From Tychonema sp. LEGE 06208 (GTDB lineage Bacteria > Cyanobacteriota > Cyanobacteriia > Cyanobacteriales > Microcoleaceae): a stretch of DNA of 40,348 bases. Under the pieces are notes generated by a model that was given only the letters and a program-made list of their open reading frames with translations, had not been told where the DNA came from and made no database searches. The position numbers were made by a program, and so were the translations under genes. Position 1 is the first letter of the stretch, and each line of letters begins with the position of its first letter. Location: positions 1 to 40,348 of the forward strand of contig NZ_JADEWT010000055.1 of the NCBI RefSeq assembly GCF_015207505.1, given 5' to 3'. Below, in pieces: positions 1 through 40,348 of this stretch.

Positions 1-599
1 GTATATTTTGATGACAATCAAAAAACGTCAAATTCTCTCCCCCTCTCCCCTGATCCCCATCGGACCCTCAATCGCCATACACAATCTATATGAGCAACAG
101 CTTAGCGAACAATCTGAATTCATATTCAAGTTTAGCAACGCCCTCAAAAAAAAATCGGACTTGGTATTTGATACTGCACGCGCTAGCGATCGCAAAACTA
201 TTATACCACTTTCATAAAAGAGTGCTACAGTTAGTAGATATCACGATCGCAGCAGTAGTGTTGATTATAGAGCAATACGGTTTATTTAGGACGATGCAGG
301 CGGTAAAAGATTATGAACAATAAATATTCTTGTTTGCTTCGTTCCTATTTTCGGACAATCTTAAGTGAACCGTATTGAAATACAAAATCTTAAATAAACT
401 AACTATGATTATACAGTTGGTGATTAAAAACAGTCCCGACTTATTGTAAAATACTTTTCTTAAAAAGCCTGTAAACAGCAGAGAAAATGCCAGAACAACA
501 AGAAGTATTGGAGAAGTCTCAGGAGAATGTTGATTGCTAATTCCCTTGATGCACGATACAGAAGTCACAAATATCGGTTAATTTCGTTAAATCAATTAC
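1..599. other. gene-free stretch at window edge
   Basis: About 600 bases with no credible gene. Short open frames occur on both strands, but they overlap each other, are AT-rich, lack ribosome binding sites and show no recognisable family. The stretch contains one copy of a 20-bp dispersed repeat at 359-378. It ends at the right end of the tnpB element. Confidence 0.6.
359..378 (+). repeat. 20-bp dispersed repeat, copy 1
   Basis: TCTTAAGTGAACCGTATTGA occurs here and again, identically, at 6433-6452 just before the P-type ATPase. The flanking sequences differ, so this is a short interspersed repeat and not a duplicated gene region. Confidence 0.7.
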
Positions 600-770
600 A
601 CTAATGATTGGTCAACTACCCATCACCAAGCGGAGTACCTCTATGGTGTGGGCTTGTATCTGAGCTCCACCGCAATTCCGAGAATCTAGAGAGAATCTCA
701 GCTTTAGTTTCACGGCCCGACACATCGCAAGGATGCTGACAAGCTCCCCGTACTCATCCAGTCTTGCCGG
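600..770 (-). ncRNA. candidate omega-RNA (reRNA) of TnpB
   Basis: Inferred by analogy. In characterised IS200/IS605 elements the TnpB guide RNA is transcribed across the tnpB 3' end into the right end, with the guide just outside the element. Here the tnpB stop at 710 is followed by about 100 bases leading into the right-end hairpin, the expected position. The boundaries are approximate, and no direct sequence signature beyond the hairpin was identified. Confidence 0.4.
619..652. repeat. right-end hairpin of the tnpB element
   Basis: Arms 619-627 (CCCATCACC) and 645-652 (GGTGTGGG) pair with a single bulged T at 623. The loop holds CGGAGTAC at 631-638. This matches the left-end hairpin in stem plan, bulge and loop motif. 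Confidence 0.75.
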
Positions 771-1951
771 ACAAGCAACGCTCTCATGGCAATATTTCGC
801 GCACCAATCAAATCAGCGTGTAATTCATGACTACAACATTCGCATCGAAACAATAGTCCTTTGTTTGGTCTATTGCCATCCGAAGTATGCCCACATTTAG
901 GACAACTTTTCGACGTGTAATGAGCCGGAACTTTCGTTGCTAACGAACCATTTAGGTTAGCTTTGTAGTCAATATACCCGTGCAATTCGGAGTATGACCA
1001 TTTAGCTTTGTTTCGATTAGCCCCACGTCTCTTCTTGCTTGCCTTGTTGCCCGATTTAGTTCTAGTTCTGTCCCGGATTCCGGTGAGGTTTTCTAGTCCA
1101 ATCAGGGTGTTAGGCTTTGCAATATCCTTACTGATTTGGTGGTTCACATCAGCGATAAACCGTCTCTCTCTCCCAGATAAAGCGATTAATCTTCGCTTCG
1201 CTGAACGAGTGTCTTTACGCTGAAGAGTCATCCGTGCTTTATGGTAGCGGTTAGCTTTGTGTCTAACATCTGAACCTGAGTAGAATTTAGACTTATTTTG
1301 CAAGTCTGTTTCCACCGCTAAGTAGCGCATACCCACGTCAACACCAGAGACTCTAGTTATTTTCAGTGGGTCAATTTTAGGCGTTTCTACTTCGATGCTG
1401 ACCATTAAGTAGTAGACCTTAGAAGAACGCTGATAGACAATTTTAGCCGCTCCAATATGAGCATCATTGGCAATTAAGTCTAAATGCTTGTTGTAGCCAT
1501 CATAGGAGACAACTATTCGACCTTGCAGCGTGATAATACTCACTTGCTGCTCGGTCTTAAAAGAGTAGTCCTGTTGATAGTTTAGGGTACAAGTTCGAGA
1601 TATATATTTGGGGGCTTTGTCTAACCCTTTATACCGTCTCTTAGTGTAGCATGAAGCAATAGCATCGTTAGATTGTTTTACCTTAGTCCACAAAGTTTTG
1701 TAAGTTCCAGAAACTTGTCTGGGTACGTTGCAAGCCATTTGGGCTCCCAGTCCAAAGTTCACCCGCAGTTCGTTGTAGACCGCTTTTTGTAGCTTAGCAC
1801 CATTGCTGGTTTTACCTGCGTCAAAAGCGACTTGTGAAGTGTAATTCAAGGCATCTCGGTAGGCTAAAGTAGTCTGAGACACCAAAGCTTTTTGCTCGGC
1901 TGTCAGGTTTAGTTTTAGCTTGGCTGCGATCGCTTGGGACATTACATTCAC
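710..1951 (-). CDS. tnpB: TnpB RNA-guided nuclease (IS200/IS605 family accessory protein)
   Basis: At 413 residues it has the usual TnpB size. The N-terminal helical region is followed by a RuvC-like core. The acidic triad is visible: Asp205 in GVDVG, Glu287 in GLENLTG and Asp380 in HADLIGARN. A four-cysteine zinc ribbon (Cys350, Cys353, Cys370, Cys373) lies between the second and third acidic residues, and a Lys/Arg-rich stretch spans about 295-315. All catalytic residues are present, so the nuclease looks intact. Family members are RNA-guided DNA endonucleases that cut at the element's own target and favour its retention. ATG at 1951 is used; ATG at 1942 is an alternative. No tnpA is adjacent. 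A second copy, broken by stop codons, is at 9825-10127. Confidence 0.93.
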   Translation of the reverse strand: MNVMSQAIAAKLKLNLTAEQKALVSQTTLAYRDALNYTSQVAFDAGKTSNGAKLQKAVYNELRVNFGLGAQMACNVPRQVSGTYKTLWTKVKQSNDAIASCYTKRRYKGLDKAPKYISRTCTLNYQQDYSFKTEQQVSIITLQGRIVVSYDGYNKHLDLIANDAHIGAAKIVYQRSSKVYYLMVSIEVETPKIDPLKITRVSGVDVGMRYLAVETDLQNKSKFYSGSDVRHKANRYHKARMTLQRKDTRSAKRRLIALSGRERRFIADVNHQISKDIAKPNTLIGLENLTGIRDRTRTKSGNKASKKRRGANRNKAKWSYSELHGYIDYKANLNGSLATKVPAHYTSKSCPKCGHTSDGNRPNKGLLFRCECCSHELHADLIGARNIAMRALLVRQDWMSTGSLSASLRCVGP

Positions 1952-2042
1952 AAACTCTGGTGTTATCGTATTTGGTGAAAACTAATATTGCAATAGCGGA
2001 AATCAAAGATTTGCTCGGCAGTCAGGCCTGGCGCGCATTCCT

Positions 2043-2076
2043 CCCGTCACTCAACGGAGTACAGTTAGAGTGCGGG
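2043..2076. repeat. left-end hairpin of the tnpB element
   Basis: CCCGTCACTC (2043-2052) pairs with GAGTGCGGG (2068-2076), leaving T2047 bulged. The loop carries CGGAGTAC at 2055-2062. The same structure, bulge and loop motif occur at the other end of the element. Confidence 0.75.
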
Positions 2077-2131
2077 ACTCCTCCTGTCTAGTTGAACTTC
2101 AACATCCCAATTTTCGATTACCAATTTCCCA

Positions 2132-2647
2132 ATGACTCGCTTAGCCACAACAATAGAAGCCATACTTTACCTTAAAGGTCAGCCGGTCTCAATAGCAGAA
2201 ATTGCCGAGATTGCTAAGTGCGATCGACCTGCCGCCGAAGATGCCATTATTGAACTCATGTCTGACTCTTCCCGCCGCGACAGCGCCCTAGAAGTCGTCG
2301 AAACTCCCACGGGATACAGCCTACAACTGAGAGACGAGTTTGCCAATTTGATGCAAACTTTGATACCTCCAGAATTAGGTGTGGGAGCTTTGCGGACGCT
2401 GGCGGCGATCGCCCTCAAAGGCGGCATCGCGCAGCCGGATTTAGTGAATTTGCGGGGTTCTGGAGCTTACCAACAAGTGCAGGAACTGGTAGAAATGGGC
2501 TTTGTTCGCAAGCGGAAGCCTACCGACGGGCGATCGTATTGGTTACAAGTTACCGAGAAATTTCATAGGTACTTTCAAGTAGACCAACTCCCCAAACAAC
2601 TGCAAATTGACTTTCAGGCAAATTTGCACCGAAGCAATGACGAGTAG
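2132..2647 (+). CDS. scpB: Segregation and condensation protein B
   Basis: This 171-residue protein matches ScpB, the dimeric winged-helix partner of ScpA and SMC in the condensin complex that organises and segregates the chromosome. The N-terminal pattern (a short helix with AILYLKGQPVS, then a second helix) and a second winged-helix domain from about residue 80 (ALRTLAAIALKGGIAQPDL, then VQELVEMGFV) are typical. Length agrees with the compact cyanobacterial form. It is followed after 42 bp, on the same strand, by a DUF760 gene, so the two may be co-transcribed. The upstream side is the left end of the tnpB element, which probably separates it from its original promoter region; the start ATG lies about 50 bp from the hairpin. 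Confidence 0.9.
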   Translation: MTRLATTIEAILYLKGQPVSIAEIAEIAKCDRPAAEDAIIELMSDSSRRDSALEVVETPTGYSLQLRDEFANLMQTLIPPELGVGALRTLAAIALKGGIAQPDLVNLRGSGAYQQVQELVEMGFVRKRKPTDGRSYWLQVTEKFHRYFQVDQLPKQLQIDFQANLHRSNDE

Positions 2648-2689
2648 TTTGAAGTAGAATGTAGCCAGCCAGAAATTAAGAATCGCCAA

Positions 2690-3037
2690 ATGGTTTTTCA
2701 CCCTGACTTTGACCCAGACAATGCCCAACAAACCGCAGTCAACCCACTTCTGAAGTACCTCCAACACCAATCTCCCGAGGTTCTAGCCCGCATCGCCAAG
2801 TCCGCCAGCCCTGAAATCAAAGAAATTATCTCTCATAACGTCCAAGGACTTGTCGGGGTATTGCCTTCAGACAATTTTAATGTCCAAATCACCACCGACC
2901 GCGAAAATTTAGCAGGTTTGCTAGCTTCCGCGATGATGACAGGCTATTTTCTCAGGCAAATGGAGCAGAGGATGCACCTAGAAGAAAATTTAGCCAGCAC
3001 GAGTTCGATTAAACCAAACTCTCCTAAAGAAAAGTAA
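2690..3037 (+). CDS. DUF760 family protein
   Basis: A 115-residue protein recognised as DUF760, a family of cyanobacteria and plant plastids with no established biochemical role. Visible features are the N-terminal NPLLKYLQHQSPEVLARIA segment, the central IISHNVQGLVGVLP, and the ITTDRENLAGLLASAMMTGYFLR segment, with a charged C-terminal tail. There is no signal peptide or membrane span, so it is probably soluble. It follows scpB by 42 bp. A large inverted repeat ending in T5 (3116-3182) lies downstream and may end transcription here. No function is claimed. Confidence 0.8.
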   Translation: MVFHPDFDPDNAQQTAVNPLLKYLQHQSPEVLARIAKSASPEIKEIISHNVQGLVGVLPSDNFNVQITTDRENLAGLLASAMMTGYFLRQMEQRMHLEENLASTSSIKPNSPKEK

Positions 3038-3115
3038 ACAGATCAACGGTTTGCCGAAGCCATAAAGATGAATGTTGTTCCAAAAATAAACAATCCTGGA
3101 CGGACAGGGAATTAA

Positions 3116-3182
3116 GAAACCGGGTTTTTAATCCTATGTACCTCGCGACAGACGGAGGATTTTAGTAAAAAACCCGGTTTTT
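3116..3182. terminator. long inverted repeat between convergent genes (AAACCGGGTTT family, copy 1)
   Basis: The left arm at 3116-3129 (AAACCGGGTTTTT core) is complementary to the right arm at 3167-3182 (AAAAAACCCGGTTTTT), with a 37-bp spacer. Both strands end in T-runs, so it could stop both the DUF760 transcript and the converging htrA transcript. The same arm sequence recurs at 13163-13234, so this is a dispersed element. The terminator role is inferred. Confidence 0.6.
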
Positions 3183-3294
3183 GTGTCGGGAACGATCGAG
3201 CATCAGATTCATTCTCCCTCGCCATCTCCTCGCGCGATCGATCGTCCTTCTGTAAACTCTCAACCTGTATGCTGCATCCTGTCAACTGTTGAAA

Positions 3295-4521
3295 TTATCC
3301 ACCGGCGGGGCTAGCGGATACGGGAAAAGCACCCGGACGTACTTTAATTTTCTGAACTTGACCCAAACGGTTAATTTCCACTTCTAGTTCTTTGCCGACA
3401 GCAGCGTTTTCCACCCGTTCTTGCACGTCTCCGGGAGTGTTGACCGCAATTCCGTCAATTTTTTGAATCACATCTCCGGCGCGCAGGTTGGCTTTTTGAG
3501 CGGGGGAATTTTCCACCACTCGCATTACGGCTACACCTCGATCGAGGGTGATTTTATTATCTAGTTGTTTGTTGACTTCTGCTTTGGTGGCGGGAGTCAA
3601 GCCGATCATTTGAATGCCGAGATAGGGATGTTCGGCTTTTCCTTTGGCGAATAACTGATCGGAAACTCGTTTGGCCGTTTCGATCGGAATTGCAAATCCC
3701 AAGCCCTGAGCGTCGGCGCGAATGGCGGTATTGATGCCAATTACTTCGCCTTGGTCGTTGAGCAGGGGGCCGCCTGAATTACCGGGGTTGATGGCTGCGT
3801 CGGTTTGGATGAATCGGACTCGTTTGTCGGGGATGCCGACTTGGGAACTGGTTCTACCCGTGGCGCTAATAATGCCGACAGTCACGGTATTGTCGAGACC
3901 TAAAGGATTGCCGATCGCGATCGCCCACTGTCCGGGTACAATATTGTCCGATCGACCCAAAACAACCTGCGGCAGTTCCTTAGCATTAATCTTAACCACA
4001 GCCACATCCGTCAGCGGATCGACACCCTGCACCTTACCCTCAAACTCGCGGCCGTCTTTGAGCGTCACCTTCACAGTATCCGTACCGGAGACAACGTGAG
4101 CATTCGTCACGATGCGGCCGTCAGCAGTCAGAATAAACCCCGAACCGGTGCCGCGTTTGATTCGTTCTTCCGGCTGCGGCAAATTGTCCCCAAAAAACCG
4201 GCGAAACAAAGGATTTTTGAAAGCTTCCGGTACTTGATTCGTCACCTTGCTCGATGCGTCAATCCGCACGACTGCCGGGCCGACTTTTTCGGCTGCTTCA
4301 GCAATAAAATTAGGATTGGTGCGATCGACTGCGCGATTTTCTAGAACCGGAGGAGAAGCATAGGGCGGGATTTGCTGCCGCACCACGGGCAAAACCGATC
4401 CAGTTTCCAGATAATTTGGGGCTTGCAGGTAGCGATTCCCCAACCATCCGACGCCTCCGCCGATCGACAGCAAAGTCACATAAAGGGTCATTTGCTTAAA
4501 AGATAAACTCATATTTAACAA
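3295..4521 (-). CDS. htrA: HtrA/DegP-type periplasmic serine protease with PDZ domain
   Basis: A 408-residue S1C-family protease, the cyanobacterial HtrA/HhoA/HhoB type that degrades misfolded envelope or thylakoid-lumen proteins under stress. Residues 11-26 form a membrane-anchor or signal segment. The catalytic triad is clear: His142 in TNAHVV, Asp172 in LTDVAVV and Ser249 in NPGNSGGP. A single PDZ domain fills the C-terminus (about 300-395, with AGDVIQKIDG). Length matches the family. ATG 4521 is used; ATG 4512 (MSLSFKQ) is equally possible. It converges on scpB/DUF760, with a shared bidirectional hairpin between. Which of the three cyanobacterial paralogues it is cannot be decided from sequence alone. 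Confidence 0.92.
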   Translation of the reverse strand: MLNMSLSFKQMTLYVTLLSIGGGVGWLGNRYLQAPNYLETGSVLPVVRQQIPPYASPPVLENRAVDRTNPNFIAEAAEKVGPAVVRIDASSKVTNQVPEAFKNPLFRRFFGDNLPQPEERIKRGTGSGFILTADGRIVTNAHVVSGTDTVKVTLKDGREFEGKVQGVDPLTDVAVVKINAKELPQVVLGRSDNIVPGQWAIAIGNPLGLDNTVTVGIISATGRTSSQVGIPDKRVRFIQTDAAINPGNSGGPLLNDQGEVIGINTAIRADAQGLGFAIPIETAKRVSDQLFAKGKAEHPYLGIQMIGLTPATKAEVNKQLDNKITLDRGVAVMRVVENSPAQKANLRAGDVIQKIDGIAVNTPGDVQERVENAAVGKELEVEINRLGQVQKIKVRPGAFPVSASPAGG

Positions 4522-5166
4522 CTCCCGCTGAATACCTCATCCCCGCAGAAACCTTTGGCATCGAGCATTTTTGTCTTGGCCGCAGGTTAAGGAAGCGGGG
4601 CGAGGCTTACCGCTTCCTCAAGAACATAGCTGTTAACAGACAAGTGCTGATGTGCCCAACAAGCAAAAATTGCTTGATTTTCAAACAGCCAAGAAAACCA
4701 ATAATTCTTATCGTAACTTGGCTCGGCCTGGGATTTGCGGTATCGGGTGCGACTAGAGCTTTCAAATAGGCACTTTCACTAGGCGAAAAAATTGTCAATT
4801 CTCCCAAATGAATATTTTTTTCCGTGCATATTGACTTTTAAACGCTGATTTTTGGTCATTTGTGCGATCCTAAAGGTCGATCGCCCCTGTTAGGCGATCT
4901 TGCCGCCAATCCCGGGCCCGCCCCTGAAAATCTCGTGATTTTTTACCCCCACCGAGTCAAAAATCACAGTCCCGGACGATCGCGCCGGGTCAGGAATCGC
5001 TCGTTACCACGAAGAGCCTGGTAATGCAGGTGCGGAGGCTCTGCCTCTGTTTACCTCGCGGCTTCTGGATAGAGAAAAACGTGACCGATGTTTAAATTCT
5101 TAAATTTTCGTTCCTCAGAATTGTATTTTAACCCTCAACTATTGTCCTATAAATTTTACTAATAAT
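4522..5166. other. 645-bp intergenic region
   Basis: No gene is supported. It contains GC-rich, HIP1-like sequence around 4865-4990, a 9-bp stem (GTGATTTTT 4935-4943 with AAAAATCAC 4959-4967) and a small GAGGC/GCCTC palindrome near 5037. A 66-codon minus-strand frame at 4607-4807 has no family resemblance and was not annotated. The htrA promoter should lie at the left edge of this region. Confidence 0.5.
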
Positions 5167-5736
5167 CTAGTTTATTTGACTCATAAAATGCGGGTAAATT
5201 TTCCATCCATCTAGCACATAAAAGCTGTTGGGAATGTTAAAGATCGCCGTATTGCCTTGTACTCTAGTAGTTTGTAATTGTTGCCCTCCGGTTTCTAAAA
5301 TGATTTCCAAACCGTTTGGTGTTTGATTGATTCGCAAACCTGTTACTTCTACAATTGACTGAGATATTTGGACAACAGGGGCCCTGGAACTTGAATTGAT
5401 TCTGACGTTTTCCCTGGCATACAGTGCCTCAGCGCTGATAATTGGCAGTTCTATTTCGTTCAGTTTGGGAATATCTGCTGTTGCAATAGATGTTGCTTTG
5501 GTTTCGGCGGCTGGTTGCATCGCCCGATCGCCAGACGGCAATTTATCGAGGGTGCCGTCAGAATTAAGATGAAAATTAACCTCAGAATTCACCGGAAAAT
5601 TAAATTGTTCGTACTCCACAGATCGCGCTACAGATAAGTCAGAAGTTTCTACTTCCGATTTGTGCGCGATCGGCTGTGGGGATTCCCTCGCACTATCCCT
5701 CTTGGAGTTTAGACTAAGCACAAATTGACTCAGCAT
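5167..5736 (-). pseudogene. AMIN-domain fragment, likely N-terminal remnant of a TonB-dependent receptor
   Basis: The 189-residue frame has a low-complexity N-terminal half and a C-terminal AMIN domain (about 120-180: VEVTGLRINQTPNGLEIILE, then NTAIFNIPNSF). AMIN domains bind peptidoglycan or envelope components. In cyanobacteria they commonly sit at the N-terminus of TonB-dependent siderophore receptors, ahead of plug and barrel. Here the protein stops right after AMIN and no plug or barrel sequence follows in the next 600 bp. There is no signal peptide: the frame is open only a few codons upstream of ATG 5736, back to a TGA. The simplest reading is a receptor gene that has lost its signal sequence and barrel. 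A small stand-alone AMIN protein is the alternative. Confidence 0.6.
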
Positions 5737-5940
5737 GAACTGAGTCGAAGCGCGACAAGTATTGTGGGCGGCATAAGTTCACGGTACTCCATAGAACTTT
5801 TTGTCCCCGATGAGGTAAAATAAAATGCCCGATATTGTTGATATTATTGAAAGACGAGATCAGTGGAAAATCAGCGCCCGCCGTCAATCAAAGATTGAGT
5901 GAGACTGCTAAAGGACGCAGCCATAATGATTGGAAAGATA

Positions 5941-6012
5941 AGCCCGTGGCGAGATTTGAACTCGCGACTTCCTCCTTACCAAGGAGGTACTCTACCCCTG
6001 AGTTACACGGGC
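5941..6012 (-). tRNA. trnT-GGT: tRNA-Thr (anticodon GGT)
   Basis: Read on the minus strand this folds as a cloverleaf: acceptor GCCCGTG/CACGGGC, D stem ACTC/GAGT, anticodon stem CCTCC/GGAGG with loop TTGGTAA (GGT), and T stem GCGAG/CTCGC with loop TTCAAAT. The discriminator is T and CCA is not encoded. It lies downstream of tRNA-Tyr on the same strand, 57 bp away, so the two are probably one transcript. Confidence 0.95.
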
Positions 6013-6069
6013 ATAAAAGATTAAAAATTTTAATTTAACATTTTTAATTTTTAACTTTTATGTAAATTG

Positions 6070-6154
6070 TGGTGGGCCGGGCTGGATTTGAACCAGCGTA
6101 GGCGTAGCCAGCGGATTTACAGTCCGCCCCCATTAACCGCTCGGGCACCGACCC
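6070..6154 (-). tRNA. trnY-GTA: tRNA-Tyr (anticodon GTA)
   Basis: A class II tRNA with a long variable arm (GGCTACGCC). The acceptor GGGTCGG pairs with CCGGCCC through one U-G pair. The anticodon stem GCGGA/TCCGC carries loop CTGTAAA (GTA). The T loop TTCAAAT is canonical. The discriminator A is followed by an encoded CCA (6070-6072), unlike the other two tRNAs in the window. It precedes tRNA-Thr on the same strand. Confidence 0.95.
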
Positions 6155-6325
6155 ATTTGTACCCACAGCTATACACCTTAGCAGCTTCATCTTGATTTTG
6201 CAACATTACATTTACAATTCTAATCATTCGGCTCGGAACCGATAAGTCAGTTAGCGGTAAACTGGAAAATCGAACAGGATATTAAAAGTTAGGCATAAAA
6301 CAAGACTTAACGCTTTTTTGTGATT

Positions 6326-6378
6326 GCGAACGTCCGCGTGTTAGCGAAGCGATCCGTTCGCCGAAGGCGTTCGCGAAG
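6326..6378. repeat. GC-rich REP-like palindromic repeat upstream of the P-type ATPase
   Basis: GCGAACG (6326-6332) is complementary to CGTTCGC at both 6355-6361 and 6368-6374, giving two alternative hairpins. The GCGAAGC/TTCGCGAA words are characteristic of interspersed cyanobacterial repeats. It occupies most of the otherwise empty 6155-6463 region, together with a 20-bp repeat at 6433-6452. Confidence 0.55.
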
Positions 6379-6432
6379 GGTAGGAAAGCGATCGCAGTAT
6401 ATATTTTGCACCTGGTTTTACAGACTGAACAG

Positions 6433-6452
6433 TCTTAAGTGAACCGTATTGA
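6433..6452 (+). repeat. 20-bp dispersed repeat, copy 2
   Basis: Identical to 359-378. This copy ends 11 bp before the chosen ATG of the P-type ATPase, so it forms the ATPase leader. A TTG at 6449 inside it could be an alternative start. Confidence 0.7.
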
Positions 6453-6463
6453 GCTATAAAACA

Positions 6464-8983
6464 ATGAATTCACAACTTTCGACGTTTTGGAACTTGCCTG
6501 CCGATCGGGTGCTGACTCAGGTGAAGTCTACGCCCGCAGGTTTAAGCAGTCAGGATGCTCAACAACACCTGAGCGAATACGGCGCGAACAGTCTGAAACA
6601 AAAACAGCAATCGAACTCACTGACGCTGTTGCTCAACCAGTTTAAGAGTCCGATTATCTTGATTCTGATTTTTGCTGCTGTGCTGTCGATCTTTCTGAAA
6701 GATGCGGCAGATGCGATCATCATTTTGGCGATCGTCCTAATTAGCGGATTCTTAGGATTTTGGCAAGAACGGGGAGCGAGAAATGCTGTTGAGAAGCTCC
6801 TGGCTTTGGTGCAAGTAAAAGCCACGGTGTTGCGGGATGGTAAATCTCAAGAAATTCCCAATGAACAGGTGGTTCCGGGTGACATTGTGTTGCTTAATGC
6901 TGGCGATAGCATTCCCGGTGACTGTCTGATTCTGGAGTCGAAAGATTTGTCGGTGAATGAAGCGGCGCTGACTGGGGAAACCTATCCGGCTGACAAACTC
7001 AGCGGTGTTCTGCCCGCAGAAACCGATCTGGGTAAGCGCACTAACATCCTTTATATGGGTACCAATGTCATCAGCGGTACTGGCAAAGCAGTGGTGGTGC
7101 ATACCGGAAAGGAAACTGAGTTTGGTAAGGTATCGGAACGATTGAAACTTAGGCCGCCGGAAACCGAATTTGAAGCGGGACTCACCAAATTTGGCTACTT
7201 TCTGATGGAGGTGACGCTGATTCTGGTTGTCCTGATTTTTGCGGCAAATGTTTACCTGAAACGCCCGGTTTTGGAATCATTTCTATTTTCCCTAGCGCTG
7301 GCGGTTGGCCTGACTCCTCAACTTCTACCTGCCATTGTCAGCCTCAATTTGTCTCGCGGCGCTAAGCAAATGGCGAAAAAGCAGGTGATTGTGAAGCGGT
7401 TGGCTGCGATCGAGAATTTTGGCAGTATGAACGTGTTTTGTACGGATAAGACGGGTACGCTGACGGAAGGGGAGGTGAAAATTCACTCGGCGGTTGATGT
7501 GGATGGCAAGGAGAGCGATCGGGTTTTGCTCTACGCTTATTTGAATGCTGCATCTGAATCTGGCTATGTAAATCCGATCGACCAAGCGATTCGTCAACAC
7601 AAGACATTTGACATCTCTGCCTATCAAAAGCTCGATGAAGTGCCCTACGATTTCAACCGCAAACGCTTAAGCATCCTGTTTAAACAAGAGAATACGCATC
7701 TAATTGTCACCAAAGGAGCACTCAAAAATATTCTGGATGTCTGCTCAACGGTAGAGACGGTTGAGGGGAAAACGATCGACATTGCGCCGCAGCAGGACAA
7801 GATTCAACAACGCGCTGAAGAATTGGGCAGCAAAGGATTTCGAGTATTGGGAGTTGCTTACCGCAATTGCGATCGCGATTCCTTCAGCAAAGACGATGAA
7901 ACGAACATGACATTTATGGGCTATCTTGCCCTGTTCGATCCACCAAAAGCAGGTATTGCTGACACCCTCCAAGAATTGATAGCCCTGGGAATCACCCCGA
8001 AGATGATTACGGGGGATAGTCGGGCTGTGGCGATCAGTATCATTCAACAGATAGGACTACCCAAACCAAAGGTTTTGACTGGTGCCGAGCTCCAAAAACT
8101 CAGTGATGAAGCGCTACTTCATCGTGTTGGAGAAACCAATGTCTTTGCTGAAGTTGAGCCGAATCAAAAAGAGCGGATCATCATCGCGCTCAAAAAAGCG
8201 GGGAATGTGGTTGGCTATCTCGGAGACGGTATTAACGATGCCTCGGCGCTTCATGCTGCGGATGTGGGCATTTCCGTTGAGAGTGCGGTTGATGTGGCGA
8301 AGGAAGCAGCCGACATTGTGCTGATGGAAAAAGACCTAAATGTTTTGGTTGAGGGTGTGAAGGAAGGACGGGTGACGTTTGCTAATACGCTTAAATACGT
8401 GTTTATGGCAACGAGCGCTAATTTCGGCAATATGTTCAGCATGGCAGGCATTTCTCTGTTTTTACCCTTTTTGCCGCTACTGCCCAGTCAGATTTTGCTC
8501 ACAAACCTGTTGACTGATTTTCCTGAAATGACGATCGCCACGGATCGCGTAGACAAGGAATTGGTAAACAAACCCCGCCGCATGGATATCAAGTTCATCC
8601 GCAAATTTATGTTGGTGTTTGGTTTACTCAGTTCAGTCTTTGATTATCTGACGTTTGGAGCATTAATATTTCTGCTGCACGCCAACGAGGCGCAATTCCG
8701 AACTGGTTGGTTTATGGAATCGGTGATTTCTGCATCCATGATTGTGCTGGTGATTCGGACGCGGCAGTCGATTCTCGCGAGCAAGCCGGGAAAGTATTTG
8801 TTGATGGCCACGATCGCGATCGTCATGATTACACTCTTCCTTCCCTATACTCCGCTTGCAAGTTTACTGGGATTTCAATCTTTGCCGCTCGAATTCCTGT
8901 TGGTACTGGCAGCAATTGTCGGACTTTACATCCTCTGTGCAGAAACTGTTAAACGAGTTTTCTATCAACACATCCACTCTTGA
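6464..8983 (+). CDS. mgtA: MgtA-like P-type (P3B) Mg2+-transporting ATPase
   Basis: This 839-residue P-type ATPase has the full domain order: N-terminal cation-ATPase domain, actuator domain with TGET (about 170), phosphorylation domain with Asp328 in CTDKTGT, MITGDS, and hinge motif GDGINDASAL. About ten membrane segments are predicted. The TM4 motif LTPQLLP followed by a K(Q)VIVKRLAAIENFG stretch, and the C-terminal LLPSQILLTNLLTD/FMLVFGLLSSVFDYLTF, match the MgtA/MgtB class and not Ca2+ or heavy-metal pumps, so Mg2+ import is the likely role. ATG 6464 is preferred over the in-frame TTG at 6449, which lies inside a dispersed repeat. A GST gene follows after 48 bp. A leader riboswitch was not seen. 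Confidence 0.85.
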   Translation: MNSQLSTFWNLPADRVLTQVKSTPAGLSSQDAQQHLSEYGANSLKQKQQSNSLTLLLNQFKSPIILILIFAAVLSIFLKDAADAIIILAIVLISGFLGFWQERGARNAVEKLLALVQVKATVLRDGKSQEIPNEQVVPGDIVLLNAGDSIPGDCLILESKDLSVNEAALTGETYPADKLSGVLPAETDLGKRTNILYMGTNVISGTGKAVVVHTGKETEFGKVSERLKLRPPETEFEAGLTKFGYFLMEVTLILVVLIFAANVYLKRPVLESFLFSLALAVGLTPQLLPAIVSLNLSRGAKQMAKKQVIVKRLAAIENFGSMNVFCTDKTGTLTEGEVKIHSAVDVDGKESDRVLLYAYLNAASESGYVNPIDQAIRQHKTFDISAYQKLDEVPYDFNRKRLSILFKQENTHLIVTKGALKNILDVCSTVETVEGKTIDIAPQQDKIQQRAEELGSKGFRVLGVAYRNCDRDSFSKDDETNMTFMGYLALFDPPKAGIADTLQELIALGITPKMITGDSRAVAISIIQQIGLPKPKVLTGAELQKLSDEALLHRVGETNVFAEVEPNQKERIIIALKKAGNVVGYLGDGINDASALHAADVGISVESAVDVAKEAADIVLMEKDLNVLVEGVKEGRVTFANTLKYVFMATSANFGNMFSMAGISLFLPFLPLLPSQILLTNLLTDFPEMTIATDRVDKELVNKPRRMDIKFIRKFMLVFGLLSSVFDYLTFGALIFLLHANEAQFRTGWFMESVISASMIVLVIRTRQSILASKPGKYLLMATIAIVMITLFLPYTPLASLLGFQSLPLEFLLVLAAIVGLYILCAETVKRVFYQHIHS

Positions 8984-9031
8984 CAATTCACAATTCACCG
9001 CATCAATCCCTTGTAAGCTAAGAATAAAAAC

Positions 9032-9703
9032 ATGATTACTGTCCACCATTTGAACAACTCTCGCTCCCAGCGAGTGCTCTGGCTGCTAGAGGAACTCGAC
9101 CTAGAGTATCAAGTCAAGCGCTACGAGCGCGATCCGAAAACAATGCTCGCTCCCGCGTCGCTGCGTGCAGTGCATCCACTCGGCAAGTCTCCCGTGATTA
9201 CCGATGGTGCGCTGACTCTGGCTGAATCCGGTGCGATCGTCGAATACTTAGTTGACCGTTACGGTGGCGGACGACTCGCTCCAGAGCTTGGCACGCCGGA
9301 ACGGTTGCGATACATCTACTGGCTGCATTATGCTGAAGGCTCTGCGATGCCCCCGCTACTGTTGAAGCTAGTCTTTGACCAAATCGAAACAAGTCCGATG
9401 CCGTTTTTCGCTCGACCCATCGCGCGGGCAATTGTGGCTCGCGTCAATAAATCGTTCATTGAGCCTCAAATCGCACTGCATCTGGGTTATCTAGAAGCAG
9501 AACTTGAGAAAAGCTTATGGTTTGTTGGTAGTGAGTTCACCGCAGCCGATATTCAGATGAGCTTTCCATTGGAGGCGGCCACTGTACGGGCAGGGTTGGA
9601 CAGCAGCCGACCGAAACTGATGGGCTTTCTCGATCGCATTCACGCGCGTCCCGCATACCGCCGTGCATTAGAACGTGGCGGGGCCTACGATCTGCTGAAT
9701 TAA
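9032..9703 (+). CDS. gst: Glutathione S-transferase family protein
   Basis: At 223 residues it has the standard GST length. The N-terminal thioredoxin-like domain (1-80) begins VHHLNNSRSQRVLWLLEEL and contains the cis-proline HPLGKSPVI and the glutathione-contact motif LAESGAIVEYL. The helical C-terminal domain (90-215) carries SLWFVGSEFTAADIQMSFPL, the conserved N-capping/hydrophobic-staple region. It probably conjugates glutathione to electrophiles or handles peroxides in the cytosol; the substrate cannot be read from sequence. It lies 48 bp behind the MgtA-like ATPase on the same strand, so co-transcription is likely. A palindromic repeat element begins four bases after its stop. Confidence 0.9.
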   Translation: MITVHHLNNSRSQRVLWLLEELDLEYQVKRYERDPKTMLAPASLRAVHPLGKSPVITDGALTLAESGAIVEYLVDRYGGGRLAPELGTPERLRYIYWLHYAEGSAMPPLLLKLVFDQIETSPMPFFARPIARAIVARVNKSFIEPQIALHLGYLEAELEKSLWFVGSEFTAADIQMSFPLEAATVRAGLDSSRPKLMGFLDRIHARPAYRRALERGGAYDLLN

Positions 9704-9706
9704 ACG

Positions 9707-9829
9707 GTTTATACCCTTTCAAGCGAAAGATGAGGTACTGTCGGCCAAACCGGCCAAACCGGCCAAACCGGCCAAACCGGCCAAACCGGCCAAACCGGGC
9801 ATACCTCACTTTTTTGAGAAAGGCTATAT
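9707..9829. repeat. inverted-repeat element with 9-bp tandem core (family A, copy 1)
   Basis: The left arm (9710-9738, TATACCCTTTC...GATGAGGTAC) is the inverse of the right arm (9799-9829, ATACCTCAC...GAGAAAGGCTATAT). Between them is CGGCCAAAC repeated six times exactly (9742-9795) plus a partial unit. Related arms with different cores occur at 15631-15751 and 20200-20299, and a right arm at 10290-10337. The element starts four bases after the GST stop, so it may also end that transcript. Confidence 0.8.
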
Positions 9830-10127
9830 CGCGGATGTAAACCACCAAGTCAGTAAGGAGATTGCAAAACCTAACACCCTGATTGGACGATAAAACCTAA
9901 CCGAAATACGGGACAGGACTAGGACTAAATCGGGTAAGAAGGCAAGCAAGAAGAGGCTTAGAGTCAATCGAAATAAACCTAAATAGTCTTAGGCCGAATT
10001 GCATGGGTATATTGACTACAAAACCCATCTAAATGGTTCGTTAGTAACGAAAGTTCCGGCTCATTACACATCGAAAAGTTGTCCTAAATGTGGACATACT
10101 TCGGATACTAATAGGTCGAATAAAAGG
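9825..10127 (+). pseudogene. decayed tnpB fragment
   Basis: One continuous frame reproduces about 100 residues of the tnpB at 710-1951, from ADVNHQ (its residue 268) to the first half of the zinc ribbon (SCPKCGHTSD). Nonsense codons interrupt it: TAA replaces the catalytic Glu of GLENL, and TAG codons fall around the KWSYSELHGY region. No frameshift is needed, and DNA identity to the intact copy is high by eye. Both ends of the gene are missing: the left border is the arm of one repeat element and the right border is a second repeat block. It is a dead relic of the same transposon family. Confidence 0.88.
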
Positions 10128-10337
10128 CAAACAGGGCATTGGGCGGAGCGAAGCGGAGGGATTGGGCGAGCGCGAAGCGGAGGGATTGGGAATTGGGAAT
10201 TGGGCGAGCGCGAAGCGGAGGGATTGGGCGAGCGCGAAGCGGAGGGATTGGGCAAACAGGGCATCTTGCCCGAAGAGCGAAGTCGAAGGCTGGGCTATGG
10301 GCATACCTCACCACGCTTGAGAACCGCTATAAATGCA
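10127..10337. repeat. 24-bp repeat block ending in a family A right arm (copy 4)
   Basis: A unit beginning ATTGGGCGAGCGCGAAGC occurs at 10161-10184, 10199-10222 and 10223-10246, with a 23-bp variant at 10138-10160. Two heptamers ATTGGGA (10185-10198) interrupt the series. GGCAAACAGGGCAT flanks the block on both sides (10127-10140 and 10251-10264). The segment 10298-10337 (GGGCATACCTCAC...GAGAACCGCTATA) is a family A right arm, but no left arm is present. The same 24-bp unit appears once inside the family A copy at 15693-15716. Confidence 0.75.
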
Positions 10338-10352
10338 CTTGGTAGATGAAAC

Positions 10353-10394
10353 GCCTGCTTACTTGGTACACCGAAGTGCACCAAGTAAGCAGGC
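10353..10394. terminator. 15-bp perfect inverted repeat after the ABC transporter
   Basis: GCCTGCTTACTTGGT (10353-10367) is exactly complementary to ACCAAGTAAGCAGGC (10380-10394), with a 12-nt loop. It lies 14 bp beyond the stop of the minus-strand ABC exporter gene. No T-run follows, so termination is plausible but not canonical. Confidence 0.5.
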
Positions 10395-10407
10395 TAAGCC
10401 CAAATCC

Positions 10408-12228
10408 CTAATTCAATAATTCGCCGGTTTCTTGCAGGGAGTGCAGGCGGCGGTAAATGCCTTGTTGCTTCAAGAGTTCGTCGTGGCTACCAATTTCAAC
10501 GATTTTACCGCCGTCTAATACAACGATCGCATCGGCTTCGCGAATTGTACTCAGTCGGTGGGCGATAATTATGGTGGTGCGCGTACCCAAAATATTTTGC
10601 ATGGCTAGTTGGATCGATCGCTCCGATTCATAATCCAAACTAGAAGTAGCTTCGTCAAAGATTAACACGTCCGGCTCCACCAACAAAGCCCTAGCAATTC
10701 CCAACCGCTGCCGCTGACCGCCGGACAAACGCATTCCCCGCTCCCCGACAACGGTATAGTAACCTTGGGGCAACAAGCCGACAAACTCGTCTACTCTGGC
10801 GATGCGACAAGCTTCCTTAACTTGCTCAAAAGTTGCTTTCCGGTTGCCGTAAATCAAATTTTCCAAGAGAGTACCGTTAAATACGTCTACTTCTTGATGC
10901 ACGATGGCTAAACGCTTGCGGTAGCGAGTCACGTCTAAGCTACAAATGTCCTCGCCGTCGATCAGAATGCGCCCGGAATTAAGCTCGAAATACCGAAACA
11001 GCAGTTTAACTAATGTTGATTTCCCCGAACCCGATCGCCCGACTAATGCTACAGTCTGGCGGGGATGAATTAATAAATTTACATCCTGCAAAACCGGCTT
11101 TTGGCGATCGTACCCGAATGTCAGCCCGCAAAATTCGATTTTGCCAGTAAATTTATAGGGCGATGCCGATACAGCATTTTCCGTTGCTAAATTGCCTGCA
11201 TCTACACCGTCTGGCAATTGCATAAACTCGTGAAACCGGATCATTGAAGAATAGCGGCGGGCCAATAATTCGGCGATAATGCTAATCGGACGCAGTTGGG
11301 AATAGGCCATGCTTGCTAAGGTGTAAACCGTAACAAAATATCCCAGAGATATCTGGCCGGCGACTGTTGCTGCCAAACTAAAACCGAGAACTGAAAACAG
11401 GCAAAACTGGACGATGGTCTGCTGGTATGTCCCCAGGATGACGTATCCTTTGTGAATGCGGTTAACTACTACTTTCAATTCGCGATCGAGTCTGGTTGTT
11501 TGTCTTTTTAGTTCGTCTGTTTCCGTCGCAAATGCTTTGACTGTTTTGATGTTGGTAATAATTTCTGAGTTGCGGCTTTCGGTATTTTCGATGTATTCAT
11601 CCAAAATTGCTTCGCGCTGAGTGACTTGTCGGAGGCTTTGGAGGGTGAAACTGAGGATAAAGAGGAAGGAAACCAAAATTAATAAGCCGATGCGCCATTC
11701 AATTAACCAGATAACTGCAAAGATGCCGATTAAGCGCACGACTTCGGGGATGAATTCACCGGCAATTTCTGGGTAAGTCCAAGTGTGGTTGGCGATGCCT
11801 TTGGCGATGCGGCTGGCAATCCGTCCGGCGTTGTTTTCGTCGTAGAATTCTAGGGGTAAGGTGAGGATTTTGCCGATCGCTCCTTTCATTCGATCGCGCC
11901 GCGCTGTTAATGGTAGCGCCCAGTGGAACCAATTTCCCACCCAAGGCTGTATGGGTGCTTTGGCGACTGTTACGATAAAAATCAAGCCCAGCAAGACGGA
12001 TAAGGATAATATTTTGCTTGGTGACTGCTGGGTAAGTGAGGCGATCGCTGCGATCGATTTTTGCGTTATTGTATCTGTAGGTCGATCGGACAATACGTTT
12101 AAGATTTGCCCGATCGCGTAGGGTACGGCTAAATCTGCGATCGCAAACAGGCTGGATGCACCGATGCTCAGAACCGAGGTTTTCCAGTAATTGTTGTAGT
12201 ATTTGATGATGTCCTGAAAGCTTGCCAT
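10408..12228 (-). CDS. ABC exporter, fused permease and ATPase
   Basis: A 606-residue half-transporter of the type I exporter (MsbA/McjD-like) class. It contains a six-helix membrane domain (about 1-330) and a C-terminal nucleotide-binding domain: Walker A GRSGSGKST (398-406), signature LSGGQ (501-505), Walker B VLIFDE (521-526), and H-loop His557 in IAHRLS. All ATPase motifs are intact; it should work as a homodimer exporting a lipid, peptide or hydrophobic compound. The substrate cannot be inferred, since no peptidase domain or biosynthetic cluster is nearby. ATG 12228 (MASFQDI) is preferred; an upstream in-frame TTG at 12258 would add 10 residues. Confidence 0.88.
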   Translation of the reverse strand: MASFQDIIKYYNNYWKTSVLSIGASSLFAIADLAVPYAIGQILNVLSDRPTDTITQKSIAAIASLTQQSPSKILSLSVLLGLIFIVTVAKAPIQPWVGNWFHWALPLTARRDRMKGAIGKILTLPLEFYDENNAGRIASRIAKGIANHTWTYPEIAGEFIPEVVRLIGIFAVIWLIEWRIGLLILVSFLFILSFTLQSLRQVTQREAILDEYIENTESRNSEIITNIKTVKAFATETDELKRQTTRLDRELKVVVNRIHKGYVILGTYQQTIVQFCLFSVLGFSLAATVAGQISLGYFVTVYTLASMAYSQLRPISIIAELLARRYSSMIRFHEFMQLPDGVDAGNLATENAVSASPYKFTGKIEFCGLTFGYDRQKPVLQDVNLLIHPRQTVALVGRSGSGKSTLVKLLFRYFELNSGRILIDGEDICSLDVTRYRKRLAIVHQEVDVFNGTLLENLIYGNRKATFEQVKEACRIARVDEFVGLLPQGYYTVVGERGMRLSGGQRQRLGIARALLVEPDVLIFDEATSSLDYESERSIQLAMQNILGTRTTIIIAHRLSTIREADAIVVLDGGKIVEIGSHDELLKQQGIYRRLHSLQETGELLN

Positions 12229-12528
12229 AAATTTCTTGTGAGATACAACCCCTTCCAAACACTTGAGTTTGATAATTGCGCGCGATGGCGACAGAACTAC
12301 AATTATACTACAAAAGTAGTCGGCGGGGGAAATCTATGGGATAACAGCAGATAGGCTCAGCTAACTCAGGAGTGCGATCGCTGATTTGGCATAAATATGA
12401 TGGGGAAGGGCGATCGATCTGCTGCACTCGATAGATCGCCCGCGATGATATTTCAAGCGTTGATGCAGCAACAGGAAACCACAGATTAACGTTCCTTGAC
12501 GCAGATAGTTTCCCCAAGAGCGATCGAA

Positions 12529-12990
12529 TTAATGCAATGCCGAACTCAGTTGTGGTGTCGCAGAAGTCCTTGTACTTGTAGTTTTGGGCAACAATTGATT
12601 TAGCGCATCGCACAAGTATTTTTTCACGGTGTCCCTGCTTGCACCCACGCCACTGGGAATGGTAAAAATCATCTCGACAGTTAACAGATTGCCATCCTCT
12701 GAGGCAAATACATCGATCGGCAAAGCGCGCTGAAAAGCTGTTGCGGGATTTTCTGCTTTCATCACACCCATGCTGACATCAGTGCTGACAGTCTTGATCC
12801 CCTCGCGGGCTAAAATGGGTCGCAATTGCGAAAATGCTTTTTCTACTGATAATCCCTCAACCTGAACCCGCGCCGAAAAGGCAGCACCACTGAGAAAGTC
12901 GCCTTTTTTTTGAAAGCTTTCCTCGCAGGTTGCGGCCACAGCGGGGCTAGCTAAACACATGAGAGCAAACGTCAAGAAAATCGATCGCAT
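12529..12990 (-). CDS. Secreted protein of unknown function
   Basis: This 153-residue protein has a clear Sec signal peptide (MRSIFLTFALMCLASPAVAA, cleavage around residue 20), so it is exported to the periplasm or beyond. The mature part has two cysteines (Cys22 and another in KKYLCDAL) that could form a disulfide, a repeated VQVEGLSVEKAFSQL/GVMKAENPATAFQR pattern suggesting a compact alpha/beta fold, and a Ser/Thr-rich C-terminal tail. I do not recognise the family. It is separated from the ABC exporter by 300 bp and is probably transcribed alone. The coding bias and signal peptide support a real gene. Confidence 0.7.
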   Translation of the reverse strand: MRSIFLTFALMCLASPAVAATCEESFQKKGDFLSGAAFSARVQVEGLSVEKAFSQLRPILAREGIKTVSTDVSMGVMKAENPATAFQRALPIDVFASEDGNLLTVEMIFTIPSGVGASRDTVKKYLCDALNQLLPKTTSTRTSATPQLSSALH

Positions 12991-13162
12991 AATATTAAGT
13001 TACAAGTATAAAAGCCTCATCAAGCTCAGGATAAGCACCACATAAGAGTTTGGCAAGTGCTGTCTGAGGGCAAAAAAATATAGAAGACAGAATTTGCTGA
13101 AAATTCTGCCTTCTGAGCAATGCTTTCTAATTCTTAGGTTCTCAGTGCTGGAGGCGCGCGAA

Positions 13163-13234
13163 CTCAAAAACCCGGTTCCTGCCTCAAGTATCTCCCGAAT
13201 CTATCGACGATTTTTCTGAGAAACCGGGTTTTTG
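13163..13234. repeat. inverted repeat, AAACCGGGTTT family, copy 2
   Basis: CAAAAACCCGGTT (13164-13176) is complementary to AAACCGGGTTTTTG (13221-13234) across a 44-bp spacer. The arm sequence is the same as at 3116-3182, but the spacer differs. It lies between two minus-strand genes, 26 bp past the stop of the 46-residue protein, and ends in a T-run, so it may terminate that gene. Confidence 0.6.
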
Positions 13235-13259
13235 CATAAGTCCTAGTTCTATGCGCCTG

Positions 13260-13400
13260 TTAGCTGAAGGCGTAGGCTGATTGCATCGCCCACCAGATCA
13301 GGAAGCCGATGCCGCTGCCAATGACGATCGCCGAAAGCCCGATCGCGATCGGGCTGTCAGCTCCTTTGAACTTCATGATTCCGCGATTTAAGTCTGACAT
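13260..13400 (-). CDS. 46-residue single-span membrane protein
   Basis: Starting at ATG 13400 the product is 46 residues: a polar head (MSDLNRGIMKFKGADSP) and one hydrophobic span (about 18-40) ending in SAYAFS. GGGAGA lies about nine bases upstream, a good ribosome binding site, and decides this start over the longer frame. The shape resembles the small one-helix subunits of thylakoid complexes, but I could not match it to a named photosystem, cytochrome b6f or NDH subunit, so no function is assigned. It is flanked downstream by a palindromic repeat with a T-run. Confidence 0.65.
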   Translation of the reverse strand: MSDLNRGIMKFKGADSPIAIGLSAIVIGSGIGFLIWWAMQSAYAFS

Positions 13401-13571
13401 GAGCAGTGTTCTCCCACGATTGCAGCTTGATTGTAGCCTTGCCTTGGGCGGATGACGGTTAAAAGCACTGCAATTACTGATTTTTTTAACAATCAAGCTG
13501 CTGCAAATTCAGGCGGGGCGCGGCCCGGCGCGCTGTCTGAAGTGTCTGAAAAAAAAACTTACAAAAAAGAC

Positions 13572-13600
13572 TTGACAAATTCGGAGAATTGAGACATTAT
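13572..13600 (+). promoter_or_regulatory. sigma70-type promoter of tRNA-Gly
   Basis: TTGACA (13572-13577) is followed after 17 bp by CATTAT (13595-13600). The tRNA begins 20 bp further on. The -35 matches consensus perfectly and the -10 matches at four of six positions; a TATAGT at 13598 is an alternative -10 with 20-bp spacing. Confidence 0.65.
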
Positions 13601-13619
13601 AGTTAAGACCGCAGGAAAT

Positions 13620-13691
13620 GCGGGTGTGGCTCAGTGGTAGAGCGTCACCTTGCCAAGGTGAATGTCGCGCGTTCGAATCGCGTCACCCGCT
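13620..13691 (+). tRNA. trnG-GCC: tRNA-Gly (anticodon GCC)
   Basis: The cloverleaf is complete: acceptor GCGGGTG/CACCCGC, D stem GCTC/GAGC, anticodon stem TCACC/GGTGA with loop TTGCCAA (GCC), and T stem GCGCG/CGCGT with loop TTCGAAT. The discriminator is T and no CCA is encoded. A strong promoter lies directly upstream. Confidence 0.96.
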
Positions 13692-13936
13692 TTAGAAGAT
13701 GGAAAAAATCAACAAAATGCAAAAGTATCAAAAGAAACTATTTGGTATACTCCCAGAAATGGTTGAAAATACCTAAGTTAGTGGTACAATTGAGTCCAGA
13801 ACTTGCAAGTCAAAATTGCTGGTCTAGCTTCGGCTAGAAACAAGCAGTTGAAAGCCTCTGGCAGAATTGACAAGCTTGATAAAGTGGATATGTTAACGAT
13901 TATTTTTGCAAAAACGCTTTTTTTATCCGATCGCTC

Positions 13937-14341
13937 GTGCCATCCCAAAAAGCTCAAAAAATTGACTTAAACGATGAGTACCCGTGCCCTTGCCGGCGCA
14001 AGGGTCGTCTCGTACCCATAACGCTGACAGAAGCCTTTGGCTGCAACCGCTGTCAGCAAATATTTGTATTGGACGAAAGCGGACAGGTGATCGAACAACT
14101 ATCAACAAACTATCCTTACAAGCAGGCTTGGCGCTGGACGGGGAAGCAATGGAACAGAGCGAATCCGGGTTTGAAAACCCACTACTTGCCACTGGCGCTA
14201 GGGATGATTTTGGTCCCGCTAGTGATTTGGTTGCCCCTGGCGCTGAACTCGCCCGGGCCGAATGTGATTCTGTGGGCAATGGTCGCCGTGCTGCTAGCAA
14301 TGCTGCCGGCACTGATGGTATGGCTGGCTTACAGGCGTTAG
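13937..14341 (+). CDS. Small membrane protein with N-terminal zinc ribbon
   Basis: The 134-residue product starts at GTG 13937 (MPSQKAQK). The N-terminal part has two paired-cysteine knuckles, CPC (about 17-19) and CNRC (about 36-39), which look like a zinc ribbon. The C-terminal half has two hydrophobic helices (about 82-103 and 109-130). I know no named function for this architecture. The gene ends 4 bp before the ProA-like gene and is on the same strand, so the two are very likely translated from one transcript. A TTGACA at 13867-13872 could be part of its promoter. No clear ribosome binding site precedes the GTG. Confidence 0.72.
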   Translation: MPSQKAQKIDLNDEYPCPCRRKGRLVPITLTEAFGCNRCQQIFVLDESGQVIEQLSTNYPYKQAWRWTGKQWNRANPGLKTHYLPLALGMILVPLVIWLPLALNSPGPNVILWAMVAVLLAMLPALMVWLAYRR

Positions 14342-14345
14342 TTAA

Positions 14346-15611
14346 ATGATAATAGAAGAATTTAGTCATTCATCAGATGGGGCAAATGTTGCCCGTCGCG
14401 CTTATCAAGCTTCTTTGGACTTGGCGGCGACAAAAAGCACCGATCGCGCTGCTGGTTTGCAGGCGATGGCGAGATCGCTAAAAGACAGACAAAATGACAT
14501 TTTAGAAGCAAATACTCTGGATCTAGAAGCGAGTCGCGATATGGCGATTCCCGACTTGATTGTGGAGTGGCTGAAGCTGACACCGGAACGGATCAAGACA
14601 ACTGTCCAAATTCTGGAACGGTTGGGGGAAATGCCAGATCCAATCGGCAGAGTGATCAATGCTTCCTATCAGGTCGATCGCTGTCAAGTATACTGTCAAT
14701 CGCTGCCGCTGGGGGCGATCGCCCTAATTTACGAGGCGTTTCCCGAGTTGGGGGCGATCGCGGCGGGTTTGTGTCTCAAAACCGCTAACAGTTTGATTCT
14801 CAAAGGTGGTAGCGAAAGCTGGCAAACTAATAGTGTAATTGGAGAAGCTTTGATCTCGGCGATCGATGAGGTAGGTTTGCCGTCAGGATGTTTGCAGGTA
14901 TTGCCGCCGGATCGGGGCGCTGCAATCCGCGATTTGGTGACTCAAGACCAATATCTCAATTTAATTATTCCCTACGGCAGACCGAGTTTGGTGCAGCAGG
15001 TGGTAAGGCTGTGCACTGCACCGGTGTTGCGATCGGCAATGGGCAATTGCTACCTCTATTGGTCGCCGACTGGTAGTTTGGAAATGGCAAGGTGGATGAT
15101 TTTGGACAGCCATCAAAGTGTGCCAGATCCGGTAAATGCGATCGAGAAAGTGCTGATCGATCGCAACCAAAAGCCTTCTTCCTTAGTCAGGCTGTGGAAC
15201 AGTTTAAAAGAAAAAGGCTTTCAAATTAGCGGAGACGCAGATCTCGTCGCAGATTTCCCAGAGTTGAAGCTGGCTGAACCCTACGAGTGGACTCAACCTT
15301 ACTTAAACAAAACCATAGCGTTTAAAGTTGTCGATAGTTTAGAAATTGCGATCGGCTGGATCAACCGCTACAGCAGCGGCCACGCTGACTCCATCGCCAC
15401 TGAATCTTACTTAGAAAGCCGCCAATTTGCTCTAGATGTCAACAGCGCCTCAACTTTTATTAATGCCTCCCCTCGGTTTTGGCGCTATCAAAATCGGGGA
15501 GATGCGATATTTTTGGGAATGTCCAACCAAAAAGGTTATCGCCGGGGATTAATCGGGCTAGATACGCTGACGACAATTAAAGAAATTGTTCAAGGTAACG
15601 GACAATTTTAA
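14346..15611 (+). CDS. proA: Gamma-glutamyl phosphate reductase (ProA) paralogue lacking the catalytic Cys
   Basis: At 421 residues it has ProA length and aligns throughout with glutamate-5-semialdehyde dehydrogenase: LPLGAIALIYEAFPE (cofactor domain), ILKGGSE, VLPPDRGAAIRDLV, and the C-terminal GLIGLDTLTT. Canonical ProA carries the catalytic cysteine in a (V/T)CN..ETLL motif; the equivalent here reads DPVNAIEKVL, with Val263 at the Cys position. The IPRGS loop is replaced by IPYGRPS. Reduction of glutamyl phosphate by the normal thiohemiacetal route therefore seems unlikely, and the protein may have a different or regulatory role. Cyanobacteria can encode a second, canonical proA; none is visible here. 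It follows a zinc-ribbon membrane protein by 4 bp. Confidence 0.85.
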   Translation: MIIEEFSHSSDGANVARRAYQASLDLAATKSTDRAAGLQAMARSLKDRQNDILEANTLDLEASRDMAIPDLIVEWLKLTPERIKTTVQILERLGEMPDPIGRVINASYQVDRCQVYCQSLPLGAIALIYEAFPELGAIAAGLCLKTANSLILKGGSESWQTNSVIGEALISAIDEVGLPSGCLQVLPPDRGAAIRDLVTQDQYLNLIIPYGRPSLVQQVVRLCTAPVLRSAMGNCYLYWSPTGSLEMARWMILDSHQSVPDPVNAIEKVLIDRNQKPSSLVRLWNSLKEKGFQISGDADLVADFPELKLAEPYEWTQPYLNKTIAFKVVDSLEIAIGWINRYSSGHADSIATESYLESRQFALDVNSASTFINASPRFWRYQNRGDAIFLGMSNQKGYRRGLIGLDTLTTIKEIVQGNGQF

Positions 15612-15630
15612 GGTAAGTTGCTTCTTGTGA

Positions 15631-15751
15631 GCTATATCAATTCTCAGAAAGATGAGGTGCTGTCGGGCATAGGGCATAGGGCATAGGGCATAGGGCGAGC
15701 GCGAAGCGGAGGGATTGGGCATACCTCACTTTATTGAGCACAAATCATATC
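15631..15751. repeat. inverted-repeat element with 7-bp tandem core (family A, copy 2)
   Basis: The left arm 15631-15660 ends GATGAGGTGC and the right arm 15718-15751 begins GCATACCTCAC. The core is GGGCATA repeated four times (15665-15692), then one copy of the 24-bp unit that is tandemly repeated at 10138-10246. It begins 19 bp after the proA stop. Arms are more diverged than in copies 1 and 3. Confidence 0.75.
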
Positions 15752-15807
15752 AATTTCGGTTGCACTCAAACATGATTGTTGACAGTTAACTCGATTTTAT
15801 TATTCTG

Positions 15808-16002
15808 ATGCAACCGGAAACGATATTATTGGTTATTGGTTCACAATCCGATAACTTATATATACCCTTATTTTCAATAAGCTGTTTGGAAACGGAATCT
15901 CCGGCTTATTTCACAAGAACATTAAATTTTTGCAGAACAGGCAAACCTGTTGCTAACAATCCTGCAATATCTCAGATACAATTAACTGTAGAAAGTTATT
16001 GA
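15808..16002 (+). CDS. short hypothetical frame upstream of the desaturase
   Basis: A 64-codon frame with no recognisable family and no evident ribosome binding site. The only support is its position in the otherwise empty 15752-16030 gap on the same strand as the desaturase. It may be chance. Confidence 0.2.
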   Translation: MQPETILLVIGSQSDNLYIPLFSISCLETESPAYFTRTLNFCRTGKPVANNPAISQIQLTVESY

Positions 16003-16030
16003 GTGACATCGAAATACTCTTATCCAAAAC

Positions 16031-17170
16031 ATGAAATCAGAAAAAAAACTCAATACTCTAGACAAGACTGAAACACCGACCTTAAGCGAAGAAACGCTAA
16101 TTCACCACTCGGTATATGTTAAAAAATTGCGCCCGCTGCTGCCATCAGATGCCTTTGAACCGAATTCAAGCAAGTTAGGGATACTGCTGATAAATATCGC
16201 GATTTTATTGTTGGGATGGGGAATTGCTGCTAATCTCGATCGCTGGCCAGTCTATTTTTTATGGCTTTACTTACCCTTAGCCGTCATCATGGGCAATAGT
16301 ATCACAGTTTTGCTGTTTAGCTCCCACGACTTGATGCACGGTAGCGTTCAGAAAAAGTCGCGCCTGACTTATCCGATCGCCTTTTTTGGCCTAAGTATGC
16401 TGTTCATGCCGCCTACTCAGTGGAAAAATCTGCACAACCTCGTACACCACAACAACACCAATTCTGCTGCAGATCCCGATCGCAATTACCTGTACCAGCA
16501 GCCCGACACCTGGGGAAAATGGATTCAAAATCTGTTTGTACCGTCGGTGGAAGTCAATCCGCTGTGGTTAATTGTCGGGATGGCAGGTTCCTGGTTTGTA
16601 CACAATTTCCGCAATCTCACCTCGATACTGTTATTCAACGATAAATCTGTCGATTACGTACCGGCTGCCTTTACAGTTAGTCCGAAAGATAGAAGAACGA
16701 TCGCCTTTGAATGTCTGGGAATTGTCGGAATTCACCTGAGTATCTTGTTCTATCTAGAGTTTAACCCGATTAAAGTAGCTCTTGCCTACATTTTGCCGAT
16801 CGCGATCGGTCATGGGGCCGCCATGTTCTACATCTTCACCAATCACATGGGCTGTCGGATGACCGAGATTAACGACCCGCTGATAAATAGTGCTTCGCTG
16901 CGGGTTCCTAAAATATTTGATGTCCTGCACTTAAATTTTTCTTACCACACAGAACATCACATTTTTCCCAGCATCAACTCAAACTATTACCCGATGGTGC
17001 AAGAGTTGTTGCAAATTCACTATCCCGGCCGCATGAATTTAATCGATGCTGGAGAAGCTTGGCGCTTGTTGATGCAAACCCCCAGACATTACAAAGATGA
17101 AGTCACCTTCACCGATTCCTCTGGAACAATGGCCGTGAATTGCAGTATTCTGGAAGAATACAAAGGCTGA
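16031..17170 (+). CDS. Membrane fatty acid desaturase family protein
   Basis: This 379-residue di-iron membrane enzyme has all three histidine boxes: HDLMH (99-103), HNLVHH (135-140) and HTEHH (306-310), with hydrophobic segments at about 48-95, 112-128, 170-185 and 220-265. The family inserts double bonds into acyl chains, usually of membrane lipids, using ferredoxin and O2. The N-terminal 40 residues are polar and contain no cytochrome b5 domain. The exact regiospecificity (delta-9, delta-12 or other) cannot be assigned by eye. It converges with a damaged CFA-synthase-like methyltransferase gene, and a perfect palindrome (17189-17214) follows its stop. Confidence 0.85.
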   Translation: MKSEKKLNTLDKTETPTLSEETLIHHSVYVKKLRPLLPSDAFEPNSSKLGILLINIAILLLGWGIAANLDRWPVYFLWLYLPLAVIMGNSITVLLFSSHDLMHGSVQKKSRLTYPIAFFGLSMLFMPPTQWKNLHNLVHHNNTNSAADPDRNYLYQQPDTWGKWIQNLFVPSVEVNPLWLIVGMAGSWFVHNFRNLTSILLFNDKSVDYVPAAFTVSPKDRRTIAFECLGIVGIHLSILFYLEFNPIKVALAYILPIAIGHGAAMFYIFTNHMGCRMTEINDPLINSASLRVPKIFDVLHLNFSYHTEHHIFPSINSNYYPMVQELLQIHYPGRMNLIDAGEAWRLLMQTPRHYKDEVTFTDSSGTMAVNCSILEEYKG

Positions 17171-17188
17171 TATAGTCATATTTTAATA

Positions 17189-17214
17189 AGTAAGGTGCGC
17201 GAGCGCACCTTACT
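17189..17214. terminator. perfect 12-bp palindrome after the desaturase
   Basis: AGTAAGGTGCGC (17189-17200) pairs exactly with GCGCACCTTACT (17203-17214) around a GA centre. It lies 18 bp after the desaturase stop. The arm GTAAGGTGCG is shared with the hairpin family at 22625, 31030, 31109 and 32090. There is no T-run, so termination is only inferred. Confidence 0.55.
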
Positions 17215-17530
17215 GCTGGTCAACAGTAAAGAGCGAAAACTTAATAACTTAAGCACCTCCTACAGCTTTCTCTCCTGTAAGTTTCGAGATAAAAGTCGGC
17301 TATTCCTCGCCTATCTACGTTATCAAGAAGATCCTGGTAACAAGCAATATCATTTCCGTTTGATGCAGAATTAGAGCATTTTAAGTTTTGTCGGTACGGG
17401 TGCGGTTAAATATTTGATAAAGATCGAAAAATTATATAAACCCGCCCCGCCCCTACTACAATTCCGATGTTACCGGATTTGATATAATTAGCCGGACATG
17501 AGATCAAAGCCTGTCCGGGAATGCTAGCGA
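17215..17530. other. intergenic region between convergent lipid genes
   Basis: No gene is seen. CCGGACA (17492-17498) pairs with TGTCCGG (17512-17518), just beyond the restored methyltransferase stop on the minus strand, and may terminate that gene. Confidence 0.4.
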
Positions 17531-18660
17531 TTAGGCGCGAACCATTAAATATTGACCGTTACCGTTATATTCGCCGTCGCAACTCGCGAAATTAGACACA
17601 AACCAAATCAAGTAAAACCGCCAGATGCGACGAAATTTGGCATAGTCGATGCCGTAGTCTAAATCTTTGACTGTTGCCTGAGAATCGTCAAAGTTTTTCA
17701 GCCAGTTAGCAAAGGTTTTGGAGTAATTGTATCCGTTGATATACCATCTTTTAATGGTTTTGAGGTCTTTGTTGTGGCTGGAACATCGTATTTCCAGTAA
17801 CGGCCGTGGGGGAAAATGTATTTGTGGGTGAAAACGCTGGATATATTGTTGGGAGTGCGAACTGTGATGATGTGAATGAAAACTTTGCCGTTATCCTTCA
17901 GGAAAGATTCCAGCTTTTGGAAAGCTTTCCTTAAATTGCCTATATGCTCAAAAACTCCGATGGAGAGAATTGTGTCAAATTTGGTCTCGAAGTTGGCGTC
18001 GTTCAAATCGCCTTCATATAGGGTAAATCGACCGGAACTAAGGTAGCTTTCGGGGTCTTGCATCTTGTGCCGCATATACTCGCATTGGTGGTGGCTCAAG
18101 TTAATGCCGGTAAACTGGACATTGGGGAATTTGGAAAGAATGTAATTGGGAACGCAGCCCCAACCGCAGCCAAAGTCTAAAATATTGTCGCCATCTTGTA
18201 TCTGTAGCTTTTCAATGACATCATCAATCATCTGCATTTGTGCTTGTTCGAGATTGGCGGCTCCTTTTTCCCACAATCCCATGCTGTATTTAGGATAAAT
18301 GAGTTTGCTGTCGCCTAACATCGGATTCAGCATGGCTTGAGGTAAGTCGTACTGAATCTTCATTAAATCCCGCGGCCCTTCGGCGGTATGGTCTGTTTCT
18401 GTTAGTACCCATTCGTAGGGTGCGAGGAGGGAGGGAAAATACTTAAAAAAGACTGGCATACAGGTATCAAAAAGCGATCGCAATACAGAATCCGGTACTT
18501 CTAAACCGTTGATATAAGACTCTGCTACTGCCATTTGCACCGCGTTAACTGCACTGACTACGAAGCGAGTTGCTCCGTAGGCGATCGGGCTTTTGGTGTG
18601 TACATCTCCCACGATAGGGATGTGTTTTTCGATGCTTTGTAGAACTGTTGATGAACTCAT
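17531..18660 (-). pseudogene. CFA-synthase-like SAM methyltransferase, broken by a frameshift
   Basis: Reading from ATG 18660, the first 290 or so residues match the cyclopropane-fatty-acid synthase/coclaurine N-methyltransferase-like family: the SAM-binding ILDFGCGWG (about 160-168), FTGINLSHHQ and SIGVFEHIG. After GRYWKYDVP the frame runs into a non-homologous tail and stops at 17698. In the frame one base away the expected C-terminus continues without interruption (SHNKDLKTIKRWYINGYNYS, ending GQYLMVRA) to a TAA at 17531-17533. One C missing from a C-run near 17780-17781 explains it exactly. The full protein would be 376 residues, normal for the family. It is either a very recent null mutation or a sequencing error. 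It converges with a desaturase gene. Confidence 0.85.
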
Positions 18661-19148
18661 GTTTATACTGTTTTTAAAGATGCTGCTATTCTATCTCACA
18701 AAAATTTGCTGGCCGTTATAGGGTCAAAAATCTGAAACTATTACTAATTAAGGTTTTAAGAACTAAAGCCTGCTAAAATATAAAAATATGTGACTGAAAG
18801 GTCGGATTAGGCAACGAATTTATCAGGCTTTCAGCCCGTATTAAACTATTAAGAATAATTTAATTTTGTCAATAAAAGTAACGCTAGAAAACAGAACTCC
18901 CAACTCTGGAACATCTTGAAGAAGTTGGGGATATAATGGCGATCGAGTGAGGCGATCGTTTTCTGAATGTCGCGTATCGGGCCTCAGCTTGGCGGTTGAG
19001 TTCGGAAAATAAGAGAAAATCCTGATACAGTTAAGAAATCAGGGCATATAGAAAAGAGTTTTAAAAATTGGGTTGGCATCGCACCGGTTGATGGCGATCG
19101 CAGATTTGAGCGAGATTTCTCGCGCTATTCAGGTTGGAGATGCCACAG
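18661..19148. other. 488-bp divergent promoter region
   Basis: It separates the minus-strand methyltransferase from the plus-strand ferredoxin-cyclase and must hold both promoters. I see no gene, strong consensus promoter or repeat. The frame at 19073 overlaps the cyclase gene and is a shadow. Confidence 0.45.
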
Positions 19149-20186
19149 ATGCCGCACATTCACTATCTGCCGGACGATCGCACGATCGAGATAGACGACG
19201 ACGATATAATTCTCGAAGCTTCCCTCAGTGCCGGCATTCCCCACACCCACATCTGCGGCGGTAGCGCCCGGTGTTCGACTTGCCGCGTCTTGATTGTCGA
19301 AGGTTTGGAATTTTGCTCTCCGCGCACCTCGTCGGAAGAGGAACTTGCAAAAAAATTACGCTTAGAGCCCGAAATTAGGCTGGCTTGTCAGACACAGGTG
19401 GCGGGCGGGAAGGTGATTTTGCGCCGATTGGCGATCGATTCTGAAGACTTGGAAGCATTTAACGACGAAATGGTCGGAAAGTTGATTTCTGCTCCTGTGG
19501 GACACGAGAAAAAAATTGCAATTTTGTTTGCTGATATTCGAGGGTTTACTGCGTTTGCAGAATCGCTGCTCCCCTACGACGTAATTTATATTTTAAATCG
19601 CTATTTCCAAAAAATGGGTTATGTTATTAACCGCAACGGCGGGATGATTAATAATTATATGGGAGATGGTTTCATGGCGCTATTTGGGTTAGAAAATCCC
19701 GAAAAGGCGGCGGAACAAGCAGTGAGGGCGGGAGTGGAAATGCTGGAGGAACTAGAGAAACTCAATCCCTATTTTGAGACTTTATACCGTCACCGATTGC
19801 GGATTGGGATTGGGATTCACTGCGGTTTGGCGGTTGTGGGGAATTTGGGGGCATCGAAGAGTCAGAGAGTTACGGCGATCGGAGATGCAGTAAATTTGGC
19901 CAGCCGGATCGAAGCTGCTAACAAGCAAGTAGGAACGAGTTTATTGATTTCCGAGGAGACTTATCAGGAAGTCAAGGAATTGGCGATCGTCAATCAATGC
20001 GTATTAGTTGAAATTCCGGGAAAAAGCGGCGAATATCCGCTCTATGAAGTAGTCGGAATGCCGCCGCTGCCCGTGGAAATAGAAGATTTATTTGAGGTAA
20101 GAAAAGTTTCAATTTGGCAAATTTTTGTAAATAAGTTACGGGCTTTGTCTGCGGCGGTGTACAATTGGATTAGGAAAATATTTTGA
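19149..20186 (+). CDS. Ferredoxin-domain class III nucleotide cyclase fusion
   Basis: The 345-residue protein joins a plant-type [2Fe-2S] ferredoxin domain (1-95) to a class III adenylate/guanylate cyclase catalytic domain (about 120-310). The four cluster ligands are Cys36, Cys42, Cys45 and Cys80. The cyclase metal ligands are Asp129 (FADIRGF) and Asp173 (MGDGF), and the transition-state pair is Asn249 and Arg253 (NLASR), so it should be active. The base-specificity position, Lys in typical adenylate cyclases, reads Asn169 (INNYMGDG) and the second is Thr242, so ATP versus GTP is uncertain. A redox signal probably controls second-messenger synthesis. A C-terminal tail (310-345) is amphipathic. 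ATG 19149 is chosen because GGAG lies 8-9 bp upstream; ATG 19140 is directly abutted by it. Confidence 0.88.
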   Translation: MPHIHYLPDDRTIEIDDDDIILEASLSAGIPHTHICGGSARCSTCRVLIVEGLEFCSPRTSSEEELAKKLRLEPEIRLACQTQVAGGKVILRRLAIDSEDLEAFNDEMVGKLISAPVGHEKKIAILFADIRGFTAFAESLLPYDVIYILNRYFQKMGYVINRNGGMINNYMGDGFMALFGLENPEKAAEQAVRAGVEMLEELEKLNPYFETLYRHRLRIGIGIHCGLAVVGNLGASKSQRVTAIGDAVNLASRIEAANKQVGTSLLISEETYQEVKELAIVNQCVLVEIPGKSGEYPLYEVVGMPPLPVEIEDLFEVRKVSIWQIFVNKLRALSAAVYNWIRKIF

Positions 20187-20199
20187 GTTAAATTATAAA

Positions 20200-20299
20200 A
20201 CTATAGCCTTTCAAGCGAAAGATGAGGTACGATCCGGCCTAGGGCCTAGGGCCTAGGGCCTAGGGCTATCCTCACTTTTGTGAGAACCGCTATATAAAG
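20200..20299. repeat. inverted-repeat element with 7-bp tandem core (family A, copy 3)
   Basis: The left arm (20201-20230, CTATAGCCTTTCAAGC...GATGAGGTAC) matches copy 1 almost base for base. The right arm (20266-20298) ends GAGAACCGCTATATAAAG, as in copy 4. The core is GGCCTAG repeated four times (20236-20263). It begins 14 bp after the cyclase stop. Confidence 0.8.
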
Positions 20300-20329
20300 C
20301 AAGTTTCTTTTTTTTATAAACTCGATAAT

Positions 20330-20803
20330 ATGAATATTCCCAAGTCAATAGTTCGCATTTTTATAATGCTCCCGAACGGTCAGATTGGAGTACAACTGCG
20401 AGATAATATTCCAGGTATTGCCAGTCAAGGAATGGTTTCTACTTTTGGTGGTGGCGTGGACATTGGAGAAAGTCCACAGCAGGCAGCAGTGCGAGAAATG
20501 GAGGAAGAAACTTGCCTCGCAATACCTGATTACACAATGGAATTTATCGCAACTTTTACTCACAAAAAGTCCCAAAACGATATAAAAATTTTACAAAACA
20601 ACCATCTTTTTTTGGTGAGAGTTAGCGATTGCGATCAAATAGAAATCAAAGAAGGTGTCGGTTTGGTAGTTTTGAGAAAAGATATAGATTTTGAAAAAGT
20701 CAACGCAGGGGAGGGTACTCAAATGGCTTGGAAATTGTTACAGGAATATTTAAAATTGCAAACCACACACGACCTTTTAGCCACCAGGAAAATGAAACTT
20801 TAA
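20330..20803 (+). CDS. Nudix hydrolase
   Basis: This 157-residue protein has a Nudix box beginning at about residue 40: GGVDIGE, seven residues, then REMEEET. It matches Gx5Ex7REUxEExGU except that the final glycine is Cys. The catalytic REx2EE acids are intact, so pyrophosphohydrolase activity on a nucleoside diphosphate derivative is expected; the substrate is unknown. The N-terminal IVRIFIMLPNGQIGVQLR and the rest of the fold are usual. An HD-domain hydrolase lies 126 bp downstream on the same strand. Confidence 0.85.
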   Translation: MNIPKSIVRIFIMLPNGQIGVQLRDNIPGIASQGMVSTFGGGVDIGESPQQAAVREMEEETCLAIPDYTMEFIATFTHKKSQNDIKILQNNHLFLVRVSDCDQIEIKEGVGLVVLRKDIDFEKVNAGEGTQMAWKLLQEYLKLQTTHDLLATRKMKL

Positions 20804-20929
20804 TAGAGAATTTCTGTACTATGTTGTCGCGCATTTGGATTGCATATTCATGGCGGGCAGGATGCCCAACCCCTACTCCCCACAAGAGTTTTATTTTTTT
20901 TAACATACAGTTAAAATGGAGAACAGCTT

Positions 20930-21385
20930 ATGTTGTCTAATAGGAATTCAGACTACGAATTATTACTGCAACGAGCGATCGCGATCGCAGCCAAAGCACA
21001 TGAGGAGCAGGTTGATAAGGCAGGCAATCCCTATCTCGATCATCCGCTATTTGTGATGGAAAATGTAACTTCTCTAGAGCAGAAAATCGTAGCGGTTCTC
21101 CACGATGCAGTCGAAGATTCTGAACTTACACTTGAGCAACTTAGAAGCGAAGATTTTCCTGAAGTTATCGTCTCGGCGATCGCGGCGATTACCAAAATAG
21201 AAGGAGAAGCTTATGCAGCTTATTTAGAACGTGTGATTGCCAACCCGATCGCACTGCGAGTCAAAATCGCTGATGTTACTCATAACCTCGATATTCGTCG
21301 CATCGCCAATCCGACAGAGGCAGATTTTCAACGCATGGCAAAATACAAAAAAGTCCTCAGTCAGTTGCGTGCCGCCTTAAAGTAA
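20930..21385 (+). CDS. HD-domain phosphohydrolase, Mesh1/SpoT-hydrolase-like
   Basis: At 151 residues this is a single HD domain. The metal ligands appear as His38 (YLDHP), His58-Asp59 in LHDAVEDS, and a late Asp in KIADVTHNLD, which parallels the KLADRLHN motif of RelA/SpoT hydrolase domains. The size and motif order resemble small alarmone hydrolases (Mesh1), suggesting (p)ppGpp hydrolysis, but that is inference. A good ribosome binding site (GGAG at 20918-20921) precedes ATG 20930. It sits behind a Nudix gene and converges with fabG. Confidence 0.82.
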   Translation: MLSNRNSDYELLLQRAIAIAAKAHEEQVDKAGNPYLDHPLFVMENVTSLEQKIVAVLHDAVEDSELTLEQLRSEDFPEVIVSAIAAITKIEGEAYAAYLERVIANPIALRVKIADVTHNLDIRRIANPTEADFQRMAKYKKVLSQLRAALK

Positions 21386-21390
21386 TTATT

Positions 21391-21430
21391 AACCGCAGAT
21401 ATCCGCTTTCATCCGCGTGCATCTGCGGTT
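21391..21430. terminator. inverted repeat between convergent genes
   Basis: AACCGCAGAT (21391-21400) pairs with ATCTGCGGTT (21421-21430), with further partial pairing inside. An A9 run follows (21431-21439). It lies between the HD gene and the converging fabG. Neither strand has the canonical hairpin-then-T-run order, so the terminator role is tentative. Confidence 0.45.
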
Positions 21431-21445
21431 AAAAAAAAACCAAAT

Positions 21446-22601
<1,156 letters not shown>

Positions 22602-22624
22602 CATCAGCCAATTATCTCACACCT

Positions 22625-22684
22625 AGGGTGCGTCAACTAATATCTGATTAATTATAAATAAGATAATCCTAGTTGACGCACCTT
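22625..22684. repeat. hairpin of the GGTGCGTCA family (copy 1)
   Basis: AGGGTGCGTCAACTA (22625-22639) pairs with TAGTTGACGCACCTT (22670-22684) with one mismatch, leaving a 30-nt loop. It lies 23 bp after the thioredoxin stop and 4 bp before the next start codon, so it probably ends the thioredoxin transcript and supplies the leader of the next gene. Confidence 0.65.
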
Positions 22685-22688
22685 ACTC

Positions 22689-23273
22689 ATGAAAACTCCC
22701 AGCCACGCAATTATCAATCTCGCCATTCTCGGTAGAGCCCAGCATTCTGAGTTGAATTTACTCATCGTTACGGGCGGAATTTTACCCGACATCCCGATAT
22801 TTTTATTTTACTTTTGGGCGAAATACATTGCTCGTTTGCCGGAAGCTACAATTTGGTCAACAGCCTATTACGAGCCTTTTGTCCAGAATATTGTGGCGCT
22901 GTTTCATTCAATTCCCCTCGCGGTTATTGGTTGGGTAATTGCTGATTACTTCGGCTGGCAAAGCGTGCAAATTCTGTTTCTCAGCATGATACTGCACTCT
23001 CTGGGAGATTTGCCAGTCCACAATGACGACGCTCACCGACACTTTTTTCCGTTCAGCAATTACCGTTTTATCAGTCCGATTTCCTATTGGGATAGAAAGC
23101 ATTACGGGTCAATTGTTTCTGTGGTGGAAATGTTGTTAGTGCTGCTGTCTACTTTCCGCGTTTTTGGTTTTGTTCACTCTTATATTGGTAAAGGATTGTT
23201 GATTTTGGTGAATGGTTTTTATTTAATTGGAGCGGTGTCTTTTTACCTTCGTTCTTTAGTTTCTAGTTCTTAA
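22689..23273 (+). CDS. DUF457/YdjM-like membrane-bound metal-dependent hydrolase
   Basis: This 194-residue protein has four to five hydrophobic segments (about 20-42, 66-85, 92-108, 140-160, 165-185). Polar His/Asp clusters lie between them: SHAIINL at the start, GGILPDIP (29-36), and HSLGDLPVHNDDAHRHFFPFSNYRF near 111-135. This is the layout of membrane-bound predicted metal-dependent hydrolases related to DUF457/YdjM. Substrate is unknown. ATG 22689 is directly preceded by a hairpin repeat and has no clear ribosome binding site, so translation may depend on the upstream transcript. Confidence 0.65.
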   Translation: MKTPSHAIINLAILGRAQHSELNLLIVTGGILPDIPIFLFYFWAKYIARLPEATIWSTAYYEPFVQNIVALFHSIPLAVIGWVIADYFGWQSVQILFLSMILHSLGDLPVHNDDAHRHFFPFSNYRFISPISYWDRKHYGSIVSVVEMLLVLLSTFRVFGFVHSYIGKGLLILVNGFYLIGAVSFYLRSLVSSS

Positions 23274-23564
23274 TTATGCTGCAATTGCTTACTTAGATCG
23301 AATCCGGTAGCATCGTCCTGTATTCATCTCTCTATTCTCTCTCTGTGCCCTCTGCGCCAAGAGCGGTTAAATCATTCCGATTTAATTGGAAACGATATTA
23401 CGGGACGATCGAGATTGTATTTGCCTAATTAATGGCGATCGTACCAGGCATCTCTAACACTATGTAAATTTGTATAACAATAATTAACATTTCTGCCTCA
23501 ACAGCTTGACATAAACAATTTTATTATGGTGAGATACTAAGAATCACAAGTTACTGTATCGCTT
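23274..23564. other. intergenic region before the MITE
   Basis: No gene is seen. The sequence has a CT-rich tract (23322-23345) and HIP1-like words. It presumably held the original upstream region of the giant gene. Confidence 0.4.
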
Positions 23565-23706
23565 GTTCGCATCGGGAGCATCTCATATTTGTAAAAAGAC
23601 TTCTTTTGACTCCTTCTTTCTTCCTCTTTCCTCCTGTCTCCTGTCTCCTGCCTCCTACCTCCAATTTCTAGCTTGGCTGCAAAAGTGAGATGCTCCCGTT
23701 CGCATC
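23565..23706. mobile_element. MITE-like insertion with 9-bp target duplication
   Basis: A 124-bp element (23574-23697) begins GGGAGCATCTCA and ends TGAGATGCTCCC, a perfect 12-bp terminal inverted repeat. It is flanked on both sides by GTTCGCATC (23565-23573 and 23698-23706), which reads as a target site duplication. The interior is pyrimidine-rich with CTCCTGT-like heptamers (23630-23650). It encodes nothing. Its right border lies two bases before the ATG of the giant gene, so any former promoter and ribosome binding site is now separated from that ATG by the insertion. Confidence 0.82.
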
Positions 23707-23708
23707 TT

Positions 23709-23975
23709 ATGAAATTTTCCAATAAATCTCCCTTCAACAGTCAAGAGCCATTCCCTATCGGTGAAACGACCTTAATACCTGAATTTGACATAAACACCGA
23801 CAACTCACTCAATCCTCAAGCCCTTAGCAGCCCTATCCCAGAACCAGCACTCCCCGAACTTACAGAAATTTCTAACAACAACCCCGAAGACACCGCAATC
23901 CTCTCCAAATCCATCAATTTTAGCCCCAAATTAAAGAATTTCAGTTTTTTCCACCCCCGTAAAAAAAACGCCTGA
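23709..23975 (+). pseudogene. detached N-terminal piece of the giant hydrolase/nuclease gene
   Basis: From ATG 23709 an 88-codon frame ends at TGA 23973-23975, right after an A8 run (23961-23968). With one A fewer, the reading passes straight into the frame of the giant gene (TPEFDTLTGEPANERQIDYF), so this is its N-terminus. That frame then meets a TAA at 24064-24066. The piece is Pro/Ser/Asn-rich with no signal peptide. It has no good ribosome binding site because a MITE-like insertion ends two bases before the ATG. Confidence 0.75.
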
Positions 23976-24171
23976 GTTCGACACTCTCACTGGCGAACCT
24001 GCAAACGAAAGACAAATCGACTACTTCGGTAAAGAGCCTATTTTTGCGGAAAGAGGCGCATCTTAACTCGCTCCAACTGCCGCCAATCCCAAAAATCCTC
24101 CACTGATTGAAAGTGCCGAACTCAAATTAAAAGACGCAAACAATCAACCTTTTGAGAATAATCTACCAGTT

Positions 24172-27100
24172 TTGTTTCTGACGGGGAGCAACGTTTTAGC
24201 AGACAACTTTGGCGACCCAAAAGGTAGCCAATTCAGCGATTTAGTGGTAAAATTTTATGTTGGCAGCCAAGCTTATGAAGGCACAATATTAACTAACCTC
24301 AGTAGCGAATTAGCAGACAATCAATTTGAAGTAGCCGTCAGAGTTCCCGACACCGTACCCTTGGGCGATTCCCGGATTGTCCTGGGCCGCAAACAGAACG
24401 AAAAAGTCAGCCCAAATCCGGCAGAACCAGCAACAGAAGTTCTCTACAACAGCAATTCCTACCGGCTGGAAAACACTACAGAATACGTGTTTGCAGCGCA
24501 GTGGACGGCAGATAAAATTGCCCTCCTCAACGCTTCCAATCCAGAATCTGTTGTGGCGACAACTAGCAGCAGCGACTTGCTAATTGGTAACATTGCTGTA
24601 GGTACGGACGATCGGCTAGATAGAGCCAGAGATTTGACTGTAACTAGCGACGGTTCTCGCGTATACGTACCTCTAGAAGCTTCCGCTAGAGTGGCTTTGG
24701 TCGATCCGATTACCCGTCAGCAAATAGACACCAAACCGGATATAGCGGGCATTAATCCGATCGAACTACCTAGCGGTGCATCCCCGCGTTCTATTGTACT
24801 TGATTCCCGCGACCAATACGCTTACATTGCTGACGGGAAAACTGGTGGCAATTCCATCTACGTTCTCGATATCAACCCTTTCTCCTCCAAGTATCACCAA
24901 GTTACCCAAACTATTACAGTTGGTGCAGCACCTAGCGGTTTGCGACAGATGGCAATTAGCAGCGACGGAAAGAAGCTATTTGTTACCGCACCCAATGGGG
25001 TAAACAGCCGCATTTACGTTGTGAATATTGACCCCAAAGACCGCCCCAACGACCCAAGTCAGAACCCTAAAAAGTGGAATCAATTAATCGGAAATATAAC
25101 AGCCGATGAAGGGTTAGAAGGATTAGCTGCTACGGTCGATCCGCTGAAAATGACGTTCACAAACAGCGGGAAAGATAGCAAAGGATTTGGGGTACTAGAT
25201 ATTACTAATAATGACCCGGTAAGTTTTGCTGCGACTACTCGCTATGCAAATTTAGGGCTGGGTTCCGACTTTGATTACTTTGATCTGAATGAGGGAGTTT
25301 CGGTAACTGTTTTACCGGATGCTAGTTATGCGTTTGTTGTGGGTCGCAATAACGATCCGAAATTTTTCGGTCAGGAAATACCCAGCGTAGATGGAGACCC
25401 GCGGGCCGGGAGCAATATCGGCATTATCAAAGACCCGCTGACTAATCCGCAATTAGTAGCAGCAACTCGACCAATTCCCGACGGATTGACTACTGATTTA
25501 GTGCTTTCTAGTGACAGCAAGTACCTCTATGCTTCCTATCCCAATTTGAGCGGTGCGAATGGCAAGGTGTATGTTTTTGACACTGAAGAATTCGTCAAAA
25601 CAGTGACAAACCCCGCTCAATTTCAAATTGATGCTAAAGGTCGGGGTGTCGGGCTGCCTTTGTTCGACAGCACTACAGCACGAAATGCTACGGTTGCTGA
25701 CCTTTCCACAGTGCCAATTGATAATATTAACCCAGCGGTTAGTGTTGCTGCTGACTTCCAGATTCTGATTGATGCAAACAACCAGTATACTTACGGCGTG
25801 CCGCCTGGTAGCAAGCGAGCTCCTGTTTCTGCGACTAACTCTCGCGGTTTGGCGGCGACACCGCTGGATTGGTTGGATTTAACTGGGCCAGGGGATAGTT
25901 CAAATGACTTGACTCCTACTTTAGAATGGGAATTTGACGAATTGCCGAGTGAAAATGTAGAAGAAGTTAACCTGTTCCTCAGCGTCTTCGATGAAGGTGA
26001 AGGACTGCTGCCGTGGGATGAAGTTGTCGATTTACCAGACCCGAATGGCAACGAATTTCTTTTCAACCAAGGATTGAGCAAACCAGAACAGTTGGACTTA
26101 TTGACAAAACCTTGGAATACTTCTTTTTACCGCAGCCAAGAGAACGACTTCAACCCCAACCGAATTTTGACGGCAACTTGGCAAAGAGATGATGACGACG
26201 ACATTGGCAAGTGGACTTTGGATGGCGGTCAAACATTTATTGAAGGTACAAATACCAGCTTCACGCTACCTGACAACCTCACTTTGACAGCGGGTCAGGA
26301 GTACAACTGGGCCGTTGAAGCTTGGAATAAAAATGGCAGCCGGAACATAGAGTTTGGCGATTTTTGGACGCCAATATTGACCGAGCCCGATGATGGTAAT
26401 GATGTCTTCCCCAGCGTAACTGTGCTGACTCATGGCTTCAAGCCTCCCTTTAGTGCTCCCTTTTTTGATAACCCTGGAATTCCTTCAGAGTTTTACCAAC
26501 TGGGCAATAGTATTGCCAATGCAGGTGCTGAGGACAACGGTTTGATGATGAGGTACGACCTCGCTACTGGTTATTGGGTTCCTGTCAACAAATATGGAGC
26601 GGTTGCGCCAGATTTCCCAGCAGGTGAGAATCCAGAAGACGACGCCGACTATCTCACCAAGTTGGAGAGTTACATAGCTCCATACCTTGACAACAATCAA
26701 CCGTTAGTGCTGCTCAATGACTGGTCGAACAATAATGAATCGGCAGCTCCTGATTCAGGTTTTAGCGAAGCAGTGGCAGATACTTTCTTTGCTTCCCTCG
26801 TGCAGTTAGACCAACTGTTTATCGATGAAAACAGCACGGCAAAACAAGGAGCCATTTTCAATTCACCGCTGCATTTTGTTGGTTTCAGTCGGGGAACAGT
26901 TGTTAACAGCGAAATTATTCAGCGTTTGGGGACTCATTTTCCTGAAGCGGGTGGAAAAGAAAACTCTGATGTTCGCGACCTTCAGATGACAACTTTAGAC
27001 CCCCATGATTTCGACCAACCGGGGCTAAATGTGGTGACAGATAATTTCGGCGATTTCCGCGAACCGAAGGTTCAGGTGTGGAAAAATGTCACTTTTGCGG

Positions 27101-29592
27101 ATAATTACTATCAGACAGTACCGGATTTATCAGGAGGTACGGTTTCGCCTGCGGGTCGGGATATTCCGAATCTTCCGTCTACTGAGGATGGAAAAACAGC
27201 TCCCGGACTTCAGTTTCCGCGAGAAGGTTGGAGGTCAGAAAATCCCGATCCAGATGCTCCGCTGTTAGGAGAACCGGATTTGTCGGTTTTCCTGGGAACC
27301 AATAGCAATAACCCAGATTATAATGACAGCCGTGCTGGGTTTACCAAGGAAACAGATCCTACTGTTGGTATTGCCGGCAGGGGAGCCGTACACGGACGTG
27401 TTTTGAGTTGGTATGGAGGAACATCTGACTTGTTTCCAACTAACTTCCCCTTCGATGAAGACTTAGATGTTAATCCTATTTTCCGCCGGCGCGGTGATGG
27501 GTATCGCGAACCTTTGTTCGATAAGGACTTTTCATTTGGCGGTACTGTTTTGACAGGCCCGGCTCGCGTTAGCCCTTGGTATACGCCGGAACACAGTTTT
27601 GAACACGGTGTTGATGCTGCTCCTTGGGAGGGAATTGGTACGGGGTGGTTTTATTCGGTTTTGGGCGGCGGTTCGGAGTTGCGGCCCCAAACGAATGTAG
27701 AGCGTATCCCGGTTGATTTTGAGAATACTTATGATGCCAGGATGCGGGGGGATTTTGCGGTTCCTACTTTATTTAACGGCAATTTTGATGCGGTTTTCAA
27801 TCCGCAGGGACTGAATCGAACTATCTTTTCTGATGTGATTCCTGGTTGGTCTTTGCATAATGGTGAAGCGTCACCGAGTGTAACTACAAGCAATCTCGTT
27901 GATGTGAATCAGCTATCTGCAACAGATGCTCCAGCTTTGCACGCAGAACTGGATAGGATAGGAGTCGATCGAACTCAACCAAATTATGCTCTGAAGTTAG
28001 AATCAGATCAAAGCATTACCCACAACCGTTTTGTGGTACCTGAGTCTGGAACTCTGCGATTTAATCTTCACGTACCTAATCCCAGTGGCGGTCAACTCAA
28101 AGTTTCTATCAAAGGAACCGACTCAACTGCTGAGGAGTGGCAGGATTTAACCCCGATCGAACTGACGAGGGCTGCCGATCCTAATACATTAATTAACCCA
28201 TTAGATCCGAATTCTCTTGCCCGTCCTAATGCGGTTGGTTACTACGATTATAATGTTCTAGGGTACAGAGATCCCTACACCAACAATCTAGCTTACGCCG
28301 AACAAGGATTTGAGACATTTCATTTGGAAATACCAGATAATCTACGCAACAAACCTGCTTTGTTGCAGTTTAAGGTAGAAGGCGACAGTCAAGTTTATCT
28401 GGATGACGTTTTCTTTAAGAGCGTTCATCTCAAGTTAGGGAATCCTACTTTTGCTCGACCTTCAGAAGACACTCACCAAGAAAATTTCTTGATTGAAAAG
28501 CCACAGTATTCGTTGTCTTACAACGATGCCACCAAGGGGCCTAATTGGGTGAGTTGGCAGTTAAACAAGTCCTGGTTGGGTGATGTAAGACGCCGACGTA
28601 GAACCGGAGACCCTCCCAACACTCCATACGTAGAGCAAATTCCTCGTCAATATGGAAGTAGGTTTCCCGTTGGCTTCGATGATAATTTTCCTAATTATCC
28701 TAATGGAGTTAACCCAGTTGATGGGACATTCAGTCCTTACGCTCAAAATGGTAATCCTAGAGGTTATCCGTGGGTTGCAGACCAATCGCTCCCCGCAGAT
28801 TGGGTTAAAACTCAAGGAGCTGACTATCAAAACAACAACAACACTCGTGCTTTTCGAGAGAGACTGTTCGATCGAGGCCACATGACACCATTCAATGACC
28901 GCACGAGAACCTTCAAAGATGCCTTATCCACTTACTTAACAACTAATTTGCTTCCACAACAAGCTCAAGTAAATCGAGTACCTTGGGAAGATATCGAAGA
29001 CGATAGCAATAGGTTTGTCAACGGCAACAACGCAGAGCTTTACATCATTGCTGGTGGAGCTAGTTACGATCTCAATCGAGAAGATCCAGGCCAACCTCGA
29101 ACAAACGATCCATTTCCCAATCATCCCGATCCGCTTCCAGGAGTAGTAAGAAACTTAGTTGTGAGACGGCGAGACAATAATGGGAATTGGGTTTACAGCA
29201 GAGATTCTCTGGGTAGAATCTTGACTCAAAATGGTGGTAATATTGGAACTAACCGGGAGTGGATTGTCAATCCTAAACGCATTGGAATTCCTGATTACAC
29301 CTGGAAGATTATCGTTCCTTTGCAGCCCGGTCAGGGACTGGCAGATATTACGACAGAAACTCAAATCATTTCTGTTATCATGCCAAATGTAGACCCCCGC
29401 ACTTTAGAGAACAATCAATTTCAGCTTCCCAACGGAACAATTGTGAACTTAAATAATCCTAATGTATGGGAAGACTATGCAGTCACAGTTGATGATGTGG
29501 AAGCGCTAACAGGTTATGACTTTTTGTCAGAGCTTCCAGAAGAAATTCAGGATGCTATCGAGCAACGTCGAAATCAAAATTTCATCGTATAA
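24172..29592 (+). CDS. Giant multidomain protein: beta-propeller, alpha/beta-hydrolase, C-terminal NucA-type nuclease
   Basis: An open frame of about 1,806 residues whose true N-terminus is cut off by a TAA at 24064 and a frameshift at 23961-23968; only a TTG is available as start, so the gene is probably inactive or misread. Domains, counted from 24172: IPT/TIG-like (1-95); YVTN-type beta-propeller (about 105-560); fibronectin-like region with the acidic loop RDDDDD (about 565-745); alpha/beta-hydrolase with VLTHGF and nucleophile GFSRG (904-908) plus TTLDPHD; jelly-roll-like region (about 1195-1440); and a DNA/RNA non-specific endonuclease (Endonuclease_NS) with DRGH (1567-1570) and downstream NLLPQQAQVN and WEDIED. 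All nuclease residues are present. A secreted scavenging or antagonistic enzyme is plausible. It faces a pentapeptide-repeat gene across a hairpin. Confidence 0.8.
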   Translation: MFLTGSNVLADNFGDPKGSQFSDLVVKFYVGSQAYEGTILTNLSSELADNQFEVAVRVPDTVPLGDSRIVLGRKQNEKVSPNPAEPATEVLYNSNSYRLENTTEYVFAAQWTADKIALLNASNPESVVATTSSSDLLIGNIAVGTDDRLDRARDLTVTSDGSRVYVPLEASARVALVDPITRQQIDTKPDIAGINPIELPSGASPRSIVLDSRDQYAYIADGKTGGNSIYVLDINPFSSKYHQVTQTITVGAAPSGLRQMAISSDGKKLFVTAPNGVNSRIYVVNIDPKDRPNDPSQNPKKWNQLIGNITADEGLEGLAATVDPLKMTFTNSGKDSKGFGVLDITNNDPVSFAATTRYANLGLGSDFDYFDLNEGVSVTVLPDASYAFVVGRNNDPKFFGQEIPSVDGDPRAGSNIGIIKDPLTNPQLVAATRPIPDGLTTDLVLSSDSKYLYASYPNLSGANGKVYVFDTEEFVKTVTNPAQFQIDAKGRGVGLPLFDSTTARNATVADLSTVPIDNINPAVSVAADFQILIDANNQYTYGVPPGSKRAPVSATNSRGLAATPLDWLDLTGPGDSSNDLTPTLEWEFDELPSENVEEVNLFLSVFDEGEGLLPWDEVVDLPDPNGNEFLFNQGLSKPEQLDLLTKPWNTSFYRSQENDFNPNRILTATWQRDDDDDIGKWTLDGGQTFIEGTNTSFTLPDNLTLTAGQEYNWAVEAWNKNGSRNIEFGDFWTPILTEPDDGNDVFPSVTVLTHGFKPPFSAPFFDNPGIPSEFYQLGNSIANAGAEDNGLMMRYDLATGYWVPVNKYGAVAPDFPAGENPEDDADYLTKLESYIAPYLDNNQPLVLLNDWSNNNESAAPDSGFSEAVADTFFASLVQLDQLFIDENSTAKQGAIFNSPLHFVGFSRGTVVNSEIIQRLGTHFPEAGGKENSDVRDLQMTTLDPHDFDQPGLNVVTDNFGDFREPKVQVWKNVTFADNYYQTVPDLSGGTVSPAGRDIPNLPSTEDGKTAPGLQFPREGWRSENPDPDAPLLGEPDLSVFLGTNSNNPDYNDSRAGFTKETDPTVGIAGRGAVHGRVLSWYGGTSDLFPTNFPFDEDLDVNPIFRRRGDGYREPLFDKDFSFGGTVLTGPARVSPWYTPEHSFEHGVDAAPWEGIGTGWFYSVLGGGSELRPQTNVERIPVDFENTYDARMRGDFAVPTLFNGNFDAVFNPQGLNRTIFSDVIPGWSLHNGEASPSVTTSNLVDVNQLSATDAPALHAELDRIGVDRTQPNYALKLESDQSITHNRFVVPESGTLRFNLHVPNPSGGQLKVSIKGTDSTAEEWQDLTPIELTRAADPNTLINPLDPNSLARPNAVGYYDYNVLGYRDPYTNNLAYAEQGFETFHLEIPDNLRNKPALLQFKVEGDSQVYLDDVFFKSVHLKLGNPTFARPSEDTHQENFLIEKPQYSLSYNDATKGPNWVSWQLNKSWLGDVRRRRRTGDPPNTPYVEQIPRQYGSRFPVGFDDNFPNYPNGVNPVDGTFSPYAQNGNPRGYPWVADQSLPADWVKTQGADYQNNNNTRAFRERLFDRGHMTPFNDRTRTFKDALSTYLTTNLLPQQAQVNRVPWEDIEDDSNRFVNGNNAELYIIAGGASYDLNREDPGQPRTNDPFPNHPDPLPGVVRNLVVRRRDNNGNWVYSRDSLGRILTQNGGNIGTNREWIVNPKRIGIPDYTWKIIVPLQPGQGLADITTETQIISVIMPNVDPRTLENNQFQLPNGTIVNLNNPNVWEDYAVTVDDVEALTGYDFLSELPEEIQDAIEQRRNQNFIV

Positions 29593-29611
29593 CAGGCGGC
29601 TTTCGAGCGAT

Positions 29612-29691
29612 AAGCTAATGGACATTTAATTTGCTTAGTTTTAAACTTGATAGGCTTATATCGCCTTAGCAAATTAGATGTCCGTTAGTTT
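29612..29691. terminator. 27-bp imperfect hairpin between convergent genes
   Basis: The arm 29612-29638 (AAGCTAATGGACAT then TTAATTTGCTTAG) is complementary to 29665-29691 at about 22 of 27 positions, with a 26-nt loop. It lies 20 bp after the giant gene's stop and 18 bp from the stop of the converging pentapeptide gene, so it can serve both strands. Confidence 0.6.
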
Positions 29692-29708
29692 ACCAAGGAC
29701 TACTCCAA

Positions 29709-30266
29709 CTAAATATCTCCATACTTTTGCTCAGTAAACTCCCAAGTGGATTCAACAAATTGACCGTTAGGCAATACGATCTGATGTCCGGCTACATCAG
29801 CAGGGTCGAACCCTGTCGCTCCTGTTAAATCAACTAAAGCCATTAGAGTTTCGTTCCAAATAGCTCCCTCAAAATTAACGTTTTTCAAGTTACAATTTTC
29901 AAACCTGGCATCACTCAGATTGACATTTTTCAGAGTAGCTTCTTCTAAGTCAACAGAGACCAGATAAGCTTCTTCCAAACTAGCATCATCCAAATTTACT
30001 CCCCTCCAATTAGCGTCAATAGAAACTACACCATACATAGTGGCAAGCATTAAGTTAGCCCCTTCTAATTGGACTTCATACAGGTGGCAATCTCCCAAGA
30101 ACACTCGGCTCAAATTCGCTCTACTAAAGTTAGCTCTACGCAAGTTAGCACCAGCTAGATCGATTCCAGACAAATCAGCTCCGCTCAAATTAATACCCTC
30201 TAACTCGCTACTCCGAAAATCTCGCTGTCCCTTGGCGTATCTTTTGAGTATTTCTTCAGCGTTCAT
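29709..30266 (-). CDS. Pentapeptide-repeat protein
   Basis: The 185-residue product is built of A(D/N)LxX pentapeptides (about residues 20-145, e.g. LSGADLSGIDLAGANLRRA), which fold as a right-handed quadrilateral beta-helix. The N-terminal cap MNAEEILKRYAKGQRDFR and the C-terminal LPNGQFVES block are shared with the divergent neighbour at 30352, so the two are paralogues. No signal peptide is present. Pentapeptide proteins are abundant in cyanobacteria; most have no known function, and gyrase protection is known only for a few. ATG 30266 is chosen; the upstream TTG adds five residues with no support. It converges with the giant nuclease gene. Confidence 0.85.
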   Translation of the reverse strand: MNAEEILKRYAKGQRDFRSSELEGINLSGADLSGIDLAGANLRRANFSRANLSRVFLGDCHLYEVQLEGANLMLATMYGVVSIDANWRGVNLDDASLEEAYLVSVDLEEATLKNVNLSDARFENCNLKNVNFEGAIWNETLMALVDLTGATGFDPADVAGHQIVLPNGQFVESTWEFTEQKYGDI

Positions 30267-30351
30267 AGCTTTATGATGCAAATTGTTTATGCTTTCATCG
30301 TAGCACTGTCACTTTTAGTTTATCATTTGAAAGTGATTAAAGAGGCAAGTT

Positions 30352-30918
30352 ATGAACGCAGAAGAACTGCTCAAAAGATACGCAGCGGGTGAAAGAGATT
30401 TTCGTCGGGTTAACCTAGAAGGTGCCGAACTAAGAGGCGTAAACTTGAGTGAGGCTGATTTCAGTGAAGCTGATTTGACATATACCACGCTGAAAGAAAG
30501 CAATCTCAGACGTACTATTTTTACGTCAGCTAGATTAGATTATGCTGATTTAACTCATAGTATGCTGGACGAAGCAGATTTGTCTAATGCTAGTTTAGAA
30601 ACTAATCTAGAAAGAGCTTCATTGGAGAGAGCTAACCTAAGTAATGCCAACTTGACAGATGGTAATTTGGAATATACTAATCTCCGAAATGCCAACCTGC
30701 AAAATGCTTGTTTATTTGAAGTTAGCTTGAAAGGAGCCAATCTGGAAGGAGCAGACCTTAGAGGTGCAATGATGGGTGAAATTTGTCTGTATGAGACAAA
30801 TTTGAGAGGAGCACTTGTTGAAGGTTGCGATTTAGGCGACAGCTACAAGCGAAATACTATCATGCCAGATGGACAAGTTGTGACTGATGAATATGCTGAG
30901 ATAGAAACTGACGATTAA
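30352..30918 (+). CDS. Pentapeptide-repeat protein
   Basis: The 188-residue product has a nearly continuous pentapeptide beta-helix (about 20-165, e.g. LERANLSNANLTDGNLEYTN) between a helical N-terminal cap (MNAEELLKRYAAGERDFR) and a C-terminal MPDGQVVTDE block. It is a diverged duplicate of the gene at 29709, transcribed in the opposite direction from an 85-bp shared upstream region. GAGG at 30340-30343 is a good ribosome binding site for ATG 30352. No targeting signal is seen and the partner is unknown. Confidence 0.88.
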   Translation: MNAEELLKRYAAGERDFRRVNLEGAELRGVNLSEADFSEADLTYTTLKESNLRRTIFTSARLDYADLTHSMLDEADLSNASLETNLERASLERANLSNANLTDGNLEYTNLRNANLQNACLFEVSLKGANLEGADLRGAMMGEICLYETNLRGALVEGCDLGDSYKRNTIMPDGQVVTDEYAEIETDD

Positions 30919-31029
30919 CCAAATCGAGGAGTTGGGGCGGTTTTACAAGATTGTCAATTTATATGAAATATTATGGCGAAGTGAGCTCCTACAAGAATCA
31001 TGGGTAATCGACCGAAATTGATATAACTT

Positions 31030-31090
31030 GTAAGGTGCGTCAGTTGGTAGCGATTTGAGAGCGAAAATGATTGAATCTGACGCACCCTAC
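31030..31090. repeat. hairpin of the GGTGCGTCA family (copy 2)
   Basis: GTAAGGTGCGTCAG (31030-31043) pairs with CTGACGCACCCTAC (31077-31090). The interior (TTGGTAGCGATTTGAG...ATGATTGAAT) is nearly identical to that of copy 3, 79 bp downstream. Confidence 0.7.
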
Positions 31091-31108
31091 GACTAATATC
31101 ATGTCCTT

Positions 31109-31169
31109 GTAGCGTGCGTCAGTTGGTAGCGATTTGAGATTAAAAATGATTGAATCTGAGGCACCCTAC
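31109..31169. repeat. hairpin of the GGTGCGTCA family (copy 3)
   Basis: GTAGCGTGCGTCAG (31109-31122) pairs with CTGAGGCACCCTAC (31156-31169). Arms carry two compensating or near-compensating changes relative to copy 2, and the interior differs at only a few positions, indicating a tandem duplication of about 79 bp. Confidence 0.7.
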
Positions 31170-31343
31170 GACTTCGATCCCGATCCCGATGACATCAATG
31201 AATAATATCACATCCGTTTGATTGTCGCAGTACATTAGGGGCTATCACAGGGGGATTTCCCCTACTTATCTACGTGCATTTAACCGGATTTGATATGAGC
31301 GATAGCACAAGGCAAAAACAACAAAAATTATAGGAGAGAGTGT

Positions 31344-31946
31344 ATGAATTATAGCACTCGGGAATCTTTAGTTAGAAAATTCTACGAGGAAGAAATCGGT
31401 AAGTTTTACGATCGCTCTGACTCTTTCTCGGATTTCTTCCCAGACTGTCGCATCGGATGTCTTCAGTTGTTTGGTGGGTTTGGTGATGGTTTGGAGTCGG
31501 TGGAGATTGAAAGACCTCCACAAGACATACCTAAAACTGTGGCTGACACTTACGATCGACATTTTTGCTACTCTCAGCACAGCCTCAGCGAGATATATCT
31601 TGTAAAAGTTCCCGTTGAATCTCAAATTTCATTTGCTCTTCTGATACAAGGCTATGTTGATGATGGTTGGGATAATAGCGGCTCTTTTATAGAAGTTTTT
31701 GATGAACAAGGTCAGTTTCTGGGAGCTGGTTGTTGCGATCGCAAATGTCAACATACAGGAGCGATAAAGTGGTTAGAGCGACAATTAAATGGTCGTGACT
31801 TATCTATGCCTTCTCCACCTTGGATTGGCGATGAACCTGAATCTCAGCCTGTTTCTGAGCCAATGTGGTCGGAAGAAATACTTTCGCAACACGCTGTAAA
31901 AATCGATCGCGAAGGTTCGATTATCCGCTATGTAATGTTTAGCTAA
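31344..31946 (+). CDS. Hypothetical protein
   Basis: The 200-residue soluble protein has no family I recognise. It is acidic, with aromatic- and Asp-rich segments (KFYDRSDSFSDFFPDC), four or five cysteines including a CCDRKC cluster near residue 133, and a Pro-rich stretch near 155-175 (MPSPPWIGDEPESQP). No signal peptide or membrane span is evident. GGAGAG about 9 bp before ATG 31344 is a strong ribosome binding site, and codon use resembles its neighbours, which supports a real gene. Its neighbours are repeats on both sides, so context gives no functional hint. Confidence 0.7.
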   Translation: MNYSTRESLVRKFYEEEIGKFYDRSDSFSDFFPDCRIGCLQLFGGFGDGLESVEIERPPQDIPKTVADTYDRHFCYSQHSLSEIYLVKVPVESQISFALLIQGYVDDGWDNSGSFIEVFDEQGQFLGAGCCDRKCQHTGAIKWLERQLNGRDLSMPSPPWIGDEPESQPVSEPMWSEEILSQHAVKIDREGSIIRYVMFS

Positions 31947-32002
31947 TTTCAATCAGGTGCGTCATATCGTTTCCGGTTTCATCGGTATGATATAGAGGAC
32001 AC

Positions 32003-32051
32003 GGCAGTGCCGTTTCCCTACCGCGATTAATTGTAGGGAAACGGCACTGCC
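32003..32051. terminator. 19-bp perfect inverted repeat
   Basis: GGCAGTGCCGTTTCCCTAC (32003-32021) is exactly complementary to GTAGGGAAACGGCACTGCC (32033-32051), with an 11-nt loop. It lies between the converging hypothetical gene and prmA, 57 bp past the former's stop. It is the longest perfect stem in the window and could end both transcripts. Confidence 0.6.
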
Positions 32052-32089
32052 CTATCCTGATTTCGGGTGATATTAATTCCGAAATAATT

Positions 32090-32154
32090 GTAAGGTGCGT
32101 CAGTTGGTAGCGATTCAATACGCATCCAAAATCATCGAATCTGACGCACCCTAC
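32090..32154. repeat. hairpin of the GGTGCGTCA family (copy 4)
   Basis: GTAAGGTGCGTCAG (32090-32103) pairs exactly with CTGACGCACCCTAC (32141-32154) apart from one position. The interior starts like copies 2 and 3 (TTGGTAGCGATT) and then diverges. It lies 32 bp past the prmA stop. Confidence 0.7.
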
Positions 32155-32185
32155 TACTAATATATGTATCGAAAATCTAAAAACG

Positions 32186-33076
32186 CTAACTGCGCCGAAT
32201 ATTAAAACAACACCAATCTTGGCGCTTCCACAAAGTAGCCACAATCCAACCGTGCTGTTCGAGAGTATCGGCAATTGGCTTAGCTTGGTCGAGCAAAATG
32301 CCGCTGAGCACGGCCCATGTACTCGGTTTGCTAATCGCGGTGAACTGCGGGATTAAATCTATGATTACTTCTGCTAAAATGTTGCACATCAAACCGTCGA
32401 TCGGCTCATCGATCATTTCTTTCAAGCGATCGACCGTTCCGAGTTCTGCGATTAACTGCTGCGGGTTAACGCGGTTAAGCTGTCGGTTGCTAATGGTCGA
32501 TCGCACAGCCAAAGGATCGGTATCCAAAGCATAAACCTTTGTAGCGCCCAACAACACCGCGCCGATCGACAAAATACCCGATCCGCAGCCAATATCCGCA
32601 ACTATGCACTCTTTGTCATCAAAACCGAGACGCATTTCCAAAGATTCCAGACAAAGCTGAGTCGTAGCGTGAGCACCCGTACCGAAAGCCACACCGGGAT
32701 CTAAACGCAAAATGACGCGATCGGTATCAGTCGGCGCCGGCAGCCATGCGGGATTAATTAAAAAGCGATCGCCCACTTCTTGAGGCTGCCAGTGCTGCTT
32801 CCAAGTGCTGCCCCAATCCTCCTCTTCAATCAAATTCCACTGCATCGCAGGTAGGGGCAAACCTGCACACAGAGCATCTTGTCGCAGCCACAGAGACAGG
32901 GCAGCCAAATCCAGCAATCGGGCTTGTTCTTCGGGCAAATAAGCCGACATCAGGCAGGAATTGCTTTTGATCTGAGTGGCTGTTCCCCGACACTTAAATT
33001 GTTCCAAACGCCAAAAGATGATATCTTCCAGCGCCGGATCGCAAATAATTCTAATTTCCCACCAGCTATGTGCCAT
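32186..33076 (-). CDS. prmA: Ribosomal protein L11 methyltransferase
   Basis: This 296-residue protein matches PrmA, which trimethylates ribosomal protein L11 using SAM. The N-terminal L11-recognition domain (1-95) starts [10 protein letters not shown]. The linker [20 protein letters not shown] is characteristic. The SAM-binding motif [13 protein letters not shown] (about 157-169) follows [15 protein letters not shown], and MCNILAEVI stands in the usual catalytic-loop position. Length fits the family. It lies downstream of serA on the same strand, but the two are separated by a 585-bp repeat array, so shared transcription is doubtful. Confidence 0.93.
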
Positions 33077-33661
33077 AACAATTTTAGATTTTAGATTTTA
33101 GATTTTAGATTGGCCCGTCAGGAATTGGCAACTGGGAACTGGGTAGTGAAGAATCAGGATTGACTAATAGAAACAATTCAGCTTTCTGGCTTTTTTACCA
33201 ATAACTAATTACTCATTACCAATTATCAGTCCTTGTATCCAAAATCTAAAATCCTTAATACTTCAAAGATTTACCGTGGAACGATTTTATATTTTAGATT
33301 GGCAGCTTCTAAAATCCTTAATCCTTCAAAGATTTACCGTGCAATGATTTTAGATTAAGGATTCTTCGACTTCGCGAACGAACAAGTTTTAGCTTTTAGA
33401 TTGGCATTCACTAAAATCCTTAATCCTTCAAAGAATTACCGTCTAACGATTTGAGATTAAGGATTTTAGATTTTCAACTTCGCAAGCGAACAAGTTTGAG
33501 ATTTTAGATTTAAAATCCTTAACCCTTTAAAGATTTACCCTGTAACGATTTTAGATTTTAGACTTGAGATTTAAAATCCTTAATCCTTTAAAGATTTACC
33601 CTGTAACGATTTTAGATTAAGGATTTTAGATTGACATCTAAAATCCTTAATCTAAAATTCT
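33077..33661. other. AT-rich repeat region between serA and prmA
   Basis: The 585-bp spacer has no gene. Its left part holds TTTTAGA heptamer-like runs (33082-33110). Its right part (33241-33661) is an irregular array of AAAATCCTTAATC, the 25-bp serA-end motif and GATTAAGGATTTT, described separately. Confidence 0.8.
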
Positions 33662-33684
33662 TTAAAGATTCACCGTGTAAGCAT
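33261..33684. repeat. array of five copies of the serA 3' end
   Basis: A 25-bp motif of the form CTT(T/C)AAAGATTTACC(G/C)TG starts at 33261, 33324, 33426, 33525 and 33586. The sixth copy, 33660-33684, is the end of serA itself: its stop codon and last seven codons. The copy at 33586 differs from it at about three positions. Start-to-start spacing is irregular (61-102 bp). AAAATCCTTAATC and its inverse GATTAAGGATTTT alternate with the motif and can form hairpins. Confidence 0.8.
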
Positions 33685-35245
33685 CCCGAATTCCCGGAAC
33701 TTTGAGAATCTCGGCCAATATGCCCTCTGGTAGAGGGTCATCCAGGCTCAAAACCATCACCGCATCGCCTCGCACGATTTTACGGCCCACTTGCATACTG
33801 GCAATATTGACATTAAAACTGCCCAATTGGGAACCAATTTTGCCAATAATCCCCGGCATATCGCGGTGCAGGGTAAACAGCATATGGTTAGTCGGGGAAA
33901 CGTTGACTGGGAAATCGTCAACGCTGGTAATCCGAATTTCGCTTTCGCCGAGGACTGCACCCGTGACTGTGTGTTCGCCCAGAGTTCCCTTGGCCGAGAG
34001 GCGCAGAGAGCCAGTGTAGTCGCGAATCGAGGCGTCTCTGGTTTCGACGACGCGGATGCCGCGTTCTTTGGCTTCAATGCTGGCGTTGACGTAGTTAACG
34101 CGCTCTCGCAGGGCTTGGGAGAGCAGGCCTTTGAGGGAGGCGACGACTACGGGCTGGCTTTGGTTGTTGGCGAGTTCGCCTTGGAGTTGAACGTTGAGGT
34201 AATCGACTCGGCCTCCGGCTAGCTGGCTGACGAGGTTGCCTAGGGTTTCGGCGAGTTGCAGGTAGGGTTTGAGTTTTTCGATCGAGTCTGGGTAAATACC
34301 GGGTATGTTAACAGCCGATCGCGCCGGGAGTCCCAACAACACATCGCGAATTTGTTCGGCAACATCGATCGCCACATTCACCTGAGCTTCCGCCGTCGAA
34401 GCGCCCAAGTGGGGTGTCAGCACGATGTTCTGGCCGACACTCCGCAGCGGGGAATCGGCTTCTAGCGGTTCGTGTTCGTAAACGTCGATCGCTGCGCCGG
34501 CGATCTGGCCTGATTTTATAGCTTCTGCGAGGGCTGCTTCGTCGATGATGCCACCTCTAGCACAGTTAATTATCCTGGCCGTGGGCTTCATTTTCGACAG
34601 CACTTCAGCGTTAATTAAGTGCAGGGTTTCCGGCGTTTTGGGGATGTGCAGGGTGATGTAGTCAGATTCGCGCATCAGCAATTCTAGTTCTACCAAACGG
34701 CAGCCCAACTGATCGGCTCGTTCGGTGGAAATGAAGGGATCGTAGGCGAGCAGTTTCATGCCCATTGCTTTGGCTGCGGCGGCGAGGTGGGAGCCGATTT
34801 TGCCCAAACCGACGATGCCGAGGGTTTTTTTGTAAACTTCTACGCCGATAAAGCGGTTGCGTTCCCATTTACCGCTTTTGACGGAGGCGTTGGCTTCCGG
34901 GATGTGGCGGGACATCGAGAGCATCATGGCGATCGCGTGTTCGGCAGCGGCGATCGTGTTGCCTTCGGGGGAGTTGACGACTACAATTCCTTTGCGGGTA
35001 GCGGCGGGTACATCGACATTATCTACGCCGACTCCGGCTCTACCGATGATTTTGAGTAGATTTCCGGCTTCAATGATTTCTTTGGTAACTTGGGTGCCAG
35101 AGCGGATCATTAAAGCGTCGTAATCTGGAATAATTTTAACCAGTTCGGCGGCGGAAAGTCCTGTGTTTACGTCAACTTGCGCGACTTGGGAGAGGATGTC
35201 AATTCCGGCTTGGTCGATCGGATCGGATACTAGAACTTTAGGCAT
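33662..35245 (-). CDS. serA: D-3-phosphoglycerate dehydrogenase
   Basis: This 527-residue enzyme has the long SerA form that oxidises 3-phosphoglycerate in the first step of serine synthesis. The N-terminal substrate domain and the Rossmann domain are clear: GLGKIG at 146-151, the catalytic Arg in NCARGGIIDE, the Glu in DVYEHEPL and the His in LTPHLGAST. An intervening (allosteric substrate-binding-like) domain and a C-terminal ACT domain (VSPTNHMLFTLHRDMPGIIGKIG, about 445-527) follow. ATG 35245 (MPKVLVSD) is preferred over the upstream TTG at 35254. Its last 25 bp are reiterated five times downstream. A gap of 288 bp separates it from the divergent membrane-protein gene. Confidence 0.95.
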   Translation of the reverse strand: MPKVLVSDPIDQAGIDILSQVAQVDVNTGLSAAELVKIIPDYDALMIRSGTQVTKEIIEAGNLLKIIGRAGVGVDNVDVPAATRKGIVVVNSPEGNTIAAAEHAIAMMLSMSRHIPEANASVKSGKWERNRFIGVEVYKKTLGIVGLGKIGSHLAAAAKAMGMKLLAYDPFISTERADQLGCRLVELELLMRESDYITLHIPKTPETLHLINAEVLSKMKPTARIINCARGGIIDEAALAEAIKSGQIAGAAIDVYEHEPLEADSPLRSVGQNIVLTPHLGASTAEAQVNVAIDVAEQIRDVLLGLPARSAVNIPGIYPDSIEKLKPYLQLAETLGNLVSQLAGGRVDYLNVQLQGELANNQSQPVVVASLKGLLSQALRERVNYVNASIEAKERGIRVVETRDASIRDYTGSLRLSAKGTLGEHTVTGAVLGESEIRITSVDDFPVNVSPTNHMLFTLHRDMPGIIGKIGSQLGSFNVNIASMQVGRKIVRGDAVMVLSLDDPLPEGILAEILKVPGIRDAYTVNL

Positions 35246-35485
35246 AGCAAGCAATCGAGTGCAATAGTAAAAATAGGCCGAGCGTTGGCGAGCTCAAAGT
35301 TGAGACTTATGACTTAGAGCCGTATCTGACAGATCAGCTCAAGCTTGCCTTTGTGCAGTTTGAATTGTATCTGTATTCGGTCATGGTCGGTCATTTTTGC
35401 GGGAAATATTTTAGCTTTGGGGGCGATCGTCCTGGGCCGACCTCTGGAAAACGCCCAATTGCTTAGCTAGCAAGTCTTTTCAGGC

Positions 35486-35491
35486 TATAAT
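35486..35491 (+). promoter_or_regulatory. possible -10 box of the glycine-rich membrane protein gene
   Basis: TATAAT is a perfect -10 hexamer 48 bp before ATG 35534. A matching -35 at the correct distance is not evident (TTGCTT at 35459 is 21 bp away), so the promoter assignment is weak. Confidence 0.35.
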
Positions 35492-35533
35492 AAATTCCGG
35501 GTATCCGAACCTAACTATCAGGAATTGTTGTCA

Positions 35534-36043
35534 ATGAATTATCTTATCGCCGTACTGCCCGATCGAATGCAAGCCGAAGCCGCCTACTGCGCCCTCGAAA
35601 AAGAAGGCTTACCGATGAAGCAAGTAAGCATTTTGGGCCGCGGCTACAAAACTGCCGATGAATTTGGTTTGATAGATCCCAACCAGCAAGCAAATAAACA
35701 AGCGAAACTCATGGCTATTTGGCTGATACCGTTTGGCTTTATTGCCGGCGTTACTTTCAGCTTGATGACTGAGTTGAAAACTTTTGCTTGGGCGGGCGAA
35801 ATTGGCGATCACCTCATCGGTGGAGTGCTAGGTGCCATCGGCGGCGGGATGGGCAGCGTATTTGTCGGCGGTGCCGGAGGAATGGCCTTTGGTAGCGGCG
35901 ATGCTTTACCCTACCGCAACCGTTTGAATGCGGGCAAATTTTTGATTGCTGTTAAGGGTACTGACGTTTTAACCGACAAAGCAGCTAATATTTTGCGATC
36001 GTTTGAACCGGAAAATATGCAAGGTTATACAGCAGAGACTTAG
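35534..36043 (+). CDS. Conserved glycine-rich membrane protein
   Basis: The 169-residue protein begins with an alpha/beta segment (NYLIAVLPDRMQAEAAYCALEKEGLPMKQVSILGRG) resembling the general-stress/DUF-type ferredoxin-like N-termini of small membrane proteins. Two hydrophobic segments follow, one near 62-78 (LMAIWLIPFGFIAGVTFSLM) and one glycine-rich near 92-118 (IGGVLGAIGGGMGSVFVGGAGG), then a C-terminal soluble stretch. The glycine-zipper helix suggests close packing or oligomerisation in the membrane. I know no assigned function. ATG 35534 is used because AGGA lies 10 bp upstream. A heptamer array begins at the base after its stop. Confidence 0.72.
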   Translation: MNYLIAVLPDRMQAEAAYCALEKEGLPMKQVSILGRGYKTADEFGLIDPNQQANKQAKLMAIWLIPFGFIAGVTFSLMTELKTFAWAGEIGDHLIGGVLGAIGGGMGSVFVGGAGGMAFGSGDALPYRNRLNAGKFLIAVKGTDVLTDKAANILRSFEPENMQGYTAET

Positions 36044-36219
36044 TTGGCAGTTGGCAGTTGGCAGTTGGCAGTTGGTTGTTGGTTGTTGGCAGTTGGCAGT
36101 TGGCAGTTGGCAGTTGGCAGTTGGTTGTTGGTTGTTGGTTGTTGGTTGTTGGTTGTTGGTAGGGCGGTGCCAAAAGTGCCCGCTCTTTTAGTTGGTTGTT
36201 GGTTGTTGGCAGTTGGTTG
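36044..36219 (+). repeat. 21-unit heptamer array (STRR type)
   Basis: Seventeen contiguous 7-bp units fill 36044-36162. With A=TTGGCAG and B=TTGGTTG the order is A4 B2 A5 B5, then TTGGTAG. A 29-bp unrelated segment interrupts (36163-36191), and four more units (B B A B) follow at 36192-36219. There is no mismatch other than the one variant unit. The array starts at the base after the stop codon of the upstream gene. It resembles the short tandemly repeated heptamers (STRR) known from cyanobacteria. Confidence 0.9.
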
Positions 36220-36260
36220 TTGACATTCTACTCATGTAATATTTGGAGACAGTTACAGTT

Positions 36261-36851
36261 ATGGAATCACAAACGATCGCCCTACATTCTCCCCTAGAAT
36301 TAACGCTCGAATTAACTGACGAGCAGTTTTTCCAGTTGTGTCTAGACAACCGGGATTTGAGATTTGAGCGCACTGCAACGGGAGAATTAATTATTATGCC
36401 ACCTACAGGTAGCGAGACAGGCAGACGGAATTCAGACCTAAACTTTCAACTTCAATCTTGGAGCCGTCAAAATAAGCATTTGGGAGTAGTTTTTGATTCT
36501 TCTACTGGATTTAAACTGCCCGACGGTTCAGATATTTCTCCCGATGCTGCTTGGATTCGGCGCGACAGGTGGGATGCTTTAACTGCGAAACAAAAAGAGA
36601 AATTTGCACCAATTTGTCCCGATTTTGTAGTGGAATTGCGATCGGCCACCGATTCTTTAGAAAAATTGCGGGCTAAAATGAAAGTGTACGTGAAAAATGG
36701 AGCGAGGTTGGGATGGTTGCTCGATCGCCAAAATCGACAAGTAGAAATCTCCCGTCAAGATAGAGAAGTAGAAATTTTAGATGCGCCTCAAACTCTCTCA
36801 GGTGAAAATGTACTGCCCGGTTTTGTGCTGGATTTAACTGATATTTTCTAA
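36261..36851 (+). CDS. Uma2 family endonuclease-like protein
   Basis: This 196-residue protein belongs to the Uma2 (DUF820) family, a restriction-endonuclease-like fold expanded greatly in cyanobacteria. The usual blocks are visible: LTDEQFFQLCLDNRDLRFERTATGELIIMPPTG at the N-terminus, then DGSDISPDAAWI, PDFVVELRSATDSLEKLRAKMKVYVKNGARLGWLLD, and VLPGFVLDLTDIF at the C-terminus. The putative active-site Asp (SPD), Glu (VVEL) and Lys (EKLRAKM) are present, so a nuclease could be active; the natural substrate is unknown. ATG 36261 (MESQ) is chosen over the upstream TTG at 36243, using GGAG at 36244-36248. It is followed by a palindromic element and the SNF2 helicase gene. Confidence 0.88.
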   Translation: MESQTIALHSPLELTLELTDEQFFQLCLDNRDLRFERTATGELIIMPPTGSETGRRNSDLNFQLQSWSRQNKHLGVVFDSSTGFKLPDGSDISPDAAWIRRDRWDALTAKQKEKFAPICPDFVVELRSATDSLEKLRAKMKVYVKNGARLGWLLDRQNRQVEISRQDREVEILDAPQTLSGENVLPGFVLDLTDIF

Positions 36852-36860
36852 ATTTGTAAG

Positions 36861-37001
36861 AAGACGGGCGCGGTTGAAACCAGGTTTACACAAGCAAAAC
36901 CAGCCTCCGCCGGTTAAATATAGCGCGGTAAAATTACGTTATTCTCTTTAGTCCGCAGAGGCGGACATCGTTTGTATAGCAGCGGTTTCAACCGCCGTCT
37001 T
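36861..37001. mobile_element. 141-bp MITE-like palindromic element
   Basis: The left end AAGACGGGCGCGGTTGAAAC (36861-36880) and the right end GGTTTCAACCGCCGTCTT (36984-37001) are inverted repeats, apart from an extra GCG in the left end. Inside, GTCCGC and GCGGAC (36951-36966) form a second small hairpin. It lies between the Uma2 gene and the helicase gene and codes for nothing. No target duplication was identified. Confidence 0.6.
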
Positions 37002-37060
37002 ATCTTTTCCCGCTAATTGATGATATGATAGGCTGCCAAAGGTTGCATTTGGTATAACCT

Positions 37061-40000
37061 ATGAAAATCCTCCACGGCACTTGGATTCCTCAAACAGAAG
37101 AAAGTTTTGTTCAAGGTGGAAAATTTTATATCTGGGTTGAAACTACTGAACATAAAAACCAACGTGGTAAAGTTCATCCCCGCCAATTGGAAACGGCAAA
37201 GTTAACAGAGTTTTTAACGAAAGAAGCCGGGATTCAACTATCAGCCTTCGGAAATACAAGTTCGAGGGGGCTAGAAGCGATCGCCCCTCGGTACTTTTTA
37301 CTACCCGCCGCCGATAACCAGCCGTTACCATCTTTAGAGTTAGCGCGATATTTAGAGACAGAGTTACCCGAAACGTTTGAATTAGAATATTGGGAAGTCG
37401 ATTGTCTGCCAATTGCCACCCACAGCCTCACCAAAGTATTGAACGATTTGCATTTTCTGGCCCTCTACGATTTGGCAGAAGTTCAGTTCGGTTCTGACTT
37501 ACTATTCTGGCATCACTACACGCAATTTTTTAAACAAATTATTCTCAAGGATCTTTATATTCCGGCGTTGCGCTATCGAGAAACTGCTCCGATCGCACCC
37601 ATCGAAACATCAGAACCCGCCCAGAAAGCCACGGGCGGGCGCAAGAAAGCCGGTGAAACAAAAACAACTGCAAAAATTGCAAAAACTACTAAAACCACTG
37701 CCAAGACTGCACCAAGCTTTGAGATTTATCCGGGATGGGAAATTGTTTCAGCGCAGTACGAAACTGATTTACAACGCTATGTTGAATGGATGCCTTTAGT
37801 TTGTGCGTCGGGTTTTAACAAGCTCAAACTAGCAGATATGACGCCAAAGTTCTACGATCGCGAAATGTTGCTGCGGCATTTTTCAGAATGTGCGATCGCG
37901 GAAATTGTCACTCAAACACCAATCCCAGCATCGTTTGAGAATAAAATTTCGGACTCTTTACTCCAAATTTGTCTCAACCAAACACGAAAAATCGCGGGAG
38001 TCAGCCTAGATCGATATCAGCAATGGCAAACCTGGCGCGATCGCATTACGCGCAATCAATCTGCTGACTCATTCTCCCTTTGCTTTCAATTGCAATCCCC
38101 CGAAAACCCCGAACAGCCTTGGATTTTAGAGTTTCAGGTGGCTGCGAAAAAAGACCCATCTCTGCGGATGCCGTTGCAGGATTATTGGCGATCGCGATCG
38201 ACTCAACAAAAACAGTTGCAAACACAATTCGGTGACAACTTCGAGCAACATTTGCTGACAAATCTCGGCTACGCCGCCCGCATTTATCCCCAACTTTGGC
38301 AAGGGCTAGAAACCGACAAACCCGTTAACATTTCCCTCAGCTTAGATGATGCCTTTACCTTCCTCAGCGAGTCCGCTTGGGTACTAGAAGATGCCGGATA
38401 CAAAGTGATTGTCCCCGCTTGGTGGACGCCGAAGGGACGACAACGGGCGAAGATTCGCCTGCAAGTCAAGGGCAGCAGTAAGAAAAGCGCTGCAATCAAG
38501 GGCAAAGGATTGTTTTCGGCGGATTCCTTGGTGGAATATCAGTATGAATTGGCGATCGGAGGCGAACGGGTTAGCGAACAAGAATGGGAGGCGTTAGTTA
38601 ATAGCAAAACACCGCTGGTGCAGTTCCGAGGACAATGGATGGAACTGGACAAAGATAAAATGCAGGAGATGCTGGAGTTTTGGAAAAAACATCGCGAAGA
38701 GAATCCCGATGTCAGCCTGATTGACTTTATGAAGTTGACGGCCCAAGGAGAAGCTAGTGAAGAGTTAGAGGTGGAGCGCGATCGGGCTTTGTCAGATATG
38801 TTGGAGAAGCTGCACGATAAGAGTCGGCTAGAGTTAATTGCAGATCCGGCAAAGTTTCAAGGCAAACTCCGGGATTATCAAAAGCGCGGTGTTTCTTGGT
38901 TGAGTTATTTGGAAAGTTTGGGATTAAATGGCTGTCTTGCCGACGATATGGGTTTGGGTAAATCGGCGCAGGTAATTGCTCGATTATTGCAAGAAAGAGA
39001 AGTTTTATCTAATACAAAAGAGACGGAAATTACGGTTTTACCCACGCTGCTAATTGCGCCAACTTCCGTAGTTGGCAATTGGCAAAAGGAAATGGAAAAA
39101 TTTGCTCCAGAATTGCGATCGCTGATTCACCACGGCCCTGGGCGCTTGCAAGATACCAAAGCATTTAAAGCCGCCGTCCAAGATTGTGATATGTTGATTA
39201 CTTCGTTTACTTTGGCGCGCAAAGATGAGAAGCTGTTGAGCAGTGTAGAGTGGCATCGCTTGGTAATTGATGAAGCGCAGAATATTAAAAATCCGAAGGC
39301 GGCGCAAACAAAGGCGATTTTAAAGTTGCCGGCTACCCATCGGTTGGCGCTGACTGGAACACCTGTAGAAAATCGCTTGTTGGATTTATGGTCAATTTTT
39401 AATTTCCTCAATCCCGGATATTTGGGAAAAGAGGCGCAGTTTCGGAAGTTGTTTGAGTTACCGATTCAAAAAAATGGGAGTCGCACGCAATCAGCAGCGC
39501 TGAAAAAATTAGTAGAACCTTTTATCCTGCGCCGCCTGAAAACTGATAAGTCAATTATTCAGGATCTCCCCGACAAAGTGGAGCAAAAACTATACTGCAA
39601 TCTCACCCGCGAGCAAGCTTCGCTTTATGAAGCAATCGTCAAAGAGGTAGAGCAAGACATTGATGCCGCGGAAGGGATAAAGCGCAAGGGGATGATTTTG
39701 GCGACGCTGCTGAAGCTGAAGCAAATTTGCAACCATCCGCGCCAGTTTTTGCAGGATGAAAGTGAGTTTACACCGGAGCGATCGCACAAACTGGAACGGC
39801 TGATCGAAATGATTGAAGAAGTGAAAGCGGAAGGCGAAAGTTTATTGGTATTTACGCAGTTTACAGAATTGGGAAGTGCGTTGGAAAAATACATCAAACA
39901 CACCTTACATTATAACACTTATTACATCCACGGGGGAACGAGTCGCGAAAAACGGGAACGGATGATTTCAGAGTTTCAAGATCCAGAATCAGAACCTTCG

Positions 40001-40324
40001 GTATTTATTTTGTCACTGAAGGCGGGCGGTGTGGGAATTACGCTGACAAAAGCCAATCACGTTTTTCATTTCGATCGCTGGTGGAATCCGGCGGTGGAAG
40101 ATCAGGCGACGGATCGGGCGTTTCGGATCGGGCAGGAAAAAAATGTATTTGTGCATAAGTTTGTGGCGATTGGCACTTTGGAAGAAAAGATTGACCAAAT
40201 GATTGAGGACAAAAAGAAATTGGCAGGCTCAATTATTGGTGCGGATGAGTCGTGGTTGACTGAGTTGGATAATGAGGCATTTAAGAAGTTAATTAGGCTC
40301 AATAAAAATGCGGTTCTAGATTAG
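37061..40324 (+). CDS. SNF2-family helicase/ATPase
   Basis: A 1,087-residue protein with a long N-terminal region (about 1-560, a bacterial SNF2-associated domain) and a C-terminal SF2 motor. Motifs: DDMGLGKS (Walker A, about 627-634), DEAQN (Walker B, 737-741), TGTPVENRLLDLWSIFNFLNPGYLG (motif III region), and the second lobe with SLKAGGVGITLTKANHVFHFDRWWNPAVEDQATDRAFRIGQ (motifs V and VI, about 985-1030). All motor motifs are intact, so an ATP-dependent DNA translocase is expected. A Lys/Thr-rich linker lies at about 188-220. SNF2 proteins act in repair, transcription recycling or defence; no partner genes are visible and the window ends 24 bp after its stop. A palindromic element precedes it. 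Confidence 0.92.
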   Translation: MKILHGTWIPQTEESFVQGGKFYIWVETTEHKNQRGKVHPRQLETAKLTEFLTKEAGIQLSAFGNTSSRGLEAIAPRYFLLPAADNQPLPSLELARYLETELPETFELEYWEVDCLPIATHSLTKVLNDLHFLALYDLAEVQFGSDLLFWHHYTQFFKQIILKDLYIPALRYRETAPIAPIETSEPAQKATGGRKKAGETKTTAKIAKTTKTTAKTAPSFEIYPGWEIVSAQYETDLQRYVEWMPLVCASGFNKLKLADMTPKFYDREMLLRHFSECAIAEIVTQTPIPASFENKISDSLLQICLNQTRKIAGVSLDRYQQWQTWRDRITRNQSADSFSLCFQLQSPENPEQPWILEFQVAAKKDPSLRMPLQDYWRSRSTQQKQLQTQFGDNFEQHLLTNLGYAARIYPQLWQGLETDKPVNISLSLDDAFTFLSESAWVLEDAGYKVIVPAWWTPKGRQRAKIRLQVKGSSKKSAAIKGKGLFSADSLVEYQYELAIGGERVSEQEWEALVNSKTPLVQFRGQWMELDKDKMQEMLEFWKKHREENPDVSLIDFMKLTAQGEASEELEVERDRALSDMLEKLHDKSRLELIADPAKFQGKLRDYQKRGVSWLSYLESLGLNGCLADDMGLGKSAQVIARLLQEREVLSNTKETEITVLPTLLIAPTSVVGNWQKEMEKFAPELRSLIHHGPGRLQDTKAFKAAVQDCDMLITSFTLARKDEKLLSSVEWHRLVIDEAQNIKNPKAAQTKAILKLPATHRLALTGTPVENRLLDLWSIFNFLNPGYLGKEAQFRKLFELPIQKNGSRTQSAALKKLVEPFILRRLKTDKSIIQDLPDKVEQKLYCNLTREQASLYEAIVKEVEQDIDAAEGIKRKGMILATLLKLKQICNHPRQFLQDESEFTPERSHKLERLIEMIEEVKAEGESLLVFTQFTELGSALEKYIKHTLHYNTYYIHGGTSREKRERMISEFQDPESEPSVFILSLKAGGVGITLTKANHVFHFDRWWNPAVEDQATDRAFRIGQEKNVFVHKFVAIGTLEEKIDQMIEDKKKLAGSIIGADESWLTELDNEAFKKLIRLNKNAVLD

Positions 40325-40348
40325 GAGAGGGGAGATTGGGAGAGGGGG

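Follow-up and report, generated by a model that had tools for sequence, protein, structure and literature searches.

MITEs with a tandemly repeated core are already known from bacteria, but earlier work did not settle by what process such a core changes. Among them are BrickBuilt and PgRS/MITE464 of Porphyromonas gingivalis, with 19 BrickBuilt copies in ATCC 33277; in the available portion of the paper its authors state that they cannot tell whether the repeats acquire base changes anew at individual sites or through recombination from one site to another, and that expansion at a locus is still to be tested (PMC4596501). The elements of Tychonema sp. LEGE 06208 considered here were likened to BrickBuilt and BOX from published descriptions. 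Like BrickBuilt and PgRS they have near-identical terminal repeats around different internal repeats (23 nt and 41 nt in Porphyromonas), are intergenic, and have a parent IS proposed from shared ends; unlike them, as far as the same portion goes, they have IS630 ends rather than IS5-family ends with irregular target duplications, and units of 7-9 nt, many types in one family, rather than 23/41-nt units in two families (PMC4596501). In Streptococcus, BOX elements (boxA-boxB(n)-boxC) likewise have conserved ends, around a tandem middle that is present in different copy numbers in different strains, and in S. suis the same middle module is found between different ends, a further likeness, but BOX ends resemble ISSpn2, according to the accessible part of that account (PMC3049150). 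The first-pass annotation of this DNA knew of no described element with such an organisation; the accessible accounts of BrickBuilt and BOX, with conserved ends around a variable tandem core, describe two (PMC4596501, PMC3049150).

Other described repeats share single features with these elements. RUP of Streptococcus pneumoniae, in another genus, is around 107 bp with IS630-family-like ends, as here, but the available text on it makes no mention of a tandem core (PMC3049150). Nezha, as other papers describe it, is a cyanobacterial MITE tied by its ends to an ISNpu3-like IS (PMC3049150, PMC4596501, PMC10969869). The GGGNATC heptamers of Xanthomonas and Nostoc have GGG runs, a mainly non-coding location and a very variable repeat number, as here, but in the part of the source available they are not mentioned as lying between transposon ends (PMC4692102). 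No description of the arm-bounded family itself was found among the matches listed in CC-licensed PubMed Central literature.

The host is a Microcoleus-type cyanobacterium, and the arm-bounded elements, which contain no genes, are around 100 bp long. The window, that is the whole stretch of 40,348 nucleotides that was analysed, contains the following features.

710-1951, minus strand: intact tnpB, a relative of the decayed fragment below
9710..9828, plus strand: copy 1, a two-armed miniature element of 119 bp with core CGGCCAAAC x6.3 and a TA duplication, in a tnpB remnant
9710..9738, plus strand: left arm (terminal inverted repeat) of copy 1
9742-9798: array of copy 1, CGGCCAAAC x6.3
9799..9828, plus strand: right arm of copy 1
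9829..10128, plus strand: decayed tnpB fragment interrupted by copy 1 (matches to query 417-729)
10129..10301, plus strand: array resembling a core, made of 24-bp GGGCGAGCGCGAAGCGGAGGGATT units and GGGCAT units; no left arm
10302..10331, plus strand: orphan right arm CATACCTCACCACGCTTGAGAACCGCTATA, 0 mismatches
15634..15642, plus strand: left direct repeat ATATCAATT beside copy 2, single in the empty site of genome G021
15643..15746, plus strand: copy 2, lacking the tips, with GGGCATA x4.6 and a single 24-bp module
15665-15696: array of copy 2, GGGCATA x4.6
15747..15755, plus strand: right direct repeat ATATCAATT beside copy 2
20202..20294, plus strand: copy 3, a two-armed element of 93 bp with core GGCCTAG x4.4
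20236-20266: array of copy 3, GGCCTAG x4.4

Copies 1 and 3, the lone right arm and the three different cores had been picked out in the first-pass annotation, and all were recovered at these positions. The arms said to be common to all three copies are present in copies 1 and 3 but only in part in copy 2, which lacks the outer TATAGCC / GGCTATA tips and matches only in the inner CTCAGAAAGATGAGGTGC and CATACCTCACTTTATTGAG. A genome search bore out the existence of an arm family: at up to 3 mismatches the host genome has 19 left-arm and 50 right-arm places, and a control pattern of reversed arms has no match. With a fuzzy pattern at least 60 distinct two-armed elements were found dispersed among the host loci examined. 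Members of the family are between 67 and about 240 bp long (the search went up to 260 bp), have no gene and are bounded by left and right arms in inverted orientation. Within the genus 25 of 29 genomes have the arms; among 39 genomes from other families none does.

Duplication of a TA target was seen at copies 1 and 3 and at four other sites, all six being sites of the MITE rather than of an IS. Copy 1 splits the tnpB sequence GGTTTATCGC as GGTT-TA-element-TA-TCGC. Copy 3 is absent at the same place in genomes G020, G018, G011 and G015; the duplication is clearest against the empty site of G015 and is one base off in the other three. Comparison with empty sites gave the same result for L119 (against L294) and L035 (against L137) and, one base off, for L239 (against L241). 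A TA duplication is also seen for L168 against L132/L214, with matching flanks of only 39-41 and 84-86 bases, and this comparison may have hit a repeat rather than an ortholog. For copy 2 the empty-site comparison gave no TA duplication and instead the flanking 9-bp repeat.

Relatives of the host carry elements of 1.1-1.4 kb that have the same ends as the MITE and an IS630 transposase inside. The IS end is present in 21 of 29 genomes of the genus; 11 of 30 fetched IS-end loci have both ends inverted (6 TATAGC-type, 5 TACAGC-type) and 11 others run off the contig. One such element is L202, 1177 bp with ends TATAGCCTTTCTCAGAAAGATGAGGTAC / ATACCTCATCTTTCTGAGAAAGGCTATA; among the 141 parsed elements, 5 have exactly its left end. 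Its 292-aa open frame matches Pfam DDE_3 (PF13358) at 110.5 bits, cut-off 28.6, and the NCBIfam IS630 transposase model NF033545 at 132.7 bits, cut-off 100. This frame lacks an N-terminal part that is present in L206, which has an internal stop, and none of the inspected IS loci combines TATAGC ends with an intact transposase of full length. In the host genome there are 7 DDE_3 matches, among them L163 with one arm-like end and L165 with both; the TIR-bounded transposase genes of this genome look broken, and current mobility of its elements is therefore not supported.

Taken as a whole, the explanation that we regard as probable is that these elements are a family of MITEs, non-autonomous derivatives of IS630-family (Tc1/mariner-like) IS. 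An IS630 transposase would move them in trans, inserting them at TA and duplicating it, and the arms would be transposon ends, retained because the transposase needs them. The core would be a spacer without a coding role that may have started, judging by the shortest copies, as one or two GGGCAT-type heptamers, and would host short tandem repeats of a sort which the genome makes elsewhere too. These repeats would grow and shrink through slippage, and copies could exchange cores; with dozens of similar arms present, gene conversion or template switching among them would be the simplest route. Slippage together with exchange between copies would lead genomes to drift to different unit alphabets. 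The missing TATAGC tips of copy 2, and its 9-bp repeat in place of TA, count against this explanation.

The cores of the three copies had been called unrelated, a view that did not survive comparison, since all draw on one small alphabet of units (GGGCATN, GGCCAAACC, GGCCTCCGT, GGCCTAG and a 24-mer) and the array of copy 1 is found again at contig C174 between different arms. The 24-mer resembles, by description, a feature of other cyanobacterial repeats. The small dispersed repeats of cyanobacteria treated by Elhai et al. in 2008 reportedly have 20-odd-bp modules inside tandem heptamers, and they are not known to have terminal repeats. Unit types differ between genomes: of 44 segments from G011 (6 contigs), 8 contain GG[CG]CTGGAGT, which occurs in 0 of 112 host, 0 of 110 G021 and 0 of 39 G028 segments, whereas GGCCAAAC[CA] occurs in 0 of 44 in G011 as against 15 in the host, 15 in G021 and 7 in G028; a single element may be represented by both of its strands among these segments, and the host loci were partly fetched via core patterns. 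Left arm, leader and right arm tend to occur in particular combinations of types, with Cramer V values of 0.41-0.49 that exceed those of all 300 permutations. Exchange is thus not free, and free exchange of arms and cores was rejected.

Evidence that cores change in place comes from ten pairs of elements at the same site in different genomes. The core differs by one base in 1 pair, by length in 4 and by unit type or order in 5, so that 9 of 10 differ by more than one base; most of the assemblies are drafts, with a MAG on one side in 3 of the 10 pairs, and some of these core differences may therefore be assembly artefacts. G020 is the only genome in the ten pairs known as a single contig; for elements of G011 no same-site pair was found, and core swaps are thus unsupported in a near-finished genome. 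Composite, tandem or very diverged pairs (L176/L180, L351/L379, L241/L239, L187/L009 and L064/L382) were left out of the ten. Arm identity was scored for 8 pairs, the other two being L028/L336 and L007/L335; the sequence of L336 is the same as that of L146. All 8 have kept the right arm, with 28-30 of 30 bases identical, whereas only 4 have kept the left arm. The pairs with this degree of identity (28-30 of 30) in both arms are L092/L152, L052/L370, L096/L157 and L138/L148; in L043/L183, L088/L098, L393/L366 and L182/L196 the left arm differs too. In L092/L152, with flanks 98% identical and both arms 29 of 30, around 5 GGGCTTGC units in one genome correspond to around 3 GGGCATA units plus GGCCTCCGT in the other; this is the single scored pair in which both arms are held and the unit type has changed. 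The first-pass idea of a palindromic element with a changing tandem core is upheld insofar as the core turns over faster than the flanks, and conservation of the arms while cores vary between strains holds for the right arm but for only half of the left arms. Several of the 25 positive genomes contain dozens of copies, orthologous sites are available both filled and empty, and a parent transposon is visible, which makes the question of how the core changes directly testable; long-read genomes alone would be enough to measure how fast, in which direction and over what tract length exchange occurs, and the answer would show one route for the spread and renewal of intergenic heptamer arrays in these cyanobacteria.

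It is possible, although we lean against it, that slippage driven by a hairpin acts by itself, the arms extruding a hairpin and the polymerase slipping in its loop, so that tandem repeats would both arise and change at the site itself, with no exchange between copies. Changes of repeat number or indels in L096/L157 (7 bp), L052/L370 (21 bp), L182/L196 (5 bp) and L028/L146 (24 bp net) would be expected from such a process, as would the homogeneous arrays of different variant units, of 16 kinds, in 64 of the 141 elements (from 247) that could be parsed for units, where a place in two collections may count twice. Furthermore, copies 1 and 3 fold strongly relative to shuffles (z -5.41 and -4.39), but copy 2 folds no better than its shuffles (z -0.53). 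In L092/L152 a change of unit type goes along with a change of the leader by the left arm, and pairs such as L043/L183 and L088/L098 differ in the left arm itself, which does not fit slippage in a loop. Heptamer arrays of the same units also occur without arms: the first 100 of 278 heptamer matches gave 37 arrays, and with the one at the start of C59 left out, 15 of 36 had none by eye (4 of the 15 at contig ends), while a script rule scored 6 with both arms, 11 with one and 19 with none. A hairpin is therefore not needed to make arrays.

Alternatively, the same-site differences could be separate insertions, the same TA having been hit in two lineages or a clean exit followed by a new entry, which we consider unlikely. 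Elements do insert at TA, and left-arm differences such as those in L043/L183, L088/L098 and L393/L366, for which loop slippage fails to account, could be explained in this way. Against this, the four pairs with both arms near-identical, and a right arm held in every scored pair, would each demand that one TA be struck twice in the same orientation by the same arm subtype, which is improbable each time. A further reading, to which we also give little weight, is that the arms form the boundary of a cassette: at sites fixed since the lineages split, arm-primed gene conversion or hairpin template switching would replace, as a block, the segment that begins beside the right arm and extends as far as the left arm or includes it, using cores of other copies, and amplification would follow. 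If true, the transposon family would be a genome-wide source of new tandem repeats, with alphabets diverging between genomes.

That the elements are functional RNA or DNA at 3' ends, a terminator or mRNA stabiliser with its stem under selection, is very unlikely. Each copy had been said to begin 4-20 bp after a stop codon; copies 1 and 3 do so (6 and 15 bp), but copy 2 starts at 31 bp. Stop-codon ends lie within 30 bp of host copies in 8 of 29 cases against 56 of 540 for random TA sites from the same loci (Fisher p = 0.010, a rough value since the control sites are not independent), and start-codon ends show no such excess (2/20 against 89/593, p = 0.75); closeness to a stop codon is thus a mild tendency rather than a rule. 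The elements are mostly intergenic: a crude gene call places 7 of 32 within an ORF as against 1268 of 1920 control sites (32 of 42 host elements were placed, those on short loci being skipped), but selection against insertion in genes and promoters would yield the same bias. The proposal that the elements act as 3' ends found no backing: a scan for G+C-rich stems with a T run behind them and loops of 3-8 bases gave 16 terminator-like sites at 9000-21000 and none in the three copies, the poor folding of copy 2 does not fit, and Rfam at gathering thresholds returned three tRNAs only in the window and no family in the copies.

An origin as remnants of an IS200/IS605-type (tnpB) element, suggested by the tnpB fragment adjoining copy 1 and the orphan right arm, is hardly credible and was rejected, because no arms bound the intact tnpB, a stretch of tnpB is itself split by copy 1, and elsewhere the copies show TA duplications and are related to an IS630 element. 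Finally, tandem structure alone explains the excess of a four-run GGG motif, which was not counted as evidence for a quadruplex role; of the 247 loosely called elements 83 contain it, always on the GGGCAT strand, whereas mononucleotide shuffles give a mean of 0.71.

The two arms of the elements, each about 30 bp long, form imperfect inverted repeats. As the reading in the first-pass annotation required, they recur elsewhere in the 6.55 Mb host genome, of which the window is contig C183: a pattern search allowing up to 3 mismatches placed the left arm at 19 and the right arm at 50 places, compared to 0 matches for the reversed patterns. A fuzzy pattern gave 60 distinct two-armed elements among the host loci supplied to the script. 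Across genomes, the right-arm pattern was matched in 34 of the 98 searched (the host counted), namely 25/29 within the genus and 9/30 from other genera of the family, with 1-3 matches apiece, and in 0/39 from other families of the order. Its exact 26-base form was found in 92 stretches of a public genome collection; since all 92 bear cyanobacterial titles (Microcoleus, Tychonema, Lyngbya sp. CCAP 1446/10, Phorm 6, Oscillatoriales MAGs and cyanobacterial MAGs), we infer that the relevant clade is Microcoleus-like.

Features of the window
710-1951, minus strand: TnpB gene, 413 aa (NCBIfam guided_TnpB, score above cut-off)
9710-9828: copy 1, two-armed element
9829-10128: 8 kb from that gene, decayed fragment of a close relative, broken by copy 1
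15643-15746: copy 2, inner arm parts only, transposon tips absent
20202-20294: copy 3, two-armed element

Copy 1 splits the tnpB remnant as ACGGTT-TA-element-TA-TCGC, where the intact gene (710-1951) has ACGGTTTATCGC. The site of copy 3 is empty in four compared genomes; a single TA fits best in G015, and G020, G018 and G011 differ by one base. Filled and empty loci compared elsewhere also agree with TA duplication (L119 with L294 and L035 with L137), as do L239 and L241, one base off and with a composite insert, and L168 with L132/L214, where the matching flanks are short. Copy 2 is absent from G021 and G028; its flanks, compared to the empty site, carry no TA-insertion signature, but instead a repeat of ATATCAATT on either side (15634-15755), present singly in the G021 empty site.

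The ends are of IS630 type, and relatives carry the transposase. One such locus, L202, is 1177 bp long with 28-bp ends differing at one position, and its 292-aa frame scores above cut-off as an IS630 family transposase (NCBIfam) and DDE_3 (Pfam). The L202 frame is missing an N-terminal part that L206 has, and L206 in turn contains an internal stop. The left end is exactly that of L202 in 5/141 parsed elements. The transposase-side end pattern is present in 21/29 genomes of the genus, and 11/30 loci bearing it have a second, inverted end at 0.8-1.3 kb. Among the host's 7 DDE_3 matches, L163 has a single arm-like end, TATAGCCTTTATCAGAAAGATGAGGTAC, and L165 has both, TACAGC-type, 848 bp end to end. 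The elements would be mobilised in trans. In an IS630 relative from G006 (L212), a tandem repeat separates the end of the element from the start of the transposase; such repeats arise in the parent element as well.

The cores are built from GGGCATN heptamers, the 9-mers GGCCAAACC and GGCCTCCGT, GGCCTAG, the 8-mer GGGCTTGC and a 24-bp module, the final heptamer merging into the right arm (GGGCATACCTCAC). Exact arrays, with units of 5-10 bp repeated 2.5 times or more, occur in 64/141 parsed elements, with 16 kinds of unit. The CGGCCAAAC array of copy 1 is found again between other arms on host contig C174 and, mixed with GGGCATA, on C199. The same units also form arrays without arms (15/36 by eye, 19/36 by the script's rule, among the matches listed), and therefore the element hosts a repeat class which the genome makes anyway. 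A long GTTGGTT/AGTTGGC array right behind an ORF end (window 36042-36222) is another member of the general heptamer class. The composite insertions L176 (G007) and L180 (G016) are palindromic too; their long core is of another kind (GTACGTAGTTGCGCTT...), and they end in the same right arm.

Ten pairs of filled elements were compared, each pair occupying the same site in different genomes. The core differs by one base in L138/L148, by length or indels in L096/L157, L052/L370, L182/L196 and L028/L146 (the host core being 24 bp net longer, with the 24-bp module), and in unit type or order in L092/L152, L007/L335, L043/L183, L088/L098 and L393/L366, the last having the same units reordered. All eight pairs scored for arm identity keep the right arm at 28-30/30 identical positions, and four of them (L052/L370, L096/L157, L138/L148, L092/L152) keep the left arm to the same degree. 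By these scores L092/L152 is the sole pair with a changed unit type between well-kept arms; L007/L335, which is not among the eight, comes near it. Where the left arm differs, the differences may reflect separate insertions at the same TA; pairs with agreement in both arms are the least likely to have arisen in this way. Misassembly may also lie behind some of them, since one side is a MAG in 3/10 pairs (L098, L152, L157) and the G-numbered genomes from which the pairs come, G020 excepted, are draft assemblies in tens to hundreds of contigs. For changes within one insertion, repeat number may alter by slippage and unit type by gene conversion or template switching. In L032 (host contig C33, 27738-27881) the right arm and last core units are tandemly duplicated with a 49-bp step, so the arm itself can be copied too.

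Unit sets differ by genome (segments possibly including both strands of one element). GG[CG]CTGGAGT is present in 8/44 segments of G011, an assembly of 6 contigs, and in 0/112 in the host, 0/110 in G021 and 0/39 in G028. GGCCAAAC[CA] has 0 in G011 compared to 15, 15 and 7, and the 24-bp module 0 compared to 12, 2 and 0, the host being favoured in these two counts, as core patterns or a match to copy 1 had served to collect some of its loci. Frequent in G011 yet not private to it are GGCCTCCGCG (7; 0, 4 and 0 elsewhere) and GGGAATA (7; 3, 4 and 1). The right tip in G011 ends in GCTGTA at 15/23 places, although found with a pattern ending GCTATA. These differences fit repeated transposition plus exchange inside genomes.

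The first-pass annotation took the organisation to be undescribed. Conserved ends around different repeats are known: closest are the BrickBuilt and PgRS MITEs of P. gingivalis (PMC4596501), with near-identical ends around different tandem repeats. BOX shares the variable tandem middle and RUP the tie to IS630 (both PMC3049150), and heptamers with GGG runs are on record in Nostoc and Xanthomonas (PMC4692102). Among the papers listed in literature searches, none described an IS630-type MITE whose heptamer cores are interchangeable.

A long hairpin fold is predicted for copies 1 (z -5.41) and 3 (z -4.39) and not for copy 2 (z -0.53). The suggested role as 3' ends was not borne out: a terminator scan (loops of 3-8 bases) gave no terminator-like site within the three copies, and the excess near stop codons is mild (8/29 stop-codon ends beside host copies within 30 bp, compared to 56/540 in a random-TA control from the same loci; Fisher p = 0.010, rough as control sites are non-independent) and is explained as well by counter-selection of insertions into genes and promoters. 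Separately, the minus strand has a terminator candidate at 10353-10394, a hairpin of 19 pairs with a T-rich tail, which adjoins the 3' end of an ABC-transporter-like ORF at 10408-12258 (minus strand).
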